In this document: positions 1-64,000 of the stretch, one piece after another
Numbering within the stretch: the first letter of the stretch is position 1
Layout: each line of letters begins with the position of its first letter
Assembly: GCF_002127325.2 (NCBI RefSeq)
Contig: NC_035441.2
Span: 46,752,663-46,816,662, forward strand
Source of the DNA: Helianthus annuus
Taxonomy: Eukaryota; Streptophyta; Magnoliopsida; Asterales; Asteraceae
Length of the DNA stretch: 64,000 bases
Direction: 5' to 3'
Notes under the pieces: model-generated
The model's database searches: none
Told to the model about the DNA's origin: nothing
The model's input: the letters and a program-made list of their open reading frames with translations, nothing else
Made by a program: the position numbers and the translations under genes

Positions 1-1265
1 GTTCGAGCCGCATGCATCCTCGTAAAGAAATATCTGACGTTCAGGACCCCGCAAAATAAAGGAACAGGTATTAACTTTAATTAACTTTAGTAACCAACAT
101 ATGTTGCAAGATATGGATCATGATACTTACCTGGTTGAGGAAGCCGGTCATGAATTTGCTGGACTCTGCAAACCCATGATTTTCAAATGGGAATACATTG
201 GGGGTAGCGGGAGGCTCTATTTCCTTTCTCTTCCGGGAGCTAGAGGCCCGGGTCCTCGATGTCGGAGGAGCTTTGGGAGTGAATGTCGTCTTCGAACTGG
301 TGGGCTTCGGTGTGACGGATGGCTTCGGGTTGGATTCTTGCTTAACAGGTGCGAGACTGGAATAACTGGGCCAACTCGTCAAGTTGGAAGCCTTCGAGGT
401 TGATAACTGGCAGTGAATAAGGGAAGAAATATTCAATTTGTAACTCTCGTACTTTACAATCATTATAATTGTGTGCTTACCAGACATCTCTGAGCTTGAT
501 TTTTGGCTTGAGTTTGTGAGAGACAGGGAGAAGGTTCTTTCACTAGCAGAAAGTCAGTAGATTTCTTTGATCGTGGACTCTGATTCCGCACTTGGGGATG
601 CTAGATCTCTGAAATTCGCTGCACAAAATATCAGGATATAAGTCTAAGATATAGTTTAAGGATACACTTGGGGATATTCCTAAAACCCAAGATCCTACCC
701 TTGGTTAACAATCTAACCGGCAGATCAAAACCCTTGTCAATAGAGTCTCTTTTTACAAAAAAGAACTTTCGCTGCCACTGGTCTTCGTTCATCGTGGCCT
801 TAAGGACTAAATGGTTCTTGGAAGTGGAGAACAAAGAAAGTGGCTGTTACCATGGGACCTCAATCGGTATGCTATGGGGAGGTCTTCGATGCACAGGTCA
901 GGGCAATGACGAGATTTAATCTGGTTCAGCACCATTAAAACTCACCAAACCATCAGCATGGTTTGGGCATAACTGAGGCCAGTAAGCTCAAAGAAACGAG
1001 AGACAAAGGGTGGAAATGAATACCGGGGTCCCAAGGAAAAGGAATAGGCAAGGAAGCAGACCCATTCGTTTGACGATGCGTCTGATCGGACTTCCCAATC
1101 AAAAGGGCGAATGACCACTCCAACAGGGAACGCACCAGAATCCTTCAGAGCGGCGATATCAGCGTTATTGGAGGAGCAGATTTCGTTTTGAGGCTCTCGT
1201 ATGAGGTTCAGACTCGTGAGGGTTGCGACTAGCTCATTCGATCGGGATCTTGTTCGAGATGCCAT
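1..1265 (-). pseudogene. Antisense gene of H (Transposase_28-like protein), broken
   Basis: Lies opposite to the element's sense strand, between pol (off-window) and the 3' LTR. Start ATG is at 1263-1265 (MASRTRSRSN). Exon 1 is 699-1265, exon 2 is 481-618 (138 bp), exon 3 ends at 131, and exon 4 starts at 33 and leaves the window. Donors GTAGGA, GTAAGC and GTAAGT and acceptors GCAG and TCAG are visible; the exon 3 acceptor is not resolved. Exon 1 has the family signature FDWEVRSD followed by FFELTGLSYAQTMLMVW and FFFVKRDS. Exon 3 carries a basic SRKRKE stretch. Breaks: TGA after MLMVW near 943, and TGA in exon 2. Homologous to the antisense genes of A, C and D. Function unknown; databases call the domain 'putative gypsy type transposon'. 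Confidence 0.75.
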
Positions 1266-1518
1266 AAGGGATCGGCCGAGAAACAGGAAATCCAAAGAAA
1301 AGAAAAACAGAGAAGATGAGAGAAATACCTGAGATTCGCTTGAGAAGTAATGATCATAATGCAAAATATTTCGGCTAATTATAGGCTGAATGATAGGGGG
1401 TAAAGAGTAAATAACATCTTGGAAGTTGCACATTGTCATTTCAAAAGTCTCGTCGAATTGATTACCTCGATCCAGGTGATAAAATTTAAAATATATCTGT
1501 TTGAATTCAGAATTCCAA

Positions 1519-1539
1519 CAGGTATATTTTGGGGACAAT
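1519..1539 (+). other. Polypurine tract of H
   Basis: The G-rich stretch TTTTGGGGACAAT sits directly before the LTR start TGTTATGG. This is the expected plus-strand primer site. The same arrangement, reversed, precedes the 3' LTR of D. Confidence 0.7.
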
Positions 1540-2278
1540 TGTTATGGGTCATTTTCTGAACATATATCTGACTAATATTCTGCTTTTGATTGTTTACTTG
1601 TGATCAAGATACCGAATCAGGATATTAGTAACATCCTATTACGATATCCTGGTATTGACTGAATTAATCACGTGCAGATTAAGAGGTGCATGTCTCCAAC
1701 GTTCAAGAAGACTTCTTCCCCCAAGACTCGGGAAAATCAGTTGAAATAAAGACGTTGATCCCGAAAGACCAGGACTGCAACGTTTACTTGGGAATATTCG
1801 AAGCATCCTGGTTTATTAGGATAGTTAGTTGTTTTCGTTTAACTATAAATAGTATGATTGGATCAGATTAAGGCACTCACTTTCATTCGCACACTTTACT
1901 CTATAGTTACTAGCAATCACTCACAAACACTTACCCTTGTACTCGAATCTCATTGTAACACTTAGTTGATCCGCATCATATCTTGCACTATATCCTGATA
2001 TTTGAAGCAACAGAAGAACAAGGCAGCTGCGATTGTCAGCTCCCGAGGTTTTATGCCGGCGATCTAGATTGATCAAGGGCTTTCCTCGTACATCTCGTGT
2101 CACCCTTTACATTTTTGCTCATTGTTTGATCATAAATACAGCTTTATATCCTGAGCTGTATCCTCAAACTGTTTTTGCAAATAACTCAACTCGAATATTT
2201 CTGACACACCTTTCAAGCACACTACCTCACTTAACTAATTTGATCACTTAATTGCTCCGGTAATTTTTGACCAAAACA
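1540..2278 (+). repeat. 3' LTR of element H (739 bp)
   Basis: Begins TGTTATGGGT and ends ACCAAAACA, the canonical TG...CA form. A TATAAATA box lies at 1844-1851, about 300 bp into the LTR, consistent with a U3 promoter. The sequence aligns by eye with the reverse complement of the 745-bp LTRs of D, including the shared TCAGCTCCCGAGGTTTTATGCC block. The ATCCT/AGGAT word is frequent here too. Confidence 0.85.
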
Positions 2279-3254
2279 GTTAGTTTTTCAAAACTTCGAC
2301 TACAAGAATATTGACTGTTAAATAAATTGACTAAGTGAGGAAACGATGTAATTGAATGAGGCGGAACGTTTAGAAGCCATTTTAAGGCCGATCTTGTTAA
2401 GGTAGAACCAAAAACCTTGCACAAGCATGCTTCCTTGAGATCTGGAGGGATAGGGTTGATTTCCATCCTTTTCCTATACTGGGCAATATGCTCTTCAGGA
2501 TCCGTAGTTCCATCATAGAGCTTCATGTTGGGGGTGTGAAATCTTTTTGGGATTTCAGCATCACAAATAGGATATGCAAACTGGGATATCCTGTGGCTGT
2601 CTTGGGATACTTTTGGAATTGGCTGGACCACCCCAGGTACACTGGATATCATGTCCTTCAATTTCTGAAGCTCCCTAGAAAATGCTGATATCATACCTGC
2701 ATCCTCCAAAGATCCAATACCATTAGTAGCAAGAGTATTATTATTAGATACGTTATTCTAGCCATATCTTGAACTTCTCACAGTTGACACCCTAACCGAA
2801 GAGGGTATCTCAAGAATATGACTCTGGGAATGGCTAGGCACAATATTCCCCCTGTTATACTCAGTATATGCTGCAGAACTGAAGTTCAAAGCTATGGGCT
2901 GCGAGGGAGTGACAGTATCCTCAGCGGGCCTGCTTGAGCTGGATTTCAAGAGTTCTATCTCTCTCATCAGCATTTGGTTGGTCTCCTGCTGTTGCTTCAT
3001 CTGATCATGTATACTACCAAACAAAGTTAGAATTTCATCATTAGAAGCTAAATAGGAGTTCCCCCTGAGACAGCAAATCCTTGAACATTCTGAGTGGGGA
3101 TAACATTCCGAGCCACATGAGTTTCAGTTCTTCTTGAAAGATCCTAAGGCTGTGAAGAGGCTTGCGTCCTCGGAGGTGGTGGAAGCATCGAACCAATTGT
3201 TGTAGAGGTTGTGGCAGACTCGGTAGAAGAGCTCATGTTCGATCTTGAGGCCAT
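2279..3254 (-). pseudogene. gag: gag fragment of element I
   Basis: Start ATG at 3252-3254 (MASRSNMSSS), about 100 bp after the PBS, as in D and F. Open stretches at 3144-3254, 2758-3024 and 2279-2709 are separated by a stop after QASSQP and by frame changes. Recognisable gag core: DPEEHIAQYRKRMEINPIP and GSTLTRSALKWLLNVPPHS. Reading stops being gag at 2279, where H begins, so the last residues of the open frame are LTR sequence. Proteins of this type form the particle shell. This copy is dead by both point damage and insertion. Confidence 0.8.
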
Positions 3255-3337
3255 TGAAAATAGTTGTGCAAAAAGTTTTGAAAATAGAAAACAAAGTAAT
3301 GATTTTACGAAAGCTTTTAGTAGAAATAGCACCACTT

Positions 3338-3355
3338 GCCCCACGGTGGGCGCCA
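3338..3355 (-). other. Primer binding site of I (tRNA-Lys type)
   Basis: On the minus strand it reads TGGCGCCCACCGTGGGGC, three bases after the LTR end. This matches the lysine-tRNA 3' end class of primer sites and is identical to the PBS of A and C. Confidence 0.8.
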
Positions 3356-3358
3356 AAT

Positions 3359-4208
3359 TGTTTTGGTAAAAAATTACCGAAGCAAAAATTAGTTTTGTGA
3401 GGTAGTGTGCTAGTAATACTTTGTGAAAAATATGTTGGTTTATTAGTTTGCAAAAACAGTTTCAGGATATAGTCCGAGGATATCAGACTATATCAATAAT
3501 CAAACAATGGGCGAAAATGTAAAGGTTGACATGTGATGTACGAGGAAAGCCCTTGATCAATCTAGATCTCCGGCATAAAACCTTGGGAGCTGACAATCGT
3601 CGGCTGCCTTGTTCTTCTTATTGCTTGAATATTCAGGATACAGTGCAGGATAATCCTCAGATCTCTACTAAGTGTTACAAGGATTGCAAGTGATGAGTGT
3701 TAGTGTGTATTTGCAGCTAGAAATGAGAGTGTGTGAATGTGAGAGCTCGAGAGTGTGTGTTGTCTCTCCCCCTAAGTCTATCATTCTACCCTTTTTATAG
3801 TATACAAGAAAAAGAAAACCCTAATTAACTCTCCATTAATGCTGGGATCCTGAGATTACGCTCCTTTCCATGTATAAATCCTGGTCTTCAGCTCACATAA
3901 CCATTACAGCATCAATCAGTACCAATTAGTATCAATTAGCATTAATCAGCATTAATTAGCATCCGAAACTCTCGCAGAATATGCATTTCCTTAATTATGA
4001 CCGTTACAAGACCCATTCCAAATGTGTCTCCAGTAAATTAGCATGCATTAATCACTTGTAGTCAAAGTCTACAAGCAAACAGTTAGTAATAGTCAGGATA
4101 CTGCCTCAGGATGTTACCAATATCCTAGTCCGGTATCCTGATCGTAATCAGCTATTATAAAATCAAGATACAGTGTCAGGATATGGGCTCAGAATTTCAC
4201 CCATAACA
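3359..4208 (-). repeat. 5' LTR of element I (850 bp)
   Basis: On the plus strand it starts TGTTTTGGTA and ends CACCCATAACA, so it is TG...CA on the minus strand. A minus-strand TATA-like TATAAAAAG is at 3791-3799. It resembles the F LTR at 51857-52744 more than the shorter D/H LTRs. AGGATA/TATCCT words are dense between 4090 and 4190. Confidence 0.85.
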
Positions 4209-4668
4209 ATACCCTTTCTTGAGAGAGGGTGACCAATCCTCATATACCTTAAGGATCTAGGATATAACCAATGATAACGAAATTGTCAGCCACTTTTACA
4301 TGAACTGGTCCCGCTATCTTGAACTATTCCTGGATAACTTGCGCTCTAGGCGGGGTGTTTAAACCCAATTCGAGAGAAAGCTGAATACCTTTAAACCTTT
4401 GAAGGGATAAGGATCCCTTAAATGTGAGAGAGGGGGCCAATACTCTAATCTTTCGATTCATCTTGAGTATATATCCTGGAGTAACATCCTAAAGCGTATC
4501 CTACAAAACACCTTTAAACTAAGGTGGGTGTTAGCTTGGCTAACACCCCTCCGATGCTTAAGTCAGTATTGGGTTTCAAAGAATAAATTAATCAAACATA
4601 TTTAAAAGAGATAGAATTCATACCATCCTGAGTTAGAAATTAAATTCTAAACTCACTTGAAATAAAGC
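4209..4668 (-). other. Post-pol spacer of F
   Basis: Non-coding. It is clearly homologous to D at about 40296-40690: both contain the direct blocks CCTTTAAACC and GAGAGAGGG and a segment beginning ACATGAACTGGTCCCGCT. It separates pol from the antisense gene in this family. In F the segment is cut at 4208/4209 by the LTR of I. Confidence 0.65.
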
Positions 4669-5379
4669 TTAAGGTGTATAGCATTCCAGGATCTTGGGAA
4701 CATATCCCCTTCCATATTCTTGAGCTAATTTTCCATCGGCAGGGTTGGTTGTATTCTGGAAAGCTTTCCTCAACACCCAATCTCCAACTTGAAATCTTCT
4801 AGTCCTTAAATTCTTGTTATATGATTTGGCTATCCTCTGTTGGTATGCCGCCATCCTTAGCTTTGTTGCATCTATTGTTTCGTCAACAGTATCCAGTTCT
4901 TGACATAAGATTTCAGGATTTGATTCAGGATCCCGTAGGCTTGATCTAGCTGTCGGTATCACCATTTCTGTCGGGATCACTGCTTCTGCCCCAAATACCA
5001 AAGAAAATGGGGTTTGCCCAGTAGCATTCTTCATAGTTGTTCTATCAGCCCATAGGACAAATGGTAGTTCCTCTGCCCGTTTTCCTTTTTTGGCACCTAA
5101 CCTCTTCTTTAAGTTGTTGACGATTAACTTGTTCGAGAATTCTACTTGTCCATTTGCTTGAGGATGCATTGGTGTTGACGTGATCATCTTAATTCCTCAA
5201 CTTTTGCAAAAATCAGTAGTTCTTTTGCTGATAAATTGGGATCCATTATCGCAAATTATCTCGGCCGGTATCCCGAATCTTGTCAGGATATTCCTTTTTA
5301 TGAAGGATACCACTTCTTGATCTCTAACTTGGACAAAGGCTTCTGCTTCAACCCACTTGGAGAAATAATCTGTCATTGC
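4669..5379 (-). pseudogene. pol: Integrase core and C-terminal part of F
   Basis: Continues the integrase begun at 16147-16702 across the A insertion. It resumes in TDYFSKWVEAEAF, then CDNGSQF, a stop at FCKS (TGG to TGA near 5197), then MITSTPMHPQANGQ and the C-terminal FQVGDWVLRKAFQ. The second catalytic Asp and the PQANGQ region with its Glu (VEFSNK) are visible. The tail after GKLAQ is out of frame. The split is by A, whose TSD ATTGC is at 5375-5379. Confidence 0.85.
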
Positions 5380-6098
5380 TGTTAGGGCTGGATTTTTACT
5401 ATGAATGATCCTTATATGTGATCCTAACCAGTGATCCTTATTTCTTTGACAGGCAGTGATCCTCAGCCGGACCTCAGGATCAGGATCATGGGACGATATG
5501 GTGATCCTTACACTAACGGTCACTTCCACTCGTTACAAAATTGTTTTGCAGGAACACCTAGCAGGATATGCCCTACACATCATGATCCAGGGACGCGTTT
5601 TCACAAATATGGCAAGAGCTAAATTGGAGATAGACGTTGTACCGGATATGGAAACTTAGCTTGATTAATGGGCAACAATTTAGGCTAGATTATCTTTATT
5701 TCTAAAGGGGTAATGAGCTGATTAGTGGTCTATCTACCTAAAATAAGTTACCTACACATGTATAAATACCCATCTTCCTCATTCGGAAGAACACACACAA
5801 CATACGACACAACTCTCGAACACTTAGACACTCAGTGATCCTTGTACTCAGCTCATTATCATCCGAAGTTGTAACTACATTTTTATTATATTGAAGTTGG
5901 TGATCGGTAGTTGCCATCACCCGAGGTTTTTTATGCCGGAGATCATACATTGATCAAGGGCTTTTTCCTCGTATAAATCATTGTGTCTTTGTATCTTTAT
6001 CACAGAAGTGATCCTTTACTTTCATAGCTAACCAAGCATCATACCCCGTTTACATAAAGTTTGGTTACATTATCCTTGTGTGATTTTTGACCAAAACA
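5380..6098 (+). repeat. 5' LTR of A (719 bp)
   Basis: Starts TGTTAGGGCTGG and ends ACCAAAACA. Equal in length to the 3' LTR at 15423-16141 with the same embedded short open frames. The first 160 bp holds about ten copies of GATCCT or AGGATC. The U3 promoter TATAAATA is at 5761-5768, so transcription should start roughly 25-35 bp beyond it, near CATTCGGAAGAACACAC. Confidence 0.97.
5761..5768 (+). promoter_or_regulatory. TATA box of A 5' LTR
   Basis: Perfect TATAAATA in the LTR; the equivalent positions are 15804-15811 in the 3' LTR, 26607-26614 and 36661-36668 in C. It is the presumed RNA polymerase II promoter for the genomic sense transcript. Confidence 0.75.
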
Positions 6099-6101
6099 GT
6101 T

Positions 6102-6119
6102 TGGCGCCCACCGTGGGGC
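6102..6119 (+). other. Primer binding site of A (tRNA-Lys type)
   Basis: TGGCGCCCACCGTGGGGC, three bases after the LTR. An 18-base site of this form pairs with the 3' end of a lysine tRNA and primes minus-strand synthesis. Confidence 0.85.
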
Positions 6120-6176
6120 AATTGGTGCTTCATTCATAAAGAAAATCTTTTGTTCGAAATCATTTCAAAGAGTTAC

Positions 6177-8747
6177 ATGGCTTCATCATTGAAGAACACC
6201 TCCACGGCGATGTCTGCAGTCACCTCAGCACAAACCACTCTACCTCCTCCACCGGCAGGATCCCAGAGAAATGCTGAGAAGAGACCAACCCCTTCTTTCT
6301 CTAAACCTCCATCTTCTTCTGCTATGAATTCTTCTATTCCCAGTACTAGTGATGTGTTTGCTTTAATTTTGCAGATGAAGGATCGTATGCAGCGGCAGGA
6401 TGAAACTAATGACAGGATCCTCAGGGAGATTGGAGATCTCAAAAGACAAAAGAAAGCGGCAGAGGATCATTCCCCACTGATGCCAAAATCCTTGAGTTTT
6501 GAGACTCCAATGGTCACCTCTCAGCCATCAGGGATCCCAGACGTACAGATCACAGGGGAGACGAGAGGATTACATCTCAAGTCAGCAGCAATGACTCAGA
6601 CATCGAGCTCGTATTTTCAGCCAGCAGGATCCTATCCTCAGTATATGGGATCCTTCATGAATCCGGGAGCCTATCCGGGGGCACAGCAGTTTCAAGGATC
6701 CTACTTTATCCCAGGATCATTCCAGGGCCAAGGATCCTCCTTTATTCCAGGATCATCCCAGGTTCAAGGATCCTCCTTCGTTCCAGGATCATCCCAGATA
6801 CCAGGATCCTTACAGATGCCAGGATCCCTAAAAAGTTTGCAAACAGGGAGTCTAGATGTCCATCAAGGGGACTTCATTCCAATGCAGACCATTGCTTCCA
6901 CTGGTCCCTCCGTTGTTCCAGAATCCCAGCAATATGGATTCCCTAACTTGAACCCAATGGGAGGTAACACTTTAAATAATTATCCTACTACTAACCTTGG
7001 ATTCATGCAGGATACAGGTACCAATCATGTTATGGCCAGGGAACTACAGAAACTAAAGGACATGATCTCAAGTGTTCCAGGGGTAGTCAAGCCTATCCCA
7101 GAGATTGCAGATGGGAGCCACAAGGTATCTCGCTTTGCACCACCAATCTGTGATGCAGAGGTACCCAAAAGGTTCCATATCCCTACCATGAAGTTGTATG
7201 ACGGCACAACGGATCCAGAGGAGCATATAGCACAATACAGGGAAAGGATGGAGATCAATCCTATCCCAGAAAAATTGAAGGAAGCATGCCTATGTAAAGG
7301 ATTTGGATCTACTCTTACTGGATCAGCCCTTAAATGGCTGCTAAGTCTTCCCCCTTACTCTATTACTTCATTTGCTAATTTAGTTAATTTATTCAATAAC
7401 CAATTCTCTTGTAGTAGAAAATTTGAAAAATTAACCAGTGATTTGTACAGGATAACTCAAAATAATAATGAATCATTAAGGGATTATATAACTAAATTTA
7501 GTAAAGAATCCTTGGATATTCCCAACTTGGATATGGCTACGGCTGTTGAAGCCTTCAAAATGGGACTTCTTAAGGATTCATTATTCTATGATGATCTTGT
7601 TATGACACCTTGCAGGAATTTAGATGAAGTAAGAACTCGAGCACTCAGGTTTATCCGGCTAGAGGATGACAAGAGGATCCAGGAGAGACAAGTAGGATCC
7701 TCAAAACAAGATAAGCAAGGATCCTCCTTCAAAAACAACAAATTCAAATCCTACCATAGAAACGAGAACAAGAATGTGCATGCTGTCGACCAAGAAGAGG
7801 ATGATGAAGAATATCCTCCAATCTCAGAATATTGTTTTTCCGTTGATAATCATGAACTAATCCTTGCAATGCAGAATCTAGGTGAAAAGGCTAGGTGGCC
7901 CAGGAAGAATGATAAACCATCCGGGACTAAAGACAAGTCCAAATGGTGTGCGTACCATGAGGATTTCGGGCATCTAACTGAAGATTGCATAGCCTTAAGA
8001 AAAGAAATTGGATACCTGCTAAGCAAGGGGCATCTAAAGGAATTGTTGGGAAGAAAAAAGCAAAGGACCCAGGATCCTGAAAAGATCCCTGAAAAGGCTC
8101 CAGCACCTCCGGCAAACGCACAAGTGATTAACTTCATATCCGGAGGATCAGACATTTGTGGAACATCCTTCTCAGCGGCCAAAAGACATGCAAAAGAATC
8201 AAAAATGGATAATGGAGAAAGGCCTATTAGAACCTCAAGCGTCTCAGAAGGAAAGATGATAACATTTGATGAGGATGATCGCATTAACATCCAGGATCCT
8301 CATCATGATAGTTTAGTTATCACTCTCTTTATTTCTAACCATTTTGTCCGCAGGATCCTTATCGATGGAGGGAGCTCAGTGAACATAATCCAGCTTGATG
8401 TCTTGAAAAAGATGGGAATCCCAGAATCAGACATCACACCAAGATCCTCCGTGCTTGTAGGATTCAGTGGAGAAACGAAGAAAACTCTGGGGGACATCAA
8501 ACTCCCAATCTACGTGGAAGGATTACATAATTACCAAAAATTTTGTGTTATTGACTGTTTATCTTGTTGCAACGTTATCCTTGGCAGGCCTTGGATACAT
8601 GACATGAAAGCAGTTCCATCTACCTACCATCAATGTGTGAAGCTCCCTAGCCCATGGGGGATAATCAAGATCGACAGTGATCAGCAAGAGGCTAAGGATT
8701 GCTATACCTCATCCATGAAGCCAACCTCGAAGCCAAGAGAGCAATAG
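6177..8747 (+). CDS. gag-pro: Gag-protease polyprotein of A
   Basis: 856 residues from ATG 6177 (MASSLKNTST); the open frame extends upstream into the LTR without an ATG, so this is the first credible start. Residues about 150-230 are a Gly-Ser-Pro-Gln rich repeat (PGSFQGQGSS-type) written with GGATCC/GGATCA. The gag core is near residues 320-500 (DPEEHIAQYRERM, SALKWLLSLPPYS). A CHHC zinc finger, CAYHEDFGHLTEDC, is near 590; it has His where retroviral knuckles have a second Cys. The aspartic protease has active site LIDGGSS near 730 and ILGRPWIHDMKAVPS near 800. It ends at UAG 8745-8747 with pol in the same frame downstream, so Gag-Pro would be the main product and Gag-Pro-Pol the readthrough product. 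Confidence 0.93.
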   Translation: MASSLKNTSTAMSAVTSAQTTLPPPPAGSQRNAEKRPTPSFSKPPSSSAMNSSIPSTSDVFALILQMKDRMQRQDETNDRILREIGDLKRQKKAAEDHSPLMPKSLSFETPMVTSQPSGIPDVQITGETRGLHLKSAAMTQTSSSYFQPAGSYPQYMGSFMNPGAYPGAQQFQGSYFIPGSFQGQGSSFIPGSSQVQGSSFVPGSSQIPGSLQMPGSLKSLQTGSLDVHQGDFIPMQTIASTGPSVVPESQQYGFPNLNPMGGNTLNNYPTTNLGFMQDTGTNHVMARELQKLKDMISSVPGVVKPIPEIADGSHKVSRFAPPICDAEVPKRFHIPTMKLYDGTTDPEEHIAQYRERMEINPIPEKLKEACLCKGFGSTLTGSALKWLLSLPPYSITSFANLVNLFNNQFSCSRKFEKLTSDLYRITQNNNESLRDYITKFSKESLDIPNLDMATAVEAFKMGLLKDSLFYDDLVMTPCRNLDEVRTRALRFIRLEDDKRIQERQVGSSKQDKQGSSFKNNKFKSYHRNENKNVHAVDQEEDDEEYPPISEYCFSVDNHELILAMQNLGEKARWPRKNDKPSGTKDKSKWCAYHEDFGHLTEDCIALRKEIGYLLSKGHLKELLGRKKQRTQDPEKIPEKAPAPPANAQVINFISGGSDICGTSFSAAKRHAKESKMDNGERPIRTSSVSEGKMITFDEDDRINIQDPHHDSLVITLFISNHFVRRILIDGGSSVNIIQLDVLKKMGIPESDITPRSSVLVGFSGETKKTLGDIKLPIYVEGLHNYQKFCVIDCLSCCNVILGRPWIHDMKAVPSTYHQCVKLPSPWGIIKIDSDQQEAKDCYTSSMKPTSKPREQ
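6625..6835 (+). repeat. GGATCC-based minisatellite inside A gag
   Basis: Irregular repeat of about 18-36 bp built around AGGATCCT and CCAGGATCATCCCAG, at least nine copies of GGATC in roughly 210 bp. Translated, it gives GSF/GSS/PGS units. The corresponding array in C is 27468-27680 with a few substitutions and the same unit number by eye. Confidence 0.8.
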
Positions 8748-12053
<3,306 letters not shown>

Positions 12054-12229
12054 ACATGATCCTTCATACATGTGATCCTCACGTTGGAGTATCCTTGAAA
12101 GATCCCGGTGCCATCGATGATCCTCATTCTGGTAATATGCTTATCCTAGAAACTATTATATTTTCCTATTTTTTACCTAAGGATAAGGATCATGTATCCT
12201 TCATCCTCTACTCACAAACCATTTAAGTT

Positions 12230-12490
12230 ATGATAGTTCAGGTATCTTCAGCAAATCGTCAAAGATCTCCAAAAGCACCACAGATCCTTGGGTACAACCC
12301 CAGTTATCCTTGGGATTATCCCCAGTTTCCGCCAGCAGCGCACGATGATCCTGATATAGTTCATGTCTTTGGGATCAGTACCCATTTTCGGGGCTGGCGA
12401 CCTCATCGTACTGGCTATACTTGGGATCCTACGTATAATGGTGGACGCACCATACATCCGTTCCTAAGGTTTCTAACGTTTTCACGTTAG
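12230..12490 (+). CDS. Small ORF downstream of pol in A (86 aa), unknown
   Basis: ATG at 12230; 86 residues rich in Pro, Trp, Tyr, His and Arg (YPWDYPQFPPAAHDDPD, then RGWRPHRTGYTWDPTYNGG). I recognise no domain. A frame of identical length is in C at 33074-33334, and the last about 58 codons are identical there at nucleotide level. It may be translated, or the conservation may concern RNA or DNA. Treat as hypothetical. Confidence 0.35.
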   Translation: MIVQVSSANRQRSPKAPQILGYNPSYPWDYPQFPPAAHDDPDIVHVFGISTHFRGWRPHRTGYTWDPTYNGGRTIHPFLRFLTFSR

Positions 12491-12561
12491 CTAAGGTTTT
12501 GACATTTTCATGTCACTAAGTTTGGATAGTTGCCAGAAAGGGCCATACTCCAGTTTACATA

Positions 12562-12727
12562 CGATCCTTTGGGCTTGTCCCCAGTTATCCTTTGGGCTTG
12601 TCCCCAGTTATCCTATGGGCTTGTCCCCAGTGATCCTCCGGGATCATCCCCAGTTATCTTTTTGGGCTTGTCCCCAGTGATCCTCTGGAAACATCCTCAG
12701 TTATACTTTGGGCATGTCCCCAGTTAC
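12562..12727 (+). repeat. CCCCAG minisatellite downstream of pol (A)
   Basis: About seven units of 22-24 bp, core GGGCTTGTCCCCAGTTATCC, with a second unit type CCGGGATCATCCCCAGTTAT. The array in C has eight units. A diverged version occupies the same place in D (about 40125-40225). Tandem arrays between pol and the 3' LTR are known in Retand-type elements. Confidence 0.85.
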
Positions 12728-13497
12728 TCATTTATCTTTTACATTGGCTTAGTCCCAAGTTACATCTCACTTTTCAGGTTTTGGAAGTCTAAACATATAA
12801 GGATCTTTAATCCTTATTAATTATCAAAGTCTTATCTATGTTGTCTTGATTGAAGGTTAGGATCCTTACGTGGATCCTCAGGTATGATCCTTGACTATTT
12901 TTGACTATACTCTTTATCCTAACCAACCCTTATACTTTGACAACCGAACCTATGATCCTTGAACTAAAACGCTTTAAGAATTTTCAATATAAGGATATTT
13001 GATCCAGGATCATATCCTAAGATTATTTAACACTTTGTCAACTCTTGTCATTTTAACAAATATAGCTATTGAGAAATAAGAGGATTATTGAAGGATAACA
13101 ACACAAGATAAGCCAGAAAAGTTAAGTTATTTTATTAAACAAAAGGATCTTTAAAAGATTGTCAAAATTGCCAACCCACATTTCTACCAGCAAAACGTGG
13201 CCCGTCCACATGGGTTGGCAAAGGGTGTCCATTGTCTATGCGGTCTTAGCATCTTTGCAGGAAAGTAAAAGCGGCAGGATCACAAAGGCTTCATCCCCCA
13301 AACAGAGGATCCCTCCACCTTTTGTAATCCTACCTATTGTCTAAAAGGATCCAGGATCCTTAACCCTAAGAAACTATTGTTTAAGTTACAAACCATAATT
13401 GTTCACAAACACCACTACCACAAAAAACCACTACCAATCCTAAAAAATTGGGCTCCGGCCTAGTCTCGAAATATCCATCATCGCCCAATCATGCAGC
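12728..13497 (+). other. Non-coding stretch between minisatellite and antisense gene (A)
   Basis: No convincing gene. It is dense in AGGATCC/GATCCT (for example 12860-12890, 12960-13010, 13300-13360). Includes GCAAAACGTGGCCCGTCCACATGG-type sequence near 13190 and a GGCTTCATCCCCCAAACAGAGG block near 13290, both conserved in C. It should hold the 3' ends of both the sense transcript and the convergent antisense transcript. Confidence 0.5.
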
Positions 13498-15114
13498 CTA
13501 CACCTTCGCTGCTTCATCACCACCAGCATCTCCACCTTGATCCTTCTCAGCTTCACCACCTTCCAGCATGGGGATCTCCTCAGCCTCATCCTCGTCCTCC
13601 AGGTCTGCCAGCCTTGCCTTCCAACCTTCAACGTCCCATGAGCTTTTGTCAAAAGAGGGATCCTGAGCCTCCTCAGCCATTTGAAGTTGGATCTTGTACA
13701 TAGCAATCGCCGCTGAGACCTTGGCATCTTGGGTGATCTCCTGCTTCTCACTATCCATATCAATCAACCTCTGAGCAGCCTCAGCCTTCATGACCCGGAG
13801 TTCCTTCTCAAGATCTCCTATCTTGAGATCCTTAAGCACACCCATTTGTTGAAGGTCAGCAATCTGGCTCTCCTGGTCCTCAACATTGCCAAGATAAGTT
13901 TCAATCTCAGCAAGTTTCTGCAACAAAAAAAAAAAAAGACAAACTCAGAATCAGGTGATCCTCAAGAAGGATACTAGAAACAGATAACCAACAGGGGCAG
14001 TGATCCTCACCTCGTTCACATAATCAAGAAATTGTTGACGAAGGAGAGGGAATCCTTGGAGTTCATCAGAAGCTTTCCTCTTCTTTCCCTTGCCCCGAAT
14101 GGACGCTTTAGGAGCTGAGACTGAAGGGCTGGCAGCGGGAGCTTTCTTCTTTGAGGAAGTGACGTTGGCAAGATCACTGATCCCAAACTTGGAGGCAGAT
14201 TTAACAGACCTGGCAGACTTTCCGGCACCTACACAATTCAAAAAACAAGATAAGTTCCCTTGTTAAATTAAATACTTTCACATAAAACTTATTTTCTATG
14301 AGGATACTTACTTGACATTGTGGCAGATGCAGAGGATATCTCTTGAGAATCTTGGATAATAACCTGGAAACTTCGAACTTCAGGATCAAGCTTCTTGAAA
14401 GCTAACACTCTCTCTTTGGCAGCAGGGGTCAAGTTTAAATGAGCAACGGAGATAGCTGCATAAAAAGACAAAAAAGAAAAGACATCAGTGATCCTCATCA
14501 TACGAGACAGGACTGATAGTGATCCTTCAAGGATCCTCTACCCTACCATGAGTGGCCCATTCCTCGGGCAGATCCTTCCCATCCGGGATGGAATCCCTCT
14601 TAACAAAGAAAAACCGACGTTTCCAGTTTTTATCATTCTTGGTAACTTTGAAGATAGGGTGATCCTCCCCAGATTTCCGTTTCAACAAGTACCGGTGAGA
14701 ACCAAAGGTGGTGAGATCATAGAGCTCAGCTAACTCTGACATCCCCAAATCAATCCCTTCTTGCTCGATGATCCTCTCAAAGGTATATAGAACCCTCCAG
14801 ATCATCGGCATAGCTTGGATAAATGAGATGCCGGTAAGAGAAAAGAAAGATTGGGTAAATGTCGGAAAAGGATATGAATACCCGATGAGGAAAGGAGTAG
14901 CAGGAAAGGCCACCCAAGTGTCCGAAACAAAATCACTCAAAGCAGTAGGATCAAAAGACTTAAAAACCACGTTCGCCGGAAAGCAATGGCGAAGCTTGTC
15001 TATTTGGATATCGGTAAAACAGCATCTCTCCATAGGAGAATCTTTGATAATCCCCTGGCTTTTCAAGGGACTATCCTTCTTAGAGCCTTTGTGCGGTGAA
15101 TTCCGAAGAAGCAT
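13498..15114 (-). CDS. Antisense four-exon gene of A (Transposase_28-like, 449 aa)
   Basis: Exons, in transcription order: 14547-15114, 14312-14455, 14011-14228, 13498-13917. Introns use GTAGGG..GCAG, GTAAGT..GTAG and GTGAGG..GCAG with phases 1, 1 and 0; joined length is an exact multiple of three. Exon 1 holds the conserved domain (FFSLTGISFIQAMPMIWRVL; KRRFFFVKRDSIPDG), matching what Pfam names Transposase_28, 'putative gypsy type transposon'. Exon 3 is basic with a likely nuclear signal, GKGKKRKASDE. Exon 4 looks like a coiled coil (LAEIETYLGNVEDQESQIADLQ) with an acidic Gly-rich tail. An upstream in-frame start at 15189 would add 25 hydrophobic residues; I prefer MLLRNSPHKG at 15114 because it follows that leader-like stretch, but both are possible. 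Function unknown. Confidence 0.8.
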
Positions 15115-15257
15115 ATTCGAGATGAAAACAGGGTAAAAGCAAGAAAGAACAGAGCAAAGAAGAAAAAGAAGAAGATGATACCTGATCAAGCCTTCGGTGA
15201 CGATTATAAAGGAAGATACTTCGAATTTAAATGCAAAATGATCCTAACCCTATCTCC

Positions 15258-15265
15258 TATTTATA
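15258..15265 (-). promoter_or_regulatory. TATA box for the antisense gene of A
   Basis: Minus strand TATAAATA followed by GGAGATAGGG, about 145 bp upstream of the preferred ATG and inside the region between the antisense gene and the 3' LTR. C has the same box at 36115-36122. It implies a dedicated internal promoter rather than LTR-driven antisense transcription. Confidence 0.65.
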
Positions 15266-15410
15266 ATGATGATTCGCAGGGATTGTCACATCAGTGACGT
15301 AAATATCATAACGGCTAGTCCATGTGCAACGGCTAGTAAATCGGAATCGTCCGTTAGAGATAAGCTCAAAACAAAATATAACTCATCTATTTACATTTAA
15401 CTCCTTATAT

Positions 15411-15422
15411 TTTGGGGGCAAT
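15411..15422 (+). other. Polypurine tract of A
   Basis: TTTGGGGGCAAT immediately before the 3' LTR start TGTTAGGG. Same in C at 36268-36279. Confidence 0.75.
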
Positions 15423-16141
15423 TGTTAGGGCTGGATTTTTACTATGAATGATCCTTATATGTGATCCTAACCAGTGATCCTTATTTCTTTGACAGGCAGT
15501 GATCCTCAGCCGGACCTCAGGATCAGGATCATGGGACGATATGGTGATCCTTACACTAACGGTCACTTCCACTCGTTACAAAATTGTTTTGCAGGAACAC
15601 CTAGCAGGATATGCCCTACACATCATGATCCAGGGACGCGTTTTCACAAATATGGCAAGAGCTAAATTGGAGATAGACGTTGTACCGGATATGGAAACTT
15701 AGCTTGATTAATGGGCAACAATTTAGGCTAGATTATCTTTATTTCTAAAGGGGTAATGAGCTGATTAGTGGTCTATCTACCTAAAATAAGTTACCTACAC
15801 ATGTATAAATACCCATCTTCCTCATTCGGAAGAACACACACAACATACGACACAACTCTCGAACACTTAGACACTCAGTGATCCTTGTACTCAGCTCATT
15901 ATCATCCGAAGTTGTAACTACATTTTTATTATATTGAAGTTGGTGATCGGTAGTTGCCATCACCCGAGGTTTTTTATGCCGGAGATCATACATTGATCAA
16001 GGGCTTTTTCCTCGTATAAATCATTGTGTCTTTGTATCTTTATCACAGAAGTGATCCTTTACTTTCATAGCTAACCAAGCATCATACCCCGTTTACATAA
16101 AGTTTGGTTACATTATCCTTGTGTGATTTTTGACCAAAACA
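15423..16141 (+). repeat. 3' LTR of A (719 bp)
   Basis: Same length and, by eye, same sequence as the 5' LTR. TATA box at 15804-15811. Right flank ATTGC at 16142-16146 repeats the left target site. Confidence 0.97.
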
Positions 16142-16146
16142 ATTGC

Positions 16147-16702
16147 CAACATGAAAACCTTTCCTCCTGTAGACTTTGGAATCTTTCCCACTATATCCAT
16201 ACCCCATTTCATAAACGGCCAAGGGGATACGATAGGATATAATGGTTCTGCAGGCTGATGTAGGATGTTTTCGTGTCTTTGACATGCATCGCATTTCCGA
16301 GCGTATTCTGTAGCATCCTTTCTGATAGTCGGCCAGTAGTATCCTGTTCTCAACACCTTCAAGAACAAAGATCTGCCCCCAGTATGGTTGCCACAGTCTC
16401 CTTCGTGTATATCCTAAAGTACCTCCTTGATTTCAGGATCTTCCAAGCACCTTAGGTACGGACCTACAAGGGATTTCTTATACAAAATATTATTTATAAT
16501 AGTGAAATGAGATACCTTCATCCTAAAAGCCTTAGGATTTGCATCCTTTGGGATATCTCCTTCTTGAAGATACTTCACAGTTGGAGTCAACCAGGATTCA
16601 GGATCCTTCTCAGGATATCCATCACTAGGATCCTGGATACATGCTACCTCTTTATCCTGAGATTTGAAATGTTCCATTGCAGGATACAAGATGTGCACTA
16701 TT
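16147..16702 (-). pseudogene. pol: Integrase N-terminal part of F
   Basis: Runs from the region after archaeal RNase H (DKEVACIQDPSDGYPEKDPESW) through the integrase zinc-binding segment (HEGDCGNHTGG to CDACQRH) to [21 protein letters not shown], where A interrupts. A stop, TAG, replaces the CAG seen in D, between KEVL and DIHEGD near 16415. The frame otherwise stays recognisable. The 16698-16702 bases CTATT are the TSD of G. Confidence 0.85.
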
Positions 16703-18084
16703 TGTCACATCCCCAAAATCGACACGCGGAGTATCACCGCATGGAGGCGTGACATGACCAGGATCAAGCCACCAATCATACTGAACAACGTATGTAGTAA
16801 ATAAAATTCAACCAAACAATATGAAAGGTGTTCAAAACCAAAGCATAGTTAAGTGTTTAGCGGAAGCATAAATGTAAAACCCAATGTAATTATTAAGTAC
16901 GAAATAAAATAATGTTTTTAACATGGCATACACTGCCATGTCCCATAACGACCGCGCCTCCCTATGCAAGCTCCATGAGTACCTAACGACCTGCAAGGCA
17001 TATAGCAACGAATCAACAACAAAGTTGAGCGAGTTCACAGTTGGTTGTTTAGTTATAGTATTCGTTTCGTAAATCGTATGTTTGTTTAGTAAACAATGTA
17101 TCGTATTTATTTGTATCGCGGCCTTCCAGGCATGTTTGCGAAGATTTGTGGGGGTTTCCCATGTATTCTAGACTAGTTTTATTTGTATCGCGGCCCTCCA
17201 GGCATGTTTGCGAAGTTTTGTATTCGTATCGCGGCCATTCCAGGCATGTGTGCGAAGATTAGTATTCGTATCGCGACCATTCCAGGCATGTATGCGAAGA
17301 TTAGTATTCGTATCGCGGCCATTCCAGGCATGTTTGCGAAGATAAGTATTCGTATCGCGGCCATTCCAGGCATGTTTGCGAAGATTAGTGGGGGATTCCC
17401 ATGTGTTACTAGTCTAGCTGTATCTATAAGTGACCTTCTCCTAACGAGGTCAGTGGTACGTATTCCATTAACGATGAAAGTACAAGTAATCATTTAACCC
17501 CATTCCCAACCCTGGGAATCCCATACCTTGGTAAGAGTGTGAACTCACCTTGGTTTGCTCGGTATGCTAAAGAAACACACGCTCACAAATAATCAGTCAC
17601 TACCACGATCTCGATAAAGTGGGATGATGCCTCGAGGGGATGTCTACTGTCGTCGCACACAAATGGTGAGTAGGGTTTTTGTTATGTTGTGTGTTGTTGT
17701 GTTATAATTTGTGAGATATATTCCTGATACGTATGTTCGGTTATAGGACCAAACAACACAAGTGGCCCAAGTTAATAATACACACTCACAACACAAATGG
17801 GCCGATCATATATATGCTAGTTCATACATGAGTGGCCAATTCATGTGGGCCGAAGATAAGCCAAACAATCTATATACAAACACACTTATGATGCACACCA
17901 AAATATAATTATAATCACAACACTTTTGCAAACAAGTACTAGGTTAAGTCGAGTAGGAACCTTGAAAACTCGAGTTGTCACATTATCCCCAACTTGAAAG
18001 AAATTTCATCCCGAAATTTAGCACGTGATTACTGAGGAAGCTAGTTGTGTTGTGTAGTTTACTGGTTTTTCCTGGGGTGTCACA
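16703..18084 (-). repeat. 3' LTR of G (1,382 bp)
   Basis: Plus strand starts TGTCACATCCCC and ends GGGGTGTCACA. Contains the 42-bp tandem array at about 17110-17395. No gene inside: the long open frames on both strands over the array are an effect of the 42-bp period. Confidence 0.93.
17110..17395. repeat. 42-bp minisatellite in the left LTR of G
   Basis: Five to six units with core TATCGCGGCCATTCCAGGCA followed by TGTTTGCGAAGATTAGTATTCG. The unit length is a multiple of three and free of stops in one frame on each strand, giving mirror open frames. The right LTR has one more unit. Confidence 0.9.
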
Positions 18085-19417
18085 TCATCCCCCCGTTGAT
18101 TGGGAATTTCGTCCCAAAATTCTGTAGTAGCTTCAGCCTCAGTAGTGGTTGCATTGTTTCCGAACAACTGGGGATATTTGAGTTTCATTTGATCTTCTCG
18201 TTCCCAGGTAAACTCTGGGCCACGACGGGAGTTCCAACGAACTCGAACAAGAGGTATTCTAGTGTGCTTGAGGACCTTAACGTCTCGGTCCGTGATTTCA
18301 ACTGGTTCCTCGACGAATCGCAACTGATCGTCGATGGTGAGCTCCTTCAAAGGAACTATGAGGGTCTCATCTGACAGACACTTCTTCAGATTTGACACGT
18401 GGAAAACGTTGTGAACTGCACTGAGTTCCGCTGGTAGGTTTAGTTTGTAGGCCACTTTGCCTATCTTCTCAATGATTTCAAACAGTCCGACGTAACGTGG
18501 ATTGAGTTTGCCCCGTTTGCCAAAACGAACCGCACCCTTCCAGGGTGAGACTTTGAGTAGAACCCGATCCCCGATCTGGAATTCTAGAGGTTTCCTACGC
18601 TCATTAGAATAGGCTTTCTGACGGTCGTGAGCTGCCGCCATGCGTTGTCGTATCTGAGCAATCCTTTCTGTTGTGTCCACTATAAGTTCTGGACCCGTGA
18701 TCTAACTGTCACCCACCTCTGCCCAACAAAGAGGTGATCGGCATTTACGCCCGTACAATGCCTCGAATGGAGTGGCTTGAATGCTGGTGTGGTAACTGTT
18801 ATTGTACGAAAACTCCACCAATGGGAGATGTTTTCCCAGCCGTTGCTGAAATCGATTACACATGCCCGAAGCATGTCTTCTAAAGTTTGAATAGTGCGCT
18901 CAGACTGTCCATCCGTCTGAGGGTGATAAGCTGTGCTCATGTCTAATCGTGAGCCAAAAGATTTATGCATCGCTTGCCACAATTCTGAAGTAAAACGTGC
19001 ATCACGATCGGAAATAATAGAGGTTGGCACCCTGTGCCTCGAAACCACTTCCTTAAGATAGACGTCTGCTAGAGTGGAGAACTTATCCATTTCCTTGATA
19101 GCCAAGAAGTGTGCAGACTTCGTGAGTCGATCCATGATCACCCAAATAGTATCATTCCCATGTTGAGATCTTGGCAGGCCAGTAACATGATCCATGGAAA
19201 TTTGCTCCCATTTCCATTGTGGTATCTCTGGTTGTTGGAGTAGGCCCGATGGTTTCTGATATTCGGTCTTGACTCTTACAAAAGTCAAACATTTGCTAGC
19301 GTAAGTTGCTATGTGAGCTTTCATGCTAGGCCACCAATATGTAGTTCTAAGATCGTGGTACATCTTATCCGAACCCGGAGGTATTGAGTAGCGAGACTTA
19401 TGTGCTTCATCCATCAC
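18018..19417 (-). pseudogene. pol: Integrase and chromodomain of G
   Basis: Two open pieces, 18680-19417 and 18018-18680. The zinc-binding segment ends KCLTF where CLTC is expected, so one zinc ligand is lost. Core: WEQISMDHVTGLP, IISDRDARFTS and [13 protein letters not shown] show the DDE residues. A frameshift follows NGWENISHW. The second piece has the GPY-like [29 protein letters not shown] and a chromodomain ([32 protein letters not shown]). Chromodomains of this class direct integration to particular chromatin. The tail enters the LTR. Confidence 0.88.
18085..18101 (-). other. Polypurine tract of G
   Basis: Minus strand CAACGGGGGGATGATG directly before the LTR start TGTGACACC. The pol frame runs across it into the LTR, as is common in chromoviruses. 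Confidence 0.75.
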
Positions 19418-19486
19418 CAGCTCGCGTAAGTTTCCATAGTGTGGGACCCAAATGCGTCCTGTTACGTAATAGGCACCGTCTTCCTT

Positions 19487-21225
19487 TTATTCTAACCGTT
19501 GCCTTGAGCCGCGCAGGGCTTCAGCCCTGACATTTCCTGGTTTCAATGCTTCTACCTGAGCATCTCGTATCTTTGCAGGAAGACTAGATTGGATAGTGAG
19601 TTGTAGTGCTCGCACACGCCTCAGTGTGGTATCCTTTCGACTGAGGGCGTCGGCCACCACATTGGCTTTGCCCGGATGGTACTTATAGCACATTCGTAAT
19701 CGTTTAAAAGCTCGACCCATCAACGCTGACGCATGTTCAACTCTTTCTGCTTGAAGATATGCTCGAGACTCCTGTGATCGGTGTAGATGGTGCACATGGT
19801 ACCATACAGGTAATGTCGCCATATCTTGAGCGCAAAAACAACAGCTCCCAGCTCTAAATCGTGTGTAGTGTAATTCCGTTCGTGAATCTTAAGTTGGCGC
19901 GAAGCATAAGCAATGACTTTATCCCGTTGCATCAACACACACCCAAGACCCTGAATAGATGCGTCGCAGTAGACCATAAAGTCATCTGTGCCCTCTGGCA
20001 ATGAGAGAATAGGTGTGCTACAAAGTCTATCCTTTAAGGGCTGAAATGCTGATTCCTGTGCATTTCCCCAACGATAGATAACGCCTTTCTTAGTTAGTGA
20101 GGTGAGGGGTTGTGCAATCCTTGAGAAGTGTTTGATGAACCTTCTGTAGTAGCCCGCCAAACCCAAAAATTGGCGGATCTCTGTTGGTGTACGCGGTGCA
20201 GGCCAGTTCTTAATCGAGTCAACTTTCGATGGATCAACATGAATCCCATCCTTGTTTACCACGTGGCCTAGAAAGTGGACTTCACGAAGCCATAAGTCGC
20301 AGTTTGAAAACTTGGCGTACAGCTGTTCTGCTCGAAGGAGTTCCAAAATAAGTCGTAAATGCTGCTCATGTTCCTCCTGACCCTTAGAATAGATCAGGAT
20401 GTCGTCGATAAATACAATCACAAATTTATCCAAGTAAGGCTTGCACACTCTGTTCGTAAGATCCATGAAGACTGCAGGCGCGTTTGTTAACCCAAATGGC
20501 ATGACCAAAAACTCATAATGGCCGTAGCGTGTTCTGAATGCTGTTTTGGAGACGTCCTCGTCCCGGACTCTCAGTTGATGGTAGCCTGACCTCAGATCAA
20601 TCTTTGAATAGTAGCTCGACCCTTGCAGCTGGTCGAACAAGTCGTCAGTGCGTGGAAGAGGACAGCGATTCTTCACGGTCACCTTGTTCAGTTCGTGGTA
20701 ATCGATGCACATTCTGAAGGTACCGTCTTTCTTCTTTACGAATAACACGGGAGCTCCCCAAGGCGAAGAGCTAGGACGAATGAAACCCTTTTCCAAGAGT
20801 TCTTGCAATTTCTTAGACAGTTCTTCCAGTTCGGTTGGAGCTAAGCGATAAGGTGCTCGAGCTATGGGTGCTGCTCTAGGAGCTAGCTCGATCTGAAACT
20901 CGACCTGGCGATGAGGCGGTAGCCCAGGTAAATCTTCAGGAAACACTTGAGGAAAGTCGCGTACAACTGGGATATCCTCTATCTTCTTCTCTTTCGATGA
21001 TGCGTCAGTAACAAGCGCTAAAATAGCAGTGTGGCCTTTTCGTAAACACTTCTGGGCCTTAAGGAAGGAGATGATGCCCACTACAGCACCACTCTTGTTG
21101 CCTTGAATTTCAAGAGGTTCTCTGCCAGAACGGGGAATACGAACAATCTTCTCTTTGCATAGGATCTCTGCTTGTTGTTGGGATAACCAATCCATCCCAA
21201 TGACAATGTCGAAACCATCACAACG
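19487..21225 (-). pseudogene. pol: Reverse transcriptase and RNase H of G
   Basis: Opens with the last residues of the protease region (a [10 protein letters not shown] frame), then RT with [31 protein letters not shown] and active site [10 protein letters not shown]. RNase H follows: [16 protein letters not shown], then [11 protein letters not shown] frameshift near 19720-19822 moves the end of RNase H (YHPGKANVVADALSR) to another frame. RT itself is open for about 490 codons. Confidence 0.9.
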
Positions 21226-22374
21226 TTGGGGTCATTCCTAGCATCACCCTGACCAATCATGAACACTCGACTCCTGGCACCATTGCCGTCGTTATTACCC
21301 CCGTCGTTGCCTCCATTATTGTTCCCATTTCCTTGGTTGTGGTTCTGATTCGTAGGTCGTGAGCTTCTGCAATCCTTGGCTTCATGCCCCATCTTGAGAC
21401 ACCTCTGACAACGACCCTTATTGCACTGACCACTGTGGTGTCTGTTGCATCTATTGCACTTTGGGTGATTTCCTCGATATCCACCCTGTCCTTGACTACT
21501 AGAAGATTGCTGACCAGGACTCTGGTAGTCATCAATCTTTTGTTGCTGTGCCTGGGACTGAACCGAAGTCGAACCCTTGCTAGAGGTTCCATCCCACTTT
21601 CGTTTGTGGGACCAATACGTTTAGGCAGCTTGTTCTGTTCCACTGCCTGGTCTGTGAGACGATGAGCAAGACGAGTAACATCCTGGATAGTAGCAAGGTT
21701 AGCAGCAGTCACATGGCTTTGAATCTCTGGTACTAAGTCTTTGAGGTACAGCTCAATGCGCTTGATGGAAGGATCCACCATAGTTTGACCCAATACTGCC
21801 AGTTAGTTGGATCGTTTCGTGTACGCTTCTATCTCTTACCCCGTCATCTTTAGGTTAAAGAATTCCACTTCCAGCTTGTGGATGTCATTATGACTACAGT
21901 ATTCACGTTTGATCAGTTCCTTGAAATCATTCCATGGGGTGGCATTAGCAGCCGCCAGCCCCAGCATCTGAACCTGTGCGTTCCACCAAGTTAGCGTAGT
22001 GCCTTCGAGAGTACCAATGGCATATTTCACCCAACGAGCCTCAGGGCATTCACACATTTCGAAGACTGACTCGAGCTTCTCGAACCAGTGGAGGAGTCCA
22101 ACGGCCCTTTCAGTGCCACTGAAAGTAGTAGGACGACAGTCCATAAAAGTCTTGAACGTGCACACAGGTGGCTGAGCGTGTTGACCTGTCGTGTGTGTAA
22201 GAGTAAACATACTTAAGCATGAGTGTTGGTTTACGAGAGTAGGATCTAAAGATCCTAGAGTAAGTGGTGATGGCAGGCTATACCTCCTGCCTGGGCAGCT
22301 GCGAGTGCTGCCGTAACTTGTTCGTTGATAAGAGCCGTCAGCTGGGCTGGAGTTAGGTTCACACGTCCACTCAT
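21226..22374 (-). pseudogene. gag: Gag of G with two CCHC knuckles; protease lost
   Basis: ATG 22372-22374 (MSGRVNLTPAQLTALINEQV). A frameshift in the Ala-rich stretch leads to a frame with TFSGTERAVGLLHWFEKLESVFEMCECP and TLTWWNAQV. A stop after LKMTG (near 21836) and a further frame change precede two knuckles, the second CQRCLKMGHEAKDC. After DARNDPNVV the sequence jumps, out of frame, to [11 protein letters not shown]: the catalytic aspartic protease that should lie between is gone. Confidence 0.87.
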
Positions 22375-22667
22375 GATCTTCACATCGAAGGAAATATGAG
22401 TGAGAAAGGTTCGCGAAGGTGCGATGACAGAAGAGAGTAAGCACACAAGTGTTTCAATCAACAGTTGTTACGTTTATCTAAGCATACTGTGAGCAATGTA
22501 ATACGTATCTAGCAAGTAGGTAATGTAAACACGAATAGTATCACCTATAGTGTCGAGTCTTGCACGTGGGGCGAAGCGTCATTGTGGATCGTTGAGCACT
22601 GTTCAGGTTATAGTCTGGTTTTAACAATACTTTTTCCCTTATTAAAACCAAGTTCACTATAACCAAT

Positions 22668-22680
22668 GGCTCTGATACCA
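22668..22680 (-). other. Primer binding site of G (tRNA-Met)
   Basis: Minus strand TGGTATCAGAGCC, the usual initiator-methionine tRNA site of chromoviruses, three bases after the 5' LTR. Confidence 0.9.
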
Positions 22681-22683
22681 ATC

Positions 22684-24099
22684 TGTCACACCTCCAAAAT
22701 CGACACGCGGAGTATCACCGCATGGAGGCGTGACATGACCAGGATCAAGCCACCAATCATATTGAACAACGTATGTAGTAAATAAAATTCAACCAAACAA
22801 TATGAAAGGTGTTCAAAACCAAAGCATAGTTAAGTGTTTAGCGGAAGCATAAATGTAAAACCCAATGTAATAATTAAGTACGAAATGAAATAATGTATTT
22901 AACATGGCATACACTGCCATGTCCCAAAACGACCGCGCCTCCCTGTGCAAGCTCCATGAGTACCTAATGACCTGCAAGGCATGTAGCAACGAATCAACAA
23001 CAAAGTTGAGTGAGTTCACAGTTGGTTGTTTAGTTATAGTATTCGTTTCGTAAACCGTATGTTTGTTTAGTAAACTATGTATCGTATTTATTTGTATCGC
23101 GGCCTTGCAGGCATGTTTGCGAAGATTTATGGGGGTTTCCCATGTATTCTAGACTAGTTGTATTTGTATCGCGGCCCTCCAGGCATGTTTGCGAAGTTTT
23201 GTATTCGTATCGCGGCCATTCCAGGCATGTGTGCGAAGATTAGTCTTCGTATCGCGGCCATTCCAGGCATGTGTGCGAAGATTAGTATTCGTATCGCGGC
23301 CATTCCAGGCATGTTTGCGAAGATAAGTATTCGTATCGCGGCCATTCCAGGCATGTTTGTGAAGATAAGTATTCGTATCGCGGCCATTCCAGGCCTGTTT
23401 GTGAAGATTAGTGGGGGATTCCCATGTGTTACTAGTCTAGCTGTATCTATAAGTGACCTTCTCCTAACGAGGTCAGCGGTACGTATTCCAGTAACGATGA
23501 AAGTACAAGTAATCATTTAACCCCATTCCCAACCCTGGGAATCCCATGCCTTGGTAAGAGTGTGAACTCACCTTGGTTTGCTCGGTATGCTAAAGAAATA
23601 CACGCTCACAAATAATCAGTCACTACCACGATCTCGATAAAGTGGGATGATGCCTCGAGGGGATGTCTACCGCCGTCGCACACACAAGTGGTGAGTAGGG
23701 TTTTTGTTATGTTGTGTTATAATTTGTGAGATATATTCCTGATACGTATGTTCGGTTATAGGACCAAACAACACAAGTGGCCCAAGTTAATAATACACAC
23801 TCACAACACAAATGGGCCAATCATATATATGCTAGTTGGTACATGAGTATCCAATTCATGTGGGCCGAAGATAAGCCAAACAATCTATATACAAACACAC
23901 TTATGATGCACACCAAAATATAATTATAATCACAACACTTTTGCAAACAAGTACTAGGTTAAGTCGAGTAGGAACCTTGAAAACTCGAGTTGTCACATTA
24001 TCCCCAACTTGAAAGAAATTTTATCCCGAAATTTAGCACGTGATTACTGAGGAAGCTAGTTGTGTTGTGTAGTTTACTGGTTTTTCCTGGGGTGTCACA
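22684..24099 (-). repeat. 5' LTR of G (1,416 bp)
   Basis: Plus strand starts TGTCACACCTCC and ends GGGGTGTCACA. Its 42-bp array (about 23090-23415) has one more unit than the left LTR. Substitutions and indels between the two LTRs make G clearly older than A or C. Confidence 0.93.
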
Positions 24100-24104
24100 C
24101 TATT

Positions 24105-24550
24105 GGTATCTGAGTTCCCTCCGGTATCCTGACAGTAGATCCTAAGTTTGTTAGAGCGTCAGCTTCAGCATTCTTTTCTCTTGGTACCTGTTCAAGTGTA
24201 AAAATTTCGAAATATCCTGCTAATTTTTTTAACAATATCAAGATATTCAGCTAACTTTTCACCTTTTACTGCATAAGATCCATTGAAATGGTTAGTAATC
24301 AACAGGGGATCAACATAAACTTGTAAACATCTAATATTCATATTTCTAGCCAATTCTAATCCTGCTATCAGAGCTTCATACTCAGCTTCATTATTGGTAG
24401 CAGAAATTCACCTTTAATAACCTGGGGTAATATGTCCCCCTGTGGTGATTTTAGTAGCATCCCTAATCCTACACCTCTTATGTTGGATGCACCATCTGTA
24501 TGTAATATCCAAAATTCTGAACTCTCACCTAATTGTTGTACTTCTAGGTC
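24105..24550 (-). pseudogene. pol: Archaeal-type RNase H fragment of F
   Basis: Minus strand encodes pieces equivalent to HTDGASN, LLKSPQGDILPQ, SYAVKGEKL and a VPRE-type end, in the same order as D (41160-41600). A frameshift falls near CEFPATNNE. It is bounded on the left by G and on the right by E (TSD AGGTC, 24546-24550). It links the integrase piece at 16147 to the RNase H/RT piece at 47972. Confidence 0.8.
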
Positions 24551-25829
24551 TGTAACACCCCAAAACTCGAATTATAAAATTCGTTGGAGTATCGCCATAT
24601 TTAATAATACGAAATGCAATAACTAAGTTAATAAAACTTGGTTAAATACTTAACAAAATAATTAAGGGAATGAAATGGGAAAAATAGTGATTAAGTAACA
24701 ACTAGGAGGGGCTAGGTTGCCAAAATGGGAGAACTTTTATTGATTAAAATTAAAAAAACCAACACACATTGTGTATGTGTGTGGGTGTCGATATATCGAC
24801 CAGGAAGAAGAGGGGAATGGGACAAATCCCTAGCTCACCAAAAACCTTCAAATTGAAAGAGGAAATTGGCAAGAAACTTATGCATGGGCTTAGATTTGTG
24901 ATTATCCAGCCATTCTACACATAAGGTAAGTTGTAGTAGTTATTTTAGTGATTTAGTAAGAAGTGAATCCATGATTAGTTCATGAAATTGTATGGAATTA
25001 AACATGTAGAGGTGTTGGAATCACCAAGCAGATAGTATATTATGAACAAGTTCGAGTAATTGAATGTCTTGACTTGAAACCCATTTGGTGATGATATAGA
25101 TGACAACATGAGTGTAGTATTCATGTCTAAATCATGTGTAAATTTGATAGAGTATGTTGAATATGGTGAATTATTGCTGGTTAAGTTGAAGTATAACATG
25201 AAATTTATTGATGTTTAGCTAGAGATGAATAAATGCAAAGATAGGGAATGAAAGTATAAAAGGATTCTACATTTAGCTTAGATGGTAGTACGCACACAAG
25301 GTGTTTGATGAAATGTCTAAATGACAATGATGTATGAAATTGCATTATACGCTTGAATAATATGATGTATGTCTATGGATTGTTTGACCGTATTAGTTTT
25401 GACCAAAGAATAAATATGGAACGAATGAGAATCCTAGAAAAGAGTAAACTTAAATGATGTTGCTATGAACGGAATGGAATGTGTATGTGTATAGGTAACT
25501 ATTTTAGTCACGTGGCCGAATGTGTCCTACAATATGAGTATGAAGCATAGATGGCATAATGATTATGTTTTAACACGTTAATTTGTAAATAAATGTGTGT
25601 CAAAGTTGGAAATTGAAATGCTTGATGGTTGACTTTCTGGAAAGTCAACAATAGTAGGAATGTTGTGATTTGGATCTCTTAACATAAATGTACGATTTAG
25701 GAAGTCAAGTGATGTATGATATGTTTAAAGTGAGATATGTGATGGCGCGTTCATATCATACAAGTAGGAAGGATCGCATTGTTAGTCCATACTATGTGTT
25801 GTTAGAAATTGACTAATGAAAGCCAAGTG
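24551..25829 (+). repeat. Element E, left segment of a solo LTR (about 3,033 bp in total)
   Basis: Starts TGTAACACCCCAAAACTCG, the typical start of Tekay/Del-type LTRs. D interrupts it after 25829 and it resumes at 46213. The TSD AGGTC is at 24546-24550 and 47967-47971. No PBS, coding region or second LTR is present between the ends apart from D, so this is a solo LTR left by LTR-LTR recombination. Apart from scattered AT-rich sequence I see nothing else in this segment. Confidence 0.85.
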
Positions 25830-26225
25830 TGTTTTGGTCAAAAATTACCAAAGCAATTAAGTGATCAAATTAGTTAAGTGAGGTAGTGTGCTAAGAAAGT
25901 GTGTTGAAAATATGCTGATTAAGTTGTTTGCAAAAACAGTTTGCAGGATACGGCTCAGGATATTGAGTTGTATCTACGATCAAACTATGAGCAAAAAGTA
26001 AAGGAAATGACACGAGATGCACGAGGAAAGCCCTTGATCAATCTAGATCGCCGGCATAAAACCTCGGGAGCTGACAATCGCTGCTGCCTAGTTCTTCTTA
26101 TTGCTTCAAACTTCAGGATACAGTGCAGGATATTGACCAGATTGCTAAGTGTTACAATGCTTTGTGTGAAAGTAAAAGTTGCGAGAGAACAAGTGTAAGA
26201 GTGTAGTGAGTGTTGATGTGATGTC
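25830..26225 (-). repeat. 3' LTR of D, left half
   Basis: Matches 45463-45861 of the right LTR from TGTTTTGGTCAAAAATTACC to GTGATGTC with scattered substitutions. Interrupted by C, whose TSD ATGTC is at 26221-26225. The other half is 37003-37351. Confidence 0.93.
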
Positions 26226-26943
26226 TGTTAGGGCTGGATTTTTACTATGAATGATCCTTATACGTGATCCTAACCAGTGATCCTTATTTCTTTGGCAGGC
26301 AGTGATCCTCAGCCGGACCTCAGGATCAGGATCACGGGACATTGAGGTGATCCTAGTACTAACGGTCATTTTCGATTACTACAATATTATTTTGCAGGAA
26401 TATCTAGCAGGATATGCCCTACATATCATGATCCAGGGACGCGCTTTTACAAATATGGCAAGAGCTGAATTGAAGATGAACGTTGTGCCGGATATGGAAA
26501 CATGGCTTGATCTAAGGGCAGCAATTTAGGCTAGATTATCTTTATTTCTAAAGGGGTAATGAGCTGATTAGTGGTCTATCTACCTAAAATAAGTTACCTA
26601 CACATGTATAAATACCCATCTTCCTCATTCGGAAGAACACACACAACATACGACACAACTCTCAACACTTAGACACTCAGTGATCCTTGTACTCAGCTCA
26701 TTATCATCCGAAGTTGTAACTACATTTTTATTATATTGAAGTTGGTGATCGGTAGTTGCCATCACCCGAGGTTTTTTATGCCGGAGATCATACATTGATC
26801 AAGGGCTTTTTCCTCGTATAAATCACTGTGTCTTTGTATCTTTATCACGGAAGTGATCCTTTACTTTCATAGCTAACCAAGCATCATACCCCGTTTACAT
26901 AAAGTTTGGTTACATTATCCTTGTGTGATTTTTGACCAAAACG
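26226..26943 (+). repeat. 5' LTR of C (718 bp)
   Basis: Starts TGTTAGGGCTGG; ends ACCAAAACG, with G in place of the terminal A. TATAAATA at 26607-26614. It differs from the A LTR in a block around 26337-26400, so A and C come from distinct source lineages. Confidence 0.96.
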
Positions 26944-26946
26944 GTT

Positions 26947-26964
26947 TGGCGCCCACCGTGGGGC
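26947..26964 (+). other. Primer binding site of C (tRNA-Lys type)
   Basis: TGGCGCCCACCGTGGGGC, identical to A and I and at the same spacing. Confidence 0.85.
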
Positions 26965-27021
26965 AATTGGTGCTTCATTCATAAAGAAAATCTTTTGTTC
27001 AAAATCATTTCAAAGAGTTAC

Positions 27022-29592
27022 ATGGCTTCATCATTGAAGAACACTTCCACGGCGATGTCTGCAGTCACCTCAGCACAAACCACTCTACCTCCTCCACCGG
27101 CAGGATCCCAGAGAAATGCTGAGAAGAGACCAACCCCTTCTTTCTCTAAACCTCCATCTTCTTCTGCTATGAATTCTTCTATTCCCAGTACTAGTGATGT
27201 GTTTGCTTTAATTTTGCAGATGAAGGATCGTATGCAGCGGCAGGATGAAACTAATGACAGGATCCTCAGGGAGATTGGAGATCTCAAAAGACAAAAGAAA
27301 GCGGCAGAGGATCATTCCCCACTGATGCCAAAATCCTTGAGTTTTGAGACTCCAATGGTCACCTCTCAGCCATCAGGGATCCCAGACGTACAGATCACAG
27401 GGGAGACGAGAGGATTACATCTCAAGTCAGCAGCAATGACTCAGACATCGGGCTCGTATTTTCAGCCAGCAGGATCCTATCCTCAGTATATGGGATCCTT
27501 CATGAATCCGGGAGCCTATCCGGGGGCACAGCAGTTTCAAGGATCCTACTTTATTCCAGGATCGTTCCAGGGCCAAGGATCCTCCTTTGTTCCAGGATCA
27601 TCCCAGGTTCAAGGATCCTCCTTCGTTCCAGGATCATCCCAGATACCAGGATCCTTACAGATGCCAGGATCCCTAAAAAGTTTGCAAGCAGGGAATCTAG
27701 ATGTCCATCAAGGGGACTTCATTCCAATGCAGACCATTGCTTCCACTGGTCCCTCCGTTATTCCAGAATCCCAGCAATACGGATTCCCTAACTTGAACCC
27801 AATGGGAGGTAACACTTTAAATAATTATCCTACCACTAACCATGGATTCATGCAGGATACAGGTACCAATCACGCTATGGCCAGGGAATTACAGAAACTA
27901 AAGGACATGATCTCAAGTGTTCCAGGGGTAGTCAAGCCTATCCCAGAGATTGCAGATGGAAGCCACAAGGTATCACGCTTTGCACCACCAATTTGTGATG
28001 CAGAGGTGCCCAAAAGGTTCCATATCCCTACCATGAAGCTGTATGATGGCACGACGGATCCAGAGGAGCATATAGCACAATACAGGGAAAGGATGGAAAT
28101 CAATCCTATCCCAGAAAAGTTAAAGGAAGCATGCCTATGTAAAGGATTTGGATCCACTCTAACTGGATCAGCTCTTAAGTGGCTGCTAAGTCTTCCCCCT
28201 TACTCTATTACTTCATTTGCTAATTTAGTTAATTTATTCAATAACCAATTCTCTTGTAGTAGAAAATTTGAAAAATTAACCAGTGATTTGTACAGGATAA
28301 CTCAAAATAATAATGAATCATTAAGGGATTATATAACTAAATTTAGTAAAGAATCCTTGGATATTCCCAACTTGGATATGGCTACGGCTGTTGAAGCCTT
28401 CAAAATGGGACTTCTTAAGGATTCATTATTCTATGATGATCTTGTTATGACACCTTGCAGGAATTTAGATGAAGTAAGAACTCGAGCACTCAGGTTTATC
28501 CGGCTAGAGGATGACAAGAGGATCCAGGAGAGACAAGTAGGATCCTCAAAACAAGATAAGCAAGGATCCTCCTTCAAAAACAACAAGTTCAAATCCTACC
28601 ATAGAAACGAGAACAAGAATGTGCATGCTGTCGACCAAGAAGAGGATGATGAAGAATATCCTCCAATCTCAGAATATTGTTTTTCCGTTGACAATCACGA
28701 ACTAATCCTTGCAATGCAGAATCTAGGTGAAAAGGCTAGGTGGCCCAGGAAGAATGATAAACCATCCGGGACTAAAGACAAGTCCAAATGGTGTGCATAC
28801 CATGAGGATTTCGGCCATCTAACTGAAGATTGCATAGCCTTAAGAAAAGAAATTGGATACCTGCTAAGCAAGGGGCATCTAAAGGAATTGTTGGGAAGAA
28901 AAAAGCAAAGGACCCAGGATCCTGAAAGGATCCCTGAAAAGGCTCCAGCACCTCCGGCAAATGCACAAGTGATTAACTTCATATCCGGAGGATCAGACAT
29001 TTGTGGAACATCCTTCTCAGCGGCCAAAAGACATGCAAAAGAATCAAAAATGGATAATGGAGAAAGGCCTATTAGAACCTCAAGCGTCTCAGAAGGAAAG
29101 ATGATAACATTTGATGAGGATGATCGCATCAACATCCAGGATCCTCATCATGATAGTTTAGTTATCACTCTCTTTATCTCTAACCATTTTGTCCGCAGGA
29201 TCCTTATCGATGGAGGGAGCTCAGTGAACATAATCCAGCTTGATGTCTTGAAGAAGATGGGAATCCCAGAATCAGACATCACACCAAGATCCTCCGTGCT
29301 TGTAGGATTCAGTGGAGAAACGAAGAAAACTCTGGGGGACATCAAACTCCCAATCTACGTGGAAGGATTACATAATTACCAAAAATTTTGTGTTATTGAC
29401 TGTTTATCTTGTTGCAACGTTATCCTTGGCAGGCCTTGGATACATGACATGAAAGCAGTTCCATCTACCTACCATCAATGTGTGAAGCTCCCTAGCCCAT
29501 GGGGGATAATCAAGATCGACAGTGACCAGCAAGAAGCTAAGGATTGCTATACCTCATCCATGAAGCCAACCTCGAAGCCAAGGGAGCAATAG
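27022..29592 (+). CDS. gag-pro: Gag-protease polyprotein of C
   Basis: 856 residues from ATG 27022, same start context as A. Same layout: Ser/Gly/Pro/Gln-rich repeat near residues 150-230, gag core near 320-500, CHHC zinc finger near 590, protease LIDGGSS near 730. Differs from A by a handful of residues (for example SGSYF for SSSYF, VIPES for VVPES), mostly in the N-terminal third. No lesion seen. Ends at UAG 29590-29592 with pol in frame. Confidence 0.95.
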   Translation: MASSLKNTSTAMSAVTSAQTTLPPPPAGSQRNAEKRPTPSFSKPPSSSAMNSSIPSTSDVFALILQMKDRMQRQDETNDRILREIGDLKRQKKAAEDHSPLMPKSLSFETPMVTSQPSGIPDVQITGETRGLHLKSAAMTQTSGSYFQPAGSYPQYMGSFMNPGAYPGAQQFQGSYFIPGSFQGQGSSFVPGSSQVQGSSFVPGSSQIPGSLQMPGSLKSLQAGNLDVHQGDFIPMQTIASTGPSVIPESQQYGFPNLNPMGGNTLNNYPTTNHGFMQDTGTNHAMARELQKLKDMISSVPGVVKPIPEIADGSHKVSRFAPPICDAEVPKRFHIPTMKLYDGTTDPEEHIAQYRERMEINPIPEKLKEACLCKGFGSTLTGSALKWLLSLPPYSITSFANLVNLFNNQFSCSRKFEKLTSDLYRITQNNNESLRDYITKFSKESLDIPNLDMATAVEAFKMGLLKDSLFYDDLVMTPCRNLDEVRTRALRFIRLEDDKRIQERQVGSSKQDKQGSSFKNNKFKSYHRNENKNVHAVDQEEDDEEYPPISEYCFSVDNHELILAMQNLGEKARWPRKNDKPSGTKDKSKWCAYHEDFGHLTEDCIALRKEIGYLLSKGHLKELLGRKKQRTQDPERIPEKAPAPPANAQVINFISGGSDICGTSFSAAKRHAKESKMDNGERPIRTSSVSEGKMITFDEDDRINIQDPHHDSLVITLFISNHFVRRILIDGGSSVNIIQLDVLKKMGIPESDITPRSSVLVGFSGETKKTLGDIKLPIYVEGLHNYQKFCVIDCLSCCNVILGRPWIHDMKAVPSTYHQCVKLPSPWGIIKIDSDQQEAKDCYTSSMKPTSKPREQ
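27468..27680 (+). repeat. GGATCC-based minisatellite inside C gag
   Basis: Counterpart of the A array; units such as CAAGGATCCTCC and CCAGGATCATCCCAG. One unit has GTTCCAGG where A has ATTCCAGG. Encodes the same GSS/PGS repeat. Confidence 0.8.
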
Positions 29593-32898
<3,306 letters not shown>

Positions 32899-33073
32899 AC
32901 ATGATCCTTCCTGCATGTGATCCTTACATTGAAATATCCTTGAAGGATCCTGGAGATATCGTTGATCCTTACTCAGGTAATATGCTTATCCTAAAACTAT
33001 TGCATTTTCTTACCTTTTGCCTAAGGATAAGGATCATGTATCCTTCATCCTCTACTCACAAACCATTTGAGTT

Positions 33074-33334
33074 ATGATAGTTCAGGTATCTCCAGCATAT
33101 CATCAAAGATCTTCAAAAGCATCACAGATCCTCGGGTCCAACCCCAGTTATCCTTGGGATTATCCCCAGTTTCCGCCAGCAGCGCACGATGATCCTGATA
33201 TAGTTCATGTCTTTGGGATCAGTACCCATTTTCGGGGCTGGCGACCTCATCGTACTGGCTATACTTGGGATCCTACGTATAATGGTGGACGCACCATACA
33301 TCCGTTCCTAAGGTTTCTAACGTTTTCACGTTAG
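33074..33334 (+). CDS. Small ORF downstream of pol in C (86 aa), unknown
   Basis: Same length, start and end as the ORF at 12230-12490 in A; nine of the first 28 residues differ or so, while the remainder is identical (YPWDYPQFPPAAHDDPD onward). No recognised domain. No other evidence of translation. Confidence 0.35.
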   Translation: MIVQVSPAYHQRSSKASQILGSNPSYPWDYPQFPPAAHDDPDIVHVFGISTHFRGWRPHRTGYTWDPTYNGGRTIHPFLRFLTFSR

Positions 33335-33406
33335 CTAAGGTTTTGACATTTTCATGTCACTAAGTTTGGATAGTTGCCAGAAAGGGCCATACTCCAGTTT
33401 ACATAC

Positions 33407-33594
33407 GATCCTTTGGGCTTGTCCCCAGTTATCCTTTGGGCTTGTCCCCGGTGATCCTCCGGGATCATCACCAGTTATCCTTTGGGCTTGTCCCCAGTGA
33501 TCCTCCGGGATCATCCCCAGTTATCCTTTGGGCTTGTCCCCAGTGATCCTCCGGGATCATTCTCAGTTATCCTTTGGGCTTGTCCCCAGTTACT
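33407..33594 (+). repeat. CCCCAG minisatellite downstream of pol (C)
   Basis: Eight units that alternate almost perfectly between a TTTGGGCTTGTCCCCAG type and a CCGGGATCATCCCCAG type. A has seven units and less regular alternation, so the array is changing in length and order between sisters. Confidence 0.87.
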
Positions 33595-34360
33595 AACTTA
33601 TCTTTTATATTGGCTTAGTCCCAAGTTATATTCCATTTTTTCAGGTTTTCGAAGTTAAACGATTAAGGATCCTTAATCCTTATTAAAGTTTTACCTATGG
33701 TAATTTCGATTAAAGGTTAGGATCCTAACTTGGATCCTCAGGTATGATCCTTAACTACTTTTAATTTCATTATTCATTTGAATAACCTTTAGACCTTGAC
33801 AACTGAACCTATGATCCTTAAAATAAACTATCTTGGAAACTTTCGATTATAGGATATTTGATCCAGGATCATATCCTAAATTTCTTAAACATAATTTGCT
33901 CAAACTTTTCAAACAAACATGTGTCAAAACAATTGAAAATCAAAAAGGATAACAACACAAGATAATCCAGAAAGATTGAAGTTATATTATTAAACCAAAG
34001 GATCATTAACCCTTTCAAAAAAGTTGTCAAAATTACCTACCCAAAGCTTCTACCAGCAATACGTGGCCCGTCCGCTGGGGTAGGTAAAGGGTGTCCATGA
34101 TAATAGGTTCAAAAGTATTGCAGGGAAATTAGAAGGCGGCAGGATCACAACGGCTTCATCCCCCAAACAGAGGATCCCTCCACCATGTGTAATCCTACCT
34201 ATTGTTCAAAGGATCCAGGATCCTTAACCCTAAAAAACTATTGTCCAGAAATTACAAACCATAATTGTTCACAAACCATCAACCACAAACCACTACCAAA
34301 AACCTAAAAAATTGGGCTCCGGCCTAGTCAACAATATCCATCATCGCCCAATCATGCAGC
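33595..34360 (+). other. Non-coding stretch between minisatellite and antisense gene (C)
   Basis: No gene seen. AGGATCCT/GATCCT words are frequent (33665-33750, 33860-33880, 34170-34225). Diverges from A with several indels in 33640-34110, in contrast with the identical block just upstream of it. Confidence 0.5.
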
Positions 34361-35971
34361 CTACTTCTCCGCTGCTCCATCTCCACCAGCATCTTCACCA
34401 TGATCCTTGCCAGCATCACCTCCCTCCAGCCTTGGGATATCCTCAGCATCCTCCTCATCATCCAAGTCTACCAGCCTTGCCTTCCAACCTTCAACATCCC
34501 ATGAGCTCTTGTCAAAGGCAGGATCCTGAGCCTCCGCAGCCATTTGTAGTTGTATCTTGTACATAGCAGTTGCGGCAGAGACCTTGGCATCCCGGATGAT
34601 CTCCTGCTTCTCATTATCCATGTCAATCAGCCTCTGAGCAGCTTCATCCTTGGTGGCCTGGAGTTCCTTCTCAAGATCCGCTATCTTGAGATCCTTCAAC
34701 ACACCCATTTGCTGAAGATCGGCAATCTGGCTCTCCTGGTCCTCAACATTGCCAAGATAAGTTTCAATCTCAGCAAGTTTCTGCAAACAAAAGAAATAAA
34801 GACAAGCTCGGAATCAGGTGATCCTCGAAAGATACTAGATAACCAACAGGGGCAGTGATCCTCACCTCGTTCACATAGTCAAGAAATTGCTGACGAAGGA
34901 GAGGGAATCCTTGGAGTTCATCAGAGGCTTTCCTCTTTTTTCCCTTACCCCGAATGGACGCTTTAGGAGCTGAGACTGAAGGGCTGGCAGCAGGAGCCTT
35001 CTTCTTCTTAGAAGACGTGACATTGGCAAGGTCACTTATCCCAAACATGGAGGCAGACTTAACGGACCTGGCAGACTTTCCGGCACCTACACAATTCAAA
35101 AACAAGATAAGTTCCCTTGTTAAATTAAATACTTTCACATAAAACTTATTTTCTATGAGGATACTTACTTGACATTGTGGCAGATGCAGAGGATATCTCT
35201 TGAGAATCTTGGATAATAACCTGGAAACTTCGAACTTCAGGATCAAGCTTCTTGAAAGCTAACACTCTCTCTTTGGCAGCAGGGGTCAAGCCTAAATGAG
35301 CAACGGAGATAGCTGCATAAAAAGACAAAAAAGAAAAGATATCAGTGATCCTCATCATACGAGACAGGACTGATAGTGATCCTTCAAGGATCCTCTACCC
35401 TACCATGAGTGACCCATTCCTCGGGCAGATCCTTCCCATCCGGGATGGAATCCCTCTTAACAAAGAAAAACCGACGTTTCCAGTTTTTATCATTCTTGGT
35501 AACTTTGAAGATAGGGTGATCCTCCCCAGATTTCCGTTTCAACAAGTACCGGTGAGAACCAAAGGTGGTGAGATCATAGAGCTCAGCTAACTCTGACATC
35601 CCCAAATCAATCCCTTCTTGCTCGATGATCCTCTCAAAGGTATATAGAACCCTCCAGATCATCGGCATAGCTTGGATAAATGAGATGCCGGTAAGAGAAA
35701 AGAAAGATTGGGTAAATGTCGGAAAAGGATATGAATACCCGATGAGGAAAGGAGTAGCAGGAAAGGCCACCCAAGTGTCCGAAACAAAATCACTCAGAGC
35801 AGTAGGATCAAAGGGTTTGAAAACAACATTCGCTGGGAAACAATGGCGAATCTTGTCTATTTGGATATCGCTAAAGCAGCATCTCTCCGTAGGAGAATCT
35901 TTGATAATCCCCTGGCTTTTCAAGGGACTATCCTTCTTAGAGCCTTTGTGCGGTGAATTCCGAAGAAGCAT
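34361..35971 (-). CDS. Antisense four-exon gene of C (Transposase_28-like, 450 aa)
   Basis: Exons in order of transcription: 35404-35971, 35169-35312, 34866-35086, 34361-34780, with the same splice sites and phases (1, 1, 0) as A. Joined length is a multiple of three; one extra Lys in exon 3 (SSKKKKAP) keeps frame. Exon 1 domain is almost unchanged from A except near residues 30-60 (SPTERCCFSDIQIDKIRHCF). Exon 3 basic GKGKKRKASDE suggests nuclear import. Exon 4 coiled coil and acidic tail. No stop or frameshift. It points toward pol, so transcripts converge with the sense strand. Likely a nuclear protein; its activity is unknown. Confidence 0.82.
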
Positions 35972-36114
35972 ATTCGAGATGAAAACAGGGTAAAAGCAAG
36001 AAAGAACAGAGCAAAGAAGAAAAAGAAGAAGATGATACCTGATCAAGCCTTCGGTGACGATTATAAAGGAAGATACTTCGAATTTAAATGCAAAATGATC
36101 CTAACCCTATCTCC

Positions 36115-36122
36115 TATTTATA
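36115..36122 (-). promoter_or_regulatory. TATA box for the antisense gene of C
   Basis: Minus strand TATAAATA followed by GGAGATAGGG at the same distance from the ATG as in A (about 145 bp). Confidence 0.65.
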
Positions 36123-36267
36123 ATGATGATCCGCAGGGATTGTCACATCAGTGACGTAAATATCCTAACGGCTAGTCCATGTACAACGGCTAGTAAACCG
36201 GGATCGTCCGTTAGAGATAAGCTCAAAACAAAATATAACTCATCTATTTACAATTAACTCCTTATAT

Positions 36268-36279
36268 TTTGGGGGCAAT
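36268..36279 (+). other. Polypurine tract of C
   Basis: TTTGGGGGCAAT abutting the 3' LTR. Confidence 0.75.
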
Positions 36280-36997
36280 TGTTAGGGCTGGATTTTTACT
36301 ATGAATGATCCTTATACGTGATCCTAACCAGTGATCCTTATTTCTTTGGCAGGCAGTGATCCTCAGCCGGACCTCAGGATCAGGATCACGGGACATTGAG
36401 GTGATCCTAGTACTAACGGTCATTTTCGATTACTACAATATTATTTTGCAGGAATATCTAGCAGGATATGCCCTACATATCATGATCCAGGGACGCGCTT
36501 TTACAAATATGGCAAGAGCTGAATTGAAGATGAACGTTGTGCCGGATATGGAAACATGGCTTGATCTAAGGGCAGCAATTTAGGCTAGATTATCTTTATT
36601 TCTAAAGGGGTAATGAGCTGATTAGTGGTCTATCTACCTAAAATAAGTTACCTACACATGTATAAATACCCATCTTCCTCATTCGGAAGAACACACACAA
36701 CATACGACACAACTCTCAACACTTAGACACTCAGTGATCCTTGTACTCAGCTCATTATCATCCGAAGTTGTAACTACATTTTTATTATATTGAAGTTGGT
36801 GATCGGTAGTTGCCATCACCCGAGGTTTTTTATGCCGGAGATCATACATTGATCAAGGGCTTTTTCCTCGTATAAATCACTGTGTCTTTGTATCTTTATC
36901 ACGGAAGTGATCCTTTACTTTCATAGCTAACCAAGCATCATACCCCGTTTACATAAAGTTTGGTTACATTATCCTTGTGTGATTTTTGACCAAAACA
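36280..36997 (+). repeat. 3' LTR of C (718 bp)
   Basis: Same as the 5' LTR except for the terminal A. TATAAATA at 36661-36668. Followed by the target copy ATGTC (36998-37002). Confidence 0.96.
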
Positions 36998-37002
36998 ATG
37001 TC

Positions 37003-37351
37003 TTATTCGATTCGGTATACCCACCTATTTATAGTAACGAATTACAAAAGAAAATTCCTATAAATATGGGATGCTCCGAATATTCCATTGTAAACGTTGT
37101 AGACCGAGTAATGCGGCTTCAACGTCTTTATTCGAACGACTTGGAACGAGTCTTCCGCGAAATGATTCCTTGTGAACGTTGCAGGCTTCTAACCCATGTA
37201 CCTACACATAATCCGTTAGTGATCCTGAGGATACCATTCAGGATGTTACCAATATCCTGAATCAGCATCCCGGATGTGAACAGATATCATATAACCAAGA
37301 TATAATCCAAGATATTTCTCAGGATATGGGCTCAGAATTTCATCCATAACA
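37003..37351 (-). repeat. 3' LTR of D, right half
   Basis: Continues 25830-26225. Contains the minus-strand TATA box TATAAATA at 37026-37033, only about 25 bp from the C insertion, so C separated this promoter from its downstream R/U5. Ends CATCCATAACA at 37351. Confidence 0.92.
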
Positions 37352-37368
37352 ATTGTCCCCAAAAAATG
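37352..37368 (-). other. Polypurine tract of D
   Basis: Minus strand CATTTTTTGGGGACAAT next to the LTR, matching the H tract. Confidence 0.7.
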
Positions 37369-37599
37369 TTATCGTTTAGTATCTTGGCACTAACGGTTAT
37401 ATTTTTCCGGAGAACGAGGCAATTAAGAGATAAGACCCATGATGTGACCGCTTGTAACCGTTCAGTCTACATTTACTCATTGCTCCCTATATCTTCTCAT
37501 GCTCATCTTCTTTTAACCATCACCGAAGAGAAAAAAGGAAAATATTTTCTCTCTCATTCTCAATTTCATCCTTGCACTTGTTTCAAATTCCGGTATCAA

Positions 37600-39356
37600 A
37601 TGGCTAGACAAACTAGATCGAGCTCCGGTGATTCTGCTCCTACGTTTATCCAGCAGAATATCTCCAAGATCCGGAGAAGGAAATATGCACTTTTGATAGT
37701 GCTCACTTGTCAGCCCTTAAAACCTCCGGCATCTTCCCGGAAGGGACAGTGTTCCGACCATTTGATTGGGAAATCCGATCAGATATGGTTTTCGATGAAT
37801 GGCTATGCTTTAATGCTTTTCCCTTTACCTTAGGGTTACGATTTCCTTTCTCTGAGTTTATCACCGAGTTTTTTAACCTCACCAAGATTTCTTTTAGTCA
37901 AACAATGCCAATGCTTTGGCGGGTCCTGTCTGTTCTTGATCAAATCAAGAAGAATCATATCCCTGACCTCTCCGTCCATGACCTCCCTTTAGCATACCGG
38001 CTTAGATGTCACGGCTCTTGTCGATTCTTGTTTTACTCTACTTCCAGCGACCCATTAATCCTCCGAGCTACCATGAATGAAGAGGAATGGAAATCCAAAT
38101 TCTTTTTTGTAACAAGAGATTCAATCCCTGGTGGAGCGGATTATCCGGTGAAATGGTTGAAAAAGGGTAGGACCTAGGGTTTTAGGACGATCCTGTCTTA
38201 TATCCTGCCGCATATCTTGAACTGACTTTGTTGTTTTCTTGTACACAGCTGATTTTAGGAAGCTTGCACCCCCCCTTGCTGAATCACAAAAGAGGATTGA
38301 CGCTATCAGACTCTTTCCCGAAGCTGAAAGAAGTTTTAACCCCTCTCCACCATCTCCAAGCCCTCTTTCCAGTGTAAACATGTCTGGTAAGGATCCTGTT
38401 CGATATCCTGCATACATGCTTTTATTTGAAATATTTAGGAAAGAATTTTACTCCCTGTATGCAGATTCCAGCAAAGTTTCAATCCTCCTTGACCTTGACG
38501 AGCTTGATAGTTATCCTACTCCAGTCATGGTCAAGAAAGAGACCCCTGCTGCCACCAGCTCCAAGCCGCTTCCGGCTCCCAAGGCTAATCCGAGGACTCG
38601 TGCTTCTACCACAAAAAAGAGGATGGGCTCTGAAGTTAGTGCCCCAGGCTCCGAAGGGTTCTCCTATGATGAGCTCAACTTTACCGATTCCTTGGAACCG
38701 ATGACATCCTTCCTAAACAAGGTAATATCCTGGCACTACATCCTGCATAATATCCTGATAGGATATTCTGGTTAGTGAATATTAACTTATATTTGAATTT
38801 CAACTTACAGGGCCTCCAACATCTGCTCCAGCTTTACAACGATGCCTGCGGTACTACTGCACTCCATGAAGCTAGGATCAAGCAGCTTGAAACTACCGTC
38901 GCTGACCAAGGTGCCATTGCTGAAGCAATGACTCGGCACTACGAGGACAAGCTGAAGAAGGTCACCCAGGATGCTGAGGTCAAGCTGGCTACTGCCCAAA
39001 TGGATCATGAACAAGCCATGGTCTCTTTCCGGGAGGGAATCAAGGCGTCTGCTATAGTCTCTCTGCTGCAAGCTCGCATCAAGATGGCTTATGAGGCCAA
39101 GGAGACAGACCTTGTGTGCCCAGCTTGGCCAGTTGACTCTTGGGCGGCAAAGTTGAAGGAGCTTGGAGGCAAGGATGTGCCACTTCCTGCAGAAGCTGGT
39201 GAGTCCTCTAAGTCAGCAGAGGTGGTAGATAAGGCTGGAGACAAGAAGGATGCTGGAGCAGATGCTGGGATAGATGCTGGTGAGGATGCTGCTCAGGATG
39301 TTGTGTTGAGAAGTCGAAGAAGGCTGGTGAAGACGCCGCTGTGTGAGGGCATTTGA
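37600..39356 (+). pseudogene. Antisense four-exon gene of D, frameshifted
   Basis: Plus strand, opposite to D's sense. ATG 37600 (MARQTRSSSGD). Exons 37600-38166, 38249-38386, 38525-38721, 38811-39356; introns GTAGGA..ACAG, GTAAGG..CCAG and GTAATA..ACAG with phases 1, 1 and 0, as in A and C. Exon 2 is 138 bp, as in H. Exon 1 matches A at FPF, FFNLTKISFSQTMPMLWRVL and SKFFFVTRDSIPGG; a one-base deletion near 37680 shifts frame before EICTFDSAHLSALKTSG. Exon 3 has basic TTKKRMGSE. Exon 4 is helical and charged with a GAD-rich acidic tail; a short indel near 39300 changes the last residues. Intron 2 is 138 bp and open, so retention would stay in frame. Confidence 0.77.
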
Positions 39357-40690
39357 GTGGACGATGATGGATGTTGATGCTTAGGCCGGAGCCCACTTTT
39401 TTAGATTTGATGGTCGTGGTCCCTTAAACAATTTACTTTTCTTGTCTTTAAAACAATTTACTTTCCCGCACTTAGACAATATGATGGCCAAAGGTGGAGG
39501 GATCCTGAGTTTCAGGACGAAGCCATTGGTTATCAGTTAGTATAGTTTATTTTGAACACTTTTAACAATTGAAGGTGGAGGTATCTTGGGTTCCAAGACG
39601 AAGCCTTCAATTGTTAAGTAAATATGGCTAGGAACTATTTGTGCTCTTGGCGGATGGTCCTTGGTTTGAGGTGAAACCAAGAGCACAACTTTATGGTATG
39701 CTAATAATATAACCCTTTTTTGGCTTTACTATTGTTGTTATTATGACATCAACTTTACATATGAAAACTGGTTTGTTTGAAAACTCTTGGAAATATTATG
39801 GGAACACCATCTGAGAATATCCTGATAAGTATCCTAAGATATATCCTGGTCAGGATATCATCATATAACTTAGAAAACTTAAGTCTTTTGAAAAAAGGAG
39901 AGATCATACCAAAGACTCTTAGAGAGTCGATTCTAATCTTCCACCTTAGGAATGTCCCCAGTGCACACTTATAAACTTGGATCCAACCTCTGAATAGTAT
40001 AATGTATGTCCCCTGTGTATGACACAGAAATGCAAATGTATTCATACTTTGGCTTGAATAAATTCCAAACACCTCGAGGCAAAAACCTTGATATCCTGAA
40101 ATGAATCCTTAGCATACTGGGGGTAAACCCTTAATATCCTGGGGATAAACCCTGATATCCCGGGGATAAACCCTGATATCCTAGGGATAAACCCTGATAT
40201 TCTGGGAATAAACCCTGAGTTTCATGCGCTATAGGCGAGAGTGTATAAACTACAAATCTTAGAAAGGTGAAAACCTTTAAACCTTAGAGAGTATGAAAAT
40301 ACCCTTTCGTGAGAGAGGGTGATCAATCCTCATATACCTTCAGGATCCAGGATATAGCCAATAGTAACGAAATTCTCAGCCACTTTTACATGAACTGGTC
40401 CCGCTACCTTGAACTATACCTAGATAACTTGCGCTCCAGGTGAGGTGTTTAAACCCAATTCGAAAGAAAGGTGAATACCTTTAAACCTTTGAAGGGATCA
40501 GGATCCCTTAAACATGAGAGAGGGGGCCAATCCTCCAATCTTTCGATTTATCCGGAGTGCAAATCCTGGAGCTATATCCTGGAGCATATGCTGCAAAACA
40601 ACTATAAACTAAGGTGGATGTTAGCCTGGCTAACACCCCTCCGATGCTTAAGTCAGTATTGGGTTCAAGATAATACACAAATATATTTAA
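39357..40690 (-). other. Non-coding region of D between antisense gene and pol
   Basis: No gene seen. Contains a small direct repeat (GGTGGAGGGATCCTGAG-type near 39495 and GGTGGAGGTATCTTGGG-type near 39573), a minisatellite at 40125-40225 with about five units of GGGGATAAACCCTGATATCCT, and paired CCTTTAAACC / GAGAGAGGG blocks at 40270-40530. ATATCCTG occurs repeatedly (39815-39870, 40090-40200). Confidence 0.55.
40125..40225 (-). repeat. Post-pol minisatellite of D
   Basis: Five units of about 21-23 bp. On the element's sense strand each reads CAGGGTTTATCCCCAGGATAT, sharing TATCC/CCCCAG with the A and C arrays and the same position after pol. Confidence 0.8.
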
Positions 40691-40694
40691 AAGA

Positions 40695-43120
40695 GATATA
40701 GTGGTTCAGCTGGTTGATGTAGTATGTTACTATGCCTTTGACATGCATCACACCTTCAAGCATATTCTGCAGCATCTTTCCTCATCGTTGGCCAATAATA
40801 TCCTGTCCTTAATACTTTGGAGAACAATGACCTGCCCCCAGTGTGGTTACCACAATCCCCTTCATGTATATCCTGAAGTACTTCTTTGGCTTCAGGACCC
40901 TCCAAGCACCTCAAATACGATCCTGCAAGAGATTTCTTGTATAAAACATTGTTTATAATAGTGAATCGTGATACCTTCATCCTAAATGCCTTAGGATTTT
41001 CATCTCCGGGGATATGTCCTTCCTTGAGATATCTCATGATTGGAGTCATCCAGGATTTAGGATCCTTTTCAGGATAGTCTACTCCAGGATCCTGAATACC
41101 TGCTACTTCTTTATCCTGAGGATTCGTTGTAGGATACAAGATATATAATATTGGTATTTGGGTCCCATCTGGTATCCTGATCGATGATCCCAGGTTTGCT
41201 AAGGCACCTGCTTCAGCATTATCCTCCCTTGGTACCTGTTCAAGTGTAAAAACATCGAAATATCCTGCTAATTTTTTGAGAATATCGAGGTATTCGATTA
41301 ATTTCTCACCCTTGACTGCATAGGATCCATTAAAATGATTAGTAATTAACAAGGAGTCAACATATACTTGCAAATTCTTGATACTCATATTCTTAGCCAA
41401 TTCTAATCCTGCAATTAAAGCCTCATACTCTACTTCATTATTAGTAGCAGGGAACTCACACCTAATAGCCTGGGGTAATATGTCCCCCTGTGGCGATTTT
41501 AGTAGTATTCCTAATCCTACTCCTCTTACATTAGATGCACCATCAGTATATAATGTCCAGGATCCTGAAGATTCTCCTAACTGTTGGACTTCTAGGTCTA
41601 CCTCATCCTGAATGTCACTACTGAAATCAGCCATAAAGTCAGCTAAAGCCTGAGACTTTATGGCATTTCTAGGTTCATACACTAAGTCATAAGCACTCAA
41701 CTTCACTGACCACTTGGCCATACTGCCTGACATCTCTGGTTTCCTAAGCACATTTTTGACAGGATAATTTGTTTTAACATGAATCCTATGTGTCTCAAAG
41801 TAATGTCTAAGCTTCGTTGATGCCATAAATAATGCTAGTATCAATTTTTCTAAATGAGAATACCTAGTTTCAGCATTTAACAAACTTTTACTAACATAAT
41901 AAACAGGATATTGATGACCTTGATGATCCTTTACAAGGACGGCACTTACAGCATTCCCTGATAGTGCGAGGTATAGGGATAGTGGTTCACCATTCTCAGG
42001 CTTCATCAGTAGAGGTGTAGTTGAAAGATATTGCTTTAAATCCTGCAGGGCTGCCTCATGCTTCTCACCCCATTCAAATTTCTTATTCTTTTTCAGGATA
42101 TCATAAAACTCTTTGCATTTCTCTGAGGATCTTGAAATAAATCTGTTTAATGCTACCACTCTCCCTGTTAATCGTTGAACATCTTTCATATTTAAGGGTG
42201 ATTTAATATCCAAGATGGCTTTAATCTGCTCCGGGCTCGCCTCTATTCCTCTTTTGGTCACCATATATCCTAGAAATTTTCCTGCCCCTACTCCGAAATG
42301 ACACTTAGCAGGATTTAGCTTCATGTTATATTGGTCCAGGATATCAAATGCTCCTTTAATATTCTGGAGGTGATCCTCAGCTTCTTTAGATTTCACTACC
42401 ATGTCATCGATGTACATCTCCATAGTGTCCCCCAGCTTGTCTTTAAACATCATATTTACCAATCTCTGGTATGTTGCACCTGCATTTTTCAAACCAAAAG
42501 GCATAGCCGTATAACAATAAATACCTGTTGGTGTCATGAAGGCAGTATCCTCCTGGTCAGAAGGTTCCATTTGAATCTACTGAAATCCTGAGGATGCATC
42601 CATGAAGGTCAACATTTCATGCCCAGCAGTAGCATCCACCATTGCATCAATGTGAGGAAGAGGAAATGGGTCTTTAGGACAAGCCTTATTCAAGTCTGTG
42701 TAATCTACACAAACTCTCCACTTCCCATTCTTCTTTTGAACCACTACCACATTTGCCAGCCATTTGGGAAATTTGACTTCTCTGATCATCTTGGATTTCA
42801 ATAGTCTTTCAACCTCTTCTTGAATAATTATGTTTTCGTTCTGGAGCAAACTTCCTTCTCTTTTGCTGGACAGGCTTGAAAGACCTGTCAATTCCAAGCT
42901 TGTGAGTGATAATGTCTTTGGATATACCTGTCATATCCTCATGCTTCCATGCAAACGTTGACATCCTGCATTTCTAAAAGTTAGTTAACTGCTCTTCAAT
43001 ATCCTGAGGGATATTGGTTCCTACGAGCACCGAGATATCGGGATTTTCCTGATCCAGGATAATTTTCTTCACAGCCTGCTCCGGATCCTCCACAATATCC
43101 TGGGCCCGCATCTTTAATTG
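40695..43120 (-). pseudogene. pol: Pol of D, integrase core missing
   Basis: Frame follows the UAG at 43121-43123. RT N-terminal part 42577-43120, with a TAG after LTNF, a frameshift near PERK and a TAG in SGFQ*IQMEPS near 42575. RT active site MYIDDMVVK, degenerate first RNase H (LYLALSGNAV) and archaeal RNase H (YTDGASN, NNEVEYEAL, VYVDSLL, REDNAEAGALANL) are in a 604-codon open stretch, 40756-42570. Integrase begins (CGNHTGG, YYWPTMRKDAAEYA), hits TGA, continues to [18 protein letters not shown], then jumps straight into the post-pol spacer near 40695. The whole catalytic core and C-terminal domain are absent. Confidence 0.9.
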
Positions 43121-43126
43121 CTATGC
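43115..43126 (-). promoter_or_regulatory. gag-pro/pol junction of D: UAG-CAA-UUA
   Basis: Minus strand GCA TAG CAA TTA, pol in the same frame. Although D is decayed, the six bases after the UAG are the same as in A and C; only the codon before it differs. Confidence 0.7.
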
Positions 43127-45358
43127 TGCACTAGGCTTGGTCAAGGATTTCATCGAGGATGAGTAACATTCCTTCGCCTCCTGCTGATCACTATCGACTT
43201 TGACAACTCCCCAAGGGGTAGGGATCTTGATGCATTGGTGATATGTTGATGGCACAGCCTTCATATCATGAATCCATGGTCTTCCCAGTATGATGTTATA
43301 GCAGGATAGAGAATCCATCACACAGGAACGTTGTATCGAGTTGACTCCTTCAACATATACTTGTAACTTTATCTCTCCCACTGTGTTCCTAGCCTCTCCA
43401 CTGAACCCAACAAGCACGGTGGACTTTGAAGTGATATCCATCGGAGATACATTCATTCTCTTCAGAGTCTCTAGTTGGATTATATTGACGGAGCTCCCAT
43501 TATCAACCAATATCCTGCGTACAAAATGGTTAGCCATATATAATGTTGTTACTAGAGCATCATGATGAGGATCCTGGACAGTATCCCTGTCATCAGCATC
43601 AAATGTGATCACTTTGTCAGTTGTGAGGGTAGTTATCCTGACAGGTCTGTCTCCCCTTTCAGCCTAAGCTTCTTTTGCATGTCTCTTTGCCGCCGAATAC
43701 GAAGTCCCACAAATGTCGGATCCTCCCGAAATGAAGTTGATTATCTTGGCATCCGCGGGAGGTGAGGCTGCTCGTTCAGGATCCTTCTCAGTATCCTGAC
43801 CCTTATTCTTCTTTCTTCCTTAGAGATCTTTCAGATACCCCTTGCTCAGAAGATAGCTTATTTCTTTCCTTAGGGCAATGCAATCCTCAGTTACATGTCC
43901 GAAATCTTCGTGGAAGGCACACCATTTTGACTTGTCTTTCCAATCAGCTTTTTGTTGATTCTTTCGAGGCCACCTAGCCTTGTCTCCTAAACCCTGCATG
44001 GCACACATCAATTCAGGAATGTTAACAGAAAAGCAATATTCAGATAATTCAGGATATTCTTCAGGATCCTCGTCTTCGACAGCATTCACTTTCTTGTTAT
44101 CATTTCTACCATATGGCTTAGAGCGGTATGGTTTGTACGAGGATTCTGACTTCCTGTTAGTTGATTCATATGTTGAGGATGCATTCATCCTCTCTTGCAT
44201 TTTCTTATCGTCCTCCAGCCTGATATATCTCAATGCCCTGTTACGAGCTTCATCCAGATTCCTGCAGGGATTCATCACAAGATCCTGGTAAAATTGGGAA
44301 TCTTTCTGCAATCCCATCTTGAAAGCCTGCACAGCTGTTGCGACATCAAGGTGCGGGATATCCAAGGATTCCCGGCTAAACTTATTCACATAGTCTCTCA
44401 AGGATTCCTGAGGTCCTTGAGTTATCCTGTAAAGATCAATGGTTAATTTCTCAAAACTCCGGCTGCAAGAAAATTGACTATTAAATAAGTTAACCAAATG
44501 AGCAAACGAAGTAATTGAGTGAGGAGGAACGTTTAATAGCCATTTTAAGGCTGATCCTGTTAAGGTAGAGCCGAAACCCTTGCATAAGCACGCTTCCTTA
44601 AGTTTCGGAGGGATAGGATTGATTTCCATCCGTTCCCTATACTGGGCAATATGCTCCTCAGGATCTGTGGTTCCATCATAAAGCTTCATGTTGGGAGTTT
44701 GGAATCTTTTTGGGATTTCAGCATCACAAATAGGATGCACAAACCGAGATATCCTGTGGCTATCCAGGGATACTTCAGGAATTAGCTTCTGAAGCTCCTT
44801 AGATAATGCTGATGTCATAGTTGTATCCTGCAAAGATCCAATACTGTTAGTGGCAAGAGTATTATTATTATTAGACACGTTACCCATCTGAGGATTCTGG
44901 CCATATCCTGAAACATATCCTGAGCTCCTCACAGTTGACATTCTGATCGATGAGGGTATTTCAAGAGTATGATTCTTGGAATGACTAGGCACAATATTCC
45001 CCCTATTATCCTCAGTATACACAGCCGAACTGAAGTTCAAAGTTCTGGGTTGTAGAGGAGTGACGATATCTTCGGTGGATCTGCTCGAGCCAGCTTTTAA
45101 GAGTAGTATTTCTCTTAACAGCATTTGGTTAGTTTCCTATTGCTATCTCATTTGTTCCTGCACACTTCCAAATAAGGTTAGAATTTCATCATTAGAAGCT
45201 AAAACGGGAGCAGATCTCTGAACACCCCGGGTAGGGATAACATCCTGAGGTTGTGAAGAAGCTGGCATCCTTGGAGGAGGTGGTGGAAGCACCGAACCTG
45301 TAGTAGCAGAAGCTGTAGATGACACAGTGGAGGAGCTCATGCTAGATCTTGTGGCCAT
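43121..45358 (-). pseudogene. gag-pro: Gag-protease of D
   Basis: ATG 45356-45358 (MATRSSMSSS). Two TAG codons between VQEQMR and ETNQML (near 45140), each where F has CAG. Then a 434-codon open stretch with the gag core (DPEEHIAQYRERMEINPIPP, SALKWLLNVPPHS) and the CHHC finger CAFHEDFGHVTEDC. TAA near 43820 and TAG near 43665. Protease: RILVDNGSS, with Asn for the Gly of the usual D[TS/G]G triad, and ILGRPWIHDMKAVPS. The repeated PGS region of A/C is absent. Confidence 0.88.
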
Positions 45359-45441
45359 TGTAAACAATGTGGTAAAAAGTTTTGAAAACAGAAAACTGAT
45401 TAGCGATTTCACAAAAAAAATTAGTAAAGAGAGCACGACTT

Positions 45442-45459
45442 GCCCCACAGTGGGCGCCA
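45442..45459 (-). other. Primer binding site of D (tRNA-Lys type)
   Basis: Minus strand TGGCGCCCACTGTGGGGC; one base differs from A, C and I. Confidence 0.8.
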
Positions 45460-45462
45460 AAT

Positions 45463-46207
45463 TGTTTTGGTCAAAAATTACCGAAGCAATTAAGTGATCA
45501 AATTAGTTAAGTGAGGTAGTGTGCTAAGAAAGTGTGTTGAAAATATGCTGATTAAGTTGTTTGCAAAAACAGTTTTCAGGATACGGCTCAGGATATTGAG
45601 CTGTATCTACGATCAAACTATGAGCAAAAGGTAAAGGAAATGACACAAGATGTACGAGGAAAGCCCTTGATCAATCTAGATCGCCGACATAAAACCTCGG
45701 GAGCTGACAATCGCAGCTACCTAGTTCTTCTTATTGCTTCAAACTTCAGGATACATTGCAGGATATTGACCAGATCGCTAAGTGTTACAATGCTTTGTGT
45801 GAAAGTAAAAGTTGCGAGAGAACAAGTGTAAGAGTGTAGTGAGTGTTGATGTGATGTCCTATTCGATCCGGTATACCCACCTATTTATAGTAACGAATTA
45901 CAAACAAAAATTCCTATAAATATGGGATGCTCCGAATATTCCATTGTAAACGTTGTAGACCGAGTAATGCGGCTTCAACATCTTTATTCGAACGACTTGA
46001 ACCGAGTCTTCCGTGAAATGATTCCTTGTGAACGTTGCTAGCTTCTAACCCACGTACCTGCACATAATCTGTTAGTGATCCTGAGGATACCATTCAGGAT
46101 GTTACCAATATCCTGAATCAGCATCTCGGATGTGAACAGATATCATATAACCAAGATATAATCCAAGATATTTCTCAGGATATGGGCTCAGAATTTCACC
46201 CATAACA
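45463..46207 (-). repeat. 5' LTR of D (745 bp)
   Basis: Plus strand TGTTTTGGTC to CACCCATAACA. Minus-strand TATAAATA at 45892-45899. Target copy AAGTG follows at 46208-46212. Confidence 0.94.
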
Positions 46208-46212
46208 AAGTG

Positions 46213-47966
46213 TAGAGCATAAATTTATCATGATTGGTGTTATACTCGTTCTTGTTTACTAACAAAGATGTCAATGTATGGTCAAGTAAGGATAGATATC
46301 ATTACTACGGGCTCAAGCACGGAGGCTAACGGGTCAAAAGTAATCATGGAACCTATGCTTGAACTTGGACGCTCAAGGTAAGTAAACTCCCGGACACTCT
46401 CTTTAGTTGTAAAAGAGAGGGTGTGTATTATAAATGTTAGAAGTTATGTTGAAATGAGCTTTTAAAAACAATGTGAAGCTGGTAGTATTAAGTAAGTGAT
46501 CTCCGGAATCACTTTTTATATTTAGAGAAAGAATTGTTAATTTTGTTATATGTTACAAATCGTGAGGTGTGCAAGAACGAAAAATCAAATGAAGTATTAA
46601 GTTTAGTTTTTGTGGTAATGGGTCAAAAAAATGGTTAACTAAGTCGGAAAGTGTGTAGTAAAGATCAAACGGGTCAAAACTAGGAAGTGGGGTAAAGTAA
46701 GGTTTCGGCCATCAAGGCATGGGGTAAAGTGTTGGTAGGAATTGGGGACTTGTAAGGATGTTACTATACATTTGGGACGTTCGCGGCGTGAGTATAATCA
46801 TCCCTAATCATCAGAAAGTAGAAAACAACGTCTGGATTGCAGAAGGGGCGTCGCCGACGCCCTAAAGGACCGTCGGCGACGGTGCTTGGTTAGTTCAGTG
46901 CTTCCGACGCTCTAATTTGCTGTCTACGGACCTTTTTCCCGACGGACAAAACTAGAGGGCGTCGCCGACGGCCCGATGAGGCGTCGGCGATGGTGCCTCT
47001 GTTTCCTGTTTTCTGTTTTCGCCGTTTCGCGCTCCCGGTTGATCTTGTTTTTGTCTCGTTGCTTCGTAAAGTTTCCGAAAGGCTCCGTAAACTTTGTCAG
47101 ACTTAAGAAAACACCAACCTTATTAAATAGGTAACTAAGAACTCAAGTTCATGTAAAGGTGTGAATCTATAAACAATTAAATTGTGTGATCGAATGTGTT
47201 AGAACGTGTTATACGGGTGAAAAGATAAAACTTGTTCATAAGAATGCTTATAGATAAATTATTATGCGTGATTAAAGTAAAATAATTGGAGGTGGTTGAG
47301 TAAGTATGATTCGAATGCTCGTATGGAGGCAAATGATTGTAGAGCGTAAGAGTTAGCTGCCAATGTTATTGTAACACGTATGTATGAAACATATATGTAT
47401 TTTGTGGATATATGGTAGTGTCCACACATGGGTAAATCAATGTTATGTGTTTATGTGAAGATGTAAGTTTTCAATACGTTGGAGGATAAGTGTTGCTAAC
47501 TGTTTTGCTTTCGAGAATGGTCTTAGAAATGCAGGAATGTAAGTGATGGACTCTCGAAGGTTGGAGTCCTGGTGTATGGAACGAATTCGAAGAACGTGCT
47601 ATTGGAGTTCCATTCATTGATAGAGGGCTATGTGATCATTAGTTATTATGAAATTGTTTAAAATGTATGGTGTTACCATTTTACTAACGTGTTGGTTATA
47701 TATGGTGATCGCAGGTTAGTCAGATCATCATTATTATCATGGGAGATAAGTGGACAACGATCGAGTTGAAGATCATGGAATTGTACAGAGAAGTGGCGAT
47801 ATAGTTGTAATTATATGTTAATGTAGTTATTTTGATCTAGAATGAATGATGTACTTAAGTTAAAGAAAGATTGATTTAAATGGTTTAAAGCACATTAGAA
47901 CAACTACAAAGGAAGAATCATTTTTCCGCTGCGTCGTTTTAGTCAAAACGTGTTTAGGGTCTTACA
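46213..47966 (+). repeat. Element E, right segment of the solo LTR
   Basis: Continues 24551-25829. Ends GTTTAGGGTCTTACA, then TSD AGGTC. Holds a GC-rich cluster at about 46850-46990 with four occurrences of CGTCGCCGACG or CGTCGGCGAC, forming inverted pairs, in an otherwise AT-rich segment. No coding region recognised. Confidence 0.85.
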
Positions 47967-47971
47967 AGGTC

Positions 47972-49457
47972 GGCTTTCTCTTGAATATCACTACTAAAAT
48001 CAGCCACAAAGTCTGCTAAAGCCTGAGACTTTATAGCATTCCTATGTTCATATACCAAATTATATGCACTTAGTTTTACGGACCATTTAGCCATCCTACC
48101 CAACATTTCAGGTTTCCTAAACACATTTTTAACAGGATAACTAGTTTTAACATGAATCCTATGTGTCTCAAAATATTGTCTAAGCTTTATCAATGCCATA
48201 ACTAGGGCTAATATCAATTTTTCTAGGTGTGAGTATCTAGTTTCAGCATCTAACAATCTTTTACTAACATAATAGACAGGGATACTGCTGAGCTTCATGA
48301 TCCTTTACCATAACGGCACTTACTGCATTCCCTGATACTGCGAGATACAGGGATAATGGTTCACCATCCTCGGGCTTCATCAACAGAGGTGCAGTTGAAA
48401 CATATTGCTTTAATTCTTGTAGGGCTGCTTCATGCTTTTCTCCTATTCGAATTTCTTATTCTTCTTCAGGATATCGTAGAATTCCTTGCATTTCTCTGAG
48501 GATCTTGAAATAAACCTGTTCAACGCCGCTACTCGTCCTTTTAATCTTTGCACATCTTTCAAGTTGGATGGTGATTTAATCTCTAGGATAGCTTTGATAT
48601 GTTCTGGGCTTGCTTCTATTCCCCTTTTAGTCACCACGACACTTGGCAGGATTTAGTTTCATATTGTACCGGTCCAGGATATTAAATGCTCCTTCAATAT
48701 TTCGGAGATGATCCTCAGCTTTCTTGGACTTTACCACCATATCATCAATGTATACCTCCATGGTGTCCCTCAGTTTGTCTTTAAACATCATGTTCACCAA
48801 TCTCTGGTATGTTGCACCTGCATTTTTCAAACCGAATGGCATAGCAGTATAACAGTAAATACCTGTTAGTGTCATGAAAGCAGTATCCTCCTGGTCTGAA
48901 GGTTCCATTTGGATCTGCTAAAATCCTGAGGATGCATCCATAAAAGTTAGCATTTCATGACTGGTAGTTGCATCCACCATCGAGTCAATATGAGGCAGGG
49001 GAAATGGGTCTTTAGGACATGCTTTGTTCAAGTCTGTGTAATCTACACAAACTCTCCATTTCCCATTCTTCTTTTGAACTACGACCACATTTGCTAGCCA
49101 CTTGGGGAATTTGACTTCCCTAATCATCTTGGATTTCAATAACCTTTCCACCTCCTCTTGTATGATTTCATTTCTTTCAGTAGCAAACTTCCTTCTTTTT
49201 TGTTGAACGGGCTTGAAAGACCTGCCAATCCCATGTTTATGAGTTATAATATCTTTTGATATACCTGTCATGTCTTCGTGTTTCCATGCAAACGTGGATA
49301 TCCTGCATTTCAAAAAGTTAGTAACTTGATCCTCAATATCCTGAGGGTTATTGGCCCCTAGAAGCACCGAGATATCTGGATTATCCTGATCCAGGATAAC
49401 TTTCTTAACATCCCGCTCCAAAGCTTCCACGATATCCTGGGCTTGTATCCTTAATTG
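47972..49457 (-). pseudogene. pol: RT and first RNase H of F
   Basis: Pieces 48918-49457 (IGR..VQQKRRKFATERN; VCVDYTDLNKACPKDPFPLP), 48627-48908 (MPFGLKNAGATYQRL; VYIDDMVVK), 48443-48637 and 47972-48298 (SRYSHLEKLILAL; GRMAKWSVKLSAYNL; KSQALADFVADF). TAG splits SGF*QIQMEPS near 48918; a short deletion removes the GKFLGYM region near 48635, and a frameshift follows. E cuts the gene at 47971/47972. The continuation is 24105-24550. Confidence 0.87.
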
Positions 49458-49463
49458 CTATCC
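49452..49463 (-). promoter_or_regulatory. gag-pro/pol junction of F: UAG-CAA-UUA
   Basis: Minus strand GGA TAG CAA TTA, pol in frame. Fourth copy in the window with the same 3' context. Confidence 0.7.
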
Positions 49464-51752
49464 TGCCCGGGATTTTCTTGAGGCCTTCATTGAAGAGGAG
49501 TAGGAGTAGCACTCATTCGCCTCTTGTTGGTCACTTTCAACTTTGACTACCCCCAAGGAGTAGGGATCTTGACACACTGATGATAGGTGGAAGGTACAAC
49601 TTTCATATCGTGAATCCACGGCCTGCCCAATATAATAATATAGCAGGATAATGAATCCATGACACAAAACCGTTGCATCGAGTTTACTCCTTCGACATAT
49701 ACGAGCAGTTTTATTTCCCCAACAGTATTCTTTGCTTCTCCACTAAACCCTACAAGCACAGTGGACTTTGAGGTAACCTCTATCTCGGGGATGTTCATTC
49801 TCTTCACGGTTTCTAATTGGATGATGTTGACCGAGCTGCCAATGTCCACCAATATCCTGCGTACAAAATGATTAGCAATATATAAAGTAATTACCAAACC
49901 ATCATGGTGAAGATCCTGGATGTTATTCCGGTCGTCACTGTCGAATGTTATCATTATGTCGTTTGTAAGTGTTGTCATCCTTGTTGGTTTGTCTCCTCTT
50001 TCTGACTTAGCCTCCTTGGCTTGCCTTTTAGCTGCAGATTAAGATGTTCCGCATATATCGGATCCTCCTGAAATGAAGTTAATTATCTTGGCATCTGGAG
50101 GAGGTGATGCTGCACGTTTAGGATCCTTATCAGTATCCTGGCCCTTATTCTTCTTTCTGCCCAGAAGATCTTTCAAATACCCCTTGCTTAATAGGTAGCT
50201 TATTTCCTTCCTTAGGGCTATGCAATCTTCCGTTACATGTCCAAAATCCTCATGGAAGGCACACCATTTGGATTTATCTTTCCAATCGGCCTTTTGCTGG
50301 TTCTTTCTTGGCCACCTCACTTTATCTCCCAAACCCGCATAGCATACATTAGTTCGGGTATGTTAACAGAAACACAATATTCTGACAATTCAGGATACTC
50401 CTCAGGATCCTCATCCTCAACAGCATTCACTTTCTTGCTGTCATTCCTACCATATGGCTTAGAGCGGTATGGCTTATATGAGGTTTTGTTAGTTGATTCG
50501 TATATTGAGGATGAATTCATCCTCTCTTGCATTTTCTTGTCATCTTCAAGCCTGATATATCTCAAAGCCCTGTTTCGAGCTTCGTCCAAGTTCCTGCAAC
50601 GATTCATCACAAGATCCTGATAAAACTAGGAATCCTTTGGTAGTCCTATCTTGAATTCTTGGACTACTGTAGCAACTTCAAGGTGTGGGATGTCCAAGGA
50701 TTCCCTGCTGAATGTTTTCACATAATCCCTTAGGGATTCTTGAGGTCCCTATGTTATCCTGTAAAGATCACTTGTTAGTTTTTCAAAGCTTCTACTACAA
50801 GAAAATTGACTGTTAAACAAATTAACTAAATGAGCAAACGATGTAATTGAATGAGGTGGAACATTTAGAAGCCATTTCAAGGCTGATCCTGTTAGGGTAG
50901 AACTGAAAACCTTGCACAAGCATGCTTCTTTAAGATCCGGTGGGATAGGGTTAATTTCCATCCTCTCACTATATTGGGCAATATGCTCCTCAGGATCCGT
51001 CGTCCCATCATACAGCTTCATGTTGGGAGTCTGGAATCTCTTTAGGATTTCTGCATCACAAATGGGGTGAGCAAAGCGGGATATGTTTTGACTATCCCGG
51101 GATACTTCCGGTAAAGGCTGCACTATCCCAGGCACACTTGATATCATATCCTTTAGCTTTTGAAGCTCTCTAGAGAGTGCCGACGTCACACCTGTATCCT
51201 GCAAAGATCCAAGATTGTTAGTAGCAAGAGTATTAACATTATCAGGTAAGTTACCAGTTTGAGGATTCTGGCCATATCCTGGAGCATATCCTGGTCCCCT
51301 GACAGTCGATATCCTGGCTGTTGAGGGTATTTCAGGAGTATTGCCCTGGGAATGACTTGGTACAACATTACCCTGATTATCCTCAGTATACATCGCTGAA
51401 CTAATGTTCAGCGTTCTGGGCTGCAAGGGAGTGACGGTATCCTCAGCAGTTTTCTTGGAGTTTAGAGTTGTATTTCTTTTATCAGCATCTGGTTAGTTTC
51501 CTGTTGTCGCTTCATCTGATCCTGTATATTACCAAACAAAGTTAAAATTTCATCATTAGAAGCCATAATAGGAGTTCTCCCTGGAACACCAGATATGTTG
51601 ACATTTTGAGCAAGAGGAGTGTCTCGGGATATTTGGCATTCACTTCTCCTTGGGGGAGCTTGAACTTGTGGGGGTGGAGGAAGCACCGAACAATTTCTAG
51701 CAGAGGTTGTAGCAGGCATGGTAGAAGAGCTCATGTTTGATTTCGAAGCCAT
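49458..51752 (-). pseudogene. gag-pro: Gag-protease of F
   Basis: ATG 51750-51752 (MASKSNMSSS). Pieces: 51462-51752; 50749-51426 (gag core DPEEHIAQYSERMEINPIPP); 50317-50610 (LDEARNRALRYIRLEDDKK); 50039-50332 with CHHC finger CAFHEDFGHVTEDC; 49547-49978 with protease RILVDIGSS and ILGRPWIHDMKVVPS. The protease triad is DIG, not DGG. Several frameshifts and stops. Confidence 0.86.
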
Positions 51753-51835
51753 TGAAAATGGTTATGTAAAGAGTTTTCAAAATAAAAAGCCAAGTATTGA
51801 TTTTAGCAAAGCTTTTAGTAGAAATAGCACCACTT

Positions 51836-51853
51836 ACCCCACGGTGGGCACCA
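51836..51853 (-). other. Primer binding site of F, mutated
   Basis: Minus strand TGGTGCCCACCGTGGGGT; two changes from the A/C/I site (GCG to GTG, and the last C to T), both C-to-T. Confidence 0.7.
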
Positions 51854-51856
51854 AAT

Positions 51857-52744
51857 TGTTTTGGTGAAAAATTACCTAAGCAATTAAGTAATCAAATTAG
51901 TTTTGTGAGGTAGTGTGCTAACAATGTGTATTGAAAATATTATGGTTTAGTTGATTGCAATAAACTGTTTCAGGATATAGCTCAGGATACCCAGCTATAT
52001 TAATAATCAAACAATGAGCAAAAATGTAAAGGTTGACACGAGATATACGAGGAAAGCCCTTGATCAATATAGATCTCCGGCATAAAACCTCGGGAGCTGA
52101 CAATCGTCGGTTGCCTTGTTCTTCTTATTACTTCGAAATTCAGGATACAGTGCAGGATATGGCTCAGATCGATGCTAAGTGTTACAATGATTGCAAGTGA
52201 TGAGTGTTAATATGCGATTGTTGCTGGAAAAAAGAGTGTGAGAGTTAGAGAGTTCCAATTGTGTGTGTTTCCTATGATCTGGCCTTCCTTAGTTATAGTT
52301 ACAAGAATTAACTAACTATGCTAAAAATCCGGGATACTTGGAATATTCCCTTCTGAACGTTAGGGACTGTTTCAACTCGTTCTTCACGTGCATATTAACT
52401 ATAAATCCGGGATTTAAGCTTCCATAACCATTACAACATTAATAGCTTTGACCAGCATCCGTAACTCCCATAAAATATGCTTTTCTTCAATGCTGACCGT
52501 TACAAGAGCTACTCTTTCGCCATCAACGTCCTTATCCTAACCAATTTGAGCGGGTCTTCAGGATGACTTGGTCCTCATGAACGTTAGTCCCTTGTAACCA
52601 ACGTTTATAAGCAAATTGTTAGTAATAGTCATGATACTACCTCAGGGTGTTACCAATATCCTGGCCCGGTATCCTGATCGTAATCAGCTATCATAAAATC
52701 AAGATATAGTGTCAGCATATGGGCTCAGAATTTCACCCATAACA
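51857..52744 (-). repeat. 5' LTR of F (888 bp)
   Basis: Plus strand TGTTTTGGTG to CACCCATAACA. The TATA region near 52290 is degenerate. Similar to the 850-bp LTR of I. Right flank ACGGT continues Athila integrase sequence of J. Confidence 0.87.
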
Positions 52745-52749
52745 ACGGT

Positions 52750-53775
52750 CACTAATAAGGGCTTTAGGAGTACCAAAATGCGTGAACAAGTTCTTCAAGA
52801 ATCTCACACCACTTGGGCGTCGTTAGTAGGCAAAGCTTGAGCTTCCACCCACTTTGAAATGTAGTCGATCACCACGAGGATGTACCTATTCCCACTCAAA
52901 GGAGGGAAAGGTCCCATGAAATCAATGCCCCATACGTCAAAGATTTCGAGTACTTGAATGGGATTTTGGGGCATTTCATTCTTGGATGAGATGTTGCCGG
53001 TACGTTGGCAAGCATCGCAAGTCCTAACAAATTCTTGAGCATCCTCGAATACCGTAGGCCAAAAGAAACCACAATCGTAGACTTTTTGTGCGGTAGTGTG
53101 TCCACCATAATGGCCTCCCGTCAACCCCTCATGCAAATGCCGAAGAATATCTAAGCCCTCCTCCTTGCTAACACACCTCCTAAGAATACGGTCACCTCCT
53201 ATCCTAAAAAGGTAAGGATCATCCCATATGTACTTTCTAGCATCCCTAATCAACTTCCTCTTTTGTTGGGCATTCATATCTTGCATCACATCACCATTTG
53301 CAAGATAATTTGCTAGATCACTAAACCACGGCAACCCCTCATTCTCCACCGTAACAAAATCTATAGACTCATGAGGGAATCTATCTCCTATCGCCTCCTC
53401 ACGAATCTCTTCCCTATTCGGATCCTCTAAACTCGAAAGGTGATCCGCCGCAACATTTTCCACTCCTTTCTTATCTCTAATCTCTATGTCAAACTCGGAA
53501 AGGAGTAGAATCCAACAGATGAGACAGGGCTTAGCATCTTTCTTTTGGAAAAGATAGCGCAAAGCCGCATGATCGGTGAACACTATGGTCTTGGAAAGCA
53601 TAAAGTATGATCGGAACTTATCGAAGGCAATGACAATGGATAGGAGTTCCTTTTCGGTAGTAGTGTAATTTTCTTGAGCGTCATTGAGGGTTTTACTCGC
53701 GTAGTAGATCGGTGAAAGTGGTTCTCCCGTCTTTGACCCAAGACCGCCCCGACCGCGTGGTCGCTCGCATCGCAC
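52750..53775 (-). pseudogene. pol: RNase H end and integrase of J
   Basis: RNase [54 protein letters not shown]. Integrase zinc segment [12 protein letters not shown] to CDACQRTGN, core start [15 protein letters not shown] and [18 protein letters not shown] frame slip then leads to RFLKNLFTHFG-type sequence up to 52745, where F interrupts before the second catalytic Asp region is complete. Confidence 0.87.
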
Positions 53776-54892
53776 ATGAGCTCAAACGGTAACCTCCAAT
53801 CGGGGGATACAAGAATGGGTGCACTCACGAGTTTCTCTTTATGGAAATCGAACGCTTTAAGACACTCCTCATCAAAGACGAATGGGACGTCCTTCTCAAG
53901 GAGTCGAGTCATGGGGCGAGTAATTTTGGAAAAATCCTTAATAAAGCGCCTATAAAAGCCCGCATGACCTAAGAAACTACGGATGGACTTGACACTAGTC
54001 GGTGGAGGAAGCCTACGAATAGTATCAATCTTGGCTCTATCTACCTCTATCCCGGCTCTAGAAATCTTGTGCCCTAAGACTACCCCCTCCGTAACCATGA
54101 AGTGACACTTTTCCCAATTAAGCATCAACTTCGTCTCAACGCACCTCTTCATCATCTTCGCTAAATTCCCTAAACAATGGTCGAACGAATCGCCGTAAAC
54201 AAGGAAGTCATCCATAAAGACCTCCATAGAACTCTCAACCATGTCTTGAAAGATCGCTATCATGCACCGTTGGGATGTAGCTGGAGCGTTACATATCCCA
54301 AAAGGCATGCGTCGGTAAGCATATGTGCCGTATGGACATGTAAACATCATCTTTTCTTGGTCTTCCAGCGTAATAGGGATTTGGAAGTGGCCGGAAAACC
54401 ATCAAGGAAACAATAGAATTGTTGCCCCGAAAGACGCTCAAGCATTTGATCGATAAAAGGAAGTGGGAAGTGGTCTTTCCGGGTGGCGTCATTGAGCTTG
54501 CGATAGTCAATACACACGCGACAACCGGTAACGATACAAGAAGGGATGAGCTCATTTTTCTCGTTCACGACAACAGTCTTCCCCCCCTTCTTGGGGACAA
54601 CTTGAGTAGGGCTCACCCATGAAGAGTCGGATATGGGGTAAATCAAACCGGCTTCCATAAGCTTCAACACTTCTTTTCTAACAACCTCTTTCTTGTTAGG
54701 ATTTAAACGTCTTTGAGGTTGCACCACCGGTTTAAATTCATCCTCCATAAGAAAACGGTGGGTACAAAAAGTGGGGTTAATCCCCTTGATATCGGATAAC
54801 TTCCAAGCTATCGCCTCCTTGTGCTCCTTAAGCACCTCAACTAACTTTCTCTTCTCCTCCTCCGTCAATCTAGAAGAGATAATGACGGGCAT
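53583..54892 (-). pseudogene. pol: Reverse transcriptase of J
   Basis: 54347-54892 holds the N-terminal RT: AIAWKLSDIKGINPTFCTHRF, VRKEVLKLMEAGLIYPISDSSWVSP, VCIDYRKLNDATRKDHFPLPFIDQMLERL. A frameshift near 54400 leads to 53583-54350: TCPYGTYAYRRMPFGICNAPAT and the active site VFMDDFLVY. The start of RNase H ([17 protein letters not shown]) follows, then another frameshift near 53730. Confidence 0.9.
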
Positions 54893-54893
54893 A

Positions 54894-55724
54894 CTAGAAT
54901 TTTCCCTTAGGAAAACATAACTCTAGGTGGGACGGAAGAACCTTAAGCTCTAGGGGTGGAGTATCTACGGGTTTACTCTCACTCTCTTCCCTAACCTCAC
55001 AAAGCTCTAGGGTTTCGGGAACCCAAGACGAATTTATTTCCTCACCCTCATCAACAAACTCCTCTTCAACCTCTACCTCACTGACTAAGTCGGCCCCACT
55101 AATGAAATCTAGACACCTATCAACGCACGAGATGAATGAATCTAGGAAGTAAACGGAGTGACATAGACCGCTAGAATCATCGCTACCACTAGGATGTTGC
55201 ATGGCTCTATCTATCTCAAAGGTAACTATCTCATCGCCCGCTCTATGTGAAATCTTACCGTCAAAGACGTCGATGACGAACTTTGCGGTTCGAAGGAAAG
55301 GACGCCCAAGAATGATTGGGACTCTTTCATCGGCCTCCATGTCTAAGACCACGAAATCTACGGGAAACACAAACTTATCTACCTTAACAAGCAAGTTCTA
55401 TATGACTCCACGGGGATACTTAACCGATCGGTCGGCTAAGGACAATGACATACGCGTGGGTGGAAGCTCTCCTAACCCTAGCTTCTCATAAAGAGAAAAT
55501 GACATCAAATTGATGCTAGCACCTAAGTCCGCTAAGGCATGAGCGGGGGTAATGGCAACCCCGAAGAAGCAAGGAATGGTGAATGTACCCGGGTCGGTTA
55601 ATTTCTCCGCTAGCTTATTCAAGACCACTGCAGAACAACCTCCGGTCAACAGGATGTTTGAAAGCTCACCTAACCTATCCTTACGTTTAAGAAGGTCCTT
55701 AAGGAGTTTGGCATATTTAGGCAT
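54894..55724 (-). pseudogene. pro: Protease region of J
   Basis: Contains HALADLGASINLMSFSLYEKLGLGEL, the DLGAS active-site form of Athila proteases, then KYPRGVI, a stop near 55397, and LVKVDKFVFPVDFVVLDMEADERVPIILGRPFLRTA. An acidic linker (VEEEFVDEGEE) precedes RT. It ends in a frame slip at the RT start. Confidence 0.85.
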
Positions 55725-55727
55725 GGA

Positions 55728-57671
55728 CTATAAGGCTTTGATGAAAGGAAGGTTGATTTTTAACTGTTTGAATATTTCTAAGAATTGCCTATATTCCTTA
55801 GCATACTTTTGATGCTTAAGGCGGGCGGGGTAGGGAACGCCTGAATGATCAACTGACGGTGAAGGACTAACCCCTACGGGACGTTTTTCGACACTCTTTT
55901 CTACTTGGAGCTCCTCAGTGTGTGCGGTACTTGCTGGGTCTAGCCTATTTTGCACCTTACCGGGAGCTTCCATCTCTATTTCCTCGTCTACCTCTTCCTC
56001 ATCCTCTACCTCTACACTCTCTCTAACTACCTCCCCTAGACTCTTTCCACTACGGGTAGTAATAGCTTTAGCTGGATGGTTTGCTGGGTTCGGGTAGGTA
56101 TTTCTTGAAAACTGACCTGGTGGGTTCTCTTGTAACTGTTTAGCTAAACCACCTACTGTTCTCTGAATGTCTAAAAGGGCGGATTGTCGATTTTTAAGTT
56201 AAAGCTCTGGATTTTTATTAATTTGCTCTTGATTTTTAGCGAAATTACCAAATTCAGTTAAAGTTTTTTGTGTAGCCTGATCTCTCACCATCAACTGAGC
56301 AAACATCTCATCAATCCTACTTAAACTACCATCTGAACCCTTTCCACTAGCCTGACCCTCTTGAATTGACCCCCCACTAGCAAATTGACCCCCCTGAACC
56401 TGAACCACTAAACTGAGCTCCCTGACCTGAACCACTACTAGTGTATAGACCGGGCCCCCTATTTTTATACTGACTAGATGGAAAACCAGGAGGATTACCG
56501 GAAGAACGGAAACAACTATTATTGCCACCACCACGCCAGTTAGAGTTATAATTTGAATTACTATTATTAAATCGACCCCTAGAGTGACCGACTATAACCT
56601 CTACCTGCTCGAGTGTAAGTGTGGGACAATCTATCACGTCGTGCCCCCTATAAACCTCACACCTATCAACCTTTTTCTTAATCTCATTCAACTCTTGTTT
56701 AAGACCCTCTAAAGCAGCAGCTACCGATGAATCCAAGCCTACTTGGTTTACCCCTCGAGTGGCCGAGGAGGTAGTCACAGGAATGGAAGTCTTGCTGGTA
56801 GTGCTATATTCCATATCAGAATGGGCGAAACTCTCAAACAAATCAATGCACTCAGTAACCGTCTTTTTACCCATGAGTTGCCCTCCAGTAGAAGTATTGA
56901 ACCGGGCTTTGATCTCCGGGGTGAGACCATTGTAGAACTTTTCAACAAGTGCCCAATCCGACAAACCATGCGGAGAACAACGAGAAAGCAGAGTTTGGAA
57001 TCTCTCCCAGGCCAGGTGATACGGCTCATCAGGCTCCATCCGGAATGAATGGATCTGATCGCGTAGACGAGATGCTTTGGCAGGTGGGAAATATTTAGCT
57101 AAGAAAGCATCTCGTAAACCTGCCCAGATGGTGAATGTTCCCGCTGGCAGTGAATCGAACCAGACGGTTGCGCGGCCAGCGAGAGTTAATGGGAAAACCT
57201 GTAGGTACCTGGCTTCTAGATTAACACCTTCAATAGAGAAGATGCTGCAAAGGCGGGTGATTCGGTTAATGTGGGCGGGAGCATCCTCATCATCACGACC
57301 ATGGAATTGGCATGAATTAGTGATGGCCGTCATGATGTAGGGTGGAATCTGCCAGGACCTATCATTAGTAATGTTGGGAAGGGTGATGGGGGAATTAGCA
57401 CCGGTGAAGCCGGTGGTGGCATGTTCGTAAGCGGTTCTATTGGCCATTTGGACTACGGGTGTAGGACTAGGTGTACAGGAACAGAAGGTGGTGGGGAATT
57501 GTGGGGTGACGACTTCGAGGTGAAGTCAAAGGCTGGTGGTTTAGATTGGGATGTAGAGTCAGAAGGGGCAGAAGATGAAGTGGAAGATTTACTAACCTTT
57601 AAACTAGAAGACAAGAAGGCAGACAAGTCAATCGACGGCTTCGGTGGTCCCTGAGAACGAGTATGGGACAT
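55728..57671 (-). pseudogene. gag: Gag of J (Athila)
   Basis: ATG 57669-57671 (MSHTRSQGPPKPS). A one-base shift near 57480 moves to the frame of QIPPYIMTAITNSCQFHGRDDEDAPAHI and RLRDQIHSFRMEPDEPYHLAWERF. A Gly/Ser/Asn-rich tail follows, a further shift near 56390, then a stop after NKNPEL (near 56199). C-terminal linker with VEDEEEVDEEIEMEAPG and HQKYAKEYRQFLEIFKQL to a stop at 55728. No zinc knuckle is obvious. Confidence 0.85.
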
Positions 57672-57839
57672 TCACTGCAAAACCGACAATAAACAAGTAA
57701 GACGACTCTAACAAAAGACTATAAAATAAAAACAAAAGATACTAGGACTATTTAGACTCCTACGACTCAAAAACAAACAAATAGCACGTAATGATATCAG
57801 ATGAAGTCGAAACAAAGTAATCAAAGCAATTGACAAGAG

Positions 57840-57857
57840 TCCCCGGCAATGGCGCCA
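57840..57857 (-). other. Primer binding site of J (Athila, tRNA-Asp class)
   Basis: Minus strand TGGCGCCATTGCCGGGGA, close to the aspartate-tRNA site usual for Athila, a few bases after the LTR. Confidence 0.75.
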
Positions 57858-57863
57858 AAAACT

Positions 57864-59371
57864 TGATGTGCTAAAAGTATTTTAATAAAAACAACTCAAA
57901 TTAACCTAAATCTAGACTCTAAGTAATACTCTAGACTCACTTAAGACACACTAAACTACTAACCGGCAAGTGTACCGATCGACTCTAGTATAGCTATGTA
58001 AGTCCGGATATCGAACCCACGAGACGCTATTGAATTGCGCTAATTACTTAATCTAGACTGACGCTGACACGAAACATAACTATTTTTTTGTTTTAGGGAG
58101 GGGGGTTTCTAAAAATACTGAAAATGTTATTAAAACTAAATTAATTAAATAAGCTAATTAACGAATTGTTGTGAACTTCTTTCAGATGACGAAAACACTA
58201 CCTAGACTGGAATCCTGATTGCTTTTAGTTAAGATTATATTTGGAAGTTGTCTACTATGGAACCGGGATCTTAAAATTTTCACCTCTTGGGAAATCTAAA
58301 GGACCCTAACCCTTCTCAAGAGCACGCTATGATCCCCTAATGTTTGTTAAATTACCAGTTATTAGACTCCTTTGCAAGACATCTAATGGATTTATAAAAG
58401 TATCCTACGAGGCTCACTCGCTGTCGAGATCTAAACCTAGGATAGACTTGTTTTCTCAGTTTGACTTGCTAGACAACAGCTAATAGGTTTACTTCCTAAG
58501 AAGGACCTACCTTACGGTTTAATCGCTTAGACCTAGCAACAATCCCGCACCTTGCAGCTATTGATGATTAGTAGAACACTTGATTTTATAAGATTACCCA
58601 ATATTACTTCTAAGGTTAGTTGCGCAATTTCACCCTAAACAGTTGAGATTTATTACGTGATATAGACACTCACCAAAATCTAAAACCCTAGCATGACTCT
58701 ATTATGTGATAAAGACCGTCACCAAGAATCATACGAAGTAATAATCAATTTTCAAACAATATCAAGCATGCGTATACATCTAACCGATAGAACAAATCGT
58801 TTACAATTCATAAATAATCCATAGCTTCCATAAATCCATAATATAATCAAAACATATGCAATCAATCATCCATGTCTAAGTAGTTTAAAAGATTTAGCCA
58901 AGAATAGTCATTAAAAACATCAAAATCAAAGTATTAACGAAACGCAAAACATGACGGTGAAAGAAATACGAAAGTAAAGACACCTGAATGACGAATATGC
59001 AATCAGAATGATTCCCACACTTCGTATCTTCGACCGGTAGCTTCCCATGCTCGAAAATGCTTCAAAAGAACTCTAAAATTCTTCCGCAACTTGCACAATT
59101 CGTAACTAGGGTTTTTGGATGATTTATGATTAATTTATACTAAACCCTGGACAAGTAACGAGGAATGCCGTTAACATACCCCGTCGCGTTGCACGACGCT
59201 TAAATTTGACAAAATAATAATTATTTTATGGTGGTGGCGCGACGCGAGGGCCTATTTTTCACAGAACTTCTCGTTTTTCGGCCCTGAATGAGTCGATCAG
59301 AAGAATTCCTATCCAAAACAAGAGGCGGAAACTAATGTCTTGGTGCAATTACAGCTGGATTCACTTTTAAC
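57864..59371 (-). repeat. 5' LTR of J, probably truncated at its right end
   Basis: Plus strand begins TGATGTGCTAAAAG next to the PBS. Non-coding throughout. A CGTCGCG/GCGCGACGCG pair lies near 59185-59245. I cannot see a clean LTR outer end before K's LTR begins, so K either inserted here or the end is lost. Confidence 0.65.
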
Positions 59372-59745
59372 TGTTGTTGTATTGATCACTAAAGTGATTA
59401 CAAGCTCTGACAACACTTCGGCAGCACTTCGTGGCTTACCGGAAGAACACACCTAAAACTATGTGTTTGATTTCGCTCATGATACCCTTTATATAGGGTA
59501 TCAGATTTCGCTCCAAAGACATATCATGTTCACATGAGCGAAATCCCAAAATTACCACATGAGCGAAATCAGCTCTATAATGACACATGGGCGAAATCAG
59601 AACAATGGGGTTTCGCTCCAAATGACCACATGTCATTTGGGGCGAAATCACCTCTAATACAAGTTTCTTGATTTTCGAGCCCGGTTCTATCCTATACAAC
59701 GCAAGACTCGATACAAGACGTAGTCGACAGACGGATGCACCAACA
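59372..59745 (-). repeat. 3' LTR of K (about 374 bp)
   Basis: The right edge is well defined: GATGCACCAACA followed by the tract AACTCCCCCT. The left edge TGTTGTTGTATTGATC is a best guess. Contains a minus-strand TATATAAA at 59488-59495 and five GCGAAATC / GATTTCGC words, several as CACATGAGCGAAATC repeats. Confidence 0.6.
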
Positions 59746-61803
59746 AACTCCCCCTCGGATGTTGACGGAGTCTTCAGTGTCGAGTCTTCGGTTGTCAACC
59801 TTCAGTCTTTATCAGTCTTCATTCTTTCTCGGAAGTATTTGTCATTGCAAGAATCCTCATTTTCTTTCTTTATCATCAACAAACTCCTCTCCCTCGAATG
59901 TTGAATCTTTAAACTTCATCAGCATCAGCAAATCCAGAATCAGCACTGGCTTTCCCTGCTTTTTCAACATTGTCTTCAGACTCCCCCTCTCAATCTGCTG
60001 GGATCATAATCTGGAATTCTCAGCTTCAAGATTCATTCCAAGATCATTATCAGGCTCTCATCTGGTTCAGGATCATCACTTGGCTCAGATTTACCTGCAC
60101 AATCTCTACCCAACACATAAGTTTCTTTTAAAGATTAGACTTTTAAACTTTTAGAAACTATTGAAAGCAGCCTTTAATAATGATTTATACATTCAGGATC
60201 TTTTCCTAGCTCTTATCATGCAAACTTAACATCTTCACATATTCTCTCCCAAACCTGTTTGTCAAGTTTAGCACTTGGAATTTCAAAAATCAGCTTTTCA
60301 ACACCAGTTGTCGAAAATCTTTTTGAATTTATCAAAATTTATGCTAAAACACACTAAAATCTTTTTGGATTTTCTGACAGAAAGTAAATGCAGAAACGGA
60401 ATATTTACAGACAATATTTTTGCGAGTTCGTGCAAGAGGATCATATCAGTTCTTAAACATATCACTAACACCGTTAAGCTTGATTTCATTTTAAGCTTTA
60501 AACAATTCACCTAGATTGTCAGTATGTTTGTCCTCTTAAATTTTCACACAAAGTTCAACTGTTTCGAGATACGCAATTAGTGTCTTAATTACTTAAACTT
60601 ATTCGTGTGTCCCACCACTTGAATATACTCTCGTATCCAGATCCCAATATTCAGTCTTATGGGTGAGTATACCACAAATGATATCTGTAAAGGGGTAAAA
60701 TTGCGAGGGCCGTGATAGCTCAGGTCGATACTTTCGTATACGCAAAGAGATAACGGCTTCGACTTTTTGGTGTGTCCCCTTTAGAGAATCTTTTTGTTAC
60801 AACAGCAGTAATTATCAATTTTAATTGTTTCATCAACTTGCTGAGTGCGAGCTTATATTTCAAAGCTTTTTGCAGAAAGCATTATCCGGGGACTAGGTCA
60901 GTACTTCCATACAGCAGAAGTCCTGGGATAATACCCCAGATATCACTGAGCATAAGGACCTAGTATCTCAGAATACGGGACCTTTCAAACAAGATTTCAG
61001 GGGTTACCTATATATCCAAGAAGTTGTTAACCCACAGAATAAGCAAGTTTGTATTTAGGTTTATATCTCGTTACAGTTTACTAAATGTGTAAAAACCTAC
61101 TGACACATCCAAAGTGAGATTGTTTATCACATTTTATCTTTACATATCTTTAGCGTGTAGTGATAGTCCACTAATGTACTATCATTTCCTCTTTTATGCA
61201 ACAAAAACTCATTTTTCATTTTATCATGTTTTTGGCTTTTTCAAATTTTCTAATGTTTTTGGATTTTCATAAAATTTCTTACTCCCCCAACATTCAAAAA
61301 CATTTAACGAAAATGAAAACAAACTGTACAGAACATGACAACTGATATCGAATTGCCTCAAATCTCCATTCGCTTGGCATAAACAATCAGAACTCCCCCT
61401 CACAACAAACTATTTTCCCATAATGATTTCAAAACACTTAAGTTTGTTTTAATCAAAATGTTTTTTCCGAAAAATAAGTTTTGTTCATTTTACCACATGT
61501 AAAGTTTGGGGACCGAATCATCACTTTTTTTGCCAATATTTTGAATGATATTTAATTCAAGTTCAATTTAATGACCTTGATTAACCACTTGTAGGATTAA
61601 TCTGGTTCAAATTCTGAACCACTTGTATCAATCACAAACATACAACTCAAACCTGTTTTTCAACCAATTACCATCTGTTGTTTGAATTCTCAAGGTGCCG
61701 ATTCCTACTCCACGCTTACCTAACTGGGAGTTCCGGCAATTCCTGCTTTTCAAAACACATTTTATAAGAATTTTAAAGAATGATGCCGATTCACGCTCCG
61801 CGA
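59746..61803 (-). other. 3' non-coding region of K with multiple PPT-like tracts
   Basis: No gene recognised. On the minus strand AGGGGGAGT-type purine tracts occur at 59748-59755, 59982-59990, 61281-61288 and 61394-61402, the first abutting the LTR. Two copies of a CCGGARCTCCCA / GATTCxxGCTCC block lie at about 61685-61745 and 61785-61830. The rest is AT-rich. Confidence 0.55.
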
Positions 61804-63990
61804 TTACCAACTTGGGAGCTCCGGTAAGTCAGGTTTTTTCTCTTTGAAAAATATATCCACCCAAGCCTGACCTTCCTTGGGTGTAACATCCTCATCTTCT
61901 TCATCTTTGCTTTCAACGGACTTGTGAACACGTCTTTTAGAAGCATAAATATCTTTGACATTTTTGGCCTTACCATTCACCATTTGTCCAAATATATGTT
62001 TCACATTTCCGTTGAAAGTCTTTTCAACATCAAATTTCTTCTTGTCAGAATGAAATTGATTTGAAATTTCGACTTTTCCAACTTTCTTCATAAAATTTTC
62101 AGCACGCAAAGGTGGAAAATTTTCATCATTCATAGATGGAACTGATCTTTCAACCTTTTTCTCAACACGTGGCTCCTCTGATTTTGTGGAATCGGATTCA
62201 TCACCAGAATTGTTACTTGAACCTTTCACAACCCATTTTTGATTTTTTATATTTTCTTTTCTTTTCAAAGCGCTCTTTGAACATTCTCCCTTCTCAAAGG
62301 TTGAATTTTCAAACCCAGTAAACTTTCGGGTTTTCAGTTCAGTGTTATCCACAACTTTCTCTTTCAATTTACCAAAAACTTCCTGTTTTGGTTTGAACGT
62401 CTTCGGACAGTCCGTAGCAACATGACCAACAGTTTTACACTGAAAACAGGTTCTGGTTTCTATCTTCTTTGAAACAACATTCTTCTTCATGTCCTCTTGC
62501 TTCTTCGCAAGGAATTCTTGATTCGTCTGCTTTCTGAATGCTTGTTCTTTCTCAGCCTCTGTCGTTTTCCCTGAAACAAACACAGTTTTTGGTTTATAAA
62601 CTTTTTCATTTTTATAATTTTTTGGTTGATTGAAACGTAATCCTTTCTTTTTGAAATTACGATTACGGTTTGGTTTCTTTTGGAAACTATAACCACAATT
62701 GTAACCCATTTTCTTGTTAATTCTTTGTTGTTCTCTTGAAGTGTATTGTTTAGGTTTTCCGATAAGATTTAAATCTTTTATTTCAGAAATATTAATTTCC
62801 GTAATTTTGAAAACCTTTTGAATCATTTCAAATCTGACACTTCTTATTGGAAAAGCTTCATCAGAATATAATTTGTCAGAATCTTTCAAAGTATATGCCA
62901 CTTTGAATGATTCATCATTCAAATTAGATTTCGATAGCAAAAACTCTTTATCATAAACCCGTTTGTCCTTTTTGATTGTTGACTTTGACACATCGGACTC
63001 AGACTTTGACTTGGATTTGAACTCCGGTTTTGACTCCTCACAGTCATCTTTATCTAACACCTGATCGACCATACTTTTTATCAACTTTGACTCATGATCA
63101 GTGTCGGATGACGTGTACGTGACATCAATATTTTCTGGCAAGTTATCTGACTGCCCAGACTCCCATTGTAAGTTAATTGCCTTTTTGACTCTCTCGGAAT
63201 TTAGATTTTGAGGTGAATATCCATTTTCAACCGGGGGCGGACATTTGTGAAAGACAACACTTGGTTTCTTACCAGAAATCATCGCTTTATCTCCATCTTC
63301 TGTCACGGATTTCTCTTCTTCCGAAATCTTCACTCCTTCAAATGTCTTCAACTCCTCCATGATCGGATAAATCCTGTCAACAACAAAAGTAGAACATGAG
63401 TAACTATGCAATAAATTGCTAACTCTCTCAGTTTCTATTTTCTTGTGTTGCCAGCTTCAGTTCCAGATCAGCACATTTCTTTATGTAAAAGTTGACATCA
63501 TCAAGCTGCCTTATGTAAGCTCCTTTGAGTGTGTTCATTGCTACAGCTTGTTCACTGTTTGACTCAGTGTATTTGTTGATCTCTCTGTTCATTGTATCAT
63601 ATGATTATTTTAATCTGTTTATGTTATGTAGCAATTCATTGTTCTGTGTGATTAAAGAATCACAGTTTAAACACTTTTCTGGAACTTTGACTGGTTTAGC
63701 ATCAACTTTGATCTCGAATTCTGGAACGTCTTTGACTGTTCTGTTTGATTGGAAAAATTCATTTCTTCTCTTTCTCTCAGCTTCAGCCTCAGCTTTTAGC
63801 CTTTCCTCTTCTTCTTCCTCCTCTTCAATCTGTCTCTGTCTTTCTTCTGCAGCTTCCATGACTTTTCTGCCCATTTCAGATCGTAAGCATTAGCAATGAA
63901 AGCTTTAGCCTTTGACGTCCCTTTTGACATCTCTTTGTTCATTAATTCTTGATCTGGGCAAAAATTGTCCCAATTGAAACCTTCAGCCAA
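61804..63990 (-). pseudogene. gag: SIRE-type Gag of K
   Basis: Open pieces 63796-63990 (FIANAYDLKWAEK), 63605-63874 (a Glu/Lys/Arg coiled coil, then CLNCDSLITQNNELLHNINRLK) and 61804-63411 (535 codons). Breaks: frameshift near 63870, in-frame TAA at 63605-63607, frameshift near 63440 before SYSCSTFVVDRIYPI. The large piece has acidic and basic stretches, YSDEAFPIRSVRFEMIQKVFKITEIN, a Lys-rich region and one knuckle, CFQCKTVGHVATDC. It stops after LPELPSW. Nothing of the protease or integrase follows. Confidence 0.75.
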
Positions 63991-64000
63991 TTTTTCATCA

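Follow-up and report, generated by a model that had tools for sequence, protein, structure and literature searches.

Retroelements of the window

Elements A, C, D and H lie in the window, that is, the whole 64,000-nucleotide stretch of sunflower (Helianthus annuus) DNA analysed here. Element A has the following parts:

5380..6098, plus strand: 5' LTR of element A, 719 bp, identical to 15423-16141, with TG..CA ends
8748..12053, plus strand: pol region of A, in two stop-to-stop ORFs with a TAG at 9612-9614 between them
15423..16141, plus strand: 3' LTR of element A, 719 bp, paired with 5380-6098

The two LTRs of A show 0 differences over 719 positions, and the element has a 5-bp target duplication (ATTGC). 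The LTRs of element C (26226-26943 and 36280-36997, 718 bp) carry 1 difference, in the last base, and its target duplication is ATGTC. The pol domains of A follow the Tat-type order RT, RNase H, second RNase H and integrase: the ORF at 9615-12050 contains RNase H (61-186), RVT_3 (236-354), H2C2 (455-510) and rve (528-624), and the RT sits in the ORF that precedes it. A second RNase H between the RNase H and the integrase is the Ogre/Retand arrangement, as described in passages of Neumann et al. 2019 (PMC6317226). Element A has this arrangement, together with the other traits by which Retand is recognised: an extra antisense ORF between pol and the 3' LTR, an LTR pair and a 5-bp target duplication. 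On the basis of its domain order, the position of its antisense gene and the size match described below, A is classified as a Tat/Retand-type Ty3/gypsy LTR retrotransposon.

Element D is in minus-strand orientation, with element C inserted into one of its LTRs. Once joined, the two halves of this LTR (25822-26225 and 37003-37352) are 96.4% identical to the D LTR at 45456-46208, the ends of the D LTRs being approximate. In both A (8745-8747) and C (29590-29592), an in-frame TAG occurs at the same place between the gag-pro ORF and pol, with the frame continuing beyond it, and is a possible readthrough signal; C is without the additional TAG that A has at 9612-9614. Both elements also have GGATC- or ATCC-rich tandem arrays, located inside the gag ORF and after pol (6687-6826, 27532-27671, 12564-12726 and 33408-33592). 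Arrays of 42-bp tandem repeats are found at 17180-17389 and 23160-23412, within a repeated segment whose copies (16700-18084 and 22681-24099) are 93% identical.

A four-exon gene on the strand opposite to gag-pol

The antisense gene of A (13498-15114, minus strand) consists of four exons, separated by GT..AG introns of phases 1, 1 and 0, and encodes 449 aa followed by a stop. The gene of C, which is also locus L041 of the genome search described below, is intact, with exons of 568, 144, 221 and 420 nt and a product of 450 aa. The genes and their parts are:

14547..15114, minus strand: A exon 1, 568 nt, divergent TRP28-like domain
14456..14546, minus strand: A intron 1, phase 1
14312..14455, minus strand: A exon 2, 144 nt
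14229..14311, minus strand: A intron 2, phase 1
14011..14228, minus strand: A exon 3, 218 nt, basic linker, predicted to be mostly disordered
14074..14085, minus strand: KKRK patch of A, nuclear-signal-like, its last three residues invariant in 54 aligned proteins
13918..14010, minus strand: A intron 3, phase 0
13498..13917, minus strand: A exon 4, 420 nt with the stop, long predicted helix (coiled coil) and acidic tail
34361..35971, minus strand: C antisense gene, exons 35971-35404, 35312-35169, 35086-34866 and 34780-34361
37632..39356, plus strand: D antisense gene, exons 37632-38166, 38249-38386, 38465-38721 and 38811-39356, frame broken near the start
131..1265, minus strand: H, a decayed relative, exon 1 1265-699, exon 2 618-481 and exon 3 406-131

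The exons of D, counted from the start of the domain ORF at 37632, measure 535, 138, 257 and 546 nt, with GT..AG introns of phases 1, 1 and 0. The joined products of D and A are 30% identical (E 3e-49), and the three intron positions of D coincide with those of A (after WATH/WLKK, after TMS/NMS and after VNE/LNK). D is broken near its start because its ATG (37600) is out of frame with the ORF bearing the homologous domain. In H, GT or AG was present at the five splice sites read and exon 2 measures 138 nt; exon 1 contains a stop and frame breaks, and exon 4 is cut by the window edge.

The original prediction had placed an antisense gene in A, C, D and H, with three introns at the same places and in phases 1, 1 and 0 in A, C and D, an exon 2 of 144 nt in A and C and of 138 nt in D and H, and frames joining without a break over 449 and 450 codons in A and C. 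Our coordinates and protein positions agree with this plan. The gene is present in all four elements, but D is frame-broken near its start and H is decayed. Also as proposed, the proteins are strongly diverged between the families and keep the motifs FFxLTxISFxQxMPMxWRVL and FFFVxRDSIPxG, which read FFSLTGISFIQAMPMIWRVL and FFFVKRDSIPDG in A, and FFNLTKISFSQTMPMLWRVL and FFFVTRDSIPGG in D. The predicted basic patch of exon 3 is the KKRK at 14074-14085, and the coiled coil of exon 4 corresponds to the long predicted helix.

The longest antisense ORF, of 238 aa, is beyond chance, since 300 first-order Markov sequences gave a mean of 95, a standard deviation of 20 and a maximum of 166, and since the splice plan is found in 28 further genomic copies.

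Comparison of A with C revealed a mosaic. The divergence is 2.6% in exon 1, 1.1% in intron 1, 1.4% in exon 2 and 0% in intron 2, and it rises to 7.3% in exon 3, 15.3% in intron 3 and 12.4% in exon 4. Because the long block that is identical between A and C takes in introns too, the agreement of these two copies alone reflects recent shared ancestry; their identity was dropped as a sign of selection, and the evidence for selection must come from other copies. The genomic copies L031-L058 likewise look like mosaics when compared with 13498-15264: divergence from A jumps by gene segment, and differently in each copy, which suggests template switching or gene conversion. Another copy, L030 (G000:C9:46618980-46620742), is found on the same chromosome, 147 kb upstream, and matches A throughout except for 4 bases missing from intron 3.

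Selection on the antisense protein

A DNA search of the genome, in which 40 of 8665 first-look candidates were scored, returned the best 30 as loci, A and C included. All six splice dinucleotides and the TATAAATA TATA box are kept in 30/30 of these best-matching copies, and 29 of the 30 are intact. Their exon 3 (218 or 221 nt) and exon 4 (420 or 426 nt) vary in steps of three; intron 2 (82 or 83) and intron 3 (85, 87, 89, 93 or 106) vary by 1 to 21 bases.

For the 29 intact copies (406 pairs), the pooled pN/pS over the whole antisense CDS was 0.14, with values of 0.13, 0.065, 0.043 and 0.197 for exons 1 to 4. Variable sites at antisense codon positions 1, 2 and 3 numbered 38, 46 and 152. The other two antisense frames gave a pN/pS of 1.08-4.25 (for exons 3 and 4, frames were compared in the 23 and 25 copies of the commonest length). 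Between eight representative intact copies, pairwise dS ranged from 0.04 to 0.37. As a yardstick, the comparison of A with C gave 0.07 for gag-pro, 0.07-0.09 for two pol pieces and 0.175 for the antisense CDS.

Ten diverged copies were fetched by a search with the annotated protein P0079 (an XRQ gene model, 67% identical to A), all of them from rows listed without stops. Eight of the ten are intact, with exons of 565, 144, 215-218 and 429 nt; the introns of all ten measure 84-88, 73-93 and 80-81, and TATAAA is found 152-159 bp upstream in 10/10. In the alignment, intron 2 of L063, a broken copy, is without its AG. Read with these four exons, L059 matches the public model P0079 exactly. Among the public homologues, 82 of the 120 listed are full length; 29 of these are gap-free near each of the three junctions, and 29 others are gapped at junction 1, so the automatic gene models disagree there.

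Over 13 intact sequences the median dN/dS was 0.09 (78 pairs) and the pooled pN/pS 0.21, with synonymous sites near saturation between groups. When introns were used as the neutral measure, the median dN/d(intron) was 0.45 (0.38 within groups and 0.50 between them). We had expected diverged introns to be unalignable; this was contradicted by the introns of A and three diverged copies, which are 59-75% identical, against 43-50% for shuffled introns. As judged from these alignments, the constraint on the protein is clear in its direction, but estimates of its strength vary with the yardstick; dS may be inflated by methylated third positions that change fast.

Spliced retrocopies of the A-like group were searched for in the genome with an exon 1/exon 2 junction pattern, which would catch 30/30 A-like junctions and 0/10 of the diverged group, and 0 were found. 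In the protein searches, which scored only candidates sharing most words, the organism-named rows were all Helianthus among the matches listed (best 120 of 139, 38 of 38, and best 120 of 181). Two listed matches came from short ENA contigs; the ENA proteins P0114 and P0119 were ruled out as cDNA evidence, as both read into intron 1.

The original prediction had argued from conservation to selection for the protein. The A/C comparison lends this little weight, in view of the recent mosaicism, but the pN/pS of 0.14 among the genome copies is not near 1, and the intron boundaries recur in the 30 copies fetched and in the ten diverged ones. Judging from the genomic copies, the core reading, that the antisense gene has introns and is selected for its protein, is supported: this is almost certainly a real, selected protein-coding gene, and it is very probably spliced as drawn.

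The upstream region

The upstream features of the antisense genes are:

15258..15265, minus strand: TATAAATA box of the A antisense gene, 144-151 bp upstream of the ATG
15295..15300, minus strand: ACGTCA of A, upstream of the TATA box, part of the block conserved in the alignment of 15 upstream regions
36115..36122, minus strand: TATAAATA box of the C antisense gene, letters at 36122-36115

A TATAAATA box about 145 bp upstream of the ATG had been proposed for A and C, and was located at 15265-15258 and 36122-36115, respectively. The upstream regions of five near and ten diverged copies were aligned. They share a conserved block consisting of ACGTCA (altered in L061), GTGA and then ATCATNATTATAAAT; the ACGTCA at 15295-15300 is presumably a bZIP-type site. 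This block fits a putative element-internal promoter, with about 160 bp between it and the 3' LTR of A. A CAGGTA about 65-70 bp before the ATG of A is kept in 14 of the 15 aligned upstream regions (L029-L068) and may act in the leader as a second signal, for regulation or for splicing. Upstream of the D gene, only a TATAAT was found, at 37301, about 300 bp off and inside the LTR.

The encoded protein

In Pfam, exon 1 of A had no match at E<=1, and D matched PF04195 with 14.2 bits, under the curated cut-off of 26.2. At E<=1, PF04195 was matched by 0/6 A-family and 0/8 D-family proteins, and no Pfam family was over its cut-off in the relatives. By hhalign, 54 A- and D-family proteins matched 11 sunflower TRP28 ORFs with a probability of 91 and an E of 1e-6 (178 columns, identity about 17%), values obtained without an unrelated control profile. 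A 12-protein mixed profile gave a probability of 90 and an E of 1.7e-6, and the A-family-only profile 68 and 4.8e-5. Note that the TRP28 profile comprised 11 of 28 loci fetched, with ORFs located by HMM match positions; four of the 28 (L001, L004-L006) gave no long ORF, probably because the wrong strand was used. Alignment A4 contained 54 of 158 proteins, and alignment A6 kept 44 of the 61 A5 rows, the rest being dropped mostly for short exon 1 coverage. As measured by these profiles, the A/D family is a remote relative of TRP28. The name Transposase_28, given to the domain by the original prediction, is not supported by Pfam, and the kinship is seen in profile comparison only.

AlphaFold (mean pLDDT 60.5) predicts an N-terminal alpha/beta part, a low-confidence stretch at residues 220-297, a helix at 298-393, a short helix at 406-418 and a low-confidence acidic end. 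The K-R-K that is invariant across the 54 aligned proteins lies inside residues 220-297. Fold searches with two low-confidence AlphaFold models gave nothing above noise, and a weak or missing match of such models says nothing on the fold. A search of the PDB by sequence with exon 1 of A gave no match at E<=10.

A proposed role, and the alternatives

We propose, with a probability of roughly 0.6, that this is a spliced, protein-coding accessory gene with its own antisense promoter, whose product would be a nuclear, dimerising regulator of the Tat/Retand-type element. The computed basis of this proposal is the exon plan, the selection on the protein in the antisense frame, the conserved upstream block and the remote TRP28 kinship. 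Antisense transcription would start from an element-internal promoter that is near the 3' LTR and precedes the start codon by 150 bp, and the antisense transcript would be the one that can be spliced. The introns would not be removed from the genomic RNA, because only their complement is present there, and would thus survive reverse transcription, as we infer from retroelement intron reporters. The protein of about 450 aa would have a divergent, TRP28-like domain at its N-terminus, then a basic and disordered linker bearing the KKRK, a long coiled coil and an acidic tail. It would enter the nucleus, dimerise via the coiled coil and act on the element's own DNA or chromatin, through transcription control, silencing relief or integration-site choice. 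Such a nuclear accessory regulator is favoured by the orientation of the gene, the KKRK patch, the long helix and the analogy with gene23 (see below); taken separately, the nuclear regulatory role appears to us an even call.

A real protein could also act in the particle, or in the nuclear import of the pre-integration complex, a role named as possible in passages of PMC7264820. The KKRK patch and the long helix would suit an import adaptor or a structural factor as well, but a separate antisense promoter would uncouple the protein from Gag production, which would be odd for a particle component, and we consider this role rather unlikely. It is improbable that the antisense RNA itself is functional, through duplexes with the genomic RNA, and that the open frame is incidental. 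Antisense RNAs do regulate other retroelements, according to passages of PMC12786077 and PMC7264820, and the introns and upstream region are conserved here too. However, third antisense codon positions vary 3-4 times more than first and second ones, and the exon indels of intact copies keep the frame while the intron indels do not; an RNA function would not spare codon positions. Very improbable is the absence of any selection on the gene, the copies being intact merely as young offspring of one recent source. The near-identical LTRs (0/719 in A and 1/718 in C), the identical block shared by A and C, and the choice of best matches as the copies examined would all fit such an origin, yet dS reaches 0.04-0.37 among eight intact copies, frame and introns persist although the two groups are close to saturation, and D has all three intron positions at 30% identity. 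Finally, a constraint imposed by the sense strand or by overlapping regulatory DNA is hardly tenable: one sense frame per exon does have a low pN/pS (0.05-0.29) and the introns are partly conserved, but a low value would be expected in a reverse frame whose wobble positions coincide with those of the antisense frame, and the sense strand is open for at most 137 aa over the region, with no sense ORF of 150 aa.

A broader claim is doubtful, namely that the Retand class has a multi-exon antisense gene with ancient, selected introns, whose protein would be a new-fold nuclear factor for counter-silencing or integration targeting in nearly every active family, those thought to have lost it included. 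On this claim, the introns would make the protein obtainable solely from the antisense transcript, and the spliced antisense mRNA could evade being read as a silencing trigger. The exact exon junctions, the position of the putative promoter and the conserved residues are now at hand for work on expression, localisation and retrotransposition.

Comparison with known antisense genes

Antisense TRP28 ORFs between pol and the 3' LTR are characteristic of Retand, occurring in 61 of 63 clusters according to sections of Vicient 2025 (PMC11963269), which also place antisense accessory genes in nearly all recently active Retand clusters. Passages of Neumann et al. 2019 (PMC6317226) give Transposase_28 in only 23% of Retand elements. 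The two clusters without TRP28 are Helianthus annuus 4 and 5, and the same sections of PMC11963269 list for them an LTR of 720 and 719, an internal region of 9,310 and 9,313 and a pol-to-LTR distance of 3,327 and 3,343 bp. The corresponding sizes are 719, 9,324 and 3,369 in A, and 718, 9,336 and 3,381 in C. Thus, A and C are probably members of clusters 4 and 5, by a match in size and not in sequence, and these two TRP28-less clusters probably carry a divergent TRP28 relative split by introns.

As in A and C, the Retand antisense TRP28 (PF04195) ORFs lie between pol and the 3' LTR in the same strand relation, and a DNA-related regulatory role like the one considered here has been proposed for them; Smc-type domains are named in some Retand antisense ORFs (passages of PMC11963269). 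The A/C gene differs from them in having a domain so diverged that Pfam misses it, and a coding sequence spread over four exons. In a term search of PMC11963269, 'intron' was absent, and 'splic' and 'exon' were confined to the reference list. No description of introns in Retand antisense genes was found in the passages and sections covered. The type of gene is already known; the literature covered contained neither the conserved four-exon plan nor the selection figures, nor a divergent form in families said to be without TRP28.

Canonical sunflower TRP28 loci were inspected by eye (eight loci, four of them worked out). In 4/8 (L003, L007, L009 and L016), a phase-1 GT..AG intron is found just before VMSALDF or the like; it lies near intron 2 of A, and helix-rich coding stretches come after it. 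The position of A intron 1, in contrast, is inside a single exon in the canonical loci. Surveys of ORFs miss introns and surveys with Pfam miss diverged members, and the divergent, intron-bearing form of the antisense gene may have been overlooked. Since two supposedly empty sunflower families appear to have a selected relative with introns, the gene may be near universal in the lineage.

HBZ of HTLV-1 is an antisense retroelement gene for a nuclear protein, with a spliced form and a start in the 3' LTR. Its likeness to the A/C gene is one of logic only, and no sequence relation is claimed; HBZ is also named in passages of PMC11963269. In active sunflower elements, extra ORFs are reported for Athila and Tekay, not the A/C family (sections of PMC11728184). 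Passages of Vicient and Casacuberta 2020 (PMC7264820), who urge the study of antisense and spliced transcripts, describe an antisense ORF between pol and the 3' LTR, as here, in Retand of Silene (ORF4, in which Transposase_28 is present) and in RIRE2 of rice. The same passages cite gene23 of maize Grande (Gomez-Orte et al. 2013), which is antisense, has its own promoter and encodes a nuclear protein. Like gene23, the A/C gene is an antisense accessory gene in the 3' internal region, with a promoter and a nuclear protein that are here predicted.
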